This document shows positions 1 to 64,000 of a stretch of 64,000 nt of DNA, piece after piece. The DNA comes from Flavihumibacter soli. Lineage in GTDB: Bacteria > Bacteroidota > Bacteroidia > Sphingobacteriales > Sphingobacteriaceae. Every line of letters starts with the position of its first letter. Position 1 is the first letter of the stretch. The stretch lies in assembly GCF_010692725.1 (NCBI RefSeq), contig NZ_JAAFZB010000095.1:558001-622000 (forward strand). The letters are read 5' to 3'. The translations under genes were made by a program, and so were the position numbers. The notes under the pieces are model-generated. The model saw nothing but the letters and a program-made list of their open reading frames with translations, made no database searches and was not told the DNA's origin.

Positions 1-1487
1 TTTACCAGCTGCATTGAAATCGTGCTTCCACCCCGTTTAAAAGCCTTTTCCTTAAAATTAGTAGCGATTGACTTACGGATAGATTCTTCGACAAAGCCAT
101 TATGTGAATAGAAGGATGGATCTTCAGCAGTTAAAACCGCGTTCCTTAATAGTGGAGAGATCTGCTGGATCGGTGTATAGTCCGGGTTTTCCTGTCCGAT
201 CGTAATATTGCGCATCGGCTTGCCATATTCATATGGAGTATAGACAAAAGGTCCGTTAATCTTCCTGAAATTATTTTTCCCCCAACTAATCACCCGAAAC
301 TCTTTATTCGTTAAGCGTGACTCAAACACCACTTTGTCAGGGTGTTTTGAATTAAGGTGAAAATTCATGTCGTATTGCAGTTTGCCGGCAACCTGCATAC
401 CTTCGAGTGACTCAAACAGGCCTGTTGGAAAAGAGTTGAACAGCTGCTGCGCGTCCAGTTCGTTGGTGTGGAGTTTAAGTTCGTAGATCTTTTCCGGACT
501 CAGGGTGTATTTGATGAAGGGATTAGCCTGGATATTTTTAATATGGATCACAGAGCTGCTGTCGATTGCAATAAAATTCCGACCAAAGACCATGTCGGCG
601 TCAATAGATCCTTCGGGAAGCACAATATCATTGGCAGCAATCCGGGGATGATTGATCAGCAGGTTCTTAATCGCCCAGGAGCCTGAGATCCGGAAGTCGT
701 CGCCGTCCCTTGTCACCCTTTTCATCTCGGTGCTGATGGTGTCAAAGTTCAGTTTGAGTCCGTATTGTTTTTCAATAAAAGGCAGTTCAACTTTTTTCCC
801 ATCGGCGAACAGGCTCAGCTTAAGCTGCTTGTCGTCCGGGTAAACTTCACCATCCACATGCCAGACCGATTCTTTTCCGTTCACATTTATCGTCGACTTA
901 ACGGCGCCGTCGACAATCGTAGCGGTGGGGGTATACAGGCTGAAAGAGGTCGTGTCGTTAGTGAATTTTATCTCCAGATCCTTTACATCCATATCATCCG
1001 GGATCTTATAGAGCATCTGGTTGAGAAGATTATTGGCCAGTTCACCGAGGTTGACCTGGCGGGTGCTGCGGGTTGTATCGGCACTTTTCTTTCGAAACAG
1101 GAAGTCATAGTTGCGAATGCTGTCTTTGCGGGTCAGGTGGATCCAGGCATTGCTCGTTGTGACTTCCGCGAGCTTGATGTCGCCCAGAATAAGTGGAAGG
1201 AGTTTTATACCCACCCTGAATTTCTCAATATACATAAGACTGTCGCGGTTTTCCGGAACAACGGATATATTTTCGAGGTTAACGGTGCGGATTCCGGCAA
1301 AGCTGGCGCTACCGACTTTTAGGTCAAGATGATAATCTCTTTTAGCTTTTTTGATAGCGCGTTCTACTCCGGCCTTTAAAAGCGATTCCCTTTTATTGTA
1401 AGCGATCACTCCTCCTATTAAAAGCAAAATCAGGATGCTTGCTGTAACGATTCCGGTAATTTTAAGGTATTTGGAAGGGATATGCAT
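1..1487 (-). CDS. Biosynthetic peptidoglycan transglycosylase (GT51) with long N-terminal region, C-terminus outside the window
   Basis: An open frame runs from an ATG at 1487 to the window edge, 495 codons with no stop. It opens with an N-terminal membrane anchor (about residues 9-29). About 400 residues of beta-rich, AsmA/periplasmic-like sequence follow. At the cut end is the start of a GT51 transglycosylase domain: LTAEDPSFYSHNGF at 452-465 (Glu455 would be the catalytic acid) and then GGSTISMQL. GT51 enzymes polymerise lipid II glycan chains outside the inner membrane. Most class A PBPs have the GT51 domain directly after the anchor, so the long spacer is unusual for the general family, although I believe such proteins occur in Bacteroidota. 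Whether a transpeptidase domain follows cannot be seen. Divergent from mrp. Confidence 0.85.
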   Translation of the reverse strand, partial: MHIPSKYLKITGIVTASILILLLIGGVIAYNKRESLLKAGVERAIKKAKRDYHLDLKVGSASFAGIRTVNLENISVVPENRDSLMYIEKFRVGIKLLPLILGDIKLAEVTTSNAWIHLTRKDSIRNYDFLFRKKSADTTRSTRQVNLGELANNLLNQMLYKIPDDMDVKDLEIKFTNDTTSFSLYTPTATIVDGAVKSTINVNGKESVWHVDGEVYPDDKQLKLSLFADGKKVELPFIEKQYGLKLNFDTISTEMKRVTRDGDDFRISGSWAIKNLLINHPRIAANDIVLPEGSIDADMVFGRNFIAIDSSSVIHIKNIQANPFIKYTLSPEKIYELKLHTNELDAQQLFNSFPTGLFESLEGMQVAGKLQYDMNFHLNSKHPDKVVFESRLTNKEFRVISWGKNNFRKINGPFVYTPYEYGKPMRNITIGQENPDYTPIQQISPLLRNAVLTAEDPSFYSHNGFVEESIRKSIATNFKEKAFKRGGSTISMQLV

Positions 1488-1604
1488 ACAAGGCTGATTA
1501 CATACTATAAAGTCTGAACGCTTTAAATCGTTTTTTAAATCGATGATTGATGGTCAAATATCTGTAAAAAGCTCAAGTTAACAAGTTTTGCGTTGCCTGT
1601 TTAG

Positions 1605-1612
1605 TACTTTTG
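1605..1612 (+). promoter_or_regulatory. Putative -7 promoter element of mrp
   Basis: TACTTTTG matches the Bacteroidota sigma-A -7 consensus TAnnTTTG. A clear -33 TTG at the usual 19-21 nt spacing is not seen; a TTTG lies 14 nt upstream. Transcription would begin near 1618. That places the longer in-frame start at 1588 upstream of the message and favours the ATG at 1642. Confidence 0.5.
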
Positions 1613-1641
1613 CCGGATATTATAGCCCCCCTGCACCTAAC

Positions 1642-2703
1642 ATGATCAGCACCGAACAGGTTTTAAGCGCATTACGATATGTTGAGGACCCCGATCTGAA
1701 AAAAGATCTGGTAACCTTAAACATGATTGAAGATATCAGAATTGACGGAAATAAGTTAAGCTTTTCAGTTGTTTTAACTACTCCTGCATGTCCGATGAAA
1801 GATATGCTTGAAAATGCCTGCCGGAATGCGATCGGTCATTTTATCAGCAAGGATATTGAGGTAAAGATCAATATGACATCCCGGGTGACAAGCCGGCCGA
1901 GTCCTACATTAAGCAATATCAAGAATATAATAGCGGTTGCTTCAGGCAAGGGCGGTGTTGGGAAATCAACTGTTGCAGTAAACCTGGCTCTGGGGCTTGC
2001 TAAGAAGGGGGCAAGCGTAGGTCTTATTGATGCAGATATATACGGGCCGTCGATACCTATGATGTTTGGCGTAGAAGGTGCCCGGCCGCGAGCATTTGAA
2101 AATGCGGAAGGAAAGACCCGCATTGAGCCCGTAGAGAAGTACGGGATAAAGCTGCTTTCCATAGGGTTTTTCACGGATCCCAATCAGCCGGTACCATGGC
2201 GCGGGCCGATGGCTTCCAACGCTATCAAGCAGTTGTTTAACGATGCGGATTGGGGCGAACTGGATTACCTGGTAGTTGATCTCCCGCCCGGTACAGGCGA
2301 TATTCACATAACCGTCAGCCAGACCTATCCTATCACCGGAGCCGTAATAGTTACCACCCCGCAAAACGTTGCTATCGCCGATGCGAAAAAGGGGGTAGGT
2401 ATGTTTTTGATGGATTCAATCAATGTTCCTTTGATCGGCGTAGTTGAAAACATGTCATATTTTACACCGGCTGAACTTCCGGATAACAAATACTATATAT
2501 TCGGTCAGAATGGCGGTAAGAAGTTGTCAGAGCAGTTTAACGCGCCATTTCTTGGTGAGATACCCCTGGTTAAAAGTATCAGTGATGGCGGTGACGCAGG
2601 TGAGCCGGTTATTTTGAAAAACAATGACCTGATGGCTGATGCCTTTATGCAGATAACCGAACGTGTGGCGCAACAGGTCGCTATTCTGAACGCCCGTAAA
2701 TAG
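1642..2703 (+). CDS. mrp: Mrp/NBP35-type Fe-S cluster carrier ATPase
   Basis: The 353-residue protein has an N-terminal MIP18/DUF59 domain (about 1-85, with TTPACPMKD holding the conserved Cys50). A deviant Walker A SGKGGVGKS follows at 101-109, then the ParA/MinD-like Mrp ATPase fold (GLIDADIYGPSIP, VVDLPPGTGD). Family role: cytosolic ATP-dependent carrier for Fe-S clusters. The CxxC expected near ENMSYF in proteobacterial Mrp is absent; the sequence there is ENMSYFTPAELPDNKYY. The start at 1642 is preferred over an in-frame start at 1588 because the best promoter element lies at 1605-1612 and MISTEQVL is a typical family start. A NifU-type scaffold gene follows 42 bp downstream and is probably co-transcribed. 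Confidence 0.93.
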   Translation: MISTEQVLSALRYVEDPDLKKDLVTLNMIEDIRIDGNKLSFSVVLTTPACPMKDMLENACRNAIGHFISKDIEVKINMTSRVTSRPSPTLSNIKNIIAVASGKGGVGKSTVAVNLALGLAKKGASVGLIDADIYGPSIPMMFGVEGARPRAFENAEGKTRIEPVEKYGIKLLSIGFFTDPNQPVPWRGPMASNAIKQLFNDADWGELDYLVVDLPPGTGDIHITVSQTYPITGAVIVTTPQNVAIADAKKGVGMFLMDSINVPLIGVVENMSYFTPAELPDNKYYIFGQNGGKKLSEQFNAPFLGEIPLVKSISDGGDAGEPVILKNNDLMADAFMQITERVAQQVAILNARK

Positions 2704-2745
2704 AAAAAATATAATTTTAGTATCTTTATAAAAAATAAGATCACC

Positions 2746-3024
2746 ATGGATTTGCTACAAAGAGTTGAAGATGCATTGAATACAATCCGCCCCTACTTAG
2801 AGGCTGACGGTGGCAATGTATCTGTGGAAGAGATCACTCCTGATCATGTTGTGCGTTTGCGTCTGCTGGGATCCTGCGGTTCATGCCCGATGAGTATTAT
2901 GACCCTTAAAGCTGGTATCGAGGAAGCGATAAAGAAAGCCGTGCCGGAAATTGTTTCTATCGAAGCCATCAATTTAACTGATATCGATGATCCTAACGCG
3001 GTACTCCCGGAGCGATTACAATAA
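2746..3024 (+). CDS. NifU C-terminal-domain Fe-S scaffold protein
   Basis: A 92-residue single-domain protein matching the NifU C-terminal (Nfu) fold. LLGSCGSCPMSIMTLKAGIE carries the CxxC that binds a bridging Fe-S cluster between two subunits. No N-terminal A-type or IscU-like domain is present, so it is the short Nfu form. It lies directly after mrp, so scaffold and carrier are plausibly made together, and Nfu may hand clusters to Mrp; that is inference from adjacency. The start is the first ATG, preceded by an A/T-rich gap of 42 bp. Confidence 0.92.
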   Translation: MDLLQRVEDALNTIRPYLEADGGNVSVEEITPDHVVRLRLLGSCGSCPMSIMTLKAGIEEAIKKAVPEIVSIEAINLTDIDDPNAVLPERLQ

Positions 3025-3091
3025 CGTTATTCTCCTCCCTTAACCCAATGCTTTAACAAATATTTAACAAACACACGGCACGATTTTTTGG

Positions 3092-3099
3092 TAGTTTTG
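3092..3099 (+). promoter_or_regulatory. Putative -7 element, nearly leaderless message
   Basis: TAGTTTTG matches TAnnTTTG and ends 5 nt before the ATG at 3105, so transcription would start at or beside the start codon. No convincing -33 TTG is seen. Confidence 0.35.
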
Positions 3100-3104
3100 G
3101 ACTT

Positions 3105-3740
3105 ATGCGCTATTGGTTAATTATCATCGGTTTATTTTCCTGTCTGTTCGGATATTCTCAAACACCTGATAAGAAACTGGTGCAGTTTTCAGGAGTTATC
3201 ATAAATATGGACAGCAATACCGTGGTTCCCTATGTAACGATCACAAATAAGTCTGTCCGCAATCAGATCTTCGCCGCCAACTATAAAGGCTACTTCTCTT
3301 TTGTGGCCCATGAAGGCGATACACTTCAGTTTAGTGCCGTCGGCTACTTTCGCGAAGGCATTGTCATCCCTACCGGCCTCCCGGAAAAGAAATACACAGT
3401 TATGGTGAAGATGAAGCAGGAGATCATCAACCTGCCGACAGTTCGTGTCTTTCCATGGGCGAGTGAGGATGAGTTCAAACGGGAATTACTGACAATGAAG
3501 TTTGCAGATGATGACCTGGAAATCGCCAGTAAGAATGTTTCCAGGGAAAGCCTTTCTGCAATGGCTGCAAATTTGCCGCGTGACGGTCAGGAAATGCACA
3601 ACCTGAACTTCCAGAATAATCATGTTGCCCTGACAAATCAGAATATAAATCAACGGATGGCCAACCCTCTTTTAAATCCTTTTGCCTGGGGTGCGCTTAT
3701 TCAGCAGATCATACAAGGTGACAAGAGCAGGAGTAAGTGA
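3105..3740 (+). CDS. Secreted CarboxypepD_reg-like domain protein
   Basis: The 211-residue protein has a signal peptide (MRYWLIIIGLFSCLFGYSQ). A carboxypeptidase-regulatory-like beta domain follows at about 25-105 (VQFSGVIINMDSNTVVPYV ... YKGYFSFVAHEGDTLQFSAVGY). This Ig-like fold is the one that precedes TonB-linked receptors in this phylum, but no plug or barrel follows. The remainder (about 110-211) is polar and unassigned, with NPLLNPFAWGALIQQIIQG near the end. The likely location is periplasm or outer membrane; the function is unknown. Neighbours (nifU upstream, def convergent downstream) give no clear hint. Confidence 0.75.
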   Translation: MRYWLIIIGLFSCLFGYSQTPDKKLVQFSGVIINMDSNTVVPYVTITNKSVRNQIFAANYKGYFSFVAHEGDTLQFSAVGYFREGIVIPTGLPEKKYTVMVKMKQEIINLPTVRVFPWASEDEFKRELLTMKFADDDLEIASKNVSRESLSAMAANLPRDGQEMHNLNFQNNHVALTNQNINQRMANPLLNPFAWGALIQQIIQGDKSRSK

Positions 3741-3883
3741 AAGAGGTAAAAGGTAAAAGGTGAAAGGTTGAATGGAGTGGAATCCATTAGCTACTTTATT
3801 CTAATAGCCTGCCCGTCTTCTCGATGAAAACTTCCTGCCCATTGATTTCGAGGATATGATACCTTCCCACCTTCGCCCCTGAA

Positions 3884-4453
3884 TTATCTTTTCTTCTTCA
3901 GAGCGGGAAATTTCATTTTATAATCCACTTTTACAAAACCCTTGGAAATTGAATCCAGGCGATTTTTTAACATGGCTTTACGCAGGGGGCTGAGCTTGTC
4001 GGTAAAGAGTTTGCCTTCTATGTGATCATATTCATGCTGAATCACCCTGGCTGCCAGGCCATCATATGATTCTGTGTGCTCCTTCCAGTCCTGGTCAAGA
4101 TAAGTAATCGTCAGGTTCTGATTACGGCTTACGTCTTCCCGGATATCAGGAATACTTAAACAACCTTCGTTGAAACTCCATTTTTCGCCGCTTTCCTCAA
4201 GTATTTGGGGGTTTATGAAGACTTTTTTAAAGTTTTTTAGTGCCTCATCATCCTCTGCAAAGGGAATTGCGTCGATTATAAATAAGCGGATGGATAGTCC
4301 GATCTGCGGTGCCGCAAGCCCAACACCATGTGCGCCATACATGGTTTCGAACATATTTTCAATCAGCTTATCTAAATCAGCGTAATCAGAAGAGATATCT
4401 GCGGCTTTTTTCCTTAAAACAGGATCACCGTAGGCTACTATAGGCAGTTTCAT
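3884..4453 (-). CDS. def: Peptide deformylase
   Basis: A 189-residue metalloenzyme that removes the N-formyl group from nascent proteins. All three family motifs are present: GVGLAAPQ at 43-50, EGCLS at 96-100 (metal ligand Cys98) and QHEYDH at 139-144 (metal ligands His140 and His144, catalytic Glu141). Length is normal. The first ATG lies only 5 nt after a perfect TATTTTTG promoter element, so the message is probably almost leaderless. It lies downstream of an M16 peptidase gene on the same strand but has its own promoter. Confidence 0.97.
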   Translation of the reverse strand: MKLPIVAYGDPVLRKKAADISSDYADLDKLIENMFETMYGAHGVGLAAPQIGLSIRLFIIDAIPFAEDDEALKNFKKVFINPQILEESGEKWSFNEGCLSIPDIREDVSRNQNLTITYLDQDWKEHTESYDGLAARVIQHEYDHIEGKLFTDKLSPLRKAMLKNRLDSISKGFVKVDYKMKFPALKKKR

Positions 4454-4458
4454 AAACG

Positions 4459-4466
4459 CAAAAATA
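4459..4466 (-). promoter_or_regulatory. -7 promoter element of def
   Basis: On the minus strand TATTTTTG is a perfect TAnnTTTG and ends 5 nt before the def ATG. No good -33 TTG is visible at 19-21 nt. Confidence 0.5.
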
Positions 4467-4528
4467 ACAGGATTTGTAAGTACTGAAGTAATTTTAATAG
4501 AATAATGAGGTTGTAATGTCAGAAGGGG

Positions 4529-5758
4529 TCAGTCGTGCGGCTCGAAGAGAAGCGTGGTCAGGTTCTCTGGATTAAACATTTGGTTGGCTATTTCAAGCAC
4601 CTGGGATGAGGTTACCGCATTAATTTTTGCAAAAACTTCTTCGAGTGTGTCTACTCTTCCATAGTCTATAAGACTTTTGGCCATCGAGATGATCAGGCTC
4701 ATTCGGTTCTCTTCTCCCAAAGCAATCTGGCCAATAAACTTTTGCTTTGCCTGGTGCAGCTGTATTGGTCCAAGTGCATTGTCCCTGAGTTTTTTTAATT
4801 CCCGGAACATCAGCTTTGTAGCCCGCTGGATCTTTTCTGTGTCGGTACCAAAGTAGATGGAAAAGATACCGGTATCACTCAGCGGCGTATAGTTGGATTC
4901 TATCGTGTAAGCAATGCCATGTTTTTCCCTGATCTCCAGATTGAGCCTCGAACTCATTCCTGTACCGCCAAGAAGGTTGTTTAGCAATAGAAAGCCAACC
5001 TTGTGCTTGTGATGGAATGAGTAGGATCTGCTGCCGATGACGCAGTGGGCCTGGTTAATTGGCTTTTTATATAGCCGATTCTTTGGGTGGTACAGATTAG
5101 GCGCCTCCCGTTTTCTGGGGCTGGTGTTCGCCTTAATATGGGCAAACGTTTTTTCAGCGGCTTTGATAACCTTTTTAAAGTTGTAATTGCCGAAAATTCC
5201 GATCACTATTTCATCAGTGCGATAGTTCGTTTCGCTAAAGGCTTTAATGTCATCACGTGTGAAGCTCTTGACACTTAACGGGGTTCCCAGTATATTTCGT
5301 CCAAGGGAGTGGCCGTCAAAAATAAGGTCCTCAAAATCGTCGTTTACCGCTTCATCCGGCTGGTCCTGGTAAGAGGAGATCTCATCGAGAATAACTTCCA
5401 TCTCTTTGTTCATCTCATCCTCCGGAAAGACGGAATGAAAGACTATATCCTGAAACAGGTCCAGCGATCTTTCGAGGTGCGGATTTAAGAAGGAGGCATG
5501 TACGCAAGTATATTCCTTTGTAGTATATGCATTCAGGTCAGCTCCGACCAGTTCCAGCCTGTTCAATATCTGGCTCGTATTTCTCTTCTCCGTTTTCTTA
5601 AATAAAAGGTGTTCGATGAAATGGGCGAGACCGCTTTTATGCACATCCTCATCCCTGGAACCTGCATTGATGATGATACAAGCATGAGAAATACTGCTGG
5701 CAGCGCTTTTGTGTAAAATTCTGATACCGTTATCAAGCGTGTGTACCTGGTATTCCAT
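4529..5758 (-). CDS. M16 family zinc peptidase (pitrilysin/MPP-like)
   Basis: The 409-residue protein is a single-chain M16B-type peptidase with two halves. The inverted zinc motif HFIEH lies at 46-50, followed by FKKTEKRN. The third ligand Glu126 in EVILDEISSYQDQ sits 76 residues after His50, matching the HxxEH-(X)75-E spacing of the family. The C-terminal half (FLLLNNLLGGTGMSSRLNLEIREKHGIAY) carries the RE-GLAY-type signature. There is no signal peptide, so it is probably cytoplasmic, degrading short peptides. It lies 75 bp upstream of def on the same strand. Confidence 0.93.
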   Translation of the reverse strand: MEYQVHTLDNGIRILHKSAASSISHACIIINAGSRDEDVHKSGLAHFIEHLLFKKTEKRNTSQILNRLELVGADLNAYTTKEYTCVHASFLNPHLERSLDLFQDIVFHSVFPEDEMNKEMEVILDEISSYQDQPDEAVNDDFEDLIFDGHSLGRNILGTPLSVKSFTRDDIKAFSETNYRTDEIVIGIFGNYNFKKVIKAAEKTFAHIKANTSPRKREAPNLYHPKNRLYKKPINQAHCVIGSRSYSFHHKHKVGFLLLNNLLGGTGMSSRLNLEIREKHGIAYTIESNYTPLSDTGIFSIYFGTDTEKIQRATKLMFRELKKLRDNALGPIQLHQAKQKFIGQIALGEENRMSLIISMAKSLIDYGRVDTLEEVFAKINAVTSSQVLEIANQMFNPENLTTLLFEPHD

Positions 5759-5829
5759 AGGCGGCTAATTTATCAAAAACATAACAGATTCCGGGGGTTA
5801 ATAAGCTTAGCGCAGATATGTACAAAATA

Positions 5830-5862
5830 CACAGGGCCTTCCGTTTACGCGAAGGCCCTGTG
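5830..5862 (-). terminator. Rho-independent terminator after the DUF892 gene
   Basis: A perfect 12-bp stem, CACAGGGCCTTC (5830-5841) with GAAGGCCCTGTG (5851-5862), and a 9-nt loop. On the minus strand it is followed by TATTTTGT. It lies between the DUF892 gene and the M16 gene and so ends the DUF892 transcript. Confidence 0.8.
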
Positions 5863-5902
5863 ATTCAATGAAGGTTTTGTCAGATAAGGGAAGCCGTTTG
5901 CA

Positions 5903-6448
5903 TTAGTTTTCTTCCCGCATTGCCGATTGGTTTACGTAAGCTTCAGCAATTTGAGTTAAAAGAGAGTCTGCATTCTTTTCTTCGTCGAGGATTTGGTTCA
6001 GGAGCTCAGCAGCTTCAGGTAAACCAAGAACGTCTGCAAGCGTGCGGAGAGTTCCATATGAAGCGATTTCGTAGTGCTCAACTTTCTGGGCTGCAGCGAT
6101 AATACCAACATCCCTTGTCATGGTGCCGTTCTCAGTTTCCGACATGATGCTTTCGGCTTCTTTAACGAGGCCTTCCATAGCTTCACATTTTTTTGCTACC
6201 GCTTTTTCGTCGATACTCGCAAAAACCTGTTCGAGTTTAATGACCTGGTTTTCAGTTTCAGCAAGATGCTTTTCAATAGCAGACCTTAACTCCTCGGAAG
6301 TAGCTTTCTTAGCCATTTTAGGCAGAGCCTTAGTCAGGTGCTTCTCAGCCCAGTAGAGATCTTTCAGTGAATCAACGAATAATTCTTTCAGAGCTGATGA
6401 TTCATCCGTCATTTTTTGATTGGATGATCTGGATGTTTTTGTTGCCAT
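5903..6448 (-). CDS. DUF892 ferritin-like protein (YciF/YciE family)
   Basis: The 181-residue helical protein opens with LKELFVDSLKDLYWAEKHLTKA, the typical start of the DUF892 ferritin-like domain (about 18-175). Acidic residues repeat along four helices (EKHLAETENQV, KVEHYEIASYG). Members are cytoplasmic four-helix bundles with a possible di-metal site, often linked to stress responses; the biochemical activity is not established. The first 18 residues are polar and variable. It is monocistronic: terminator downstream, and msrA ends 110 bp upstream on the same strand. Confidence 0.9.
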   Translation of the reverse strand: MATKTSRSSNQKMTDESSALKELFVDSLKDLYWAEKHLTKALPKMAKKATSEELRSAIEKHLAETENQVIKLEQVFASIDEKAVAKKCEAMEGLVKEAESIMSETENGTMTRDVGIIAAAQKVEHYEIASYGTLRTLADVLGLPEAAELLNQILDEEKNADSLLTQIAEAYVNQSAMREEN

Positions 6449-6558
6449 AAGTTTGTTTTTTTAAGGATATATGTACTGAAGCAACACCTCTGGCAACAAA
6501 TAGTTCTTTAAAATTTTAATCGAAATAATGCCTTAATCGGCCTTTAGGATGATGCCCA

Positions 6559-7206
6559 TTATTTTAATTTTCCCTTATAAGTTTTTTTGAACAGCTCATA
6601 ACGCGGTATCGAAACCGAGCGCACATAAGGATCATTCGGGTGGTGTTCAATATAATCCTGGTGATAAGATTCGGCCCGATAGAACTCGTTAAGGGGTTTT
6701 AGTTCGGTCACGATCGGGTTCTTGAACCTTCCTGAACGGCTTACATCGCGCACAGCCTGCTGGGCAAGTGCTTTTTCTGCAGAAGAACCATAAAAGAGTA
6801 TGGACCGGTAAGACGAACCCCGGTCAGGTCCCTGCTGATCCGGCGTTGTGGGGTCGTGGGAAGCGAAAAATACCTTCACCAGTTCGGCGTAGGTGATCTT
6901 CTTCGGGTCATAGTACACCAGCACGGACTCGGCATGGCCGGTAGTCTCCGTATTTACCAGTTCGTAATAGGGATTTGCTTTATGGCCGCCCGCATAACCC
7001 GACACAGCCGAATCAACACCGGCGACAGCTTCGAAGATGTGCTCTGTGCACCAGAAGCAGCCGGAGCCAAATGCGGCGATCGCTTTTCCGTTAGGCGCTT
7101 TTAAAGATACTTTTCTAACATCCTGCTTTTTCTGCGAGATAGCGTCACAGGAAAATAATACGATGACGGTAAAAACCGCTGTTACAATGAAGGATAAGCG
7201 TTTCAT
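6559..7206 (-). CDS. msrA: Peptide-methionine (S)-S-oxide reductase, lipoprotein form
   Basis: The 215-residue protein begins with a lipoprotein signal peptide (VLFSC, lipidated Cys20). The MsrA domain follows at about 40-205. GCFWC (catalytic Cys50 and Cys53) and SAVSGYAGG are the family signatures; SHDPTTPDQQGPDRGSSYRS and YHQDYIEHHP complete the active site region. It repairs S-epimer methionine sulfoxide in proteins. The lipoprotein signal places this copy in the envelope, protecting periplasmic proteins. There is no MsrB domain or msrB neighbour. Confidence 0.95.
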   Translation of the reverse strand: MKRLSFIVTAVFTVIVLFSCDAISQKKQDVRKVSLKAPNGKAIAAFGSGCFWCTEHIFEAVAGVDSAVSGYAGGHKANPYYELVNTETTGHAESVLVYYDPKKITYAELVKVFFASHDPTTPDQQGPDRGSSYRSILFYGSSAEKALAQQAVRDVSRSGRFKNPIVTELKPLNEFYRAESYHQDYIEHHPNDPYVRSVSIPRYELFKKTYKGKLK

Positions 7207-7275
7207 GATAAGTTTTAGATATATACGTATTAGAACACGAAACCGGTTTGCGCGGTTTACCGGCTTAAAGATAAA

Positions 7276-8814
7276 CTATCCGGCCCAGCCCTCCCTGTCG
7301 AGGCTTCGGTAATTAATAGCCTCTGCCAGGTGTTCCAGATCGATGCCATCGCTGCCTGCCAGGTCGGCTACTGTGCGGGCTACTTTCAGGATCCGGTCAT
7401 ATGCCCGTGCGGAAAGTCCGAGCTTTTCCATGGCTTTCTTAAGCAGTATCTGCCCGGCTTCATCGATACGGCAGATCTCACGAACAGATTTAGGGCTCAT
7501 CTGCGCATTGCAGAAGACGTCTGTTTTATTCTCAAAGCGTTTCACCTGGATGTCGCGGGCCTCCACGACCCGGCTGCGTATGGCATCACTCTTTTCAGCC
7601 AGCCGGTCTGAAGCGAGTTCTGTAAAATTTACCGGGGTGACTTCAACGTGCAGATCGATTCGGTCCAGCAGTGGCCCTGAGATCTTGCTAAGATATTTCT
7701 GAACCGTTCCCGGCGGGCAAATGCACTCCTTTTCCGGGTGATTATAGAAGCCGCAGGGGCAGGGGTTCATGGAGGCGACAAGCATAAAGCTGGCAGGATA
7801 ATTAACCGTTGATCGCGCCCGGGAGATCGTAACACGCCGTTCTTCCAGGGGCTGGCGCATCACTTCCAGCACGGTACGTTTAAATTCCGGCAGCTCGTCC
7901 AGGAATAGCACCCCATTATGGGCAAGTGAAATCTCTCCGGGCTGCGGGTTCGTGCCACCGCCAACGAGTGCGACATCGCTGATCGTGTGATGCGGTGAAC
8001 GGAACGGCCGAACCGTCATCAGTGAGTCGGAAGCTGCCAGCTTCCCGGCTACAGAATGAATCTTTGTCGTATCCAAAGCCTCGTAAAGATTAAGCGGCGG
8101 CAGTATTGTCGGGAAACGCTTCGCAAGCATGGTCTTACCCGCACCAGGCGGTCCTATAAGGATAACGTTATGCCCGCCGGCTGCGGCAATCTCCAGGGCT
8201 CGCTTAATGTTCTCCTGCCCTTTCACGTCAGCGAAGTCGTTATCGTATTTGCTGATATTTACCTGGAATTCCTCCCGGATATCGACCACTGTCTGTTCCA
8301 GCTTGCCCTTATCATTGAAAAAGTTAATGACTTCCAGTAAAGTATCCGCACCGTAAACCTCGAAGTCATTTACTATTGCCGCCTCCCGCGCGTTCGCGCG
8401 GGGAAGGATCATACCTTTAAAGCCCTCCTTGCGTGCCTGAATGGCAATAGGCAGCGCCCCTTTTATTGGCTGTAAGCCGCCGTCAAGCGAAACCTCGCCC
8501 ATGACAATGTATTGCTCCAGTTTGTCTTGCAATATCTGGTCGGAGCCTGCCAGTATTCCAATTGCAATTGCCAGGTCGAATGCCGAGCCTTCCTTGCGTA
8601 TGTCGGCGGGCGACAGGTTAATGACGATTCGCTTGCGCGGCATGATATAGCGGGATGTATTGATCGCCGTTTCGATCCGCAATAAACTCTCTTTAACGGC
8701 ATTGTCGGGTAAACCCACGATATGATATCTGAGGCCGCCGGTTATGTTTACTTCAATGGTGATGGTGATCGCTTCAATTCCATAAACGGCGCTTGCAAAA
8801 GTTTTTACCGGCAT
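7276..8814 (-). CDS. comM: YifB/ComM-family Mg-chelatase-like AAA+ ATPase
   Basis: The 512-residue protein has three family segments. The N-terminal ChlI/Lon-like domain (about 1-165) begins MPVKTFASAVYGIEA. The AAA+ module has Walker A GPPGAGKT at 221-228 and LFLDELPEF as Walker B. A Cys-rich insert NPCPCGFYNHPEKECICPP precedes the C-terminal Mg_chelatase_C region. In Vibrio and Haemophilus ComM is a hexameric helicase that promotes branch migration during natural transformation. No competence genes are nearby. Length is normal. Confidence 0.93.
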   Translation of the reverse strand: MPVKTFASAVYGIEAITITIEVNITGGLRYHIVGLPDNAVKESLLRIETAINTSRYIMPRKRIVINLSPADIRKEGSAFDLAIAIGILAGSDQILQDKLEQYIVMGEVSLDGGLQPIKGALPIAIQARKEGFKGMILPRANAREAAIVNDFEVYGADTLLEVINFFNDKGKLEQTVVDIREEFQVNISKYDNDFADVKGQENIKRALEIAAAGGHNVILIGPPGAGKTMLAKRFPTILPPLNLYEALDTTKIHSVAGKLAASDSLMTVRPFRSPHHTISDVALVGGGTNPQPGEISLAHNGVLFLDELPEFKRTVLEVMRQPLEERRVTISRARSTVNYPASFMLVASMNPCPCGFYNHPEKECICPPGTVQKYLSKISGPLLDRIDLHVEVTPVNFTELASDRLAEKSDAIRSRVVEARDIQVKRFENKTDVFCNAQMSPKSVREICRIDEAGQILLKKAMEKLGLSARAYDRILKVARTVADLAGSDGIDLEHLAEAINYRSLDREGWAG

Positions 8815-8957
8815 ATTGATAATGAGGGATAATTCTTAATAGAAATTTAAAGGAAATATTGCGGAAGGAAAAAAAATTAATTAAATAAATTAAGGAATCG
8901 TTTTTTCAATGAATGCATCAAGCATCTGCGATCGGTCTATAGAAGCGTCTGCCCGGG

Positions 8958-10274
8958 CTATAGTGGAATCGGAGGCAATACCGTTTTTTCCCATTCCGAA
9001 TGCCTGGCTTTTAGCTGCCGGAACTTCTCAGGGTTTGTTGCTTTCAGGTTGACTTTTTCGCCCGGATCTCTTCCGAGATCAAATAGAAACTCCTCTCCCT
9101 CATCCTGCAGGTACTTCCAGTTACCATCCCTTATGGCCTTCTGTTTTTTGCGCTGAGAGGTTCGCCAGTAAAAGGTTCTTTCTATCTCTTTCCCTTTACC
9201 CCGGCACAGTGGCATCAGATTAATGCCGTCAAGGGGAAAGTCAGGGTGGGGCTTTGCTCCGGCCGCTGCAAGGATCGTAGCAGTCCAGTCCATGGTAATT
9301 ACAGGCTGCGTGCTTGTCCCACCCGGCGGTATTATTCCGGTCCAGCGAATGAAGGCTGGCACCCTGATCCCGCCTTCCCATAGCGATCCTTTTGATTTAG
9401 CCAATCCGCCATTGTTAGAGTAGCGTTCGCCGCCATTATCATTTGTAAAAATAACAATGGTTTGATCGGCTAAACCTGTTTCATCCAATGCTTTCATCAC
9501 AGCACCAACGCCGTCATCCAGGCTTTTCATCATAGCCGCATAAATTGCCGCTGATCCACCCGCTCTGAAGTCTGCCGTATCATCGTATGCCTTGTCGGCA
9601 GGCCCCTGCCATGGCCAGTGAGGCGCATTATAGTTAAGAGTAAGGAAAAAGGGTTTCGAATGCGCGCCTTTCAGAAAAGCTACTGTTCTTTGGGTGAACA
9701 GATCTGTGAGGTAGCCCTCCTGAGTAACCGGGTTATTATTTTCATACAGATCTGGTTTCCCGCCGTCGCCCTTATGGGAGATGTAATCCGCTGCGCCGCT
9801 GTGGAATCCATAAAAATGATCAAAGCCGTTATCAACAGGACTATGCTGCGGCAGGAGGCCCAAATGCCATTTGCCGATCAGAACCGTCTCATAACCGCCT
9901 TGTTTCATTAATGTGCCAATCGAAGGGAATTCGGGTGTTAATCCATAAGTGCTGTCTTTGGCGGAAGCCGTAAGCGGCTCTATTAAACCAACAGGTATTC
10001 TGGCGGGATAGCGTCCTGTCATATAGCCGGCACGAGTAGGTGTGCAAAGCGGACCTGCTGAATAGGCCTGCGAAAACCGTAGCCCCTGGGAGGCGAGTTT
10101 ATCCAGATTCGGCGTCGAGTAAGCTTTTTGACCATACCCACTCAGATCTGCATAGCCCATATCATCAGTCATGATATAAATGATGTTCGGCCGCTGCAGT
10201 TGAGCGACTGAAGAAATCCCAAAGCAAAGGTTGATACCAAACAGGAACAAGCTACTGATTACCTTTAATTGCAT
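8958..10274 (-). CDS. Secreted type I sulfatase (arylsulfatase family)
   Basis: The 438-residue protein has a signal peptide (about 1-24) and an alkaline-phosphatase-fold sulfatase domain. YIMTDDMGYADLSGYG provides the metal-binding Asp pair. CTPTR at 77-81 fits the C-x-P-x-R signature whose Cys77 is converted to formylglycine. GKWHLG and FTNDNGGERYSNNGG are other family motifs. It hydrolyses sulfate esters, probably on sugars or polysaccharides, in the periplasm. The substrate is unknown: it is not inside a polysaccharide locus, and no sulfatase-maturing enzyme gene is in the window. Confidence 0.92.
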   Translation of the reverse strand: MQLKVISSLFLFGINLCFGISSVAQLQRPNIIYIMTDDMGYADLSGYGQKAYSTPNLDKLASQGLRFSQAYSAGPLCTPTRAGYMTGRYPARIPVGLIEPLTASAKDSTYGLTPEFPSIGTLMKQGGYETVLIGKWHLGLLPQHSPVDNGFDHFYGFHSGAADYISHKGDGGKPDLYENNNPVTQEGYLTDLFTQRTVAFLKGAHSKPFFLTLNYNAPHWPWQGPADKAYDDTADFRAGGSAAIYAAMMKSLDDGVGAVMKALDETGLADQTIVIFTNDNGGERYSNNGGLAKSKGSLWEGGIRVPAFIRWTGIIPPGGTSTQPVITMDWTATILAAAGAKPHPDFPLDGINLMPLCRGKGKEIERTFYWRTSQRKKQKAIRDGNWKYLQDEGEEFLFDLGRDPGEKVNLKATNPEKFRQLKARHSEWEKTVLPPIPL

Positions 10275-10384
10275 AACCTATATTGATTAAAGATAGGACG
10301 GATAGGAAGATAGTGATTTTTTTAATGGTGACCATATTGTGGATTGGCTCCTTACCATTCTGACGGGAAGCTTGGGTTTTAAAC

Positions 10385-10419
10385 AAAAAAAGCCGCCCTG
10401 AAATGAATCCGGGACGGCT
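10385..10419 (-). terminator. Terminator of ffh
   Basis: An 8-bp stem with one G-T pair: AGCCGCCC at 10391-10398 with GGACGGCT at 10412-10419. On the minus strand it is followed by a run of T interrupted by one G. It lies just after the ffh stop codon and ends its transcript. Confidence 0.75.
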
Positions 10420-10441
10420 TTTTATATGATTATGCTATTTC

Positions 10442-11782
10442 TTATTTGCCGAATGGCATCTTCGGCATACCACGCATCATTTTGGCTGCGGCTGCCGGAT
10501 TAGAGAACTGCTTCATCACCTTCCGCATATCTTCAAACTGTTTGATCAGTTTATTTACCTCGGTGATATTGGTTCCGGAACCGTTAGCGATCCGGGTACG
10601 ACGGCTTTGGTTAATTGAATCCGGGTTTTCGCGCTCGTATGGAGTCATCGAGCGGATGATCGATTCTATCGGCGTGAAAGCATTGTCATCAATTTCAATG
10701 TCCTTGATGGCTTTCCCTACACCCGGGATCATACCCATCAGGTCCTTCATATTTCCCATCTTTTTGATCTGCTGGATCTGGCTGATAAAGTCATTGAAGT
10801 CAAATTTATTCTTACGGATCTTTTTCTGAAGCTCTGCTGCTTCCTTTTCATCAAACTGTTGCTGGGCACGTTCAACAAGGGAAACAACATCACCCATTCC
10901 CAGAATCCGCGAAGCCATCCTGTCGGGATAGAACACATCCAGGGCCTCCATTTTCTCGCCGGTACCGATAAATTTAATCGGCTTCTTCACAACCGACTTA
11001 ATCGATAAAGCAGCACCACCCCGGGTATCTCCGTCCAGCTTGGTTAAAACCACACCTGTGAAGTCCAGACGGTCGTTGAATGCTTTGGCCGTGTTGACAG
11101 CATCCTGCCCGGTCATGGCATCAACCACGAATAAGATCTCGTGCGGGTTGGTAGCAGATTTAACTTCAGCAATCTCGTTCATCATCTGCTCGTCAATTGC
11201 GAGCCGGCCTGCAGTATCGATGATCACTAAGTTGTTGCCATTTTTCTTTGCTTCCGCAATACCGGCCAGCGCAATGCCCACCGGATCCTTTGACTGCAGA
11301 TCAGCAAATACCGGCACGCCGATCTGGCCTCCCAGTACCTGGAGCTGATCGATAGCCGCCGGGCGGTAAACGTCTCCGGCAACCAGTAACGGTTTTTTGT
11401 TCTTTTGAGTTTTCAGAAAGTTCGCCAGCTTCCCGGAGAAGGTGGTTTTACCCGCACCATTCAAACCGGCGATCAGAATAATCGTCGGATTTGCCGAAAT
11501 GCTGAGTTCATCAACAGACCCGCCCATCAGTTCGGTCAGTTCATCATTCATGATCTTGGTCAGGAGCTGGCCCGGAGAAATGCTTGTCAGCACATTCTGA
11601 CCCAGGGCTTTTTCTTTCACTTCATCAGTGAATGCTTTCGCGGTTTTATAGTTTACGTCGGCGTCCAAAAGAGCTTTTCTGATCTCTTTCATGGTTTCTG
11701 CCACGTTTATTTCAGTAATGTTCCCCTGACCCTTCAGTACTTTAAACGCACGGTCAAGTTTATCCTGTAAATTTTCAAACAT
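10442..11782 (-). CDS. ffh: Signal recognition particle GTPase Ffh
   Basis: The 446-residue SRP54 homologue binds 4.5S RNA and signal sequences and delivers ribosomes to FtsY. It has the N domain (about 1-85) and then the G domain with AGLNGAGKTTFSGKLA (G1), DTAGRL (G3) and TKLDGDTRGGAALS (G4/G5). The Met-rich M domain follows (KKMGNMKDLMGMIPG, RRTRIANGSG, ending in AAAAKMMRGMPKMPFGK). Length and order are standard. It has its own promoter and terminator, so it is a single-gene unit. Confidence 0.97.
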   Translation of the reverse strand: MFENLQDKLDRAFKVLKGQGNITEINVAETMKEIRKALLDADVNYKTAKAFTDEVKEKALGQNVLTSISPGQLLTKIMNDELTELMGGSVDELSISANPTIILIAGLNGAGKTTFSGKLANFLKTQKNKKPLLVAGDVYRPAAIDQLQVLGGQIGVPVFADLQSKDPVGIALAGIAEAKKNGNNLVIIDTAGRLAIDEQMMNEIAEVKSATNPHEILFVVDAMTGQDAVNTAKAFNDRLDFTGVVLTKLDGDTRGGAALSIKSVVKKPIKFIGTGEKMEALDVFYPDRMASRILGMGDVVSLVERAQQQFDEKEAAELQKKIRKNKFDFNDFISQIQQIKKMGNMKDLMGMIPGVGKAIKDIEIDDNAFTPIESIIRSMTPYERENPDSINQSRRTRIANGSGTNITEVNKLIKQFEDMRKVMKQFSNPAAAAKMMRGMPKMPFGK

Positions 11783-11804
11783 GATATATCATATATATAG
11801 GGCG

Positions 11805-11812
11805 CAAAATTA
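11805..11812 (-). promoter_or_regulatory. -7 promoter element of ffh
   Basis: TAATTTTG on the minus strand fits TAnnTTTG exactly and lies 22 nt upstream of the ffh ATG. No -33 TTG at the expected distance. Confidence 0.45.
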
Positions 11813-11964
11813 GCAATATTCTAAGTAACTATGGAAGCCTGGTGAATATTCAGCTGACAGCTAGCAGCAATCAGCTTTCAGCTAACAGAGCAGCCTGGTA
11901 AAACCTTTTCACCGCCATTTTTCGGTTCTTTACCGAAAACTTAAGGTCGCCTGCCCATTAAGAA

Positions 11965-11995
11965 TTGTCCTGTCAGGTGCCCCGCCCTACATTTG
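11965..11995 (+). promoter_or_regulatory. Complete Bacteroidota promoter in front of a broken frame
   Basis: TTG at 11965-11967, 20 nt, then TACATTTG at 11988-11995: both consensus elements at the expected spacing. The nearest ATG is at 12004 and opens an 18-codon frame that is already stopped. Confidence 0.5.
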
Positions 11996-12003
11996 ATCCA
12001 ATA

Positions 12004-12177
12004 ATGCTACGCAGGGCAATAGAAACAGATGCTACGGCAGTTTTAAGAAAGAAACATTAAGATATGAGAAAGAATTTAGTTACAAGAAGCAGTTTGTCCC
12101 ATAATGCGGTTCAAACACAGATTAAGATGGAGGCAGATACAAGGTCTTTTCGAAAAGATCGCTGGCCTCATTATTAA
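12004..12177 (+). pseudogene. Possible decayed GNAT acetyltransferase start
   Basis: ATG at 12004 opens MLRRAIETDATAVLRKKH followed by TAA. A second ATG at 12064 in the same frame continues for 37 residues to 12177. The first residues look like the beginning of a GNAT N-acetyltransferase (R-A-x-E-x-D-A-x-A-V/I-L), but no acetyl-CoA-binding motif follows. The intact promoter directly upstream suggests a gene once stood here. The family call is weak. Confidence 0.25.
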
Positions 12178-12324
12178 CAAAAATATTACTAACCGGGCGT
12201 TGCAACTTTAACCACTTTTGCGGCGTCATTAGAACACCTAATCAATTATGACATGGAATCCTTATGCGCCGTTGCTGAACATAGCAGGCGACACATCAGG
12301 TCTCCTTTCTTTAAAAATCAATAG

Positions 12325-14781
12325 ATGAAAAAAATACTACTTTTTGCTTTACTGGGATTTGCTAATGATGCGTTTTGTTATAGCGGGCCGGGAGACAAGG
12401 TTCCAGAAGTAAAAAAAATGAGTGCTGTCAGGATCGACCGGGCACCTAAAATTGATGGCGTGCTGGAAGATGACATCTGGAAGAATATTCCCGCAGCGAC
12501 CGATTTCACCGAGTTGAGACCTGTGCCCGGCCGCAAAGCCAAAGCCGGTCAGGAAACACTGGTAAAAATAGCTTACGACGATTCAGGTATCTATATCGGT
12601 GCGCGAATGAACGAACTTACTGCCGATAGCATCGCCAGGGAACTGGCACCACGCGACCGGGTTGGCAACGCAGATTTCATCGGTGTCATATTCGACACCT
12701 ACCTGGATAAGATCAATGGAAACGGATTCTTCGTCACAGCTGCCGGTTCTCAGTTCGACGCTAAATATTCTAATGGCGGCAATGAGGATGAGCTATGGAA
12801 TGCCGTCTGGGACAGTGACGTGAAGATCGATGACAAAGGCTGGACCGTGGAAATGCGCATACCGTATTCAGCATTGCGTTTCTCAAGCAAAGACGTTCAA
12901 AAGTGGGGTGTAAACATGGTCCGGATGCGGCAGAAAGTAAGACAGCAATCTTTCTGGAATCCCATTGATCCCAATAACAACGGATTCATCAATCAGGGCG
13001 GCGAGCTCACCGGCATTGCCAATGTGAAGTCACCGGTAAGGCTTTCCTTTTCACCCTATGTTTCGAGCTATTTGAACAATTACCCATCTAATCTTGCTGG
13101 AGTCAAAAATACGACGGGCTCTTTCAACGGCGGTATGGACATAAAATACGGGATAAATCAAAGTTTTACACTGGATATGACACTGGTGCCCGACTTCGGA
13201 CAGGTTCAGTCCGATAACCAGGTGCTGAATCTGACACCTTTCGAAGTACAATACGATGAGAACCGCCAGTTTTTCACGGAAGGAACGGAATTGTTCAGTA
13301 AAGGTGATCTCTTTTATTCACGCCGGATTGGTTCCAATCCCAATTATTTAGCCAATGTAACTTTAGCAGAGGGTGAAAAATTTATTAAAAACCCGATTGA
13401 AAGTAAATTACTCAACGCCACTAAGATCTCGGGACGTACGTCTAAGGGCTTGGGGATAGGCTTCTTCAATGCGCTGACAAACCGTATGGAAACCATCATT
13501 GAGGATGCTGCGGGCAACCGCCGTTCTGTAGAAACACAGCCATTGACGAACTTCAATATTTTTGTTCTTGACCAGACATTAAAGAATAATTCCTCGATCA
13601 GTTTCATAAACACGAACGTGTTACGCAAAGGGGCAGCCTTTGACGCAAATGTCACGGCAGTTGATTTCAGTTTCAACGATAAGAAGAATGTATGGAACAT
13701 CAAGGGAACCGGTAAGATGAGCAATATCACGGCTCCGGGAACTGCAACCGATGCCACAGGCTATAGCTATAACCTCAAATTCGGCAAGCAAAGCGGAAAG
13801 TTTCAATACAACTTCCTTCAGCAGCTTACCGATGACAAGTTCAGTCCCAATGACCTGGGCATCCTGAATAACAATAACTTTTTTAACAATTCCGTTTTCG
13901 GCGAGATCAACCTGTATAAAGGGAAAAAGGTCTATAATGAACTGCATGCGTTTATCCAGGCACGTTATTCACAACGCTTCACCCCTCGTTCTTATCAGAC
14001 CTACGGCCTTTATTCAGGGATATATATGGAACTCAAAAATTTATGGTACATAGAAGCGAATGCAGAATGGGAGCCTGAAGGGAATGATTTTTATGAATCA
14101 CGTAACGGAATGGTCTTCAAAAAGTCAGCTTATAGCTTTGCCGGCCTGGCACTAGGATCAAACCGTGCAAAAAAATATAATGCCGGAGTGTTCGCTTACG
14201 TTAACGCCAAAAAACAGTTTGACGGGAGGGGATATGATATGGGCTTCTACCAAAACCTCCGCTTCAACAATAAATTCAGCATCGGCAACGACCTGAGTTA
14301 TGAGCCGCGTTTTAATTATGCAGGCTGGGTTGGCAAAATAGGCCCTGAGGAGACACCTCAGACCATCTTCTCGCGTTTTGACCGCCAGACCATAGAAAAC
14401 TCCTTTGATGCAAAATATTCATTCAATACAAAGATGGGACTTACCCTTGTGGCAAGACATTACTGGTCAACCCGCCAGAATAAGGAGTTCTTCACTCTTG
14501 ACAACGATGGAAGGCTGTCCCCAGCAGGTGTCGATAACAATTATGACGTAAACTTTAATACGTTCAACATTGACATGAACTATATCTGGCAGTTTGCCCC
14601 AGGCAGCCAGTTAACAGTAACCTGGAAAGACGTCTCTAGTGCAAATGAGGATGCCGTATTGAAAGGATACAGCCGCAATCTCGATCACATCTTCAATACA
14701 CCGCAGAACAATAGTTTGTCACTTAAGGTGTTATATTATATAGATTACCTGCAGTTAAAGCAGTTAAGGAAAAAAGGATAA
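12325..14781 (+). CDS. DUF5916 outer-membrane protein with N-terminal CBM9-like domain
   Basis: The 818-residue protein has a signal peptide (about 1-19). The N-terminal carbohydrate-binding family-9-like domain lies at about 30-230 (APKIDGVLEDDIWKNIPAATDF ... DSGIYIGARM ... WTVEMRIPYSALRFS). A long DUF5916 region of alternating aromatic strands then runs to the C-terminus and looks like an outer-membrane beta-barrel (DYNYDVNFNTFNIDMNYIW-type repeats). Members are widespread in Bacteroidota, and their molecular function is not established. A strong terminator follows at 14797. The first ATG fits the signal peptide. Confidence 0.88.
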   Translation: MKKILLFALLGFANDAFCYSGPGDKVPEVKKMSAVRIDRAPKIDGVLEDDIWKNIPAATDFTELRPVPGRKAKAGQETLVKIAYDDSGIYIGARMNELTADSIARELAPRDRVGNADFIGVIFDTYLDKINGNGFFVTAAGSQFDAKYSNGGNEDELWNAVWDSDVKIDDKGWTVEMRIPYSALRFSSKDVQKWGVNMVRMRQKVRQQSFWNPIDPNNNGFINQGGELTGIANVKSPVRLSFSPYVSSYLNNYPSNLAGVKNTTGSFNGGMDIKYGINQSFTLDMTLVPDFGQVQSDNQVLNLTPFEVQYDENRQFFTEGTELFSKGDLFYSRRIGSNPNYLANVTLAEGEKFIKNPIESKLLNATKISGRTSKGLGIGFFNALTNRMETIIEDAAGNRRSVETQPLTNFNIFVLDQTLKNNSSISFINTNVLRKGAAFDANVTAVDFSFNDKKNVWNIKGTGKMSNITAPGTATDATGYSYNLKFGKQSGKFQYNFLQQLTDDKFSPNDLGILNNNNFFNNSVFGEINLYKGKKVYNELHAFIQARYSQRFTPRSYQTYGLYSGIYMELKNLWYIEANAEWEPEGNDFYESRNGMVFKKSAYSFAGLALGSNRAKKYNAGVFAYVNAKKQFDGRGYDMGFYQNLRFNNKFSIGNDLSYEPRFNYAGWVGKIGPEETPQTIFSRFDRQTIENSFDAKYSFNTKMGLTLVARHYWSTRQNKEFFTLDNDGRLSPAGVDNNYDVNFNTFNIDMNYIWQFAPGSQLTVTWKDVSSANEDAVLKGYSRNLDHIFNTPQNNSLSLKVLYYIDYLQLKQLRKKG

Positions 14782-14796
14782 GTTTTTGATTAAGTA

Positions 14797-14830
14797 AAGC
14801 CGGTTCCGGATATTCGGGATCGGCTTTTTT
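14797..14830 (+). terminator. Terminator between convergent DUF5916 and DUF3078 genes
   Basis: AAGCCGGTTCC (14797-14807) pairs with GGGATCGGCTT (14816-14826) over 11 positions including two G-T pairs, with an 8-nt loop and then T6. It serves the plus-strand gene. In the minus direction the T-rich tail is weak but the stem may still act. Confidence 0.85.
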
Positions 14831-14836
14831 GTGTCC

Positions 14837-15835
14837 TTATTTTTGAAGTTTATAGACAAGGCCTAATGACATCGTCTGGCTTGCCTGTATACGGTTAGCC
14901 GTATCATCATCATATAAAACCGTTCCAGTTAAGGAAACATTTATCAGTTTATTTACCCGGGCGGTCAAAGTCGCATCGATCCGGTGGTCGACGCTTTCCA
15001 GGTGCTCATAATTAGCGAACATTACATATCGGCTCTTGAGATTCAGGTTTTTAGCAATGTCCTTCTCCAGGCTGCTTACGAGCTGAAAAGCCAGCTCGTT
15101 ACGGAAGCGGCTTCCAGGTTCAACACCAAAATTCTTGGGATTCGTACGATAGATACCTGTGTCGAGAACAAAAGTTTGTCTTGCGGTACCCGTACCTATA
15201 CGAAGAAAGAAATATTTAGCAGGCTTATACTCAAATCCTACGGACTCGGTGAGATAACCGGGTGACATGAATCTCGACAGCAAGGTTCTGACTTCCCTGC
15301 CATCTACAGTACTGAAAGAATACCCTTTTTCGAACTGTGATTCGAAGTTAACGGAAGCAAAGAAGTTCCATGACTTCGAAAGCTTTAATCCCACCTTATT
15401 ATCCCAGAATATGCGGTCCATGATCTTACGCTCAAGCTGGTCCTTATTCTTTTGCTTGCCATACTGCAGTATTAGTTCCGAAACAAAGTTTTTGTCACCT
15501 TTTGTATAATCGGCTTTGTAGCCAAAATTTGTTCCGAGCGCCAATGAATTCACACCGCCGCTGCTCCAGTTATTACTGTAAGAAGCCTGGTTGAAATTAA
15601 TTCCGAAGGCGACCCAGTTTCGCCAGTAGTTTACTTTAAGCTGAAGTGAATCACCAGGCAGATCAACCGGTTCGAACAGAATAATGGGCTTTCGTACGGG
15701 TAAACTATTCTTACGGGGAAATTGCCGCAATTCTTTTAATTGTAAAGTATCGGGGATAGTGTCTGTTTCCTGAGCTGTAGCGGGGTGTAAAAACAGGAAC
15801 GATAGTATGAGTAAAAGAAAAAATCTAATAGGCAT
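14837..15835 (-). CDS. DUF3078 domain outer-membrane protein
   Basis: The 332-residue protein has a signal peptide (MPIRFFLLLILSFLFLHPATA). The DUF3078 region (about 70-330) includes WVAFGINFNQASYSNNWSSG, YGKQKNKDQLERKIMDRIFW and KSWNFFASVNFESQFEKGY. Regularly spaced aromatic strands suggest a beta-barrel in the outer membrane. The family is typical of Bacteroidota and has no assigned activity. It is convergent with the DUF5916 gene across a shared terminator. Confidence 0.88.
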   Translation of the reverse strand: MPIRFFLLLILSFLFLHPATAQETDTIPDTLQLKELRQFPRKNSLPVRKPIILFEPVDLPGDSLQLKVNYWRNWVAFGINFNQASYSNNWSSGGVNSLALGTNFGYKADYTKGDKNFVSELILQYGKQKNKDQLERKIMDRIFWDNKVGLKLSKSWNFFASVNFESQFEKGYSFSTVDGREVRTLLSRFMSPGYLTESVGFEYKPAKYFFLRIGTGTARQTFVLDTGIYRTNPKNFGVEPGSRFRNELAFQLVSSLEKDIAKNLNLKSRYVMFANYEHLESVDHRIDATLTARVNKLINVSLTGTVLYDDDTANRIQASQTMSLGLVYKLQK

Positions 15836-15943
15836 CGCACAAATAAACCGAAAAAATGAAGGGTATTAAAATTCAATCTCAACTTAAATGTTTTCTGAAA
15901 GTAAACAATGCCAGGAATTTGCATTGATTAAGCCTGAATTCCT

Positions 15944-16288
15944 TCAGGCAGATTGATAGCGTGCGGCAAAAAAAGAGGTCCAGGACCAGAAGGTCCGGTG
16001 TTTCAGGTACTCAGGGTTTCTTTCATTAGAATAGGCCTCCCGTTCGAACACGATATTGCGGTAGGCTTTATCATGATGCATATAGTAGAGCAGATTCAGA
16101 AGATAATTCAGGAAATATAAGGCGTAGAATGGGATGACCAGCAACTCCAGCTGCTGGCGCAAGTGGATGTTTTCATGATTAATGATCACTTTATTTAATT
16201 TTAGCCTTTGCGTTTTTACTAAAATAAAAGGAAATAAGGCCATTCCGGCAGCCGGAAGGAAAGGTACCCGGAGAATCATCAGTTTCAT
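15944..16288 (-). CDS. Small membrane protein with HExxH zinc-peptidase motif
   Basis: The 114-residue protein has a hydrophobic start (about 5-25), then NHENIHLRQQLELL with an HExxH motif (HENIH). A membrane helix follows (VIPFYALYFLNYLLNLLYYM), then FEREAYSNE at about 82-90, where a third glutamate ligand could sit. This arrangement recalls the catalytic core of membrane M56/M48-type peptidases, but the protein is far smaller than those. The ATG overlaps the stop of the upstream CarboxypepD_reg-like gene by 4 bp (ATGA), so the two are translationally coupled. Peptidase activity is inference. Confidence 0.65.
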   Translation of the reverse strand: MKLMILRVPFLPAAGMALFPFILVKTQRLKLNKVIINHENIHLRQQLELLVIPFYALYFLNYLLNLLYYMHHDKAYRNIVFEREAYSNERNPEYLKHRTFWSWTSFFAARYQSA

Positions 16289-17043
16289 GGCCTGTTACCT
16301 TCCAGGGGTTCCAGCCGGTGCGCGGCCGGGTTTTGCAGGTATCGCTGGTAACTGGTTTTTATAAATGTGATAAGCTGATAATCGCTGGCCTCGATCACAA
16401 AACTGTATGAGGGGCGGTATTGCTCCATAAAATCCGTGAGTTTATCGCCCTTTAACCCGGTGACATCGGTTACCAGCACGGGATTGTACCGGTAGGCTAT
16501 CATGGCTTCGCGATAATCACGTTCGATGATCTTTTGTAATTGCCTCGCATTTTTCCCTTCCTTGCTCAGCAAGTTATAGAGCGTATTGATACTCAGGCCG
16601 GCTCCTCCCGCCGAATTGCTCCCCCCGGTAGAGAAAATATCCTTCGTATTACCTTTAGTGTAGGCACCCTTATAGGCCTTTTGAGTTTCCTTAAGTTGTT
16701 CTGTCGGATTGATAAGGCTGTCCTGAATGCGTACTTCCTTTAAGCGGATACTGGTTTGTTTTAAATAGAACAGGAGGGTGTTGGATGTACCGACACTGAG
16801 TGTGTCTACGCGGTAGCCCTGCAGCGCCGCGACTAAGATATCGCCGGGACTGGCAACGGTGGTAAATTCTCCCTTGCTGTTATTGTAAAAACCTTTGCTG
16901 GTAGTAGTGTTGTAGATATAGACGCGACTGAGCCTTTGCTTGCTGTCCGTGTCAAAAACAATACCCTGAACTGTTTTTTCCTGGGCAATCGATCGCCCTC
17001 CCAGAAGGAACAGCGCAATGAGTATACAAAAGGTCGTTTTCAA
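16285..17043 (-). CDS. CarboxypepD_reg-like secreted protein
   Basis: A TTG at 17043 gives a clean signal peptide, MKTTFCILIALFLLGGRSIAQ. The frame stays open to another TTG at 17091, but that adds 16 basic residues unlike a signal sequence. A carboxypeptidase-regulatory-like beta domain follows (VQGIVFDTDSKQRLSRVYIY ... GEFTTVASPGDILVAALQGY). The remaining ~150 residues are polar, with a Gly/Ser-rich stretch and NPTEQLKETQKAYKGAY. Family members sit in the periplasm or outer membrane. It is translationally coupled to the small HExxH membrane protein downstream. The function is unknown. Confidence 0.7.
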   Translation of the reverse strand: MKTTFCILIALFLLGGRSIAQEKTVQGIVFDTDSKQRLSRVYIYNTTTSKGFYNNSKGEFTTVASPGDILVAALQGYRVDTLSVGTSNTLLFYLKQTSIRLKEVRIQDSLINPTEQLKETQKAYKGAYTKGNTKDIFSTGGSNSAGGAGLSINTLYNLLSKEGKNARQLQKIIERDYREAMIAYRYNPVLVTDVTGLKGDKLTDFMEQYRPSYSFVIEASDYQLITFIKTSYQRYLQNPAAHRLEPLEGNRP

Positions 17044-17239
17044 ATGGTGTAAATGTATGCGAAAATTGCCCGAACGGAAACCTCTTAACAATCTTTAACA
17101 ATCCAGGCGGCTTTTTGCTCTCGATTTTTTCACATCCCCGTGCCATTTCAATGACCAGCCGCAGGGGAAAAATTTTTATATCCAAAAGACCCGGGCTTTA
17201 CAGGCTGTTTAGAGCGGTAAAAGTCTCTTATACCAGCCC

Positions 17240-18061
17240 TTATTTTGATACCAGAAGCAATTGCCCGGGCACAAGGTCTTCTTTCCGCAGATCGTTTAGA
17301 ATCCGGACGTCTTCGACTGTCAGCGCAAAGCGTTTTGAAATTGAATATAGCGTGTCACCCTTTTTAACCTCATATATCTTCATCGCGACCGCCGGCTTCG
17401 CCACCTCTTCTTTTTTCTCTTCGGGTATATTCTGTGTTATTTCGGCAAGAACCCGGTCTTCACGCTTTATTTTCTCTACTTCGTTTTCTTTACGGTCATA
17501 CTGATCAAGGCCATAACGTTCAACAAGCGTGATAAGTAGTTCAGGATAACGGGGATTGGTGGCATAACCCGCTTGTTTCAGGCCATTAGCCCAGCCTTTA
17601 TAGTCGTTTTTATCGAGTTCGAACAGAAAGGCATACCGCTTCCGTTTTAAAAACTCCGTATGATCCCTGAAAGACTCTTCCGGGCTTTTGTATACCCTGA
17701 AACAATCGTTGATCTGATCGTCGTCGCGAAGGATAGTAGGCCCTTTCCAGTCAGAGTTGCATTTAATCCCGAAATGATTATTCGCCTCTCTTGCCAGGCT
17801 GCTGTTACCGTTGCCCGACTCGAGAAGTCCCTGCGCAAGCGTAATGCTGGCCGGAATTCCTGATCGGTTCATTTCACTAATGGCTATGGCTTTATAACGG
17901 CTGATATATGCTTCGCCTGAATATTTGTTGACAAGATTGTTATTTGAGATCACCTGACCGGATGCTTTGGCAGCAGGAGGTTTTTTACCGGCCATTTTGA
18001 GGCTGTTGCAGGAACTCAGTGTAACTCCTGCAAAACACAGGACGATAATATTTAATTTCAT
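17240..18061 (-). CDS. Glucosaminidase-LysM lipoprotein
   Basis: The 273-residue protein has a lipoprotein signal (LSSC, lipidated Cys18). A mannosyl-glycoprotein endo-beta-N-acetylglucosaminidase-type (FlgJ-like) domain lies at about 52-190: AISEMNRSGIPASITLAQGL contains the start, then ESGNGNSSLAREANNHFGIK with a catalytic-type Glu, and FRVYKSPEESFRDHTEFLK. A charged Lys/Glu linker leads to one LysM repeat (YEVKKGDTLYSISKRF) near 225-270. It should cut peptidoglycan glycan strands at the outer membrane. It follows a close paralog by 5 bp, so the two form an operon. Confidence 0.9.
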   Translation of the reverse strand: MKLNIIVLCFAGVTLSSCNSLKMAGKKPPAAKASGQVISNNNLVNKYSGEAYISRYKAIAISEMNRSGIPASITLAQGLLESGNGNSSLAREANNHFGIKCNSDWKGPTILRDDDQINDCFRVYKSPEESFRDHTEFLKRKRYAFLFELDKNDYKGWANGLKQAGYATNPRYPELLITLVERYGLDQYDRKENEVEKIKREDRVLAEITQNIPEEKKEEVAKPAVAMKIYEVKKGDTLYSISKRFALTVEDVRILNDLRKEDLVPGQLLLVSK

Positions 18062-18066
18062 TCAGG

Positions 18067-18732
18067 TCAGATCTTTAATCTTTGGCCAATATCTAAACTG
18101 GTGCTTTTAAGAGAGTTTTTCCGCATGAGACTTTTTACCGGAACGCCTGTCTTTTTGGAAATAGCACCCAGGGTATCACCTTTTTTAACTTTGTAAACCG
18201 AAGCAGTTCGCTTTGCCGCAGGGACAGGACTGTTGAAAACGGGTTCAGGGGCCGCTTCCGGACGGTTGTCGTACTCGTAAAGCTTAAATTTTTTGATCGT
18301 TGCCATCACCTGGCTGCCCCAGGTACGGCTTGCCGCATAACCCCCGCGTTGAATACCCCAAACCCAGTTCTTGTAATCGTAGTGCGTATACTTATCGAAG
18401 AGGGTATTAAACTGCCTCCTGTTTTTAAGCATCGTGATAAAATCCTCGTAGCTCGATTCTACTGATTCGTAGCCCCGGTAAGATGAACGGATCTTCGTGC
18501 TTGAGTTTTTACCCTTCATCCCGAAGTGATTATTGAGATACTTCGCAATCTGGCTGGTTCCGTTTGCTGATTCATGCATGGCAACCGCCAGGATGATGCT
18601 GGCCGGAACGCCATGGAGGTTCATTAGTTTTACGGCATCTTCTTTATATTTCTCAATGTAATTATTAGCGCTTGTTTGTGCGGCTGCGGTTAAGCTTACG
18701 AATAACAGCAGCAGGGTAATTAATTTTTTCAT
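18067..18732 (-). CDS. Glucosaminidase-LysM protein, secreted paralog
   Basis: The 221-residue protein has a cleavable signal peptide (MKKLITLLLLFVSLTAAAQ). The glucosaminidase domain (about 22-160) reads NLHGVPASIILAVAMHESAN ... NNHFGMKGKN ... YRGYESVESSYEDFITMLK. One LysM repeat (YKVKKGDTLGAISKKTGVP) closes the protein. It is organised like the downstream lipoprotein paralog but lacks the lipobox, so the pair differs in location: free periplasm or secreted here, membrane-anchored there. Likely peptidoglycan hydrolase. Confidence 0.9.
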   Translation of the reverse strand: MKKLITLLLLFVSLTAAAQTSANNYIEKYKEDAVKLMNLHGVPASIILAVAMHESANGTSQIAKYLNNHFGMKGKNSSTKIRSSYRGYESVESSYEDFITMLKNRRQFNTLFDKYTHYDYKNWVWGIQRGGYAASRTWGSQVMATIKKFKLYEYDNRPEAAPEPVFNSPVPAAKRTASVYKVKKGDTLGAISKKTGVPVKSLMRKNSLKSTSLDIGQRLKI

Positions 18733-18822
18733 CAGTCAATTATCTGTTTTTTAAAGGCGATGAAGCTTGCATGGGCTTATGATGATTTCGTTGTCGAGGT
18801 AAGCTCATGCAGGATTCATACA

Positions 18823-19461
18823 TCATTTTTTCAGGACTATAAATACTCCATCGCGAACCGGCAGAATTAACTTCTCGACGCGCGGATCAGAGCTAATCAT
18901 AGAATTGAATTGATTAATGGCGCGGGTGTCCTTATCCTGGTTTTCAGTTTCAAGCACCTTCCCGCTCCAAAGTACATTATCGATCAGTATCAGTCCGCCT
19001 GGCCTGACCTTATCAATAACGAGATTATAGTAGGTTTCATTGTTTCTTTTGTCGGCATCAATAAATACAAGGTCTAAAACTTCGTTTATTTCCGGTATTA
19101 CCTCCAGGGCATTCCCGATATGATATTCAATCTTTTCTACGAAAGCGGATCGTTGAAAGTTCGAACGGACCATTTCTTCCAGTTCGGAGTTGATGTCGAT
19201 GGTGTGAATGCGGCCGGCTTCTGTGAGGCCCTCCGCCAGGCACAGGGTCGCGTAGCCGGTATATGTCCCGATCTCGAGAATCCGCTCGGGCCTGATCATT
19301 TTACTGAGCATGCTGAGCAGCCGGCCCTGGAAATGACCGGAAAGCATTCGCGGCATCAGTACCTTCAAATGTGTCTCCCGGTTGATGCTTTTTAAGAGTT
19401 CATCCTCCGGGTCACAGTGTCGGTCCAGGTAGTTTGTAAGTTCATCGCTTAGTAACTCCAT
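18823..19461 (-). CDS. SAM-dependent O-methyltransferase (family 3, CCoAOMT-like)
   Basis: The 212-residue protein has the class I Rossmann motif ILEIGTYTGYATLCLAEGL (about 60-78). TIDINSE is the ribose-binding acidic turn. VFIDADKRNNETYY and GGLILIDNVLWSGKV are the metal and substrate region of cation-dependent O-methyltransferases. The fold matches the caffeoyl-CoA/catechol OMT family; the natural substrate in this organism is unknown. It has its own promoter (TATCTTTG ending 5 nt before the ATG), so the message is almost leaderless. Confidence 0.93.
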   Translation of the reverse strand: MELLSDELTNYLDRHCDPEDELLKSINRETHLKVLMPRMLSGHFQGRLLSMLSKMIRPERILEIGTYTGYATLCLAEGLTEAGRIHTIDINSELEEMVRSNFQRSAFVEKIEYHIGNALEVIPEINEVLDLVFIDADKRNNETYYNLVIDKVRPGGLILIDNVLWSGKVLETENQDKDTRAINQFNSMISSDPRVEKLILPVRDGVFIVLKK

Positions 19462-19466
19462 GGCCG

Positions 19467-19474
19467 CAAAGATA
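19467..19474 (-). promoter_or_regulatory. -7 promoter element of the O-methyltransferase gene
   Basis: TATCTTTG on the minus strand is a perfect TAnnTTTG and lies 5 nt from the ATG at 19461. Confidence 0.5.
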
Positions 19475-19578
19475 GTAATTTTTGATTTTAAGGAAATTTT
19501 CGGAAAATCAGGACAAAAAACAAGCGGTTTTATTTAAAATGGATGTGCCTGTGAATGAATAGTTTCGGAACTCGATTT

Positions 19579-19873
19579 GCCCCGCAGGGGCTTAAGGATG
19601 GTAGAAACGATAGAGATTTTGCAACCTTGCAAACGATGTACGGATGGAGAACAGTAGCAGATCTAATTGTGTCAATCCTTCCCTTATTCAGACCGTTAAG
19701 CCGCATGTTATTGATGCCCCGTAGGGGCTAAATGTCGGTAGTAAAGCGTGGCTAAGTCACATTTGCCCTGTAGGGGCAAAACATTTTCTGACCTACAAAA
19801 ACGGTTATGCCGCCTACGGGGCATCGTGTGTATTGTTTTTCCATTGTCTACCAACCTGTTGCCCCTACGGGGC
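19579..19873. repeat. Cluster of five GCCCC(N)3GGGGC palindromes
   Basis: Short perfect or near-perfect palindromes lie at 19579-19591 (GCCCCGCAGGGGC), 19716-19728 (GCCCCGTAGGGGC), 19765-19777 (GCCCTGTAGGGGC), about 19810-19822 (CGCCTACGGGGC core) and 19861-19873 (GCCCCTACGGGGC). The last four are 45-51 bp apart. The first three show the core on one strand and the last two on the other. They fill the gene-free gap between the O-methyltransferase and recQ. Such words are typical of REP-like extragenic repeats in Bacteroidota. No coding frame is seen from 19462 to 19975. Confidence 0.75.
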
Positions 19874-19975
19874 ACATCGAGCAATATTGGTTCCTATAAA
19901 TGCTTCATACGAATAGCTGGCAGGTATGGATCTCGCGCTCCGTATTCACACAGGATGCTCACCATATTAAAATTA

Positions 19976-22105
19976 TTATTTATCCTCTGCCTCTTTTTCA
20001 ATCACCGCCAGCGCAAGCCGGATCTTGAGATAGGAGATACTTTCATTGAGGTGTTCGAAGATGGGTTTCATGGCTTTGGTACTTCCGCCTAAAAACTTAA
20101 GGGCCTTCTTAACCTGCTCCACTTCCTGCCAGCTTACAAATTCTTCCAGGCTGTTAATATTTCCGCGAAGGTATAAATAGGCCAGGTGCGAGTATGCGGT
20201 TTGCGGGCTCATTTTCCGGTGTATGGCAATCTCCTCGGGTTTAAGGCCCTGCCGGTAAAGTAAAAGTGTTTCCTGGTAGGTGTTCCCCTTTTGAGCTTTG
20301 CTGGCCGGCCCTTCCATGAAATCCAGGATCGCATCTATAAATGCCTGCCCGTAACGCTCAAGCTTGTGCTCGCCAACCCCGGCAACATCAAGCATTTCCA
20401 GCCGGTTTCTAGGTTTTTCTGAGGCCATGGCCTGCAGCGTAGCATCGCTGAATATGATGTATGCCGGCACATTTTCTTTCATTGCAAAGTCGCGACGTAC
20501 ATTCCGTAGCCTGTCAAACAGTTCCTCAGCAGGCGCAACGGTACGTTTGACTTTTTTCTCTGCGGCGGATGATTCTTTCCGGTCGAGCAGCTGGAGAACG
20601 GTAAGCTCTATTTTCTTTTTGCCGAAGAGGATCTCTTTCCCGAGAGCGGTGAGCTTAAGCGCAAAGTTCTCGTCATAAGCCATTTCTAACACACCCACAT
20701 TCAGCATCTGCATCAGGTAACGCTGCCAGTCGAGGCTGCTGATCTCAGAGCCGGCTCCATGTGTTTTCAGCTGATCATATTTGGCATAGGTGATCTCCGC
20801 GCGCATCGATCCCCGTAATACATCAATCACCATCTGTGATCCCTCCTTTTCGTTCATCCGGACTATCGCCGACAGGGCTTTTTGCACAAGCACAGTTCCA
20901 TCGAAGTGTTTCCGGGGGTTCTTACAAACATCACAGTTGCCGCAGTTCTCCGGCAGGGTCTCGGAAAAATAGTTAAGCAGGATCTTACGGCGGCAGCTAT
21001 CCGCCTCGGCATAGTGCTGAATGCGTTTGAGCTTTTCCAGGTTGATCTCGCGCTGCCCGCCCTCGCTGGCAAATTTGTTCAGCAGCATGATATCGGCATA
21101 GCTGTAATATAGGATGGTCTCAGAAGGCAAGCCGTCGCGACCCGCGCGCCCGATCTCCTGGTAGTAGCCTTCCATGTTCTTAGGCATATTAAAATGGATG
21201 ATCCAGCGAACATTCGATTTATCGATGCCCATGCCGAAGGCAATCGTGGCGCAGACTATCTGGAGGTCGTCATTGATAAAGTCTTCCTGGACGCGGGCCC
21301 TGTCTTCGGAGCTCATGCCTGCATGATAAGAATCCGCATTGATCCCCGCTGACTTTAGCTTTTCGGCCAGATCATCACACGTGTTGCGGCTCAGGCAGTA
21401 GATTATTCCGCTCTGATCTTTACGGCCCCGAATAAAGCTGATGATCTCCTCTGTTTTTTGTTTCGGTTTCACACCGATCCTGACATCCAGGCTCAGGTTC
21501 TTACGGTCGAACGAGGAAATAAAAAGCCGCGGCTCGCGCAGCTTCAGCTGTTTGCTGATGTCTTTCCTTGTTACCTTATCAGCTGTTGCCGTTAAGGCAA
21601 TGAAGGGTATGTCGGCAAAACGCTCCCGCAGGAATCCCATCTTCGTATATTCAGGCCTGAAGTCATGGCCCCATGAAGAGATGCAGTGCGCTTCGTCAAT
21701 AGCAAAAATGGCCGGTTTAGCCATCCTGGTGATCTGGTCGAGATCTGTTAATAGCTTCTCGGGCGAGACGTAGAGCAATTTAACCTCTCCGCGAAAGCAG
21801 GCTTCAAGCATCTCCTGCTGATCATTAAAACTTTGAGTGCTGTTTAAAAACTCAGCCTTGATGCCGTTCACCTTCAGGGCATCTACCTGGTCTTTCATGA
21901 GGGAGATCAGGGGCGACACCACGATGCAGGTTCCTTCCATCAGCAATGCCGGCAGCTGGAAACAAATGGATTTACCGCCGCCGGTGGGCATTAGTACCAG
22001 GGCATCTTTTTTATCCAGGACCCGTTCGATAATTTCGGCCTGCTGCGGACGAAAGTGATCAAACCCGAAATGCTTTTTAAGGATTTCCTGAGCAGAGGAT
22101 ATCAT
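19976..22105 (-). CDS. recQ: ATP-dependent DNA helicase RecQ
   Basis: The 709-residue SF2 helicase has motif I TGGGKS at 41-46, motif II DEAH within AIDEAHCISSWGHDFRPEY, and motif VI QEIGRAGRDG. The zinc-binding Cys cluster (CRRKILLNYFSE, CGNCDVC), an RQC winged helix and an HRDC domain (about 520-595, ending VAGVGEHKLERYGQAF) follow. A C-terminal helix-turn-helix segment (LLYRQGLKPEEIAIHRKMS) completes it. It unwinds 3'-5' in recombination and fork repair. ruvX ends 9 bp upstream and the pair is probably one transcript. Confidence 0.97.
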   Translation of the reverse strand: MISSAQEILKKHFGFDHFRPQQAEIIERVLDKKDALVLMPTGGGKSICFQLPALLMEGTCIVVSPLISLMKDQVDALKVNGIKAEFLNSTQSFNDQQEMLEACFRGEVKLLYVSPEKLLTDLDQITRMAKPAIFAIDEAHCISSWGHDFRPEYTKMGFLRERFADIPFIALTATADKVTRKDISKQLKLREPRLFISSFDRKNLSLDVRIGVKPKQKTEEIISFIRGRKDQSGIIYCLSRNTCDDLAEKLKSAGINADSYHAGMSSEDRARVQEDFINDDLQIVCATIAFGMGIDKSNVRWIIHFNMPKNMEGYYQEIGRAGRDGLPSETILYYSYADIMLLNKFASEGGQREINLEKLKRIQHYAEADSCRRKILLNYFSETLPENCGNCDVCKNPRKHFDGTVLVQKALSAIVRMNEKEGSQMVIDVLRGSMRAEITYAKYDQLKTHGAGSEISSLDWQRYLMQMLNVGVLEMAYDENFALKLTALGKEILFGKKKIELTVLQLLDRKESSAAEKKVKRTVAPAEELFDRLRNVRRDFAMKENVPAYIIFSDATLQAMASEKPRNRLEMLDVAGVGEHKLERYGQAFIDAILDFMEGPASKAQKGNTYQETLLLYRQGLKPEEIAIHRKMSPQTAYSHLAYLYLRGNINSLEEFVSWQEVEQVKKALKFLGGSTKAMKPIFEHLNESISYLKIRLALAVIEKEAEDK

Positions 22106-22114
22106 AGGGCTGTG

Positions 22115-22537
22115 TTATTGGAGATAATTCTTTTTTTCGAGATAGGACTGCAGGATGATCGTCGCCGAAATGGTGTCGACCCTTTCCTTGTTCTGCCGGT
22201 CTGATTTCTTGAATCCGCTCTGCGCGATCGTTGCTGCCGCCATCTTCGAAGTAAAGCGTTCGTCAATCGTTTCTACCGGGATGGTCGGGAAGGTCTTCTT
22301 CAGAAGCGTGATGAACCCCTTTACATGCTGGGCAGACTGCGAGGGCGTTCCATCCATCTGCTTCGGTTCGCCAACAACAAATAATTCAACAGGCTCGGTT
22401 AGCAGGAATTTTTTAAGGAACTCCAGTACATCTTTCGGGTGAACAGTGTCCAGGCCCGTTGCAATGATCTGCAGGGGATCGGTAACGGCTACGCCGATAC
22501 GTTTGGTTCCATAATCGAAGGCAAGGATGCGGGGCAT
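22115..22537 (-). CDS. ruvX: RuvX/YqgF Holliday-junction-resolvase-like nuclease
   Basis: The 140-residue RNase H-fold protein has ILAFDYGTKRIGVAVTD at the N-terminus (catalytic Asp), FVVGEPKQMDG and ETIDERFTSKMA (catalytic Glu), and a C-terminal VDTISATIILQSYLE (Asp). It belongs to the family implicated in 16S rRNA pre-processing and recombination. It is first in an operon with recQ. The first ATG gives a normal length. A promoter element lies 41 nt upstream. Confidence 0.95.
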   Translation of the reverse strand: MPRILAFDYGTKRIGVAVTDPLQIIATGLDTVHPKDVLEFLKKFLLTEPVELFVVGEPKQMDGTPSQSAQHVKGFITLLKKTFPTIPVETIDERFTSKMAAATIAQSGFKKSDRQNKERVDTISATIILQSYLEKKNYLQ

Positions 22538-22578
22538 TGTCTTAATTTACTTATCGGGTAGAGATTCCCGGGATGCTG

Positions 22579-22586
22579 CAAAGATA
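22579..22586 (-). promoter_or_regulatory. -7 promoter element of ruvX-recQ
   Basis: TATCTTTG on the minus strand fits TAnnTTTG exactly. It would give a leader of about 36 nt before the ruvX ATG at 22537. Confidence 0.45.
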
Positions 22587-23023
22587 GGATTGCGGATCGG
22601 TAGAATATTTTTTATTCAGCAATGGCCTCTGATAATACGAAGGTCGGAAATGATCAAATGGATTACTTGTTAGTCCACAACCTGCTGGTGAACTGCTGCG
22701 AAAGGAAAAGCCGGTTTCGAAACTCACCCGTCCGTAATTGTGGCCGCCCTCGGAAAGGTCAGGTAGCGGACTCCTTCGACGATCCTTAGATCAAACGGCT
22801 TTTGGTCTTAGGATGGTCGAACCATTCCCGAACCAGACCCAGGGAAGGGCGGTTACTTTTAGTTGGACTTTCGATCCAAATGTCTATAGTGTCGTTAAAT
22901 TTTTGAATCATCATTAGGCTGTGATTTCATTGGCGGCTAATGTTTACATTGCAATAGCTGCACCACTTTGATTGAAATTGCCTGCGGCTAGTGCTAAAGT
23001 ATAAAAAGCAGCTCACACAGTGT
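22587..23023. other. Gene-poor region at the left edge of the accessory segment
   Basis: No intact gene is seen. A 42-residue minus-strand frame (22786-22914, starting MMIQKFNDTIDIWIESP) looks protein-like. It seems to continue in another frame after a shift (IVEGVRYLTFPRAATITDG, then TGA), as a decayed gene would. The family is not recognised. No terminal repeats of an insertion element were found. Confidence 0.3.
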
Positions 23024-23464
23024 ATGAAAACAACACAGATCCAGAACATCTCCCGGATAATTCTTGGCCTGTTCATGGTTTTCGCCGGTGTCGGCCACCT
23101 GACGTTCCAGCGGCAGGAGTTCCTGGCTCAGGTACCCGCATGGTTGCCGAACGATCCGGGATTTATGGACTTTATCGTTCTATCGTCCGGGATAGTGGAG
23201 ATCCTGCTGGGGCTTTCGATGATATTTCTCACCAGGTACAAAATCATAGTCGGCATTGTGCTGGCGCTGTTCTTTGTGCTGATCTTCCCGGGAAATATTT
23301 CGCAATATGTGAATGGGATCAATGCCTTCGGCCTGGATACAGACCAGAAAAGGCTGATCAGGTTGTTCTTTCAGCCGGTCCTGATCCTGTGGGCACTATG
23401 GTCGACCGGGGCTTATGCTTATTTGCTTGAGCGATCTAAAGGCCGAAGGAAGGCCAGGACCTAA
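23024..23464 (+). CDS. DoxX-like small membrane protein
   Basis: The 146-residue protein has four hydrophobic segments: IILGLFMVFAGVGHLTF, DFIVLSSGIVEILLGLSMIFL, KIIVGIVLALFFVLIFPG and LFFQPVLILWALWSTGAYAY. The first, with GxxHL, and the overall layout fit DoxX/DoxD-like integral membrane proteins whose function is mostly unknown. The frame stays open to a GTG at 22991, but the ATG at 23024 (MKTTQIQNISRII) is a better start. It stands alone between decayed sequences. Confidence 0.75.
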   Translation: MKTTQIQNISRIILGLFMVFAGVGHLTFQRQEFLAQVPAWLPNDPGFMDFIVLSSGIVEILLGLSMIFLTRYKIIVGIVLALFFVLIFPGNISQYVNGINAFGLDTDQKRLIRLFFQPVLILWALWSTGAYAYLLERSKGRRKART

Positions 23465-24253
23465 AGCTTTTACGATTTTGAAGCAACAGATATCAGGGGA
23501 AGATTATTAGGATAGTAGCAGCTGATGTCCTTAAAGGCGGTTGGCTGGGTTCAGCGGGCTCTTCTATTACAAGTTTGAATGATTGTTTCGATACCAATAT
23601 ACAAACCATTGAACCCGGGAAAGGGGTAAGTTGTATTTTTCAGCTGTATTCACCGTCCAGGTACTCCAAGGCAACTTGAACGTTTGAAATTTTCTGAGTT
23701 TGGGGAAGTCCTTCCTTTCCCTCCTTTGTTCGGTCTTTCGTTTCATTTGAATGCTTTTTAGACATTCATTATGTAAACTTATTTTAGGGAGGGACATGAC
23801 AACTAACCAGAATGACGACCAAAGAACCTTCGGTTTTTCTAACTCCGTATAAGACCGTACGACTTTTATTTTTACATGTCAACAAGCGGAATTTAATGGC
23901 AATCACAAATGATAAGAGATTCGGACTGACGGTAAATTATTCTACCTTGGTTATTCCCATATCAGTTATATCTTTAAAATTATATTTAACCATAGGTTGA
24001 TGGCCTCATACAACAAGCAATGATAAATCACGGCTTTGGGATCATAGCTCAAATGTTAGTTGTATAGGTATGGTTGTGAACAGCTAACATGAGCAAATAT
24101 CACATTCCATTTGCCCAACCGGATTTAAGAATTTAATTCGTCCATGACACCACCGGCGGACCGGTTGATTTGGTGGGCTACTCTGGATTGAAAAGCGGTT
24201 TTAAACCACTACTTTGCGGCCGCCGATAATGAATCGAAATTGAATTAACATAC
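23465..24253. other. Gene-free stretch before the restriction-modification genes
   Basis: Two short open frames (23567-23797 minus, 23812-24000 plus) resemble no family and have poor composition, so I do not call them genes. An imperfect inverted repeat has arms ATGTTAGTTG (24053-24062) and CAGCTAACAT (24081-24090). The mod promoter lies at the right end. Confidence 0.4.
24188..24216 (+). promoter_or_regulatory. Putative promoter of the type III mod-res operon
   Basis: TTG at 24188-24190, 19 nt, then TACTTTG at 24210-24216, one base shorter than TAnnTTTG. The ATG of mod is at 24254. Confidence 0.4.
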
Positions 24254-26785
24254 ATGGCAAAAAGAATAAATAAAGCTACAAAGACTACTTCTCAAAAACC
24301 AATTGAGCAGTATGAACATAAAGACAAGCAACGGGTAAACAACCCTCCTGTTGGACTGGTAGATGCACACACCGACAACGGTGGCTATAAAAAGAAAACT
24401 TACCAATACGACCCACACCTTGACCCACAATTGCAATGGGCAGGAAAAGCCGAGCATACCAGTTTTGATGTGCCTACTGTGAGTTTACATGTGCATGAAC
24501 GCATAGACCCGAGACGCATTATTGAAACTGTAAAAAAGGAAGAGGAAGCCCCAACGCAAATGAGTTTGTTTGAAGAACAAAAGAAACCTTTGCGTGAAGC
24601 CATTGAATTTTACAAGCACAAGGAAAATTGGAGTAACCGACTAATTGCAGGTGACAGCTTATTGGTAATGAACAGCCTTTTAGAAAAAGAAGGCATGGGC
24701 GGTAAAGTGCAAATGGTGTTTTTTGACCCACCTTATGGAATAAGTTATAAAAGCAACTTTCAAGCATTCGTAAATAAACGAGATGTAAAAGAAAAGGATG
24801 AAGATTTGACATCCGAGCCTGAGATGCTCAAAGCATTTAGAGATACTTGGGAATTAGGAATTCATTCTTACTTGACATACATAAGAGACAGAATGTTATT
24901 GGCTAAAGAGTTATTAGATGAAAGTGGTTCAGTTTTCATTCAAATTAGTGACGAGAATGTTCACTTAATAAGAAGTATACTCGATGAAGTATTTGACCGT
25001 AAAAATGAAGTTGCAACAATTGTTTGGAAGAAAGGAACTCCAGTATCCAAGACTATCAGAAATTCATTTAATTATTTGCTTTGGTATGCTAAAGACAAGG
25101 AAAAGGTTAAATCCAGAAAAATATTTTTTGAAAGAACTGGTATTGAAGGAACAACTGAAGACCCCAAGAAATTAGCTCTTTGGGGAGAATTTCAAAATGG
25201 TGAAGTCAGAACTTTAACAACAGATGAAAAAAGAAACATACTTCTAACAAGAGAAAAAGCGAATGTCTTTAGGGTAGATAAAATTATTGAACGAGGGGAC
25301 GATGAAGAGAAGCAATTTGAGTTTGAGTTTGAAGGTCAAAAATATACACCTGACAAAGGATATCAATGGAGAGGAGATAAAATCCAAATGCAAAGATTGC
25401 TTGAGGCAAACAGAATCTTAAAAACAAAGGATGGTTTCGGTTTCAAATTTTACATAACTGACTATCCTATCGTTGAGCTAACTAATTTTTGGGATGACAC
25501 AGCCGGCAATATATCTGACATGATTTATGTGGTTCAAACAAATGAAAAAATCATTCAGCGATGCTTAATGATGACAACCGACCCAGGAGACTTAACGCTT
25601 GACATAACTTGTGGAAGTGGAACTACGGCTTATGTTTCCGAACAATTTGGAAGAAGGTGGATTACCTGTGATACTTCAAGAGTAGCTTTAACTTTAGCAA
25701 AGCAAAGATTAATGACAGCCAATTTTGATTACTATGAATTGGCTTATCCAAATGAAGGAATTGGTAGTGGTTTCAAATACAATAAGGTTCCGCATATAAC
25801 CTTGAAATCTATTGCAAATAATGAAAATCCCCCTGAGGAAACTTTAGTGGATAAACCAATTCCTGACAATAAACGACAAAGGGTAACAGGCCCTTTCACA
25901 TTGGAAGCAGTTCCTGCACCTGTTGCCAAATCATTTGAAGAAGTTGAAGCAGACACCAACATTGAAGCAGATATTTCAATTTCAAGAAGTGGTGAAACAT
26001 TAAGGCAAGATGAATGGAGAAATGAATTGCTCCGTTCAGGTGTAAGAGCCAAAGGAGGAAAACTAATTGAATTTACAAGAGTTGAACCGCTAAGCGGAAC
26101 AAGATTTCTGCAAGCAGAAGCAGAAACAAAAGAAGACAACCCGAAACGGGTTGTAGTTTGTTTTGGCCCTGAGCATGCTCCGCTTGAGCAGCGAATGGTT
26201 GAGTTGGCTTTAGAAGAAGCAAGAACGCTGAAACCTAAACCTGAAATTATTCTGTTCTGTGCATTCCATTTCGATTCGGAAGCAAGAAAAGACATTGAAG
26301 AAACCAACTGGCCGGGCATTACGCTTTTAGAAGCTCAAATGAATGCCGACTTGTTGACAGATGATTTAAAAAAGAAACGCAGCAGCAACGAAAGTTTTTG
26401 GCTCATTGGTCAGCCCGATGTTCAAATCAAAGAAATCAAATCAGGTGACGACAAAGGCAAATACACCGTTGAAGTAAACGGCTTTGATTATTACAATCCA
26501 AAAACAGGAACGGTTGACAGTGGTGGTAAAGGCGACATTGCCATGTGGATGCTTGACCATGACTATGATGGAAGAAGTTTATTCCCATCACAAGTATTTT
26601 TCCCAATGGCAGGAGCCAAAGAAGGTTGGGCAACTTTAGCCAAAAACCTGAGAGCCGAAATTGACGAAGAAAAAATTGAAGCTTTTGGCGGAACGGTTTC
26701 GCTTCCGTTCACCGCAGGTAAAAATGTGGCGGTAAAAATTATTGACGCAAGAGGAATTGAATCATTAAAAATTATCAGATTGTAA
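24254..26785 (+). CDS. mod: Type III restriction-modification DNA methyltransferase (Mod)
   Basis: The 843-residue protein has the motif order of beta-class N6-adenine methyltransferases: DPPY at 158-161 (VFFDPPYGISYKSNF), a long target-recognition region, then the SAM-binding motif DITCGSGTTAYVSEQFG at about 450. The N-terminal ~110 residues and the C-terminal ~330 residues, including an extended region around VVVCFGPEHAPLEQRMVEL, go beyond the core. Mod recognises the site and modifies one strand; it is also needed for cleavage. The res gene starts 6 bp downstream. Base use is markedly A-rich compared with the flanking core genes, a sign of transfer. Confidence 0.93.
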   Translation: MAKRINKATKTTSQKPIEQYEHKDKQRVNNPPVGLVDAHTDNGGYKKKTYQYDPHLDPQLQWAGKAEHTSFDVPTVSLHVHERIDPRRIIETVKKEEEAPTQMSLFEEQKKPLREAIEFYKHKENWSNRLIAGDSLLVMNSLLEKEGMGGKVQMVFFDPPYGISYKSNFQAFVNKRDVKEKDEDLTSEPEMLKAFRDTWELGIHSYLTYIRDRMLLAKELLDESGSVFIQISDENVHLIRSILDEVFDRKNEVATIVWKKGTPVSKTIRNSFNYLLWYAKDKEKVKSRKIFFERTGIEGTTEDPKKLALWGEFQNGEVRTLTTDEKRNILLTREKANVFRVDKIIERGDDEEKQFEFEFEGQKYTPDKGYQWRGDKIQMQRLLEANRILKTKDGFGFKFYITDYPIVELTNFWDDTAGNISDMIYVVQTNEKIIQRCLMMTTDPGDLTLDITCGSGTTAYVSEQFGRRWITCDTSRVALTLAKQRLMTANFDYYELAYPNEGIGSGFKYNKVPHITLKSIANNENPPEETLVDKPIPDNKRQRVTGPFTLEAVPAPVAKSFEEVEADTNIEADISISRSGETLRQDEWRNELLRSGVRAKGGKLIEFTRVEPLSGTRFLQAEAETKEDNPKRVVVCFGPEHAPLEQRMVELALEEARTLKPKPEIILFCAFHFDSEARKDIEETNWPGITLLEAQMNADLLTDDLKKKRSSNESFWLIGQPDVQIKEIKSGDDKGKYTVEVNGFDYYNPKTGTVDSGGKGDIAMWMLDHDYDGRSLFPSQVFFPMAGAKEGWATLAKNLRAEIDEEKIEAFGGTVSLPFTAGKNVAVKIIDARGIESLKIIRL

Positions 26786-26791
26786 TTCGAT

Positions 26792-29700
26792 ATGAAGAAT
26801 ATAAACAAGCTGATAATTAATTCCCCTTACGTTGAACCGCAACAGTATTGGGAATATATCAGAGACACAAGAGAATTTGTTTTGCAGGAAGGTCGCAGAC
26901 CCGCAGGTTATGTAGTGGCTTCCGAAAGTTCAAAATCGTTTGACGACCCAGGCACATTCATTGAAATAGATTTAGTCAATACCATTCGCCCAAGAATCAA
27001 GAAATGGCGTGAAGATGGTTATCCAGGAGTTACAGGCATTACCAAACGGCTTCTACAACATTGGCGAGACCCGGAAGAAAGAAAAGACCGCAGGTTTTTC
27101 TTTTGCCAGTTAGAAGCCATTGAAACATTAATTTGGTTAACTGAAGCACCCGAAGCCGACAAAACGGGCATTGAAATTCCGAGTGATGGCGGAGAGTTTA
27201 GCCGTTGGTGCAACAAAATGGCAACAGGTTCGGGCAAAACCATTGTAATGAGCCAACTCATTGCATGGAATGTATTGAATAAAGTAGCCAACGGAAAAGA
27301 CACCCGATTTTCAAAAAATGTATTGATAGTTGCGCCGGGCTTAACAGTTCGCAATCGCCTCTCTGTTCTCAATCCTACCGACCCTGAAAATTATTATGAA
27401 GAATTCAATATTGTGCCTTCGGGTTTGATGGATTCTTTGCGACAAGGCAAAATAAAAATCATCAACTGGCATGGTTTGGCATGGCAAACAGAAGAAAAAA
27501 TTGCCAAGAAAAAATCTGTTGACAAGCGTGGAGCAAAAAGCGATGAAGCCTATGTAAAAGAAGTGTTGGGCGACATGACCAACGCCGCAAACATTATTGT
27601 CATCAATGACGAAGCACACCATGCATGGCGCGTTCCTGCCGAAAGTAAAATCAAAGGTGTAAAGAAGGAAGATATTGAAGAAAGCACCGTTTGGGTTGGA
27701 GGTTTAGACCGCATCAACAGAGCGAGAGGAATTTTGCGCTGTTTCGATTTGTCGGCAACACCATTTGCGCCAAGCGGGAAAAAAGCAAGCGAAGAAGCCT
27801 TGTTCCCTTGGATAGTTTCAGACTTTGGTTTGAATGATGCCATTGAAGCAGGTTTGGTAAAAACCCCGAGAGTTGTAGTTCGTGACGATGGAAACGTAGA
27901 TAAAGATTTGCGTTCACGGTTGTATCACATCTACATGGACGAAACGGTGAAAGACGACATCAACCAAAAAGTAGATGAATCAACACCACTCCCCGACCTT
28001 ATCAGAAATGCTTATTTGCTTTTGGGCAAAGACTGGCAAGCCACTAAAGACGATTGGGTAAAGGCAGGATATAAAATTCCGCCTGTGATGATTACAGTTG
28101 CCAATACTACGTTCACATCAGCAAGAATAAAATATTCATTCGACAAAGATGCTTTCAATCTTTCAGTTGCAGGTTTGGGTGATTTGTGCAATCCTGAAAA
28201 GACCTTGCAGATTGACAGCAGTATTTTACAAAAAGCAGAAGCCGAAAGCGAAGAAGTAGAACTTGTAGAAGTAGAAGAAACCGAAGACGATTCGGAAGAT
28301 GCACCAAAAGAAAAGAAGCTCACCAAAAAACAACAAGCAGAACTTTTAAGAAGAACGGTTGACACGGTTGGCAAAATTGGAGAACCGGGAGAACAGATTC
28401 AAAATGTAATTTCAGTCGGAATGTTGAGTGAGGGCTGGGATGCAAAAACCGTAACACATATTATGGGCTTACGGGCATTCAGCAGTCAGTTACTTTGCGA
28501 ACAAGTTGTTGGTAGAGGTTTGCGGAGAACTTCGTATGATGTGGGAGAAGATGGGTTGTTTGAACCTGAATATGTAAATATTTTCGGTGTTCCTTTTACA
28601 TTCCTTCCTCACGAAGGCGGAACAGATGGCCCACCGCCACCGCCACCCAAGCCAAAGACAGAGATTAAACCTGTTAAGGAAAAAGCAGAACACGAAATCA
28701 CTTTCCCAAATGTGGTGAGGATTGACCATGTGTATAAACCGCAACTGGCTTTGAATATTGGGAAAGTAAAAACTCTTGAACTTGACCCTTACGAATCCAT
28801 TACCGAAGCAGAACTGGCTGCCATCATTGCAGGCAAACCAAATCCGGCAGCACTTTCAGAAATTGACTTGAAAGAAATTGGAGAACGGTTCAGACTTCAA
28901 TCTATCATTTTCAGAATTGCATCTACCATTTACAATTCAGAGAAAAAACCTGATTGGAAAGGAAGCAAAGAAACATTCCTGATTCAACTGATTAGCATTA
29001 TTGAGAAGTTTATCTATTCGAACAAAGTCGTTATCAAAAATCCTTTATTCAATCAGGACGAAGCAAGGAAAAGAATTTTGATAATGCTGAACATGAACAA
29101 AGTTGTGCAGCATATTTGGAATGAAATACGAGCCGTTAACACAGAAGCCCTAACACCAGTATTTGACAAAGAAAATCCAATCCGTTCAACAACAGACATC
29201 AGAACCTGGTGGACAAGTAAACCCAACGAAGCATTTGACAAGACACACATCAACTTTGTTGTGGTTGACAGTAAATGGGAATACTTAGAAGCAAAGACCA
29301 TCAATGAATCCAATGTTGTAAAATCATTCGTTAAAAACGACCATTTAAATTTTGTGGTTTACTATAATTACCAAGGAGTTGTAAGACGCTTTTTCCCTGA
29401 TTTCCTTGTAAAACTTAAGACAGGTGAAAACCTCATTATCGAAACGAAAGGCCAGGACAATGAACAAAATAAAACTAAGAGAGCATATCTCGATGAATGG
29501 TGCCGAGCTATAAATCAACACGGAGGTTTTGGTAAATGGAGTTGGTCAGTTTCGTTTAATCCTAATGACCTTGACCAAATCTTAGAAAATTCGGCATTGA
29601 GTTATATGGGTCATATTTTTGTTCAAACGGACAATTATAATATTGCCGAAAGGATATTTAATGCAACAATTACTTTTTTTGAAACGACAGGTTTTGAGAT

Positions 29701-30106
29701 TTCGGAGGAAGGTAGAATTAAACAAGGTTCATGGTTCAAAGAGAAAGTAGTTTACAAAATAAAGAACATTTTTAGAAGCAAAGAAGCTAAAGAAATTTTT
29801 GACAAGACAAAAAAGGCAATTGAACTTCAGCAAATAGAAGTGCATCAATCACAAGCAAACAAGAACAATGCAGAAGCAGCAGCAGCTTTGTTGGAAGCCG
29901 TAAAAGACGTTCCATTCTTTGCTACAAAAATGGGATCGTTGATTATCATCAAGACGACAGACCAAGACGGAAAAGCGCAAGTAATTACAAGACTTTTGAC
30001 AACAGAGGAGACAATCTTCTATGACCAGAATCCTACATTACTAAATAACCCAATGGAATTATTGGACAGTTTAAACGATAAATGCAATATTAAACGACTG
30101 AATTAG
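26792..30106 (+). CDS. res: Type III restriction enzyme subunit (Res)
   Basis: The 1104-residue SF2 translocase-nuclease has Walker A MATGSGKT at 143-150, Walker B NDEAHHAW at about 271-278 and motif VI VVGRGLRRTSYD. A low-complexity acidic Glu-rich linker lies near 480-505, and a Pro run lies near 612. The C-terminal PD-(D/E)xK-type nuclease is FFPDFLVKL ... LIIETKGQ at about 866-890. With Mod it forms the Mod2Res complexes that cleave DNA between two unmodified head-to-head sites after ATP-driven sliding. Both catalytic regions look intact. A-rich like mod. Confidence 0.93.
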   Translation: MKNINKLIINSPYVEPQQYWEYIRDTREFVLQEGRRPAGYVVASESSKSFDDPGTFIEIDLVNTIRPRIKKWREDGYPGVTGITKRLLQHWRDPEERKDRRFFFCQLEAIETLIWLTEAPEADKTGIEIPSDGGEFSRWCNKMATGSGKTIVMSQLIAWNVLNKVANGKDTRFSKNVLIVAPGLTVRNRLSVLNPTDPENYYEEFNIVPSGLMDSLRQGKIKIINWHGLAWQTEEKIAKKKSVDKRGAKSDEAYVKEVLGDMTNAANIIVINDEAHHAWRVPAESKIKGVKKEDIEESTVWVGGLDRINRARGILRCFDLSATPFAPSGKKASEEALFPWIVSDFGLNDAIEAGLVKTPRVVVRDDGNVDKDLRSRLYHIYMDETVKDDINQKVDESTPLPDLIRNAYLLLGKDWQATKDDWVKAGYKIPPVMITVANTTFTSARIKYSFDKDAFNLSVAGLGDLCNPEKTLQIDSSILQKAEAESEEVELVEVEETEDDSEDAPKEKKLTKKQQAELLRRTVDTVGKIGEPGEQIQNVISVGMLSEGWDAKTVTHIMGLRAFSSQLLCEQVVGRGLRRTSYDVGEDGLFEPEYVNIFGVPFTFLPHEGGTDGPPPPPPKPKTEIKPVKEKAEHEITFPNVVRIDHVYKPQLALNIGKVKTLELDPYESITEAELAAIIAGKPNPAALSEIDLKEIGERFRLQSIIFRIASTIYNSEKKPDWKGSKETFLIQLISIIEKFIYSNKVVIKNPLFNQDEARKRILIMLNMNKVVQHIWNEIRAVNTEALTPVFDKENPIRSTTDIRTWWTSKPNEAFDKTHINFVVVDSKWEYLEAKTINESNVVKSFVKNDHLNFVVYYNYQGVVRRFFPDFLVKLKTGENLIIETKGQDNEQNKTKRAYLDEWCRAINQHGGFGKWSWSVSFNPNDLDQILENSALSYMGHIFVQTDNYNIAERIFNATITFFETTGFEISEEGRIKQGSWFKEKVVYKIKNIFRSKEAKEIFDKTKKAIELQQIEVHQSQANKNNAEAAAALLEAVKDVPFFATKMGSLIIIKTTDQDGKAQVITRLLTTEETIFYDQNPTLLNNPMELLDSLNDKCNIKRLN

Positions 30107-30276
30107 CCTACGCTAATAGAGGGCAGATGTGATACTTACAACCTATAACAATGGAAAGGGAATTAATGCTAGAAAAAAGGTGTAACCCTATTTCTTAATC
30201 ATTGTACCTAAATCAACTATAAACGTGTTTTGCAAAGGTGAAAACTTGCAGAATACTCCAGTTACCAGAAAAGACC

Positions 30277-30801
30277 ATGACACAACGAGAGCAAGTCGAA
30301 CTTACATTCAACATTATAAATTCAATCGGATCATTAGCAACTTTTGGGGCATTTATACTTTTATTTTTTAAAGATAAGGACAAACAAAAACAGATTGAGA
30401 AATTGAACTCAATAGCTAAAATCCTGGGCGAACAAAATCACAACTTGAAAAAACAAGTTAATTTAAGTGTTGCTCCAATTTTATGGCTTAATGGTGCTGG
30501 AACAACGGATAACACTGAATTAAAAATTGACTTAAATAATAAAGGTGAAAGAGCAATTTTAGATGATTTAACATTGAAATCAGGGGATTTCCAACTTCAT
30601 AGTAAATCCGTTCCTTGGGACTTAGAAAAAGATGACCACCGTTTTATTTTTGCAAGATATACAGGAAATAAATCGATTAATGAAAGTGAATATGAAATAG
30701 AAGTTTTATATCATGATAACTTAAATAATAAATTCCGATTGGAAATCGCCGGAAAGGGGTCTCATGTCAAAATCAAGTCAAACCTTGAATGTCTATCATA
30801 A
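30277..30801 (+). CDS. Membrane-anchored protein of unknown function next to the type III R-M system
   Basis: The 174-residue protein has one N-terminal membrane segment (IINSIGSLATFGAFILLFF, about 10-28). A Lys-rich stop-transfer segment and a short coiled coil (KQKQIEKLNSIAKILGEQNHNLKKQV) follow. A soluble beta-rich domain of ~115 residues starts NLSVAPILWLNGAGTTDN. No family was recognised. The ATG at 30277 is preferred to a GTG at 30238 because the latter adds only polar residues. It shares the A-rich composition of mod and res and lies 170 bp downstream. An accessory role in the R-M island is possible but only inferred. Confidence 0.6.
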   Translation: MTQREQVELTFNIINSIGSLATFGAFILLFFKDKDKQKQIEKLNSIAKILGEQNHNLKKQVNLSVAPILWLNGAGTTDNTELKIDLNNKGERAILDDLTLKSGDFQLHSKSVPWDLEKDDHRFIFARYTGNKSINESEYEIEVLYHDNLNNKFRLEIAGKGSHVKIKSNLECLS

Positions 30802-30931
30802 AAATAAGCTCTAGAACTGTAGTCATTTTACAGCTTTAAGCATTGTCGTTTGCATTATTACAAATACTAATGGGTTTGCTAACTTGGAATCCGTTGCATG
30901 CAGCCTGCAAAAGGAGGTACTGTTTTTTTAA

Positions 30932-31086
30932 ATTTTGCAGTCAATGCAATTAAGTGATATAGTCGTCCAAACGGAAGTTAAACAACATTAATTCAGACAC
31001 TTTTAGAGAACGGGGTAAGTCATGCCCAATTTTCTCTTCGCCCGGAAGGAAGTGGTCGCTCAGCGCTGCCTAAGAATTATGCCCAT
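30932..31086 (+). pseudogene. Decayed duplicate of the holB promoter and 5' end
   Basis: This stretch aligns with 33924-34079, the start of the intact holB, at about 80 % identity by hand count. The ATGs at 30944 and 33936 correspond. The frame is broken by a TAA at codon 16 (CAT TAA against CAT TTA) and by a one-base deletion shortly after. Many differences before and after the shift are synonymous third-position changes (CAG/CAA, AAG/AAA, TTG/TTA, AGC/AGT, GGC/GGT). The copy therefore diverged as a working gene before it was broken. Only the first ~50 codons are present, in direct orientation to holB. Confidence 0.88.
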
Positions 31087-31137
31087 TAGGATCTCGTGTT
31101 TTCTGGTTATGAATTTCAAATCAGCTGGACTTTAAAC

Positions 31138-31791
31138 TTAACCCATCAATTCCTTCATTAGTTTATCAAAAGCTTCTTTCAGCTCTTTTAATTCCTGTTC
31201 TAAACTGGCCACTCTGTTTTCCAAATCGCTAACCGATCTTCGGGCCGGCTCTTCAGGCAATTCCTCTTCTTCGAAATCGGGTGTCCCGCCTAAGAGGTGC
31301 ATGTACCTAACTTCTTTTTGTCCTGGCTTGCGCGGCATTTGAACAACATATGGCAGGTCACCTCCGGCTAGTTTTTCTAATACTTCCTGTAGCTCCTCCA
31401 AGGTTTCAAATTCATACAAACGGCCAGAGTTCGTGTTCAACTCGCCCGGTGTTTGCGGACCCCGTAACAGCAACAGGCAAATAAGAGCCACTTCTGACGG
31501 CAATACCGGAAAGGCAATAGCAAAATTGTGTTTGTATTTTACCACCCTGCTCGAGCCACCGCTCGCAGTAGATATCAGCCCCCTCTTCTTTAATGAATTA
31601 AGCGCAATAACAACTGTTTCTTCATCATAGTTCACTACCGGCTTACGCGATGTTTTCTGATTACACGCCGCAGTAAGTGCGTTTAAAGTCATCGGATAAT
31701 AATCAGGAGTAGTTTTACTTTTCTCCATTAAAGCGCCAAGAACTCGTTGTTCCTCTACATCCAGTACTGGCAAGGTTAGTGCATCGTCCAT
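31138..31791 (-). CDS. yceH: YceH/DUF480 family protein
   Basis: The 217-residue protein consists of two winged-helix domains typical of YceH (LPVLDVEEQRVLGALMEKS, TTPDYYPMTLNALTAACNQK, SEVALICLLLLRGPQTPGEL). A C-terminal acidic linker and coiled coil (LENRVASLEQELKELKEAFD) follow. The family is widespread, with unclear molecular function; the fold suggests DNA or protein binding. It is an isolated minus-strand gene between the broken holB copy and the glycosyltransferase gene. Confidence 0.9.
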   Translation of the reverse strand: MDDALTLPVLDVEEQRVLGALMEKSKTTPDYYPMTLNALTAACNQKTSRKPVVNYDEETVVIALNSLKKRGLISTASGGSSRVVKYKHNFAIAFPVLPSEVALICLLLLRGPQTPGELNTNSGRLYEFETLEELQEVLEKLAGGDLPYVVQMPRKPGQKEVRYMHLLGGTPDFEEEELPEEPARRSVSDLENRVASLEQELKELKEAFDKLMKELMG

Positions 31792-32186
31792 AAGAAGGCG
31801 AATATAAAATTAATTCAGACTGACGGGTGTTTCTTTATCGCATCCGTTCAAATTACTCCTGTATTTAAATTCTTGCTGCGTTGACCGTGGAGGTCAACCA
31901 CCTCCGTCTCCGGATAGAGAACAACCACCTCCGCCCTTCGGGCACCTCCGCCAGCGGAGGACAAATGACGGTGCTACCGGGAAAGTCGTTTCCATAAGGA
32001 CTGTAAATGATATAAAACCTTCTATAAGGCTACTAGTACCCTTATCCGCAATGCCGCACCTAAAGCATTGTCCTAGGCTGGCGGAGGTGGCTCCCTTAAC
32101 TAATTAGGTATCACGTTCGCCTTCAGCGCATCTCAGCGCACATCTGCCCGGCTATCATGTAAATACTTTTTCCTACTTTGCAGTCC
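31792..32186. repeat. Intergenic region rich in CACCTCCG-type repeats
   Basis: The word CACCTCCG occurs repeatedly between 31898 and 31950. CACCTCCGCCAGC at 31943-31955 recurs as its exact reverse complement at 32077-32089 (GCTGGCGGAGGTG), 120 bp away. A shorter palindrome, CCTCCGCCAGCGGAGG, lies at 31945-31960. The pattern looks like extragenic palindromic repeats rather than coding DNA. No gene is seen. Confidence 0.6.
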
Positions 32187-33767
32187 ATGCAGGTTATTGA
32201 GATTGCTCAGCAAAAGAATAAGAAACATTTGACTGAGAGCAGCCTACCAATGACCATGCAGGCCCGGCTGATGATCCTTGCATTCTGCATGGTAAAGCTG
32301 ACACTTCATTTACTTGCCGACAGCCATTCAGGGTTCCAGGGCGACGAATTACTGCATATTGAGACCGGCAAGCATTTAGCTTTCGGGTATATGGAGTTTC
32401 CGCCCATGATCGGGATATTGGCTTTTATCCAGAATCTGTTCGGCAGTAGTTCCGTATATGTGCATCGCCTCTTTGCGCACATCGCAAGTATCCTGATTGT
32501 CATCTTTGTTGCAAAAACAACAATTGAGTTAGGCGGAAAAAATAAGGCTATCTTTTTGGCGCTATTGTGCATAATTATAGCACCCGCTTTCGGTCGCTCG
32601 CAACAACTTTTTCAGCCGGTAGTTTTCAGCCAGTTATTCTGGGTGTTGAGTTTTTACCAACTCACAAGGTTTGTTAAATATCTTGATAAAAGGAGTTTGT
32701 GGTATCTAACAGCTTTCGTTGTTTTGGCCTGTTCGATGAAATACGATGCCTTGTTCTTCGTTGTTGGTTTATCCGCCTTGCTCTTTTTCAAAACAACACG
32801 CCAAGCCCTTCTGCAGCTACATTTTTGGCAAAATTCAATTGTAGTTATCCTGCTATTGCTTCCCAATTTGATCTGGCAATATGTTAACTCTTTTCCGGTG
32901 CTGCAGATGATGGGCAGGCTTTATGAAACACAATTAGACAACCTTTCCCGCGCAGGAAATTTAGGGCAATTGCTTGTCGACGTAAATCCTGTCTGCAGTA
33001 TGCTGATCATTCCTGCGGCACTCATCTATATTTTCAGAAATAGCAGAGCAATAAGCTTCCCCTTAGGAATGTCTATTATTTTATCTGTTGCTTTTTTATC
33101 TTTTGCAAAAGGAAAAGCCTATTATTTCTACCCGATCGTTTTGACAATTCTTCCTTTCGGCGCCATCTTCTGGGAACAGATTATTTTGCAGAGGCGGAAA
33201 TGGATAATGTATCCGATCACCTTTCTGTTGGTAATGGGTGCTGTTTTAATTCCTTTCGGAATGCCGGTTTATTCTTTCGATCGTTATCTCGCAAAAGTTT
33301 ATCAGTATGAAAAGAAAGATATTGAAGGTGGAAGATATGGCGTCAAATACGATGAGTATTATACCCGGGAAAAGTGGAGAGAAACCATGCAGCAATTAAA
33401 GTCGGTTTACGACAGTTTGCCTGAGAGTGAAAAACCCGGCTGTATAATTTGGGGGAAACATTACGCGCAGGCTGGTGCAGTAAATTTGTTTGGAGCAGAT
33501 CACCATTTGCCGGAAGCGTTCTCTTATCATGGGAGTTTTTACAGTTGGGCACCTGCAGGTCGGATGCCAAATACAACAATAGCTTTAAGCTATAGGGTTG
33601 GCGACTTTTTTAGTCCTTATTTTGACGATGTGAAATTGGTAAGAACCATTTACAATCCTTACGCAGATACCGAAGAAGAACTTTATCAACGAATTTATGT
33701 CTGCAAAAGGCCAAAGCAAGACTTCGAGAAAATGAAAGAACTTTTTAAGACAAGAATATTTGAGTAA
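32187..33767 (+). CDS. GT39/ArnT-like membrane glycosyltransferase
   Basis: The 526-residue protein has about ten hydrophobic segments. Near the start it has DSHSGFQGDELLHIETGKHLAFGYMEFPPM, where FQGDELLH carries the acidic residue of the first periplasmic loop in GT39/PMT/ArnT-type enzymes. These use polyprenyl-phosphate sugars to glycosylate lipids or proteins outside the inner membrane; the acceptor here is unknown. The first 17 residues (MQVIEIAQQKNKKHLTE) resemble the start of DNA polymerase III delta' (MQFSDIVGQQEVKQHLVQ), and the sequence upstream of the ATG is also similar. A downstream start such as MTMQARLMI is an alternative. Confidence 0.82.
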   Translation: MQVIEIAQQKNKKHLTESSLPMTMQARLMILAFCMVKLTLHLLADSHSGFQGDELLHIETGKHLAFGYMEFPPMIGILAFIQNLFGSSSVYVHRLFAHIASILIVIFVAKTTIELGGKNKAIFLALLCIIIAPAFGRSQQLFQPVVFSQLFWVLSFYQLTRFVKYLDKRSLWYLTAFVVLACSMKYDALFFVVGLSALLFFKTTRQALLQLHFWQNSIVVILLLLPNLIWQYVNSFPVLQMMGRLYETQLDNLSRAGNLGQLLVDVNPVCSMLIIPAALIYIFRNSRAISFPLGMSIILSVAFLSFAKGKAYYFYPIVLTILPFGAIFWEQIILQRRKWIMYPITFLLVMGAVLIPFGMPVYSFDRYLAKVYQYEKKDIEGGRYGVKYDEYYTREKWRETMQQLKSVYDSLPESEKPGCIIWGKHYAQAGAVNLFGADHHLPEAFSYHGSFYSWAPAGRMPNTTIALSYRVGDFFSPYFDDVKLVRTIYNPYADTEEELYQRIYVCKRPKQDFEKMKELFKTRIFE

Positions 33768-33935
33768 AACAGCCAGTATCGTAGAATAAATTGTGGCTGG
33801 AAGTTATGCACGCAACTGTAAATCGCTATTTTACTTTTTCTTAGATCCTTTACCCTTCCAGCCATCTGCTAAACTAATCACAGGGCAAACTAATCAACTT
33901 CTCAAAAAACAATCTATTTTCCTATTTTGCAAGCC

Positions 33936-35081
33936 ATGCAATTCAGTGATATAGTCGGCCAGCAAGAAGTTAAGCAGCATTTAGTTCAAACGGTTTTGGA
34001 GAACAGGGTAAGTCATGCCCAGTTGTTTCTCGGCCCGGAAGGAAGCGGCAGTTTAGCACTGGCCCTCGCCTATGCGCAGTTTATTTCCTGCCAGGACAGG
34101 CGTGAGCAGGATAGCTGCGGGGACTGTTCTTCCTGCCGGAAGTATAAGAAGCTGATCCATCCGGACCTGCATTTTTCCTACCCTTTCTTTGCGAAGCACA
34201 AGGAAGATACGGCACTGAAGTTTCTTCCCGAATGGCGGGAAGCATTCCTGTCAAACCCCTACCTCGGCCTGGATGAATGGCGCAACCAACTGGACGCCGA
34301 AAACAAACAGGCTAACATCAATATAGCCGAGTGTCACCAGATCATTTCGAAGCTTAGTTTGAAGCCCTTCGAAGCGGAATACAAGGTCCTGATCATGTGG
34401 TTGCCGGAGTATCTCGACAAAGAAGGTAACACCCTTCTGAAGATCATCGAAGAACCGCCTCAGAAAACCTTGTTCCTGCTGGTCGCTCAAAACCAGGATC
34501 AGATCCTGAATACCATCCTGTCAAGAACGCAGCTGGTAAAGATCCCCCGTCTCCAGGATGAAGAGATATCCGGTTTTCTTATCGAGCGGAAAGGGGTTTC
34601 AGACGCTAAGGCCAGGCAGATCGCTTATCTGAGCGATGGCAATCTGCAGGCAGCAAACGAATTTCTGACCGGGGAAGAAAATGATAATCTGCTCATGTTC
34701 CGGGAATGGCTGCAGATAACCTATGCGGATGCAGGCACCAAGATCATCGACTTCACCGAGCGTGCTGCCAAGCTGGGTCGTGAGAATCAAAAGAACTTCC
34801 TGCGTTTTGGGATCAACCTTATACGTGAGAGTGTGCTCATTCTTTCGGGTGCTGGTAACCTCGTGCATCTGCCGCAGGCAGAACTCGAATTTATCAGTAA
34901 ATTCAGCGGCGCAATCGATCTGGCAAAGGCGGAGGCTATCATCGTCGAACTCGAAAAAGCCCACTATCATATCGAGCGCAACGCCAATCCTAAAATTTTA
35001 TTTTTAGATGTATCTTTGCACTTGGTAAAAATTTTAAAGTTTAATACGCTCCCGTTAGGGACTCAATATATATACTCTTAA
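33936..35081 (+). CDS. holB: DNA polymerase III subunit delta'
   Basis: The 381-residue clamp-loader AAA+ subunit begins MQFSDIVGQQEVKQHLV, with RVSHAQLFLGPEGSGSLALALAYAQ as the P-loop region. The Walker A lysine is missing (GPEGSGS), as in delta' subunits that do not bind ATP. A zinc-finger-like Cys set follows (C...CGDCSSC), then NTLLKIIEEPPQKTLFLLV and the SRT-type arginine-finger region NTILSRTQ. The frame stays open to a TTG at 33927, but the ATG at 33936 matches the broken upstream copy and the family. ricT starts 2 bp after its stop, so the two are one operon. Confidence 0.92.
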   Translation: MQFSDIVGQQEVKQHLVQTVLENRVSHAQLFLGPEGSGSLALALAYAQFISCQDRREQDSCGDCSSCRKYKKLIHPDLHFSYPFFAKHKEDTALKFLPEWREAFLSNPYLGLDEWRNQLDAENKQANINIAECHQIISKLSLKPFEAEYKVLIMWLPEYLDKEGNTLLKIIEEPPQKTLFLLVAQNQDQILNTILSRTQLVKIPRLQDEEISGFLIERKGVSDAKARQIAYLSDGNLQAANEFLTGEENDNLLMFREWLQITYADAGTKIIDFTERAAKLGRENQKNFLRFGINLIRESVLILSGAGNLVHLPQAELEFISKFSGAIDLAKAEAIIVELEKAHYHIERNANPKILFLDVSLHLVKILKFNTLPLGTQYIYS

Positions 35082-35083
35082 TT

Positions 35084-36451
35084 ATGGGATGTGGAAGTTG
35101 TTCAACAGGCGGGGGTTGTTCGCCTGCTGGCTGTAAAAGTAATGGCTCGTGCCTTACAAATGGATGCAGCAAATTAGATGTTTACGACTGGCTTGCCCAC
35201 ATGGACATGCCGGCAAATTATAAGCCGTTTAATATTATTGAGGTTAAGTTTAAGGGCTCCCGAAAGGAGTTTTACCTGAATGTTGATAATCTTTACCTGG
35301 AAGCAGGCGAACTGGTGGCCGTTGAAACCACTACCGGGGGCTATGATATAGGTCATGTTTCCCTGACTGGTGAACTCGTGCGGATGCAGCTGAAAAAGCG
35401 GCATGTACGCACGGAGGATGTGGCGAAGAAGATCTACCGCAAAGCCACAGTTGCAGATGTGGACAAGTGGAAGCTCGCCAAGGAAACCGAGTTCACGACC
35501 ATGCACAAGGCCCGGGTCCTGGCAAAGGATCTCGGTCTGGCGATGAAGTTAAGTGACGTCGATTACCAGGGCGATAAAACGAAGGCCACATTTTATTACA
35601 CCGCTGAAGGCCGTGTCGATTTCAGGGAACTGATCAAGAAAATGGCGGAGACCTTTCGTATAAGGATCGAGATGCGCCAGATCGGTATGCGCCAGGAAGC
35701 AAGCCGCCTCGGAGGGATTGGTTCCTGCGGACGTGAACTTTGTTGTTCAACATGGTTAACTGATTTTAAAACAGTTTCCACCTCTGCCGCACGCTATCAA
35801 AACCTTTCCCTTAATACGCTTAAACTAGCAGGCCAGTGCGGCAAGCTGAAGTGCTGCCTGAATTATGAGCTGGACACCTATATGGATGCCCTCCGGGATA
35901 TCCCGGACAAGGTTGATCGCCTTGAAACCGGGAAGGGAGTTGCCCGGCTTCAAAAGACCGACATTTTCAAAAAACTGATGTGGTTCAGCTATCCCAATGA
36001 TGAGAACTGGATTCCCGTGGAGATCGGCCGGGTTAAGGAAATTCAGCAGATGAATCGTAACGGCGAAAAACCGGACGATTTGAAAGATGAGGCTGTTGAA
36101 ATTGAAAAGCCGGTTGTAACGAAGGTACTTGATTACGAAAATGTGGTGGGCCAGGATAGCTTAACACGCCTGGATGATAAGGGTAAGCGGAAGAAAAGCA
36201 GCCGGAGTAACAAAAACAGGGCGAAGGCACCTGCTAACACGGGCGACGCCAATGTGCCCCGGCAACCTCAGGGTCAGGGAGCAAGACCGAATCCCAGGGC
36301 TGCAGGTCCTGCACAGAATATAACAGCAAAACCGGAGCAGCCTTTAAATGCTGAGGGGAAACCAGCGGCCGGTTCAGGACGGAATAGCCGGAACAATAAT
36401 CGCAGGAGAAATAACCGGAACAATAATAACCGTCCCAAACCAACCGAATAA
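35084..36451 (+). CDS. ricT: RicT/PSP1 domain protein
   Basis: The 455-residue protein opens with a Cys-rich head (Cys at 3, 6, 12, 17, 23, 28). The PSP1 C-terminal domain lies at about 110-290: IEMRQIGMRQEASRLGGIGS, CGRELCCSTWL, CGKLKCCLNYE. The tail is a long basic Asn/Arg-rich low-complexity segment ending RRRNNRNNNNRPKP. In Bacillus RicT is part of the Fe-S RicAFT complex that affects RNase Y specificity; no RicA or RicF homologues are nearby. It lies between holB and gldH, an order I recall as common in Bacteroidota. The gldH ATG follows the stop directly. Confidence 0.9.
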   Translation: MGCGSCSTGGGCSPAGCKSNGSCLTNGCSKLDVYDWLAHMDMPANYKPFNIIEVKFKGSRKEFYLNVDNLYLEAGELVAVETTTGGYDIGHVSLTGELVRMQLKKRHVRTEDVAKKIYRKATVADVDKWKLAKETEFTTMHKARVLAKDLGLAMKLSDVDYQGDKTKATFYYTAEGRVDFRELIKKMAETFRIRIEMRQIGMRQEASRLGGIGSCGRELCCSTWLTDFKTVSTSAARYQNLSLNTLKLAGQCGKLKCCLNYELDTYMDALRDIPDKVDRLETGKGVARLQKTDIFKKLMWFSYPNDENWIPVEIGRVKEIQQMNRNGEKPDDLKDEAVEIEKPVVTKVLDYENVVGQDSLTRLDDKGKRKKSSRSNKNRAKAPANTGDANVPRQPQGQGARPNPRAAGPAQNITAKPEQPLNAEGKPAAGSGRNSRNNNRRRNNRNNNNRPKPTE

Positions 36452-36937
36452 ATGGCATTAAGAAACCGCTTTCTTCTCACATTTCTTATTCTTGGTTCTT
36501 TAAGTCTTTCCTCCTGCCAGGATGCGAACATCGTCGCCGATACAAACAAGGAGATAAGCAACCGGACATGGAGTTATATCAATAAGATCCGGGTGCCGGT
36601 GACTATCGAAGACGAGAAAGCGAATTACAATATTTATGTGAACCTGAGGCACACCGGTGATTACAAGTACTCGAATATTTTTCTGCTGATCGGGACACAG
36701 GCCCCGGGCGGTAAGTTGGTGAAGGAGCGTAAAGAATTTAAACTTGCTTTACCTGACGGGCAATGGCTCGGGAAGGGTTCAGGCAACCTTTACAGTTACC
36801 AGTTACCCTATAAAGAAAAGATCAAGCTTGACAAAAAAGGCCAGTACTTCTTTGAAGTTGAACAGAATATGCGGGATAACCCGCTAAAGGAAGTGACCGA
36901 TATTGGTATCAGAGTAGAGAAAGCAAGCAATGAATAG
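36452..36937 (+). CDS. gldH: Gliding motility lipoprotein GldH
   Basis: The 161-residue protein has a lipoprotein signal peptide with SLSSC (lipidated Cys22). The body matches GldH: VPVTIEDEKANYNIYVNLRH, YKYSNIFLLIGTQAPGG, DGQWLGKGSGNLYSYQLPYK and GQYFFEVEQNMRDNPL. GldH is an outer-membrane-associated lipoprotein required for gliding in Flavobacterium. It is also kept in many non-gliding Bacteroidota, so motility is not implied. It is the third gene of the holB-ricT-gldH operon, directly abutting ricT. Confidence 0.93.
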   Translation: MALRNRFLLTFLILGSLSLSSCQDANIVADTNKEISNRTWSYINKIRVPVTIEDEKANYNIYVNLRHTGDYKYSNIFLLIGTQAPGGKLVKERKEFKLALPDGQWLGKGSGNLYSYQLPYKEKIKLDKKGQYFFEVEQNMRDNPLKEVTDIGIRVEKASNE

Positions 36938-37118
36938 TTTTCAGCGTTTTTTAGTGAGTCGGAGTTTCGTCTTCCTGTCGGTATTTGTTATCTTTTTTTG
37001 CCTCTTCGCCGTGATCCTTTTGGATGCCCGACATCCCCTGTATATCACGTCTATCATCTGTGGCATTGTTATTTTTATAATGCAGCAATACAGAAAAAAA
37101 CTTCTCAAGCGCTCCTGA
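36930..37118 (+). CDS. Small two-helix membrane protein
   Basis: The 62-residue frame starts within the last codons of gldH (8-bp overlap), which suggests translational coupling. Two hydrophobic segments (FVFLSVFVIFFCLFAVILL and PLYITSIICGIVIFIM) are followed by a basic tail QQYRKKLLKRS. No family was recognised. The overlap, composition and membrane topology make it a likely real gene. Confidence 0.65.
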   Translation: MNSFQRFLVSRSFVFLSVFVIFFCLFAVILLDARHPLYITSIICGIVIFIMQQYRKKLLKRS

Positions 37119-37239
37119 AGATTATTGTCATTTTGATTATTGAATTAAGTCGGATTATTGTAACTTAATTGAAACTCAGGCAGATAAATTTTAAAAATCA
37201 GGTAAAATATTTAATTTAGTACCCCTTTAAGTAAATTAT

Positions 37240-40122
37240 ATGGAAAAACTCTACCAAAGACTTTTCTTCGTTTTAATACTTTGCCTCCCTGCTTCGCAAC
37301 TGGTTGCGCAGAGTTTAACTGGAAAAATTACCGATCAGTCCGGCATTGCCGTATCAGGTGCTAGCCTCCACATACAAGGATTAACTTCGACTGTCAGCAA
37401 TTCGACAGGTGAATACTTCTTTAAGCTTCCTTCAAAAGGCAGCTATCGCGTAAAGATCACTTCATCCTTACATCAGCCCCAAAGCCAGGATGTGTTTGTA
37501 AAGGGCAATAAGGTCAGCAATTTTGTATTACAGCCGCTTGGCTCGGTTCGCGAAGAGAAATCAGTTACAGGCTCCCGCAGGCTTGTTCCTGTGTCGAATT
37601 ATGAATCGTCAACGCCCGTTGATATCATCACTTCTGCCGATCTGAAAATGTTCGCTCAAAAAGATGTGACGCAGATACTGAATTATGCCATGCAGTCTTT
37701 CAGCTCAAACCGGCAGTCCATTGCCGGTGGAACCGATCATATCGACCCTATTTCACTCAGCGGCCTTGGTCCCGACCAGGTACTGATATTGGTGAATGGA
37801 AAGCGGCGGCATTCAACCGCGCTGGTCAATATAGATGGTACCGTAGGCCGGGGCGCAGCAGGGACAGACATGAATTCAATTCCTGTATCCTCTATCGAAC
37901 GTATAGAAATATTGCGTTCAGGCGCATCTGCGCAATACGGATCAGATGCTGTTGCCGGCGCTATAAATATTATACTGAAGAGCAATTCGCCGTTTAATAT
38001 GTCAATGTCTTTCGGTCAGACTGCAAGCAATACCCTTGGCCGGAATTTCAACGATGGAAAGACTTTCCAGGTGGATTACAGCGAAGGGATCGACCTTGCC
38101 GGACGTGGCTCACTTAATTTTTCAGGGCAGTACCTCTACAGGGGAGCAACTGATCGGAGCGGCCTGGACACCCGGCCCCTGCTCTATTCGGCTTTGCCTA
38201 AAAAGAAGGATTGTGAATGCGACGAAGCTTTCCAGCAACGGTATGGCGAACTCAAATCAGCAGATGATCAGCTGGCCCTTGCATCAGGCCTGAGCCGGGA
38301 CAACATGCGCGTGGGTAATGCAGAATCGGCAAATGGCGGTTTTCTTGTTAATGGCCAGTTCTCATTGCTAAAAAACGCAGAGCTTTATCTCACGGCAGGT
38401 TATACTCTTAAAGCAGGAGAAGCAGCAGGATTTTCCCGCCTCCCCAGCGAAACCACGCAGATCGATCTGAGTATGTATCCGAACGGTTATTTGCCCTTAA
38501 TAAATAGCGGTATAACGGATCTGTCTGTTGCTTCAGGCCTAAGAGGGCGAATTGCAGGATGGAACTATGACCTAAGCCATATAACCGGTAAGAACAAAAT
38601 AGACTTTCATATCTCACGTTCATTAAATGCTTCCCTGCCACTGGGTACCAGCCCTAACAATTTTAACGCCGGGGAACTTTCCTTCAGGCAGAATACAAGT
38701 AATCTGGACATAAGCCGAAGGTTTGCATTCAGCGGACCCTTCAAGTCGGTGAACGCCGCATTTGGAGCAGAGTACAGGTCGGACAACTATGAGATTGGGA
38801 AAGGTGAAGAATTATCCTATTCATTCGGGCAACCCTCTAAAGGAATACCAGGCAGGAAAATGGGTTCGCAATACGCACAAGCAGGCGCTCAGGTCTTTCA
38901 GGGATTTACTCCCGGAAACGCACTTAGCCAGTCAAGAAATAATAGAGCAGTTTACGCAGATTTTGAGACAGAAGTTGGATCAAGGGTTCGGTTGGGATTA
39001 GCCGGTCGATTGGAAAACTATAGTGATTTCGGTTCCAACTTTTCCTACAAATCAACAGGCAGATATAATTTTTACAAAGATTATTCGGTTCGGGCTGCTT
39101 ATTCGACAGGTTTCAAGGCTCCTTCTTTGCACCAGCGTTATTTTAATAACGAGAGCAGTTCCATTATAAACGGCTTGCCTTCAAGGACGCTGATAGCAAA
39201 CAACGAAAGTTCGATTGTTAATCAGTTTGGGATCGGTTCACTCAGGCCAGAACTTTCTAATTCTTACAGCTTTGGTCTGACGGGTAAGATAACAAAGAAC
39301 ATCTCAATAGCTGCGGATGCTTACCAGATCGATATCGATGACCGGATCGTTTTGTCCGGTGCGTATAGTCGCGAACGCGATTCAAATGGAGCAATCCTCC
39401 CCGGCGGTGATGTTAACCAGATACTGAACAGAGTTGATCCGGTCGGATATATTAATAGTGTTCAATTCTTTGCGAACGCTGTATCTACCAGAACCCGCGG
39501 ACTGGATCTGCTGGTTTCAGATCGTTTCAAGCTCCGAAGCCCGGGTCAGAGTATTACTCTATCAGCGTCACTGAATCTCAATAAGACGACTGCCGGTAAT
39601 ATTTATGTTTCCGATCAGATAAGCAATAACAGCACTCTGACCACGAAGTTATTTGACCGCCAGGAACGTTCAAGGATTGAATCCGCTTTGCCGAACAGCA
39701 AGGTCAATCTTACAGCCAATTTTGCGGCTAAGAACTGGGGAATGGCATTAAGAACGGTTCGTTTTGGGGAGGTAGCTTATAACAATCCATTCAACCCTGC
39801 ATTTCCCGAAGTTAACACACCTCTGATCCCCGATCAGACCTTTGCTGCCAAATGGGTGACCGATCTAACGATGAATTACACCTTTACAAATGAATTAAAC
39901 ATTGCATTTGGAGTTAGTAACCTACTTGACGTGTATCCCGACACGCTATATATGGATCCTAACAATCGACAGGATAATTTGTCGGGTGATCTTCTTCAGA
40001 ATTATACCCAAAGTGCAAGTCGCGATCATACGGCGAACGGACGTATCCCGTACAGCAGCAATGTAACACAGTTCGGCTTCAATGGCCGGCACATATTTGG
40101 CAAACTTACTTACAGTCTTTAA
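37240..40122 (+). CDS. TonB-dependent receptor with CarboxypepD_reg domain (first of a tandem pair)
   Basis: The 960-residue protein has a signal peptide (to about VAQ24). A carboxypeptidase-regulatory-like domain follows (about 25-105). The TonB plug has DVTQILNYAMQSFSSNRQS, DQVLILVNGKRRHSTALVNI and IEILRSGASAQYGSDAVAGA. A 22-strand-type barrel closes with NGRHIFGKLTYSL. It imports an unknown ligand across the outer membrane. There is no SusD partner, so it is a classical TBDR rather than SusC. The next gene is a paralog over the whole length. A terminator at 40157 separates the two. Confidence 0.93.
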   Translation: MEKLYQRLFFVLILCLPASQLVAQSLTGKITDQSGIAVSGASLHIQGLTSTVSNSTGEYFFKLPSKGSYRVKITSSLHQPQSQDVFVKGNKVSNFVLQPLGSVREEKSVTGSRRLVPVSNYESSTPVDIITSADLKMFAQKDVTQILNYAMQSFSSNRQSIAGGTDHIDPISLSGLGPDQVLILVNGKRRHSTALVNIDGTVGRGAAGTDMNSIPVSSIERIEILRSGASAQYGSDAVAGAINIILKSNSPFNMSMSFGQTASNTLGRNFNDGKTFQVDYSEGIDLAGRGSLNFSGQYLYRGATDRSGLDTRPLLYSALPKKKDCECDEAFQQRYGELKSADDQLALASGLSRDNMRVGNAESANGGFLVNGQFSLLKNAELYLTAGYTLKAGEAAGFSRLPSETTQIDLSMYPNGYLPLINSGITDLSVASGLRGRIAGWNYDLSHITGKNKIDFHISRSLNASLPLGTSPNNFNAGELSFRQNTSNLDISRRFAFSGPFKSVNAAFGAEYRSDNYEIGKGEELSYSFGQPSKGIPGRKMGSQYAQAGAQVFQGFTPGNALSQSRNNRAVYADFETEVGSRVRLGLAGRLENYSDFGSNFSYKSTGRYNFYKDYSVRAAYSTGFKAPSLHQRYFNNESSSIINGLPSRTLIANNESSIVNQFGIGSLRPELSNSYSFGLTGKITKNISIAADAYQIDIDDRIVLSGAYSRERDSNGAILPGGDVNQILNRVDPVGYINSVQFFANAVSTRTRGLDLLVSDRFKLRSPGQSITLSASLNLNKTTAGNIYVSDQISNNSTLTTKLFDRQERSRIESALPNSKVNLTANFAAKNWGMALRTVRFGEVAYNNPFNPAFPEVNTPLIPDQTFAAKWVTDLTMNYTFTNELNIAFGVSNLLDVYPDTLYMDPNNRQDNLSGDLLQNYTQSASRDHTANGRIPYSSNVTQFGFNGRHIFGKLTYSL

Positions 40123-40156
40123 AAAAGTCAGTCGTTAAGACGTTTCAAAGCAGAGC

Positions 40157-40180
40157 CCCCGGGTTAGTCCCCGGGGTTTT
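40157..40180 (+). terminator. Terminator after the first TBDR
   Basis: CCCCGGG (40157-40163) pairs with CCCGGGG (40170-40176) around a 6-nt loop, followed by TTTTGTTGTTT. It lies 35 bp after the stop codon. Confidence 0.8.
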
Positions 40181-40266
40181 GTTGTTTAAAGTAAGAAGCA
40201 AAATTGCGTAATTAGTTCTTTCATAATGGATTAACTATTCTTAAATTGAAGTTAAAATCATTTATT

Positions 40267-43146
40267 ATGAAAAGTCACTTACTTAAAGGCCTGCTGGTTA
40301 TGGTATTATGCCTTCCGGGATTTGCGGGCGTCGCGCAGGTATTAAAAGGCAAAGTCGTTGATTCAAAAGGTAATCAGCTCCAGGGTGTGAGCGTGCAGGT
40401 TCAGGGCCAGGCCTTAGGTACTTCGACCGACCAAAATGGCGAATATGCATTAAAATTACCTAACGAAGGATCTTTCCAGGTCAGGGTTTCATTCGTCGGA
40501 TATGTGACAATAAATGAAACCGTTGCTGTAGGGAGTGAGACAACGATTCGCAATTTTACGCTGCGTGATGCAGATTCTTCACTCGATGAAGTGATTATTA
40601 TAGGCTCCCGGTCTACAGTTCCGCGTACCAATGTAGAAACCGCTGTTCCCGTAGACGTTATATCCGCACGGGACGTAAAGAATTTCGCGCAGACGGATGT
40701 TACGCAGATATTGAACTATGTGGCTCCCTCATTCAGCTCTAATCGCCAAACTGTCTCTGACGGTACGGATCATATCGACCCGGCATCATTAAGAGGTCTC
40801 GGACCTGATCAGGCCCTGGTTTTGGTAAACGGGAAGAGGCGACATACGACGGCGCTTGTAAATATTAACGGCACCTTCGGCCGCGGGACTGTCGGTACGG
40901 ACATGAATTCCATACCGGTAGCCGCAATAGACCGCATCGAGGTTCTTCGGGACGGCGCAGCAGCACAGTATGGCTCGGACGCCATTGCCGGCGTTATCAA
41001 TATCATTCTTAAGGAAGTTGCCCCGCTGAGTGTTTCGGCTACCTACGGTCAAACGGTAACTGAGGCATTAGGAAGAAACTTTAGTGACGGCGAAACTTTT
41101 CAGGTTGATCTTAGCAAGGGCTTCAATCTTAGTAACAAGGGCTTTGTCAGTTTCGGTGCCCAGTATCTTGACCGTGGCGCTACAAACCGCGGCGGGCCTG
41201 ATACCCGGCCACTTTTATATACGTCTCTGCCTTCCAAAGGCGCAAATGAAACGGAAGAAGCCTTCCAGGCAAGATATGCGGATCTGAAAGCTGCTGATGA
41301 CGCCCGCGCTCAGTCTGAGGGACTTGACCGCAATAATATGCGGGTCGGCAACTCGGATTCGGATAACCTTGGTTACTTTGTTAACGGTGAATATCAGGTC
41401 GGCCGAAGCAGCCAGGTGTATCTGAATCACGGATACACCAACAAGGCCGGCGAGGCTGCGGGCTTCTATCGTCTGCCTTCGCAGGCTTCGCAGATAGACG
41501 TTACCATTTACCCGAATGGATTTCTGCCATTAATAACGACCGATATCAACGATGTTTCAGTTTCTGCAGGTATCAAGGGAACGCTTGGTCAGTGGAACTA
41601 TGACCTGAGTAATACATTTGGGCAGAATTCTATAGAATTTGATATAAAAAATACGTTGAATGCCTCCCTGCCTATCGGCACCAGCCCAACGCAGTTCTAT
41701 GCCGGAAAACTAAGGTTCGGTCAGAATACGACCAACCTGGATGTGTCGACGAAGTTTGCTTTTGGCGCTGGTAGTAATACGCTGAACCTAGCCTTTGGGG
41801 CGGAGCACAGGAGTGATAGCTATGAGATCAGTGAGGGAGAAGAGTTGTCCTATTCCTTCGGACAGCCCTCTGCCGGTATTCCCGGCCGGATGATAGGAAC
41901 TTCGTTTACCGCTGCGGGCGCACAGGTTTTTCCAGGCTTTACACCTGCGAACGCATTGGAGAAGTCAAGGAACAACACAGGTTTTTATCTCGATGTTGAG
42001 GGAGAAGTTGGACCGCGTGTATTGCTCAGTGCAGCCGGCCGTTACGAAGACTACAGTGATTTCGGTAACAACTTCTCTTATAAATTTACCGGAAGGGTGA
42101 AATTGATTGATGAGCTTGCGGTTCGCGGAGCAATAGCCTCGGGCTTCAGGGCACCTTCCTTGCACCAGCGTTACTTCAACAATGAAAGTACCCAGTTCGT
42201 TCAGGGCTTGCCTACCCAGGTGCTAACTGTAAACAATGATCACGACGTTGTACGCCAGTTTGGGGTGGGTCCCCTTAAACCTGAGTTATCGCACTCTTAC
42301 AGTGTCGGACTGGCAGGCCGGGTAGCCGAGAAGCTAACATTCACGGTGGATGCCTACCAGATAAATATTGACGACAGGATCGTGTTTTCAAGTCAGTATA
42401 CCAGAGAAAGGGATGCCAGCGGAAATCAAATTCCCGGTGGAACGGTGAATCAAATATTGAATACGGTTGACCCGAACGGGGTTATTAATAGTGTTCAATT
42501 CTTTACAAATGCCATAAAGACAAAGACAAAGGGGCTGGATATCGTCTTAAGCGACCGGTTTGATCTCGGCACAGCGGGAAGACGGATCACCCTTACGGCC
42601 GCAGCTAACTTTAACGACACCAAGGTGGATGAGGTTCAAGGATCAGACAAGATTGAAAGTGATCCGGCGTTAAAAGCAAAACTGTTTGACCGGCTGGAAC
42701 GCTCCAGGTTCGAGACATCTATTCCCAAAAACAAATACTCGATTACTGCCCACTATGGAGCTGAGAAGTTCGGCTTGTTAGTCAGAACGGTAAGATTTGG
42801 TGAAGTGACGTCGCTAAACGCAACCGATCCATCTACCGCAAATTTGCCGCCTGAAATGGACCAGACTTATTCACCCAGGTGGATCACCGACCTTACCGTT
42901 AATTACAATATCAGGAAGGATATCAATATCGCAGTGGGCGCAAATAATCTGTTCGATGTATATCCTGACCAGACCTACATTGACCCAAGGAACAATCAGG
43001 ATAATTTAAGCGGTGTTTCGACAACCAACTATACCGGTGGTCGCGATAATACATCCAATGGCCGGTTCATGTACAGTCGTGCTGTTCCCCAGTTTGGATA
43101 CAATGGACGATATGTCTTCGGTAAACTAACTTTTACCTTATTATGA
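40267..43146 (+). CDS. TonB-dependent receptor with CarboxypepD_reg domain (second of a tandem pair)
   Basis: The 959-residue protein starts at the ATG at 40267 (signal peptide MKSHLLKGLLVMVLCLPGFAG). The frame is open to a TTG at 40246, but that only extends the signal. It has the same domain order as its upstream neighbour: regulatory-like beta domain, plug (DVTQILNYVAPSFSSNRQT, DQALVLVNGKRRHTTALVNI, IEVLRDGAAAQYGSDAIAGV) and barrel ending GRYVFGKLTFTLL. The two proteins align along their full length, with the same unusual QRY/ARY helix (EEAFQARYADLKAADDARA) in the barrel. Tandem duplication with separate transcription units; the ligand is unknown. Confidence 0.93.
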   Translation: MKSHLLKGLLVMVLCLPGFAGVAQVLKGKVVDSKGNQLQGVSVQVQGQALGTSTDQNGEYALKLPNEGSFQVRVSFVGYVTINETVAVGSETTIRNFTLRDADSSLDEVIIIGSRSTVPRTNVETAVPVDVISARDVKNFAQTDVTQILNYVAPSFSSNRQTVSDGTDHIDPASLRGLGPDQALVLVNGKRRHTTALVNINGTFGRGTVGTDMNSIPVAAIDRIEVLRDGAAAQYGSDAIAGVINIILKEVAPLSVSATYGQTVTEALGRNFSDGETFQVDLSKGFNLSNKGFVSFGAQYLDRGATNRGGPDTRPLLYTSLPSKGANETEEAFQARYADLKAADDARAQSEGLDRNNMRVGNSDSDNLGYFVNGEYQVGRSSQVYLNHGYTNKAGEAAGFYRLPSQASQIDVTIYPNGFLPLITTDINDVSVSAGIKGTLGQWNYDLSNTFGQNSIEFDIKNTLNASLPIGTSPTQFYAGKLRFGQNTTNLDVSTKFAFGAGSNTLNLAFGAEHRSDSYEISEGEELSYSFGQPSAGIPGRMIGTSFTAAGAQVFPGFTPANALEKSRNNTGFYLDVEGEVGPRVLLSAAGRYEDYSDFGNNFSYKFTGRVKLIDELAVRGAIASGFRAPSLHQRYFNNESTQFVQGLPTQVLTVNNDHDVVRQFGVGPLKPELSHSYSVGLAGRVAEKLTFTVDAYQINIDDRIVFSSQYTRERDASGNQIPGGTVNQILNTVDPNGVINSVQFFTNAIKTKTKGLDIVLSDRFDLGTAGRRITLTAAANFNDTKVDEVQGSDKIESDPALKAKLFDRLERSRFETSIPKNKYSITAHYGAEKFGLLVRTVRFGEVTSLNATDPSTANLPPEMDQTYSPRWITDLTVNYNIRKDINIAVGANNLFDVYPDQTYIDPRNNQDNLSGVSTTNYTGGRDNTSNGRFMYSRAVPQFGYNGRYVFGKLTFTLL

Positions 43147-43152
43147 TAAGAC

Positions 43153-43182
43153 AAATCCCCGGAGATATTCTTCCGGGGATTT
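43153..43182. terminator. Bidirectional terminator between TBDR and murF
   Basis: A perfect 11-bp stem AAATCCCCGGA / TCCGGGGATTT (43153-43163, 43172-43182) with an 8-nt loop. Its own arms give an AAA/TTT tail on both strands, fitting two convergent genes. Confidence 0.85.
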
Positions 43183-43184
43183 GT

Positions 43185-44504
43185 TTATAGCAATTCAATA
43201 AGCGACTCCAGTTTCATTCCCCGTGATCCCTTTACCAGGATGAGGCATCCCGTGATAGGGTTCTCAGCTAATGCCGAATATGCTTCACCTGTTGAATGGT
43301 AGAATTCTGCGTTTCCAGGTATCGAATTCTTGTGTTTGTAAAATTCTTCACCAATAAAAACACTTCGTTCACAATCAAGGCTAAGTGCCTTGCCGATAAT
43401 TTCCAGATGCTCTGCGCCCGCTTCGTTCCCTAACTCAAACATGTCGCCGAGAACAAAAGCCTTCAATGGCGCGGGATTATCGTTTAGATTTTCAAGAGCA
43501 ACCTTCATGCTGCTTGGATTCGCATTATAAAAATCGCAAATCACTGTATTCTTTTCGGTTTTGGTGATCTGTGAGCGGAAATTGGTAGGCCGGTAAGATT
43601 TTATACCCTGGTTTATCTGCTCAGCAGATAACTTAAAGTATGATCCCACACAGATAGCAGCAAGAATATTTTCAAAGTTGTATGTGCCGGTAAGATTTGA
43701 ATTGGCGATGTGGGTCGTATCGTCTATTTCCATAGCTTCCTTATGCCAACTGACCGTTAGGTAAGGGCTTGATTGTTCAAGAGAGCCGGATACGAAATTA
43801 TCGGCCGTGCTTCCGTAAGAAACGACCTTTCCAATGTTTCTTTCCCTGCTCATATCGATCAGGGTGTGATTGTCGCTATTTATAAAAGCTATCCCATCAT
43901 TCAGACCCAGGTATTCGTAGAGTTCACCTTTCGCAGTTTTCACTCCCTCAAAACTTCCAAATCCTTCCAGGTGAGCTTTCCCGACATTTGTAATAAGGCC
44001 ATGCGTGGGCTGAGCAATGGAGCAGAGGAATTCTATCTCTTTCACATGATTCGCTCCCATCTCAATTATGGCAATATCTGCGTCTTCCGGGATTGAAAGG
44101 ATGGTGAGGGGTACACCAATATGATTATTTAAATTCCCGACCGTGGCGTGTGTCTTGCAGTGCTGGGAAAGGACCGAGTTCATTAGCTCCTTGGTGGTCG
44201 TTTTTCCATTTGTGCCGGTAATAGCAATGAAAGGTATCTTTAGCTGTAAGCGATGGTAACGGGCGAGTTCCTGTAAAGATTTCAGAACATCGTCGACCAC
44301 TAAAAAACGATCGTCAGCTTTGAAGGTGGGCTTATCTATAACTGCCCAGGCAGCACCAGCTTCGAGGGCTTTTGCGGCGAAGGTGTTTCCATCAAAATTG
44401 TCACCTTTCAAAGCAAAGAAAATGCTTCCGGGCGTTATCTTGCGGGTATCCGTGCTGATCGTCCGTGTTTGAAGATATTTTTGATATAGGAGTTCCGTGT
44501 TCAT
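43185..44504 (-). CDS. murF: UDP-N-acetylmuramoyl-tripeptide--D-alanyl-D-alanine ligase
   Basis: The 439-residue Mur ligase has the N-terminal UDP-binding domain (GSIFFALKGDNFDGNTFAAKA). The ATP-binding centre has the P-loop ITGTNGKTTTKELM at about 94-107 and IIEMGANHVKEIEFLC. The C-terminal domain has CDFYNANPSSMKVALE and LGDMFELG. It adds D-Ala-D-Ala to the UDP-MurNAc-tripeptide in the cytoplasm, the last soluble step of the peptidoglycan precursor. It stands alone, not in a dcw cluster. An inverted repeat (AACAAGC/GCTTGTT, 44517-44543) lies in its leader. Confidence 0.95.
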   Translation of the reverse strand: MNTELLYQKYLQTRTISTDTRKITPGSIFFALKGDNFDGNTFAAKALEAGAAWAVIDKPTFKADDRFLVVDDVLKSLQELARYHRLQLKIPFIAITGTNGKTTTKELMNSVLSQHCKTHATVGNLNNHIGVPLTILSIPEDADIAIIEMGANHVKEIEFLCSIAQPTHGLITNVGKAHLEGFGSFEGVKTAKGELYEYLGLNDGIAFINSDNHTLIDMSRERNIGKVVSYGSTADNFVSGSLEQSSPYLTVSWHKEAMEIDDTTHIANSNLTGTYNFENILAAICVGSYFKLSAEQINQGIKSYRPTNFRSQITKTEKNTVICDFYNANPSSMKVALENLNDNPAPLKAFVLGDMFELGNEAGAEHLEIIGKALSLDCERSVFIGEEFYKHKNSIPGNAEFYHSTGEAYSALAENPITGCLILVKGSRGMKLESLIELL

Positions 44505-44554
44505 TCCTGCAATATTAACAAGCTTTTGAAGAAATAGCTTGTTGGTTTGAAAAA

Positions 44555-44585
44555 TTGCTTCAATATAAATTTTGACTTTAATTTG
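44555..44585 (+). promoter_or_regulatory. Putative promoter of the M14 peptidase gene
   Basis: TTG at 44555-44557, 21 nt, then TAATTTG at 44579-44585, one base shorter than the -7 consensus. The ATG follows at 44598. Confidence 0.35.
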
Positions 44586-44597
44586 TAGATTAGACGC

Positions 44598-47111
44598 ATG
44601 AGAAGAACTCTGCTTTTTTTTTTCCTCCTTTTAATCAGCTTTGTAAACGCTGACGCACAGAAAATTAAATCACCATCCGAATTTCTTGGGTATAAGCTCG
44701 GCGATCAGTTTACGCCGCATTACCGGGTAGTCGAGTATTTTAGCTACCTGGCATCTGTTTCAAAAGATGTAATGCAGTTAAAATCGTATGGTAAGACCTA
44801 TGAAAACCGGCCCTTACTCGCTGCATTCGTTTCCTCACCGCAGAATATCGCAAAATTAGAAGATATCCGTAAAAATAACCTGCGCTTAGCCGGCGTTGAA
44901 AGCGGAGCCGGCGAGACATCTCAGCCTGCAATCGTATGGCTTAGTTATAATGTGCATGGTAATGAATCGGTTTCTACCGAAGCCTCGATGCAAACCTTAT
45001 ATGACCTGGTGGATCCATCGAACAGCAAGACTAAAAGCTGGTTGCAGAATTTAGTGGTCGTTATAGATCCATGTCTCAATCCGGACGGGCGGGAAAGATA
45101 TGTTAACTTTTATAATCCGGTTCGCAATCTGACGGCTGATCCGCTGCCGTCATCCCGCGAACATATGGAGCCATGGCCGGGCGGCAGGGCAAACCACTAT
45201 TACTTTGATCTGAACCGTGACTGGGCCTGGCAAACACAAGTTGAGACACAACAACGTGTCGGATTATACAATCAATGGCTGCCGCAGGTACACGTAGACT
45301 TCCATGAACAGGGAATAAACGAACCTTATTATTTTGCACCGGCAGCGGAACCATATCACCAGGATATTACCAAATGGCAGCGCGAATTCCAGACGATCAT
45401 CGGGAAAAACAACGCGCGCTATTTTGACGAAAAAGGATGGATGTATTTCACCCGCGAACGTTTTGACCTGCTGTATCCTTCGTATGGGGATACATACCCT
45501 ACCTATAATGGTTCCGTTGGAATGACCTATGAGCAGGGCGGTTCAGGCAGAGCCGGTCTTGCAGTTATTAATGAGGAAGGGGATACCCTGACATTAAGGG
45601 ACCGTATCGAACATCACTATACAACCGGTTTGTCTACCGTAGAGGCTGCTTCAAGGAATGCAGAGAAGGCAGTTAATGAGTTCAAGTCATACTTCGCGTC
45701 AAGCAAGTCGAATCCCGCAGGTGAGTACAAGGCCTATGTGGTGAAGGGAAAAGAAAACCCGGAAAAGCTAAAGGCTCTTGCTACCCTGCTTAAGGGTAAT
45801 GGGATAGACTTTGGCTATGGATCATCAAAAGGTGCTAATGGTTTTAACTATTTCACCGGTAAAACCGAAAGCTTTTCAGTGGAACCGACCGATCTGGTGA
45901 TCAGTGCCTATCAACCTAAATCAGTTATGCTGAAGGTTTTATTTGAGCCAACAACTTTTGTGTCGGATTCCGCTACTTACGATATTACCGCCTGGGCGAT
46001 GCCCTATGCTTTTGGCCTCCAGGCTTACGCAACAAAGGAAGCGCTTAAGCCTCAGAGCCGGACACTGCCTGTTCTGCCGCCGGTCGAAAATAAAGTGGAT
46101 GGTAAGGCTGTAGCGTACATCGCCAACTGGAATGCTGTTGCTGATGTCAAGTTCCTGGCTGAGCTGTTAAAGAAGAATGTAAAAGTAAGATATTCAGAGG
46201 TGCCGTTCGAAAGCGGCGGCAAACGCTTTAATGCCGGTTCCTTAATCATTGCCCGCACAAGCAACGAAAGCCTGAACGGCAACTTTGACCAGGCAATCGC
46301 AGAAATTGCCAGCAAGTCAGGGATAACCTTGCAGTCGGTTTCCACAGCATTTGTTGATAAAGGAGCCGATCTGGGCTCAGACAAGATTCGCTATATAAAG
46401 AAGCCTACAGTCGGCTTGATAGCTGGCGAGGGCACATCGTCATTATCCGCAGGTCAGATATGGCACTTCTTCGAACAGCAGATTGGTTACCCCTTAACCA
46501 TTTTACGGCCGCAGGATGTTGGCAGGTTAAGCCTGAATGAATTTGATGTTCTGATCTTTCCGGATGGTGAGTTTGAAGATTTTGGTAATGAGAAAATGCA
46601 AGCCTGGATCCGGCAGGGTGGAAAGCTGATTGCTATGGAAGGCGCGGTTGCCCAGCTTGCTGGCAAGAAAGGTTTTAGTCTGAAAACGAAGGCGGATGAA
46701 AAGAAGGACGAAAAGAGTAAAGACCCATATGAGAATCTTAAATCGTTTAAGAATCGTGAACGGGATAATTTACCTTCCAGCATTCCAGGAGCTATATATA
46801 AAGTGAACATGGATAATTCTCATCCGCTTGCGTTTGGCTATCCGGAATTCTATTACACTCTTAAACTGGATGACCGCCTGTTCTCATACCTCGACGGGGG
46901 CTGGAATGTCGGTGTGCTTAAGAAAAATAATTATATAACCGGATTTGCGGGCCAGAAAACCAAAAAGAAACTGGTGGATGGTTTATTGTTTGGAGTGGAA
47001 GAAATGGGCCGTGGTTCTGTCGTGTACCTTACGGATGATCCCCTGTTTCGCAGCTTCTGGGAAAATGGCAAGCTCATGTTCAGCAATGCTGTGTTTATGG
47101 TTGGGCGCTAA
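44598..47111 (+). CDS. M14-family zinc carboxypeptidase, secreted
   Basis: The 837-residue protein has a signal peptide (MRRTLLFFFLLLISFVNADA). The M14 catalytic domain lies at about 30-380. VHGNES holds the first zinc ligands His120 and Glu123, and VDFHEQG near residue 236 gives the third ligand. Substrate-pocket segments such as CLNPDGRERYVNFYNP and FDLNRDWAW are typical. The C-terminal ~450 residues contain a region resembling a class I glutamine-amidotransferase-like fold (FDVLIFPDGEFEDFG, GGKLIAMEGAVAQLAGKKG). It probably degrades peptides in the periplasm or at the cell surface. It has its own transcript, divergent from murF. Confidence 0.92.
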   Translation: MRRTLLFFFLLLISFVNADAQKIKSPSEFLGYKLGDQFTPHYRVVEYFSYLASVSKDVMQLKSYGKTYENRPLLAAFVSSPQNIAKLEDIRKNNLRLAGVESGAGETSQPAIVWLSYNVHGNESVSTEASMQTLYDLVDPSNSKTKSWLQNLVVVIDPCLNPDGRERYVNFYNPVRNLTADPLPSSREHMEPWPGGRANHYYFDLNRDWAWQTQVETQQRVGLYNQWLPQVHVDFHEQGINEPYYFAPAAEPYHQDITKWQREFQTIIGKNNARYFDEKGWMYFTRERFDLLYPSYGDTYPTYNGSVGMTYEQGGSGRAGLAVINEEGDTLTLRDRIEHHYTTGLSTVEAASRNAEKAVNEFKSYFASSKSNPAGEYKAYVVKGKENPEKLKALATLLKGNGIDFGYGSSKGANGFNYFTGKTESFSVEPTDLVISAYQPKSVMLKVLFEPTTFVSDSATYDITAWAMPYAFGLQAYATKEALKPQSRTLPVLPPVENKVDGKAVAYIANWNAVADVKFLAELLKKNVKVRYSEVPFESGGKRFNAGSLIIARTSNESLNGNFDQAIAEIASKSGITLQSVSTAFVDKGADLGSDKIRYIKKPTVGLIAGEGTSSLSAGQIWHFFEQQIGYPLTILRPQDVGRLSLNEFDVLIFPDGEFEDFGNEKMQAWIRQGGKLIAMEGAVAQLAGKKGFSLKTKADEKKDEKSKDPYENLKSFKNRERDNLPSSIPGAIYKVNMDNSHPLAFGYPEFYYTLKLDDRLFSYLDGGWNVGVLKKNNYITGFAGQKTKKKLVDGLLFGVEEMGRGSVVYLTDDPLFRSFWENGKLMFSNAVFMVGR

Positions 47112-47187
47112 GGCCTAACAGGCTGATTTTTCTGCTAATTAATGTAATTGCACCTGCGCGTAAATAATTGTTGATTGTAGTAATACT

Positions 47188-49698
47188 GTGACTATATTGC
47201 ATTTTTATATTCTGAATTTGAAGTGCTTGTATCCTTACTTGTGGCGCAGTATTAAAGAGGGTTTTCTTTTTTTTAGTCTACTACTTGTCCATTTTTCTGT
47301 ATCAGCTCAGTCAAACACCAGTCCGGTGCTGAGGGGCCTTGTCGAAAACCAGGAGCAAAAGCCGCTGGAGGGTTCGGTTATCAGCCTTACCAGGTCCTCG
47401 GATTCTTCGATCGTAAAATTTGAAGTTTCAGATAAAAGCGGCGTTTTTCAGTTCAACAGCCTGAAGAAGGACAGCTATCTGTTGCGAATCACTTGTGTAG
47501 GTTATAAAACGCAGTTCGTGGGACCTGTGAATTATACATCCGCCGGGCCTGGTATCGATGTGGGACGTATCCGCTTGCAGCGCGATTTAATTGATTTAAA
47601 AGAGGTATCGATTGTCGACAAGAAAAGTTTTATTGAGTTAAAACCTGGTAAAGTAGTGCTTAATGTTTCAAGCAGTATTCTCGCGGCAGGTAATTCTGCC
47701 TATGATATCATGAAGACTGCTCCCGGCGTTCAGATGGATGCTGAAGATAATATCAGGCTGAACGGGAAAACGAATGTTCTGATCGTTATCAATGGTAAGC
47801 AAACCTTCATGGAGCGTGACGCCGTCCTGGATATTCTTAAGAGCACACTTAGCAATGAGATTGAAGAGATTGAACTGATCAGTAATCCTTCCTCAAAGTT
47901 TGATGCCGCAGGAAGCGGTGCCGTCATCAACATAAAAACAAAAAAGAATAAAAACTTTGGCGCTAACGGAAGTTTAACCGGTATGGCCGGGATCAGCGAT
48001 AACCCCAGGGATACCGATCCAAATAAACGATTTAATTCCGGCCTGAATCTTAACTTTCGAAGCAGAACTTTAAACCTGTTTGGCAGCTACAACTATGCCG
48101 ATGTTCCCGTTTCGCGAGATATTTCCATTGACCGGAGAATAGACAATGCCCTCCAGACTAATATTAACGTTGACTATGAAAGCCTCAGCAGGCGGCTATC
48201 GGATGTCTATCGGCTCGGTGCTGATCTCACACTGGTTCCCGATCATGTAATTGGATTCATGGTTAATGGCTCCACGAACGATCTTCGTATCAATAAAAGG
48301 AATAACTCTGATATAGTAAACAGAGGCGTACTGGATTCCACAATCAGAACTTCGTCAGGTCAGAACCGCGGATTAAGTACGCAGGTTTTTAACTTCAACT
48401 ATAAGGGCCGTTTGGGAAAACGGGGCGGCGATATTTCTTTTGACTGGGACATTATAAATTATGAGCGAACCTCCACGGAACTGCTCACAAATGAGTTTTT
48501 CGATGCAGCTAATAATCCCTATCGCGAAAGCCTGCTTTTTAAGAACAGCTCACCGTCCGGATACAACGTACAGAGCCTGCGAATAGACTACACTGTGGCT
48601 CTGAGCAAAAAAGGACGGCTGGAGCTTGGAGTACAGGGAAGCAAGGTAAAAGGCGACAGCCATCTTGATTTTGGCAGGCAGATATCCGCTGATTTTTATC
48701 CCGATGACAGGTTTACCAACCACTTCCTGATTGATGAGCAGATTACTGCCGGATATGCAAACTATAATTTTGATTTCAGAAGTTCAAGTTTGGTGCTGGG
48801 ATTACGTGCTGAAAACACTAGGTCAGAAGGCACCTCAGTAATCCGGGATGAAACGAATAGCCGAAGTTATTTTAATTTCTTCCCGAACCTGCAGTTCAGT
48901 CAAACGCTGGATAAAGATAACACGCTGTTATTTTCCCTAAGCCGGCGGATAACCCGTCCGGGTTATGATAACCTTACGCCATTTGTAGCCTACCTCGATC
49001 AATACAGTTATCGGTCTGGAAATCCCCTGATCAACCCTGAATTCAGCAACATCGCTGAGATCACGCATGTGTATAAAAGCAAATTCTCATCTACACTCCG
49101 CGCAAAACTCACCAATGATCTCATCCAGGAGATTAGCGAACAGGACGATGTGACGCATGTAAATACAGTTATTAGCCGGAATATTGACCACCATTACTTT
49201 TACGGGCTTGAATTTAATGCCCCGGTAGAGCTGTTGTCGTGGTGGAATGTAAACTTGAATCTGCAGACCATGTATGAACGATATGTTACTTCTTCGGTTA
49301 CGGGGAGTTTTAAGAATATCAGCCCTTCTTTAATATTCAGTGCTATTCAGTCATTCAATTTAACGGGTAACTTATCGGCAGAAATAAACAGTAAGTATGA
49401 AAGCCCGACCGTTTACGGGATATATAGTTATAAAGCGGCATACAATGTTGATGCTGCGGTTTCCCAAAGCCTGTTAAAAAATAAGGCGACTTTGCGCTTT
49501 CGTGTTTCCGATATCTTTAATACTTCTGCCAACCAGTACAGTTCGAATTACCGGAACTTAAACCTGCATTCCCGCGAGAAAAGAGATTCCCGGATTGCCC
49601 AGCTAAGTTTTTCATATCTGTTCGGACGTCAGACAGTAAAGGGAGCGCGTAAGAGGAATACCGGGTCTGAAAACGAACAGGGAAGAATTGGGTCGTAA
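47188..49698 (+). CDS. Outer-membrane beta-barrel protein with CarboxypepD_reg domain and plug
   Basis: The 836-residue frame begins at a GTG. A TTG at 47218 would give a tidier signal peptide (MKCLYPYLWRSIKEGFLFFS...SVSAQ) and is an equally good start. A carboxypeptidase-regulatory-like domain follows, then a TonB-plug-like segment (SAYDIMKTAPGVQMDAEDNI, VLIVINGKQTFMERDAV, IEEIELISNPSSKFDAAGSG). The OMP_b-brl_3-type barrel includes SRRITRPGYDNLTPFVAYLD. The family is TonB-receptor-like, but ligands are generally unknown. A relative with the same architecture is encoded convergently at 49806-52259. Confidence 0.88.
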   Translation: MTILHFYILNLKCLYPYLWRSIKEGFLFFSLLLVHFSVSAQSNTSPVLRGLVENQEQKPLEGSVISLTRSSDSSIVKFEVSDKSGVFQFNSLKKDSYLLRITCVGYKTQFVGPVNYTSAGPGIDVGRIRLQRDLIDLKEVSIVDKKSFIELKPGKVVLNVSSSILAAGNSAYDIMKTAPGVQMDAEDNIRLNGKTNVLIVINGKQTFMERDAVLDILKSTLSNEIEEIELISNPSSKFDAAGSGAVINIKTKKNKNFGANGSLTGMAGISDNPRDTDPNKRFNSGLNLNFRSRTLNLFGSYNYADVPVSRDISIDRRIDNALQTNINVDYESLSRRLSDVYRLGADLTLVPDHVIGFMVNGSTNDLRINKRNNSDIVNRGVLDSTIRTSSGQNRGLSTQVFNFNYKGRLGKRGGDISFDWDIINYERTSTELLTNEFFDAANNPYRESLLFKNSSPSGYNVQSLRIDYTVALSKKGRLELGVQGSKVKGDSHLDFGRQISADFYPDDRFTNHFLIDEQITAGYANYNFDFRSSSLVLGLRAENTRSEGTSVIRDETNSRSYFNFFPNLQFSQTLDKDNTLLFSLSRRITRPGYDNLTPFVAYLDQYSYRSGNPLINPEFSNIAEITHVYKSKFSSTLRAKLTNDLIQEISEQDDVTHVNTVISRNIDHHYFYGLEFNAPVELLSWWNVNLNLQTMYERYVTSSVTGSFKNISPSLIFSAIQSFNLTGNLSAEINSKYESPTVYGIYSYKAAYNVDAAVSQSLLKNKATLRFRVSDIFNTSANQYSSNYRNLNLHSREKRDSRIAQLSFSYLFGRQTVKGARKRNTGSENEQGRIGS

Positions 49699-49751
49699 CA
49701 TCTGAATGGAGGCTTCGATCTTCTGTCTCGATATCCCTCAACCGAATAAAA

Positions 49752-49781
49752 AAACGCCGGTCAGTTTCCCTTCCGGCGTTT
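49752..49781 (-). terminator. Terminator between the convergent barrel-protein genes
   Basis: AAACGCCGG (49752-49760) with CCGGCGTTT (49773-49781), a 9-bp perfect stem and 12-nt loop. On the minus strand it is followed by further T residues, so it best serves the 49806-52259 gene. Confidence 0.8.
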
Positions 49782-49805
49782 CCTCAATCAATCATAATCA
49801 AAAAC

Positions 49806-52259
49806 TTAATTCTTCATCCTGTTAGCTTCGTCTTCAAGACCGGTTGATCGGCGGCGTGCGGCTTTAACTTCGTTCTTACCGAAGCGGTAGGTTAATGTGA
49901 TGCGGGCAACCTGGCTTTCACCTTTCTCCGTGAAATTGAGGTTCATATTTTGGTATGTGGTCGATAAATGCTGGGTGCGCGTATTGAACAGATCATTCAT
50001 CGAGAGGCGAACGTTCATCTTATTATCCCAAAAAGACTTACGGAGACCTGCGTTCATCACCAGCTGCGACTCGATCTTAAATATGCCATACTGAAGCGGT
50101 GACTGATACTGGGCAGACAATTCAGCAGTAAATGTCTTATCAAGAGTAAAGGAATGGTCCATGTTGTAGGTCATTGCGAACTGGCCGGCATCCAGGTCTC
50201 CCTCATCAGACTTCGACTTGAAGCCCATATGGAATAACTGCAGGTTATTATTGATGTTCCACCATTTTTGCACCGGGATCGGGGCGAATACTGATAGGGC
50301 ATAAACATCCTGCTCATCGAGGTTTCGTTCGATCGCGAACGTCTTCAAGGTTTCATCTTCCTGTTCTGTTACAGTGGTCATCACATCAACGGTATGGCTA
50401 TAGCTTAGAGAGGTAGTGATACTTCCTTTATAAGTATGCGAAATGTCGAATGAACTGGTGAATTGCGGATTCAGATACGGGTTACCTTTTTGAAAAGTAT
50501 ATTCATCCAGGAAGTTCATGAACGGGTTCAGGTTATCATATGAAGGACGGTCTATTCGACGGCTGAAGGAGAAGCCCAGTTGATGGTTTTTATTCACCGT
50601 ATGGGAGAGAGACAAGCTTGGAAACAATTTAATATAATCACGCTCTACTATCTCGTTCTTGGTAATTGAGTTTCCTTTCGAAAATGTCTGTTCTGCACGC
50701 AGGCCAAACTGAAGTCCGAACTTCTTGAACTCCTTGCTGAAATTCAAGTATGCTGCATTGATATTTTCATCATACAGAAAGCGGTTAGAATAGTCAGCAT
50801 CTGGAATCCATGCTTCACCCTCCAGTCTGGCGAGTAACAGGTCATTGTCCGTTTTAACAACGCTGCTTTTGATACCGGCCTCAAACTTTGTTGTTTTGCT
50901 GAGCGGATGGGTATAATCTATCTTTATTGATTTCACATCAATAGAAGACGGCGCATAGTTTTTTACAAACAGCCGGTCGCGCTGCTCAATGTTGGTGGCG
51001 GTATAAAGATTATCTCTTATCTCGTCATGATTGCTTTTGTAATCAGAGTAATCAAGGTCGACAGATAATTCCTTCCCTGAAGAATCCAAAGTACCTTTGT
51101 AGTTCAGGTTATAGGCCATATTCTGGTACTTCTCTGTATTGGTGCCAACAATGCTGATATCCTCAGCCTGGTTGAAGTTGTTGCTGCGTGCAGTATTACT
51201 GTTACTGTTCTCTTCGTTGCGATTGAAATACCCGTTTGCCAGAACACCAATTGTGTGGTTTTTGTCAATAAAGAGGTCAACCCCTGTTTTGAACGAGTTA
51301 CTAAGCCGGCGATTATCCCAGTCATTCAACTGAGTGAAGTTGGTAACTGTGTCCTCGTAAGTCACAACCCTGTTAAGATCCAGATTGTTCATCCGGCCGT
51401 TGTTCGCATAGTTATAATTTCCAAACGCGTTGATCTTTCCCTGGCGGTAGTTCAATGTGGTTCCGCCTTGATATTTGGAAGTCTGGCCGTAACCTGTGCC
51501 TCCTGTCAGGGTACCGTTCAGGCCCATGCTTTTACTTTTCTTTGTTTTGATGTTGATAATGCCGGAAGTACCTGCTGCGTCATAACGGGCAGAAGGGCTG
51601 GTGATCAGTTCGATTGACTCGATCTGGTTACTTTGCATATTCCGGAGCATATTGGCAACATCAGCGGAGCTCATATAGGTTTGTTTACCGTCGAGCATAA
51701 TAAGCACGCCCTGCTTCCCTTTCATAGAGATGTTGTCATCTTTATCCACTGTTACCCCGGGCGCTTTTTCCAGCACTTCCATAGCGGTACTGCCCGCAGA
51801 AACGCTGCTGTTCTCCACGTTCATCACCAGTTTATCCATCTTGCGTTCGATGAAGGGCTTCTGAGCGACAATACTTACTTCCTTCAGATTTTTAGAATCC
51901 GGGCCGGTTTGAAGCTGTTCTACCTGGACCGAAGGACTGGATGCATCCAGTTTAAAAGGTTTACTTTTTACTTTTTTATAACCGACCATTGTCACGGTAA
52001 TTATATACTCACCGGAGGGCAGGTTCTCTAACAGGTATTTTCCTTCCAGATCCGTCATCGAGGTTTTAACCATAGAAGAATCGGAGGATCTTAAAAGCAG
52101 GACAGTGGCGAAGTCCAAAGGCTTTTTCTGATCGTCAACCACCACGCCGGTGATCTTGCTCCCGGCTAGTTTTGTTTGCGCCCACGAGTGCTGTGTCACG
52201 GTAGCCAGGAGAGTGATCAAAAGGATCACTGTAAGGGCTGAATAGTTTGTTTTCATCAT
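49806..52259 (-). CDS. Outer-membrane beta-barrel protein with CarboxypepD_reg domain and plug (paralog)
   Basis: The start at 52259 (MMKTNYSALTVILLITLLAT) gives a signal peptide. The frame is open to 52328, but that adds 23 polar residues. The 817-residue protein has a regulatory-like beta domain (ITGVVVDDQKKPLDFATVLL), a plug-like domain (STAMEVLEKAPGVTVDKDDN, VLIMLDGKQTYMSSADVAN, IESIELITSPSARYDAAGTS) and the barrel (SRRIDRPSYDNLNPFMNFLD). These motifs match the convergent gene position by position, so the two are paralogs. Both end in a basic Arg-rich tail (RRRSTGLEDEANRMKN here). Confidence 0.9.
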   Translation of the reverse strand: MMKTNYSALTVILLITLLATVTQHSWAQTKLAGSKITGVVVDDQKKPLDFATVLLLRSSDSSMVKTSMTDLEGKYLLENLPSGEYIITVTMVGYKKVKSKPFKLDASSPSVQVEQLQTGPDSKNLKEVSIVAQKPFIERKMDKLVMNVENSSVSAGSTAMEVLEKAPGVTVDKDDNISMKGKQGVLIMLDGKQTYMSSADVANMLRNMQSNQIESIELITSPSARYDAAGTSGIINIKTKKSKSMGLNGTLTGGTGYGQTSKYQGGTTLNYRQGKINAFGNYNYANNGRMNNLDLNRVVTYEDTVTNFTQLNDWDNRRLSNSFKTGVDLFIDKNHTIGVLANGYFNRNEENSNSNTARSNNFNQAEDISIVGTNTEKYQNMAYNLNYKGTLDSSGKELSVDLDYSDYKSNHDEIRDNLYTATNIEQRDRLFVKNYAPSSIDVKSIKIDYTHPLSKTTKFEAGIKSSVVKTDNDLLLARLEGEAWIPDADYSNRFLYDENINAAYLNFSKEFKKFGLQFGLRAEQTFSKGNSITKNEIVERDYIKLFPSLSLSHTVNKNHQLGFSFSRRIDRPSYDNLNPFMNFLDEYTFQKGNPYLNPQFTSSFDISHTYKGSITTSLSYSHTVDVMTTVTEQEDETLKTFAIERNLDEQDVYALSVFAPIPVQKWWNINNNLQLFHMGFKSKSDEGDLDAGQFAMTYNMDHSFTLDKTFTAELSAQYQSPLQYGIFKIESQLVMNAGLRKSFWDNKMNVRLSMNDLFNTRTQHLSTTYQNMNLNFTEKGESQVARITLTYRFGKNEVKAARRRSTGLEDEANRMKN

Positions 52260-52466
52260 TGTGTTTCGGGTTTGATAACCTGTGTTTCCTTGTTTGTTAT
52301 TCCGACATTCAGGCAATACTTTTCCCATTAAGGTATAAATATGCCTTTCGCGTTGAATTAAGCGGTTGTTAGCTAATTATTAAGATGCTGCCCTTGATAT
52401 GCAGCTGATATGTTCTATGACGCTTAGCGGGTACAAAGGGTTACATAGGCTTGAAAATTTTATTAA

Positions 52467-52488
52467 GGTCCGGCGGCTAAGCCGAACC
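52467..52488 (-). terminator. Weak terminator-like hairpin after the PspC gene
   Basis: GGTCCGGC (52467-52474) with GCCGAACC (52481-52488), 8 positions with one mismatch and a 6-nt loop. On the minus strand the sequence after it is A/T-rich but lacks an uninterrupted T run. Confidence 0.45.
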
Positions 52489-52494
52489 TGTTTG

Positions 52495-54081
52495 TTAGTT
52501 TTCTTCAAATTCACCACGTTTCCTGCGAAACAGCGAATCATTTTTACATTTCAGACCTTCATCCGTCATGATCCATTCGCTGAGTGAATTCTCAGGTGAA
52601 TTTTCCGGCTGACAATCCCATAAATTGTGATCTTCCAGGTACCGGTTCAGGTTGCCATCAATAAGTACTCGGGTATTCTTCGGAATGCGCAAGGTGAGAT
52701 CAACACGCTGATCACGCCAAAGCTGATTTTTATGTATGCGCGTATTCCAATCAAATTGCAGCAGTGAATCCTGCTGAAGGAACTTGTAGTTTGTTGATTG
52801 GGCTGACTTTAACGCTGATTCGAAATTCGGTCCGCGGGCACTGAACTCCTGGTTAAGGGTCGCTTTACCGCTTTCGCTCATTTCAATCCTTAATCTGACA
52901 TTCCGCGGCATATCAAAGTCATGCTCTTCATCATTAATGATGATCTTACTCTTAAAGTCATCCCGGTCAATATCATACTGCATACTGTCTTCTTTTGTCA
53001 GGTATTTTACAGGGTTCAGTTTCAGGTAATAAACCGAGTCCGCTTGTATCTCTGTCACCTGTGAAAAGGTGGCTTCATCCGTAAACTGACCGGCTACTTT
53101 TGATCCGTAGTAAACCCCAAGTCCGATACCGGCAAGCCAAATGATCAGCATGGCAAATGAGCCTGTGCGGCTTACCACGCTCCTGTTAAATAATACCCTG
53201 ATAGCGAACAGGATTAATGCAACCAGCGGGATGAAAACGATCACAAATGCGCTGAACGACAGTACTGATTTATATTCTGGGTTGACTATATTGAACGGGA
53301 AATGATTGAGTTCAGATGACTGCCAGACTCCCAGGAAGGCAAGCAGGCCAACAACCAGGGCGAACAGGAACATAGCACCGATGAAGATAATAAAGGCACC
53401 GACCACCTTAACGGCGATCATCAAAATCCTGCCTGCTACACGGGCGAATCGGTCGATCAGAGGTGCTGCCTCGCTTGAAGCACGGTGAAATCCATGCCGA
53501 AGGCCTTCCAATTCCTCATCGAAATTCTTTTTAAATGTTTGAATATTTATAGGCTCGCCCCTCATGGCCATTCTATCAGCCCGGCTTAGTGCCTTGGGCA
53601 TTACGATCCATAGAATGATATAAAGCATGATCCCTGTTCCGCCGAAAAAGACCAAAAGCAGCAGGATCAGTCGTATCCAGCGTGGTTCGATATCGAAATA
53701 GTGGCCGACGCCGGCACACACCCCCGCGATAACACGGTCGTCCATATCCCGCATCAGTTTTTTCTCCACTTTATAGCCGGTTCCGCCCGCAGTAAAGTGA
53801 GGCTCACCATCTTCCTCCTGTTCGAAATCTGCAACGTTGCCCATCAGGGCAGTTACTTCCCGTACATCCTGAAGGATGATCACCTGCTTGTTCTCAGCCT
53901 GAAGTCGTTCAGTGAACATTTCCGCCAGGCGGTTTTCAATATCGGTTACGATTTCTTCACTGTCTTTCGAATACGCAAAGTGCCGTTTGACATCCGTCAT
54001 ATAGGTTCTTAGCACTTCGTAGGCATCCTCCTCAATATGGAAGACGATACCGTTTATATTTATGATAATAGTTTTGTTCAT
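52495..54081 (-). CDS. PspC-domain membrane protein
   Basis: The 528-residue protein starts with a cytoplasmic ~105-residue segment (IININGIVFHIEEDAYEVLR). A PspC domain follows (about 107-165: MDDRVIAGVCAGVGHYFDIE, RLILLLLVFFGGTGIMLYIILWIVMP). Further membrane helices lie at about 215-345. A C-terminal periplasmic-type region (RNVRLRIEMSESGKATLNQE, RIPKNTRVLIDGNLNRYLED) is reminiscent of toastrack/LiaF-like domains. Such proteins are tied to envelope stress. The gene is preceded 11 bp upstream by a PadR regulator on the same strand, so expression is probably under PadR control. Confidence 0.87.
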   Translation of the reverse strand: MNKTIIININGIVFHIEEDAYEVLRTYMTDVKRHFAYSKDSEEIVTDIENRLAEMFTERLQAENKQVIILQDVREVTALMGNVADFEQEEDGEPHFTAGGTGYKVEKKLMRDMDDRVIAGVCAGVGHYFDIEPRWIRLILLLLVFFGGTGIMLYIILWIVMPKALSRADRMAMRGEPINIQTFKKNFDEELEGLRHGFHRASSEAAPLIDRFARVAGRILMIAVKVVGAFIIFIGAMFLFALVVGLLAFLGVWQSSELNHFPFNIVNPEYKSVLSFSAFVIVFIPLVALILFAIRVLFNRSVVSRTGSFAMLIIWLAGIGLGVYYGSKVAGQFTDEATFSQVTEIQADSVYYLKLNPVKYLTKEDSMQYDIDRDDFKSKIIINDEEHDFDMPRNVRLRIEMSESGKATLNQEFSARGPNFESALKSAQSTNYKFLQQDSLLQFDWNTRIHKNQLWRDQRVDLTLRIPKNTRVLIDGNLNRYLEDHNLWDCQPENSPENSLSEWIMTDEGLKCKNDSLFRRKRGEFEEN

Positions 54082-54092
54082 GGCTTTTAATT

Positions 54093-54464
54093 TTAATTGG
54101 TTGAGGAACTTGATTGATCATTAGTCTGCGAGATGTCACGACCTTCCATCGAGATTTGAACAGCGTAAGCTAATTCTTCCCATGTCTTATCGAGTCTGTT
54201 TAGTACTTCCAGGCCAGCGGGCGACAATACGTAATATTTGCGCGGTGGACCGGAGGTAGATTCCTGCCAGTTATAGCTTAAAAGCCCATTGTTCTTCAAG
54301 CGGGTCAATAAAGGATACAGTGTTCCTTCCACTACCAGCATTCTGGCCTTTTTCAGTTCGCCAATTATATCTGAGGCATATATTTCCCCCCGGGAAATAA
54401 TGGAAAGGATACAATATTCGAGTATCCCTTTCCTCATTTGTGTCTGTGTATTTTCAACTATCAT
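54093..54464 (-). CDS. PadR-family transcriptional regulator
   Basis: A 123-residue protein with the PadR winged helix: QMRKGILEYCILSIISRGEI, SDIIGELKKARMLVVEGTLY, PLLTRLKNNGLLSYNWQES and GPPRKYYVLSPAG. The frame is open to a TTG at 54500, but that TTG is the -33 element of the promoter. The ATG at 54464 (MIVENTQT) lies 4 nt after the -7 element, so it is the real start and the message is nearly leaderless. It forms an operon with the PspC gene. PadR-PspC pairing suggests a repressor controlling an envelope-stress module. Confidence 0.92.
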   Translation of the reverse strand: MIVENTQTQMRKGILEYCILSIISRGEIYASDIIGELKKARMLVVEGTLYPLLTRLKNNGLLSYNWQESTSGPPRKYYVLSPAGLEVLNRLDKTWEELAYAVQISMEGRDISQTNDQSSSSTN

Positions 54465-54468
54465 ATAA

Positions 54469-54500
54469 CAAAGATATATGTTTACTTTAGTATCATGCAA
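54469..54500 (-). promoter_or_regulatory. Promoter of the padR-pspC operon
   Basis: On the minus strand TTG (54500-54498), 21 nt, then TATCTTTG (54476-54469): both Bacteroidota elements at normal spacing, ending 4 nt before the ATG at 54464. An autoregulatory PadR operator could overlap it, but no clear palindrome was identified. Confidence 0.65.
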
Positions 54501-55114
54501 TACATAGTAGTATTAATAATAAGATGTAACTAATTTGTTACTTTTTGCATTTTTACAAGTATTTGACAGCTAACTATATAGAAATTTTTTTTACCCTTTC
54601 TTGTTAAGGACTATGTGACATCTCGATTATGTTTAAAAATATTCGAAGGGCTTAAGAAGGTTTATTTTAAGTAGTGCTCATGTTTTTGAACGCTAAAATT
54701 TTTCGTTCATTCCAAGTTGAAAACAATGCGCAATCATCTGCTTTTCAGGTGGTTGTAAAAAAAATTGACTAAATTCAAAAAACAAAACAGGGCCTAAAAG
54801 TAGTTATTGGTATCAATACTGGGCTATGGAAAAAGACTACAAAACTTAGCTTGCGATCGATTTGTGTTTAATCAAAGCGCAGGATTATGCTCCTTGCAAG
54901 GCAAGGCATAGGAAGGGTGTAGATCTCATCACAGGTGTTGTTTGTGATCAGGATCCCAGACAACAAATATCTCCAGGCAGTACCACTGTATGTGATGCCA
55001 AACTAAGTATCAAGTACTTGATAATGCCCTCATAGGAATTGAAATGGATAATTCCTTTTAAAAGGTTTCTTCCATTCAAAGTAGCTTATGTTAATCGCTA
55101 AAAATTAATCAGCT
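54501..55114. other. 614-bp leader region of the SusCD operon with two palindromes
   Basis: No gene is seen. Two perfect palindromes lie at 55008-55023 (TATCAAGTACTTGATA, 16 bp) and 55054-55065 (CCTTTTAAAAGG, 12 bp). Their centres are 44 bp apart, and they lie 50-107 bp before the susC ATG. They are candidate regulator sites. No sigma/anti-sigma pair, hybrid two-component system or other regulator gene adjoins. Confidence 0.4.
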
Positions 55115-58100
55115 ATGAAAAAACTAATTACTATTCTGCTGTTATTTCTTGGTATTAGTACATTAGGGATTGCGCAAACCCGCCAGGTGTCAGGGCTTGT
55201 AACAGCACAAGAAGACGGTCTGCCCCTTCCCGGGGTCAGCGTCAGAGTTCCCGGCAGTAATACCGGCACAACGACAAGTGCCGATGGTCGTTACTCAATC
55301 AATGTTCCGGCAGGCACTAATTCACTTCAATTTTCTTTTATTGGTTATGCAACACAGGAGGCCAGTATTCCTGCCGCTAATGTGTTAAATGTGGTGTTGA
55401 TCACCGATACCAAGCAATTAGGAGAAGTGGTCGTTACCGCACTGGGAATCTCCAGGGAGAGAAAATCTTTAGGATACTCAGCCACGCAGGTAAACTCCGC
55501 GGAAATTAACAAAGCCTCGCCTGCAAATATTGTAGGCGGACTACAGGGAAAAGTTGCCGGTGTAGACATATCTACTACATCGGGTGCTCCGGGTGGTTCC
55601 AGTAAAGTGGTGCTAAGAGGATTTTCCTCAATTGCCGGTAATAACCAACCACTATATGTAGTCGATGGCGTTCCGGTAAACAACTCACGCCCGGGTGGTG
55701 CTGCACCGGTTGGTTCAGTAGGCGATTTAACGGAGAATTTCGACTTCGGAAATGCAATTAATGACATCAACCCAAATGACATTGAAAGCGTTAACATACT
55801 AAAAGGTACGGCCGCAACCTCGCTCTATGGTTCAAGGGGTGCAAACGGCGTGATCGTTATCAGCACGAAGAAAGGTGCCGCCGGCGCTTTCAAAGTCGGA
55901 TTCACATCTGCTGCATCCTTTACTCAGGTGTCGGTGGTTCCGACACTTCAGAAGACCTACGGACAAGGCTGGGATAACACCTTTATTTTATCTGAAAATG
56001 GTAGCTGGGGACCGAGGTTAGACGGGCAGATGAGACCCTGGGGGGCTGTTGTTAATAACACCCAGCTCTTAAAGCCATTTTCTTATATCGAGGATAATTT
56101 CAGGGATGCTTTTGATACCGGTGCCGAATTTAACAACACCATTTCATTAAGCGGCGGTAACGAAAGTTCAACGTTCTACCTGTCTTACGGAAACGTTAAC
56201 AGCGATGGAATGATGCCCGGGAATAACGATACCTATAAAAGGAATAGCATTTCACTCACCGGGTCTACAAAGTTTAAAGCCTTTAGTGCAAGTGCTTCAA
56301 TAAATTATGTCGGGAAAAACTCCCGCTTTGTGGAAGTTGGCCAGGCAAATTCCGGTATTGGGGCTAACTTCTATGAAGATGTGCTTCAAATCCCTACTGA
56401 TATTCCTATTCAGGATGTTGAGGACTATAATAATCTTTACTTCAATGTCGACAACTATTTTACTCCTTTTGCTGAGAATCCATATTATCCGCTGAATGAG
56501 AACAGTGCCCGATTTAAAAACGACCGGGTTTATGGAAATATCGAACTTAAGTATCAGGTCAATGAATGGCTCAACTTGCTGGTTCAACAGGGGGCCGATC
56601 TAAATAACGGAGTTGATAAGATCTGGCATGCCAAGAACGCGCCTTCCCCAGGAAGCTGGAATGACGGTGCAAACGTGGAAGGGGCACAAAGACAAGCCGA
56701 CGTCGGTAACGTAGTTGATGGAGCTGAAAACTACTTCGAATATGATACCAAAGTTCACGGATTATACCAGACTCAGCTAAGTACCGATTTTGATCTGAAC
56801 GGCCTGGTAGGGGTTAATTATAATGATCGTGGATTCCGCACTTTGTATACTTCCGTGGAGGATTTAAGCATTCCTAATTTTTACAGTATCTCTAATTCAG
56901 TTAATAGTCCTGAAAGTGTAGACACCAGGAGTCACAGACGTTTGTGGGGTGTTTATGGCAGCGCGACATTAGACTATAAAAATTGGGCTTATTTAACTTT
57001 AAATGCGCGGAACGACTGGAGTTCTACGCTGCCTTCAGGTAAGAACAGTTATTTTTATCCAAGTGCAAACCTTGCTTTAGTTTTATCTGAAGTCCTGGAT
57101 TTAGCTGACGCAAAGGTCAACTTGCTAAAGGTCAGGGCTAGCTGGGGACAAACCGGCAGTGACACAGCCCCTTACAGGGTTGAGAATACATTAAGATCAG
57201 CCAATGTCCCTGTCAGAGGTGGAGGAACGACTATTACATTCCCCGTAAATGGAGTTCAGGGATTTAGTATCTCAAATACGCTGAATAATGCAGATTTAAA
57301 GCCTGAAATCAGTACTGAATTTGAATTCGGAGCCGAAGCCAGTTTCTTCGATAACCGGATTGGTTTTGATTTTGCTTATTACGACAAAACATCGAATGAT
57401 CAGATCCTTCCGATCGATGCCGCTCCTTCTTCCGGGTATAAGTTTCTAATTGTGAACTTCGGTAAGGTTCAGAACAAAGGGATAGAGTTTGCCCTGAATG
57501 CAACTCCGGTAATAAAGAACGACTTCAGATGGGATCTGAATTATGTTTATGCCCGCAACAGAAATGAAGTGCTAGAGCTTCCTTCCGGGTTGAACCAGAT
57601 CGAAATCGAATCTGCCTATGATGCTAAACTGCTTGCCAAAGTTGGGCAGCCGCTTGGCGTATTTGAAGCTTCTGTACCTAAATTGGATCCTCAGGGAAGA
57701 ATTATCGTCAACCCTACGAATGGTCTTGCAGTTCCAGCACTGGAAGATGGATATTTCGGCACCAGTCAGCGGGATTATACAATGGGCCTTACCAATACCC
57801 TGGGATATAAAGACCTCGCTTTAGGATTCACACTTGACTATCGGAAAGGCGGCGTCTTCTATTCAGGAACTGCGGATCTGTTGAATTTCGTAGGAAACGA
57901 CATTAAAACTACCTATAATGATCGGAAGCCGTTCATAATTCCGAATTCTGTTTTGGAAGTAACAGATGCCGCGGGAAATGTAAGCTATGTCGAGAATACA
58001 GTAGCAGTAGCGGAAGACTTTGTGGATGATTACTTTTACCACTCCAGTAACAAAGCTTTGTCTTATTACAACCGGATCCTGGATAAATCATTCCTGAAAC

Positions 58101-58336
58101 TTCGTGAAGTTACCCTGACATACCAATTGCCTAAATCCTTTATCGGCAAGATCAAGGCAGATAATGCTTCACTCTCTTTATTCGGAAGAAACCTTTTAAC
58201 ATGGCTTCCTAAGGAAAATCGCACGATCGATCCAGAAGTTTCCAATTACGGAAATGATTTAACCAGTGAGTTTGGTGAATTCCGTACCGGTCCTTCAACC
58301 CGTTTCTTTGGAGCATCATTAAAAGTATCGTTTTAA
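55115..58336 (+). CDS. SusC/RagA-family TonB-linked outer-membrane transporter
   Basis: The 1073-residue protein has a signal peptide (MKKLITILLLFLGISTLGIA). A CarboxypepD_reg domain follows (VSGLVTAQEDGLPLPGVSVR), then the plug with the SusC motifs GGLQGKVAGVDISTTSG, QPLYVVDGVPV and NILKGTAATSLYGSRGANGV. The barrel ends RFFGASLKVSF. It forms the barrel of a SusC-SusD 'pedal-bin' importer in the outer membrane and is energised by TonB. SusD follows after 15 bp, then two lipoproteins. The gene set recalls the BT2264-BT2261 group, for which bound peptides were reported. Confidence 0.95.
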   Translation: MKKLITILLLFLGISTLGIAQTRQVSGLVTAQEDGLPLPGVSVRVPGSNTGTTTSADGRYSINVPAGTNSLQFSFIGYATQEASIPAANVLNVVLITDTKQLGEVVVTALGISRERKSLGYSATQVNSAEINKASPANIVGGLQGKVAGVDISTTSGAPGGSSKVVLRGFSSIAGNNQPLYVVDGVPVNNSRPGGAAPVGSVGDLTENFDFGNAINDINPNDIESVNILKGTAATSLYGSRGANGVIVISTKKGAAGAFKVGFTSAASFTQVSVVPTLQKTYGQGWDNTFILSENGSWGPRLDGQMRPWGAVVNNTQLLKPFSYIEDNFRDAFDTGAEFNNTISLSGGNESSTFYLSYGNVNSDGMMPGNNDTYKRNSISLTGSTKFKAFSASASINYVGKNSRFVEVGQANSGIGANFYEDVLQIPTDIPIQDVEDYNNLYFNVDNYFTPFAENPYYPLNENSARFKNDRVYGNIELKYQVNEWLNLLVQQGADLNNGVDKIWHAKNAPSPGSWNDGANVEGAQRQADVGNVVDGAENYFEYDTKVHGLYQTQLSTDFDLNGLVGVNYNDRGFRTLYTSVEDLSIPNFYSISNSVNSPESVDTRSHRRLWGVYGSATLDYKNWAYLTLNARNDWSSTLPSGKNSYFYPSANLALVLSEVLDLADAKVNLLKVRASWGQTGSDTAPYRVENTLRSANVPVRGGGTTITFPVNGVQGFSISNTLNNADLKPEISTEFEFGAEASFFDNRIGFDFAYYDKTSNDQILPIDAAPSSGYKFLIVNFGKVQNKGIEFALNATPVIKNDFRWDLNYVYARNRNEVLELPSGLNQIEIESAYDAKLLAKVGQPLGVFEASVPKLDPQGRIIVNPTNGLAVPALEDGYFGTSQRDYTMGLTNTLGYKDLALGFTLDYRKGGVFYSGTADLLNFVGNDIKTTYNDRKPFIIPNSVLEVTDAAGNVSYVENTVAVAEDFVDDYFYHSSNKALSYYNRILDKSFLKLREVTLTYQLPKSFIGKIKADNASLSLFGRNLLTWLPKENRTIDPEVSNYGNDLTSEFGEFRTGPSTRFFGASLKVSF

Positions 58337-58351
58337 TTAAACGCTGATCAC

Positions 58352-59830
58352 ATGAAAAACGCAATTAATTATATATTGGTCGTTGCCATATCCGGCCTTA
58401 CCCTTACGTCGGGTTGCGATAAAAACCTGGATATCAACACTGACCCGAACAATCCCGGGATAGAGAATGCAACTCCCGAAGTACTTTTTCCCTCTGCGGT
58501 GATGTCTACAGCCGGCATGGTGGGAGGTCAGCTAGCTATTGTTGGCGGGATCTGGTCCCAGTATTGGTCACAGGCATCCAACTCAAGTCAGTATCGGGAA
58601 ATTGATTCCTATAATCTTACAAGCATCAACGAAGAGGTTAACCTTCCATACGAGGAATTATATGCGGGGGCGCTAATAGATTATCAACTTACAATTGATA
58701 AAGCACGAGCATCAAGTGACTGGAGGTATAACCTGATGGCAGTCGTTATGAAAGCTTACACCTACCAGGTTCTTGTCGATCTTTACGATCAGGTTCCCTA
58801 TTCGGATGCTTTAAAAGGAAATGGGAATCTGCAGCCTACATTCGATGATGGATATACAATTTACCAGGGTTTGTTAGCCGAGATTGACAGCGCACTGGCA
58901 CAGGATTATAAATCGAATCCATTGAGTGCCTCTCAGCAGAATACGGACTTTGTTTTTAATGGTGATATGGATATGTGGGAGCAATTCGCCAATACCTTGA
59001 AGTTAAAGATGTACTTACGGATGGTTAATGCCCAGCCCGCCGAAGCTGAAGCGGGGATCAGGGCTCTCTACCAGGAAGGCGGGAATTTTTTGACGGATCA
59101 CGCCGGAGTTGATGACTTTATAGATGTGCCAAATAAGAGTAATCCTTTCTATGAATTCAACATCAGGCGTCTAAATACCACCACTAACATCAGGGCAAGC
59201 TTCACATTATCCAGCTGGTTAATCCGAAACAATGACCCGCGGGCCCTTCCTTATTTTGGTTCAAATACGCCAAGCGCGATTCACCAGGGTGACTTTACAG
59301 CCACCCAGGCTCAGCAACCCACCTATGGAAACGCAAGTGTTTTTGTGCAGCATGCCACAGATCCGGTTTTTTTCATCTCAAAAGCAGAATCATTTTTCAT
59401 GCAGGCTGAAGCTCTTGAGCGATATTTTGGCGGTACAGGAGCAAAGGCATTATATGATGCGGGGGTTACCGCTGCTTTTGAACAGGAAGCTTTGACACCC
59501 GGAGCATTATTAACCGGTGCTTATGCTTATCCAACCGGTTCCTTTGAGCAAAAACTGGAAGCTATTATCACCCAAAAATGGGCTTCATTCGTGAGGTCAG
59601 AAGCTTTGGAAGGCTTTTTCGAACAAAACCGAACAGGATATCCAAGAACTAGCCCGGTTTACTCAACTGATCCTTCTTATATACCTGGTCAATGGGTTTA
59701 TTCAAGAAACGGATTTACCGGGACTGGTAACTTTCCGAAACGCTTTGTTTTTCCTGATTATGAAGTAACAAGGAATACGAATACCCCAACGCAAATACCG
59801 ATAACAACCAAGGTTTGGTGGGCCAAGTAA
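58352..59830 (+). CDS. SusD/RagB-family substrate-binding lipoprotein
   Basis: The 492-residue protein has a lipoprotein signal ending TSGC (lipidated Cys22). The TPR-type SusD fold follows: LDINTDPNNPGIENATPEVL, WSQYWSQASNSSQYREID, VLVDLYDQVPYSDALKG, QFANTLKLKMYLRM and ITQKWASFVRSEALEGFFEQ. It matches the SusD/RagB-like branch (SusD_RagB-like, imelysin-free) with the N-terminal NTDPNNP element. It is the lid that captures ligand over the SusC barrel. It overlaps slightly in frame space with the next gene's upstream extension, not with its likely start. Confidence 0.94.
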   Translation: MKNAINYILVVAISGLTLTSGCDKNLDINTDPNNPGIENATPEVLFPSAVMSTAGMVGGQLAIVGGIWSQYWSQASNSSQYREIDSYNLTSINEEVNLPYEELYAGALIDYQLTIDKARASSDWRYNLMAVVMKAYTYQVLVDLYDQVPYSDALKGNGNLQPTFDDGYTIYQGLLAEIDSALAQDYKSNPLSASQQNTDFVFNGDMDMWEQFANTLKLKMYLRMVNAQPAEAEAGIRALYQEGGNFLTDHAGVDDFIDVPNKSNPFYEFNIRRLNTTTNIRASFTLSSWLIRNNDPRALPYFGSNTPSAIHQGDFTATQAQQPTYGNASVFVQHATDPVFFISKAESFFMQAEALERYFGGTGAKALYDAGVTAAFEQEALTPGALLTGAYAYPTGSFEQKLEAIITQKWASFVRSEALEGFFEQNRTGYPRTSPVYSTDPSYIPGQWVYSRNGFTGTGNFPKRFVFPDYEVTRNTNTPTQIPITTKVWWAK

Positions 59831-59844
59831 TTAAACGAAATCAT

Positions 59845-60507
59845 ATGAAAAAGATCATACAGCTTTCAGTACTCATGCTTTTCATGATGGCTGCAACGTC
59901 ATGTGAAGATGAAGATTTTACCTATCCGGAAGGGCAGGTCGGAATTTCAAAGATCACGGTATATCCTACCCTGACACTTAACGGTGACCGTTATATGGTG
60001 ATTGTAAATAAATCGGTTCCGTTCTCAGATCCGGGAGCGATTGCGAAAGAAGGTGACACAGAAATACCCGTAACTACAACAGGATCGGTAGATGAAAACA
60101 CTCCGGGTGTATATACCTTGACCTATACTGCCGCTAATAAAGACGGATTCACTGCTTCTACAAGTAGAACAGTAGTTATTGCTAACGTTGATGCTGCTGC
60201 TGCAGCGAACGACCTTTCGGGCAACTACGCCCGGACAACGAATGGTTCGGTTGCGGTATGGACGAAGATCGGCTCCGGGGTATACACTGTTTTCAATCCT
60301 GGCGGTGCGCCTGGTACGAACCTGACAGTGGTAGCTGTTAACGCAACCGGAGATCAGATAGATATACCTGCGCAAGCAGCAAGCGACGGCTCACCAACAA
60401 GTTCTTCACAGGAATCTTACAATAAGGCTGTGAGTCCGCCGACATATTCATGGGTAATTGTAAATCCCGGCTATGGTACTGCTTTGAGAACCTTTGTTAA
60501 ACAATAA
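59845..60507 (+). CDS. Surface lipoprotein with Ig-like DUF5011/BT_2262-type domain
   Basis: The ATG at 59845 gives a lipoprotein signal (MAATSC, lipidated Cys20). The frame extends to 59815 inside susD, but that adds only polar residues. An Ig-like repeat follows (about 38-115: ISKITVYPTLTLNGDRYMVI ... PGAIAKEGDTEIPVTTTGSV ... PGVYTLTYTAANKDGF). A second beta domain (about 125-220) ends in YSWVIVNPGYGTALRTFV. The match to the DUF5011/5012 group, including BT_2262, is by motif reading. The location after SusCD implies an outer-leaflet accessory protein helping ligand capture. Confidence 0.8.
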   Translation: MKKIIQLSVLMLFMMAATSCEDEDFTYPEGQVGISKITVYPTLTLNGDRYMVIVNKSVPFSDPGAIAKEGDTEIPVTTTGSVDENTPGVYTLTYTAANKDGFTASTSRTVVIANVDAAAAANDLSGNYARTTNGSVAVWTKIGSGVYTVFNPGGAPGTNLTVVAVNATGDQIDIPAQAASDGSPTSSSQESYNKAVSPPTYSWVIVNPGYGTALRTFVKQ

Positions 60508-60521
60508 TTAAAACGCATAAT

Positions 60522-61001
60522 ATGAAAACATATAAACGTTTAATAGCCATAAGCGCGATATTTCTAACGATTTTCAGCATCAGCTCTTGCGAACAGGATG
60601 ATCCGGAACCTGGTGGCACTGCGCTCCAGAGCATGGCAGGCGAGTGGTGGGTTCAATGGGATGGTGAAGGCGATTATTACCATTTTTCAACTTATAATAC
60701 GTCCGCAAATGTCCCTACCGAAATGTGGCTGGATGACCTCGAGACTTTCTGGCAAATGAAAGGAAAGGTAAACGTCGATATTGCAAATTTAGCATTTTCC
60801 GCTACCAACACGACAAACGAATACTATCCCATCACCTTTACTGTTGAATCAGGAAAGATCATTCCCAGAGCTTCTGTAGGACCTGTGTCAAAGGCGGTAA
60901 CGGATTCAATAACCTTTGTTGTTGAGTTTTCCGATGATCCCGGGACTAAATATAACCTGTCAGGTTATCGGAGGACCCGTTTTGCCGAAGATGATCATTG
61001 A
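60522..61001 (+). CDS. Lipoprotein of the lipid-binding (PF12888-like) family
   Basis: The 159-residue protein has a lipoprotein signal (SISSC, lipidated Cys23). A compact beta domain includes MAGEWWVQWDGEGDYYHFST, MWLDDLETFWQMKGKVNVD and YNLSGYRRTRF. It resembles the 'lipid-binding putative hydrolase' family encoded with SusCD and BT_2262-like proteins. The name is historical and no enzymatic activity is shown. It is the last gene of the operon; a strong terminator follows. Confidence 0.78.
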   Translation: MKTYKRLIAISAIFLTIFSISSCEQDDPEPGGTALQSMAGEWWVQWDGEGDYYHFSTYNTSANVPTEMWLDDLETFWQMKGKVNVDIANLAFSATNTTNEYYPITFTVESGKIIPRASVGPVSKAVTDSITFVVEFSDDPGTKYNLSGYRRTRFAEDDH

Positions 61002-61020
61002 ATCATTAGAAAATACAGTG

Positions 61021-61055
61021 AAGACCATTTCATTAATGAAATGGTCTTTTTTTTT
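61021..61055 (+). terminator. Strong terminator of the SusCD operon
   Basis: AAGACCATTTCATTAATGAAATGGTCTT is a perfect 28-bp palindrome (61021-61048, written here by its two halves AAGACCATTTCATT and AATGAAATGGTCTT), followed by T residues to 61055. It lies 20 bp after the last stop codon. Confidence 0.92.
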
Positions 61056-61777
61056 GAGAATGCGTACGATTGAGAATGCGCCTTCCTTAACATTTTTCTG
61101 TCCGAAGACAATTTTAGTCAACCGTTAATCGATACTCGAGGGGTCAGTACACGGAATCCGTCCAGTTCGTTAGAATGAACCAAGGCACTCCGGTTAAAAT
61201 TTATAACTGGCCAGTCGAAATATAACGGACCTGTTTCGTGTCTGTTTTATTTTCTAATCGGCCTTCTACTGCGCATTGTTAAATAATTCTAGAGTTCAAC
61301 CTGACGGTTCTTTCCTCTGCATCATGCTTAGGACTTGTTCAGACCATCTAGGGGTTAGTCCACTAATTTAGCGGACTAACCTTAACATGACCTGAATCAA
61401 ATTACTTGTAGACCGTCCCCATAAGCACATTGTTTTTTTCAGGATTTCAGTTAGGGTTAGTACCTGATTTGACTACTGATTCTCGTGCAGGATTCCAAAT
61501 ACTTACCCCTATTATTTCTATTTATTTCTTTTGACCTCACCTATGCTATATCCGTAGGATTCATTAGACAGGGGCAATGGGCTTGTATGTGATTTTTCGA
61601 AGAATGGCTATAACTAGCTAATTTACAGGCTGTTAATTTGTTGGTTGTAATTTTAATTGCCTGAAATACAGATAGTTAACTATTTTTATAATTTTTATTT
61701 TGTAATATCCTTGTTATGAACGTTTTAGAATAATTATTTTTATATATATCATAAAACTGAACCTAAATGAAATTGCC
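61056..61777. other. Long untranslated region before the second susC
   Basis: No gene is seen. An inverted repeat GGTTAGTCC / GGACTAACC (61353-61361, 61373-61381) has an 11-nt spacer. A second GGGTTAGT word lies at about 61453. The last 100 bp are very A/T-rich, with TATTTTG at about 61698, and are the likely promoter region of the SusC gene. Confidence 0.4.
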
Positions 61778-64000
61778 ATGAAAAAATTTCTACAAAGTTT
61801 ATTTTTGCTTCTGTTTTTAGCCTTTCAGGCTATTGGTCAGGAACGAACCGTAACAGGAACCGTAACGGCCAGAGAGGATGGCTTACCTCTTCCCGGCGTC
61901 AGTGTGATTGTAACCGGTACTCAATCTGGCACACAAACCGGAATCGACGGTAAGTTTTCTTTAAGAGTTCCTGCCGATAAAAGCAGCTTGAAGTTTTCAT
62001 ACATCGGTTACAGTGCTCAAACGGTTACCATTGGTTCCAGCAATGTGGTGAACGTGGCTTTAACCCTCGACGCACAGCAATTGGGAGAGGTGGTCGTGAC
62101 CGGAGCCCTGGGTATTAAGCGCCAGGCAAAAGAGCTGGGTTACTCCACGGCAACTGTCGGCAATAAAGAACTAAACCAGGCCAATGTTGTAAACCTTGCT
62201 AACGGTTTGACCGGAAAGGTGTCTGGCTTGCAGGTCAACACCGTAAACAACGGTATTGACCCTTCACTGAGAGTCACCCTTCGTGGTAACCGCTCCATTA
62301 ACGGTAATAACAATGCCCTGATCGTTTTAGACGGTGTGCCAATTCCGGGTGGATCGCTGGGTTCCATTAACCCGAATGACGTTGAGGACGTGAACGTTCT
62401 GAAGGGGGCCAGCGCTGCAGCTTTGTACGGGTCAGAGGCCTCTAACGGCGCGCTGATCATTACAACGAAAAGAGCCAGTGCAAGCGGAAAACCGATTATC
62501 AAATATGGTAATTCCCTGCAGGCGAACAAGGTTTCCTATTTCCCGGAATTTCAGAACAAATTCGGTTTATATGGCGGCGAGGCAGAGTCAGACGGATTTA
62601 TTGACCCTTTGACCGGATTTGCCAAGTATGTAAATTACGAGAACCAGCAGTATGGACCTGCGTTCGACGGATCAATGGTGCAATTGGGTAACACGCTTGA
62701 GAATGGCGACAAATTCATGGTTCCTTATTCTGCACTCGACAAGCATCCCATTGAAAGCTTTTTTAACACCGGGATTACGATGCAAAATGACTTCTCTTAC
62801 CAGACGGGAGATGTCGATAACGCTTTCTTTATATCCGCTCAGCATGTTCTCAGCGACGGGGTGGTTCCGGAAGACAAAAATAGAAGAGCTTCCATAAGAG
62901 TTTCCGGAGCTAAACGGTTTGGTATTTTCAAGGCAGATTACTCGGTATCATATGCCAATACCAATGTAAGTACCTACGGTATCAATTACTCAACTAACGC
63001 AACTTCGCAAATTCTTTACGCCAACCTATTCACTACCGGGGCGTTCATTAATCTTAACGATATTAAAGATCCTGAGGGAAAATTTGGTAACCCCAGTAAT
63101 TTCTACAGCGCCTATTCGATAAATCCTTACTGGAATATCGAAAACTCAAGGAATAACCAAAAAAGAGATAATATTATGGGGAATTTAAACCTGACTATTA
63201 AGCCAACAAATTGGTTTGATGCATCTTACAGGATTTCCCAAAACTTCGGGGTAAATACACAAAAAGCTACCCGGGAGGAAGTGGTTTTTACACCTTATGC
63301 CATGTCAGATCCTCAGGGAGCCAGTAGCATTCCCTCCAGGTTTAGAGCTACCGGGAAAGTTCCCGGCTTCGTGAATGACTACACTCAATACGGGGATGGA
63401 TCTAATTTGGTGAATTTCAATACGAATAACGGTCTTTCCAGATTACAGCAGGACATCGTGTTAGGATTTCATCATACAATAAATGATTTTAAGGCAGACC
63501 TTCTTTTGGGTAATACCATCTGGCAATCCCGTGCCCGCACCCAGTTTGACCAGAGTGCCAACTTGCTGATCCCAGACTTTTACAATATCGCTGCTATAGG
63601 GGGCGTACCTTCCGTGGGTCAGGCAGAGTATTTTATCAGACAAATTGGTGTATACGGATCACTAAACGTTGGTTACAAAGATTTCGCGTTTATTGCCGTA
63701 ACCGGCAGGAATGACTGGGATTCCCGACTATCCGAATCTAAAAGATCGTTCTTTTATCCTTCAGTGAGCGGATCTTTCGTTTTCACCAACGCATTTGAAG
63801 CTTTGAAAGACAATAACATTCTAAACTACGGAAAGCTTCGTGCCGCATTTAGTGAAGTTGGCCAGGTAAATGTCGGTCCATATTCAATCAACAATACTTT
63901 TGGTTTAACCTCGGGCTTCCCTTATGGCGCTACCGGCGGTTTATCACTAAGCACCACCAACAATAATCCTTTATTAGAGCCTGAAAAAGTCCGTGAATTC
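61778..64000 (+). CDS. Second SusC/RagA-family transporter, C-terminus outside the window
   Basis: The frame opens at ATG 61778 and stays open for 741 codons to the window end. It has a signal peptide (MKKFLQSLFLLLFLAFQAIG). The CarboxypepD_reg domain reads VTGTVTAREDGLPLPGVSVI. The plug reads NLANGLTGKVSGLQVNTVNN, NNALIVLDGVPIPGG and NVLKGASAAALYGSEASNGA. Barrel strands run to the edge (TTNNNPLLEPEKVREF). The N-terminal domain is very like that of the SusC at 55115, so the two are related, but the plug differs at the substrate loops. A SusD gene would be expected downstream. Confidence 0.93.
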   Translation, partial: MKKFLQSLFLLLFLAFQAIGQERTVTGTVTAREDGLPLPGVSVIVTGTQSGTQTGIDGKFSLRVPADKSSLKFSYIGYSAQTVTIGSSNVVNVALTLDAQQLGEVVVTGALGIKRQAKELGYSTATVGNKELNQANVVNLANGLTGKVSGLQVNTVNNGIDPSLRVTLRGNRSINGNNNALIVLDGVPIPGGSLGSINPNDVEDVNVLKGASAAALYGSEASNGALIITTKRASASGKPIIKYGNSLQANKVSYFPEFQNKFGLYGGEAESDGFIDPLTGFAKYVNYENQQYGPAFDGSMVQLGNTLENGDKFMVPYSALDKHPIESFFNTGITMQNDFSYQTGDVDNAFFISAQHVLSDGVVPEDKNRRASIRVSGAKRFGIFKADYSVSYANTNVSTYGINYSTNATSQILYANLFTTGAFINLNDIKDPEGKFGNPSNFYSAYSINPYWNIENSRNNQKRDNIMGNLNLTIKPTNWFDASYRISQNFGVNTQKATREEVVFTPYAMSDPQGASSIPSRFRATGKVPGFVNDYTQYGDGSNLVNFNTNNGLSRLQQDIVLGFHHTINDFKADLLLGNTIWQSRARTQFDQSANLLIPDFYNIAAIGGVPSVGQAEYFIRQIGVYGSLNVGYKDFAFIAVTGRNDWDSRLSESKRSFFYPSVSGSFVFTNAFEALKDNNILNYGKLRAAFSEVGQVNVGPYSINNTFGLTSGFPYGATGGLSLSTTNNNPLLEPEKVREF

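Follow-up and report, generated by a model that had tools for sequence, protein, structure and literature searches.

The region directly upstream of holB in Flavihumibacter soli, within the 64,000-nt stretch of DNA analysed here (the window), contains a broken copy, in direct orientation, of the promoter and 5′ end of holB as well as a glycosyltransferase gene whose own start resembles that of holB. In the reading that we favor, to which we assign a probability of roughly 55%, the holB start was duplicated locally and one of the duplicates was captured as promoter and start by a horizontally acquired transferase. According to this model, the start region of holB (promoter core, short leader, ATG and first codons) would have been duplicated at least twice in the lineage, in direct orientation and just upstream of holB itself. 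One duplicate (30923-31087), keeping about 48 codons, would be dead and would have decayed freely. The other would have been fused in frame to the foreign gene, which would thereby have gained a resident promoter core, a leader, a start codon and a 21-residue extension, about 16-18 residues of which look holB-derived. The features of the locus are collected in Table 1.

Table 1. Features of the ruvX-holB interval in the window (positions counted from the first base of the window)
Feature	Position	Strand	Evidence and remarks
ruvX	22115..22537	-	Pfam RuvX 4.8e-38; left boundary of enlarged interval
Small membrane-protein frame, weakly MauE-like	22991..23464	+	Pfam MauE E 0.0011, under curated cut-off; GC 0.502
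Type III-like R-M pair	24254..30106	+	Pfam, PADLOC, NCBIfam 1106 bits; GC 0.38-0.40
R-M methyltransferase (mod)	24254-26785	+	GC 0.382
BPTD_3080-family restriction enzyme (res)	26792-30106	+	GC 0.398
187 aa frame	30238..30801	+	GC 0.317
Broken holB start copy	30923..31087	+	Promoter core, ATG 30944, about 48 codons; profile and alignment
yceH (DUF480)	31138..31791	-	Pfam 2.1e-60; GC 0.451
Dispersed inverted-repeat element, one copy	31925..32090	.	Arms 31943-31964/32068-32089
holB-like promoter core and start ahead of transferase	32165..32249	+	ATG 32187; aligned portion 32165-32234
PMT_2-type glycosyltransferase body	32250..33767	+	Pfam PMT_2 5.1e-11; flavobacterial homologues
Intact holB with promoter core	33914..35081	+	ATG 33936; Pfam DNA_pol3_delta2 6.9e-41

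The original prediction had described a partial direct repeat comprising the promoter and the first codons of holB, and local alignment bears this out: positions 30925-31068 and 33917-34061 are identical at 113 of 144 positions (78.5%) with one single-base gap, and the alignment scores 159 against a maximum of 35 among 1000 shuffles. The copy lies in direct orientation, 2,992-2,993 bp upstream of intact holB, and is split by a repeat search into two blocks of 78% and 79%. A profile of the holB start, built from 20 genus genomes, lengthened it to 30923-31087 (72.1 bits, E 1.2e-19 genome-wide); the intact holB start scored 125.9 bits in the profile search of the same genome. With an E limit of 10 and 150 of the 1509 first-look candidates scored, the 4.44 Mb genome returned three matches, all of them within 3.2 kb. 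The copies are apparent in the sequence itself, the broken one having been recognized correctly, the third and partial one (32165-32234) having been overlooked in the earlier description. The TAA at codon 16 and the one-base deletion ascribed to the broken copy are both present. The stop codon sits directly at the deletion, however, so the two are not independent lesions.

To trace the origin of the broken copy, we compared it with holB of the same genome and of its relatives. In a maximum-likelihood tree of 21 starts it grouped with the holB of its own genome with support of 96/94, on terminal branches of 0 for holB and 0.43 for the broken copy, whose long branch is flagged by the tree program as making its placement less sure. 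When the transferase start was added, support for the same pair was 94/95 and the placement of the transferase start itself was unsettled. At codon 37, both the broken copy and the holB of this genome have an AGY serine, where all 19 congeners have TCN, a two-base difference. In the proposed search for the nearest relative, the coding part of the broken copy showed 80% identity to the resident holB, and no relative exceeded 72%. Therefore, from the tree, the AGY codon and the identities, the sequence places the origin of the broken copy in this lineage or in an unsampled close sister.

The pattern of change in the broken copy was then resolved with the four nearest congeners as polarizing outgroups. 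There are 25 differences from holB over 126 coding bases. Twelve of these were assigned to the broken copy and are spread 4/4/4 over codon positions 1/2/3, nine being nonsynonymous and three synonymous; four were assigned to holB, three of them at third positions; and nine were left unpolarized, eight of them at third positions. Because nine of the 12 assigned changes alter the protein and fall evenly over the codon positions, we regard the broken copy as a decaying pseudogene, and this sequence pattern indicates that the decay followed duplication. The copy had been suggested to come from a related species or to have diverged while functional. The first suggestion finds no support in its position as sister to the resident holB, with nearly all of the change on the fragment's branch, leaving at most an unsampled close sister as donor, and the second none in the even, largely nonsynonymous spread of its changes. 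On the tree, codon 37 and the change pattern we rejected a foreign origin beyond such a close sister.

The third profile match, at the 5′ end of the transferase gene, scored 18.5 bits genome-wide (E 0.005); in an unfiltered scan of 30 kb of the window it was recovered at E 3.8e-5, and a fourth match reached just 5.4 bits. It resembles the holB promoter together with about 16-18 codons, in frame and with one 3-base gap. Aligned to holB, the transferase start scores 55, compared with 35 reached by 5000 shuffles and 38 for the best unrelated segment among 16,824 distinct ATG-anchored segments, the other high scorers among these being holB starts or segments that overlap holB starts or the broken copy. 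Two observations count against homology and capture. The coding part alone scores 29, barely over the 27 reached by 137 promoter-bearing controls, a set whose promoter filter missed holB-type starts and which is superseded by the 16,824-segment comparison; and five other genomes give unrelated profile matches of 19.3-21.2 bits. Because the coding-only score is weak, the case for homology was made jointly from the promoter core, the start codon, the frame, the place and the missing ancestry of the extension.

That missing ancestry was examined in 22 homologous loci from a collection of 84,980 species genomes. Residues 1-14 of the transferase were unmatched in all 22, and the matches of the homologues begin at residues 15 to 37, exactly at residue 22 in nine. 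Nothing in these homologues corresponds to the first 21 codons (32187-32249), and the ATG at 32250 is equivalent to the start codon of the flavobacterial ones. In agreement with horizontal acquisition, the best homologues (76-77% identical) are those of Flavobacterium flabelliforme, F. fryxellicola and a Bacteroidetes MAG; the best match within 251 family genomes is 59%, genus-level matches are otherwise 27-31% identical, and the genome itself has a single transferase of this type, its other matches being at 31%. At the DNA level, the F. fryxellicola alignment starts at 32249, one base ahead of the ATG, and the F. flabelliforme alignment at 32271, while that of the MAG reaches further upstream through gapped sequence that is not significant by itself. 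We also considered the extension as ancestral upstream DNA of the transferase gene and rejected this, as the upstream DNA of 21 homologues reaches only 24 against the holB start, as opposed to 55 for the transferase start. For this comparison, starts were shifted by hand where a homologue's match began other than at residue 22, and one locus (L121, 32% identical, matching from residue 37) was omitted. One upstream region (L102) at first appeared alignable to the extension but scored just 23, with p 0.14. The sequence thus strongly indicates that the transferase start is homologous to the holB start; therefore, from the profile and segment scores and the lack of the extension in homologues, the horizontally acquired transferase seems to carry a captured holB start.

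The interval in which these copies lie was compared across the genus, as had been proposed, and proved variable. In 17 of 19 congeners, ruvX precedes holB in divergent orientation (in G006 and G010 it was not found in the fetched holB flank), and the gap between the two genes is 0.13-3.4 kb in these 17: 125-316 bp in six, 629-804 bp in two, 1.64-1.85 kb in eight and 3.4 kb in one. At 11.4 kb, the gap here is the largest. Its order is ruvX, the MauE-like frame, the R-M pair, the 187 aa frame (without a family match in Pfam, PADLOC or NCBIfam), the broken start, yceH (found in eight of 20 genus genomes), the inverted-repeat element, the fused transferase and holB, which is open and complete here and present in all 20 genus genomes. 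The inverted-repeat element has 41 cores with at most one mismatch across the genome and aligns with 11 other paired elements. The GC content of the transferase (0.414) and yceH (0.451) is lower than that of holB (0.484) and ruvX (0.504). On the ruvX side, similarity to the corresponding interval of one congener (G007) extends to about 22605. Beyond the promoter cores, the upstream flanks of the three starts show no clear kinship (p 0.105-0.73). In a test against the nearest four congeners with the promoter core removed, p was 0.105 for the broken copy, 0.175 for holB and 0.495 for the transferase; pairwise, it was 0.22 for holB and transferase, 0.57 for holB and broken copy and 0.02 for transferase and broken copy (one of three comparisons). 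A view that intact holB alone retains its native flank was withdrawn, as neither copy matches significantly once the promoter core is removed. Likewise, the idea that the native gene was restored on one side finds no footing, the DNA above the promoter core being too diverged for a native flank to be assigned.

These comparisons bear on an explanation in which the 5′ end of holB is an integration hotspot and an element that entered there displaced the end now seen as the broken copy. The variable gap, greatest in this genome, and the low GC of the cargo speak for it, and the claim that the locus has gathered extra DNA stands (11.4 kb as against 0.13-3.4 kb, with a GC of 0.38-0.41 for the R-M and transferase genes); the recurrent hotspot at the holB start does not. 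The holB-start profile matches 300 of 301 family genomes, this one included, with more than one match in seven, and a single match in each of the 19 congeners. No displaced holB start was found beside holB in the 300 other family genomes, 299 of which have a holB match, in a wide profile search of a kind that, according to the tool's own warning, can lose weak matches. The genome of G085 is 84% complete, and its extra holB start, located where a contig ends, may reflect contamination or assembly; the second matches in G063, G167, G174, G225 and G226 fall by chance within unrelated reading frames. Furthermore, no recombinase was found among the scanned frames of the insert with Pfam, PADLOC or NCBIfam, a stretch of 8.4 kb that includes the R-M pair separates the broken copy from ruvX instead of leaving it beside the former flank, and another partial start is joined to the cargo. 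From the family survey and the lack of a recombinase in the scanned frames, we therefore consider the interval variable but the displacement of holB starts non-recurrent, and a hotspot very unlikely. Some elements insert into the beginning of a gene and provide it with a new start, as SXT does in prfC. The features commonly associated with that type include two 5′-end copies flanking cargo, as here; unlike that type, the present locus has no recombinase in the scanned frames and no recurrence in relatives, its broken copy is away from the old flank, and an extra start copy is fused to the cargo.

Homology-facilitated illegitimate recombination, in which DNA of a close relative with cargo beside a holB start recombines homologously at one end and illegitimately at the other, would also leave partial holB starts beside cargo. 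Low-GC cargo does adjoin both copies, a very close donor would yield the same tree, and a like process has been proposed for displaced gene parts in Vibrio in the available text of PMC5361080. We nevertheless judge it improbable, if worth keeping in mind: it requires two events and a donor as near as the resident holB, the flanks of such a donor have left no trace, and the same text describes the process as rare. The flank comparisons that might separate this route from local duplication (p 0.105-0.17 for the broken copy and holB, where one homologous anchor and one illegitimate junction would be expected) favor neither. It is less likely still that the broken copy is the sole holB duplicate and that the transferase start arose by convergence on a common Bacteroidetes promoter with chance first codons. 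The coding-only score of 29 against a control maximum of 27 and the genome-wide E of 0.005 speak for convergence; set against this, promoter and codons together reach 55, whereas no unrelated segment among 16,824 exceeds 38, the match is the sole further one in the genome (150 of 1509 candidates scored) and adjoins holB, and the extension is without counterpart in 22 homologous loci.

For the favored reading of local duplication and start capture, the most likely route would begin with the foreign gene inserting ahead of holB. Illegitimate recombination would then duplicate in tandem the stretch from the start of the foreign gene into holB, which would set a holB start in front of the foreign gene, and the remaining tandem copy would subsequently be lost. 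The donor gene is intact, holB being complete, and the foreign gene appears to be joined to a copy of a resident promoter and 5′ end (55 against 38 for the best unrelated segment). A duplicate of the whole unit is not visible. The genome holds no second transferase copy that would prove tandem duplication, which counts against this route, and the region left of the broken copy holds no transferase remnant. Old duplication events may lose their tandem copy. Both this route and the order of events we infer, and the captured start may drive expression and may have brought a selective advantage. According to the available text of PMC6847099, Bacteroidetes lack Shine-Dalgarno sequences, initiation depends on the bases directly before the start codon, and in Flavobacterium an A at -3 promotes initiation. 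This A is missing from both the holB start and the fused transferase start, which counts against the capture reading. Because initiation in Bacteroidetes uses bases upstream of the start, capture of a whole start would presumably aid foreign genes. A more speculative extension, which we hold to be rather doubtful, is that the holB start has acted repeatedly as a donor "start cassette" that makes genes arriving between ruvX and holB expressible, that the broken copy remains from a previous capture since given up, and that whole-start capture, as opposed to capture of a promoter by itself, may be general in Bacteroidetes.

Comparable events have been described in the laboratory. In the accessible portions of the respective reports, an rnk-citG tandem duplication placed a resident promoter and a hybrid frame before citT (PMC5918244), transferred genes were switched on by promoter capture after illegitimate recombination had produced a tandem duplication (PMC11111574), and deletions that capture promoters are also known (PMC5526668). 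As at our locus, the duplications (PMC5918244, PMC11111574) set a resident promoter and 5′ end before another gene and left the donor intact, and in the rnk-citG case a hybrid frame was likewise formed (PMC5918244). In contrast to laboratory capture, the present case is found in a natural genome, is apparently old and has no tandem copy left; moreover, the captured start would form the N-terminus of the acquired protein, and a second, dead copy lies nearby. The Vibrio T6SS immunity arrays, as presented in the available text of PMC5361080, also build up cargo beside partial gene copies. There, however, a conserved upstream anchor is accompanied by orphaned downstream parts, whereas the partial copies at our locus are 5′ ends of an essential gene that is unrelated. 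Judged by titles and the opening lines of abstracts, open-licence papers about holB integration sites, promoter capture in gene transfer, or chimeric genes and partial duplications do not report this locus.

The kind of event is ordinary (local duplication, decay and start capture), and the locus is an instructive natural example of it. Promoter capture of transferred genes is known from laboratory evolution, but recognizing ancient natural examples in a sequence is difficult; at this locus the donor start, a dead duplicate and a start joined to the acquired gene have been kept together. It also advises caution: finding part of a housekeeping gene repeated directly does not by itself mark an integration site. 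What we see looks like a natural case in which an incoming gene has appropriated the on-switch of a resident essential replication gene. Should the transferase be driven by the captured start, the locus would offer a simple, testable picture of how foreign genes come to be expressed in Bacteroidetes.

Between ruvX and holB, eight of the 19 congeners (G001, G005, G009, G012, G014, G015, G016 and G017) carry a single frame of 475-494 aa, which by its appearance may be a PLP-dependent decarboxylase; in congener G002 several short frames occupy the gap in its place. The distribution of yceH is patchy, with the gene present in 8 of the 20 genus genomes. An extra holB start was also seen in a family genome (G085, 84% complete), where it lies at the extreme end of a short contig (locus L085 on C107) and is preceded by two frames of unknown function.

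Features of the window and their positions
Feature	Position	Remarks
Type III-like R-M pair	24254-30106	low GC
187-aa frame	30238-30801	behind R-M pair; GC 0.317
GCAGTC, decayed holB start	30938-30943	
yceH	31138-31791	
Dispersed element, one copy	31925-32090	inverted CACCTCCGCCAGCGGAGG arms; also at loci L091-L097
GCAGTC, transferase start	32181-32186	
Two similar frames, side by side	37240-43146	960 and 966 aa

The restriction subunit of the R-M pair is a member of the BPTD_3080 family, and the 187-aa frame had no family match in Pfam, PADLOC or NCBIfam. The 960- and 966-aa frames are presumably TonB-dependent-receptor-like. The arms of the dispersed element are often spaced 120-135 bp apart. 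When its cores were counted at no more than one mismatch across the 20 genus genomes, 41 were found in the own genome, 19 in G010, three in G007 and one in G009, and none in the remaining 16; some copies have short, putatively DUF559-like frames nearby.

The decayed holB start and the holB-like 5′ end of the acquired glycosyltransferase have the leader GCAGTC in common, and the leader of holB itself differs. The DNA upstream of these two starts is also weakly similar (p 0.02). Together, the common leader and the upstream similarity suggest that the two may be sister copies.
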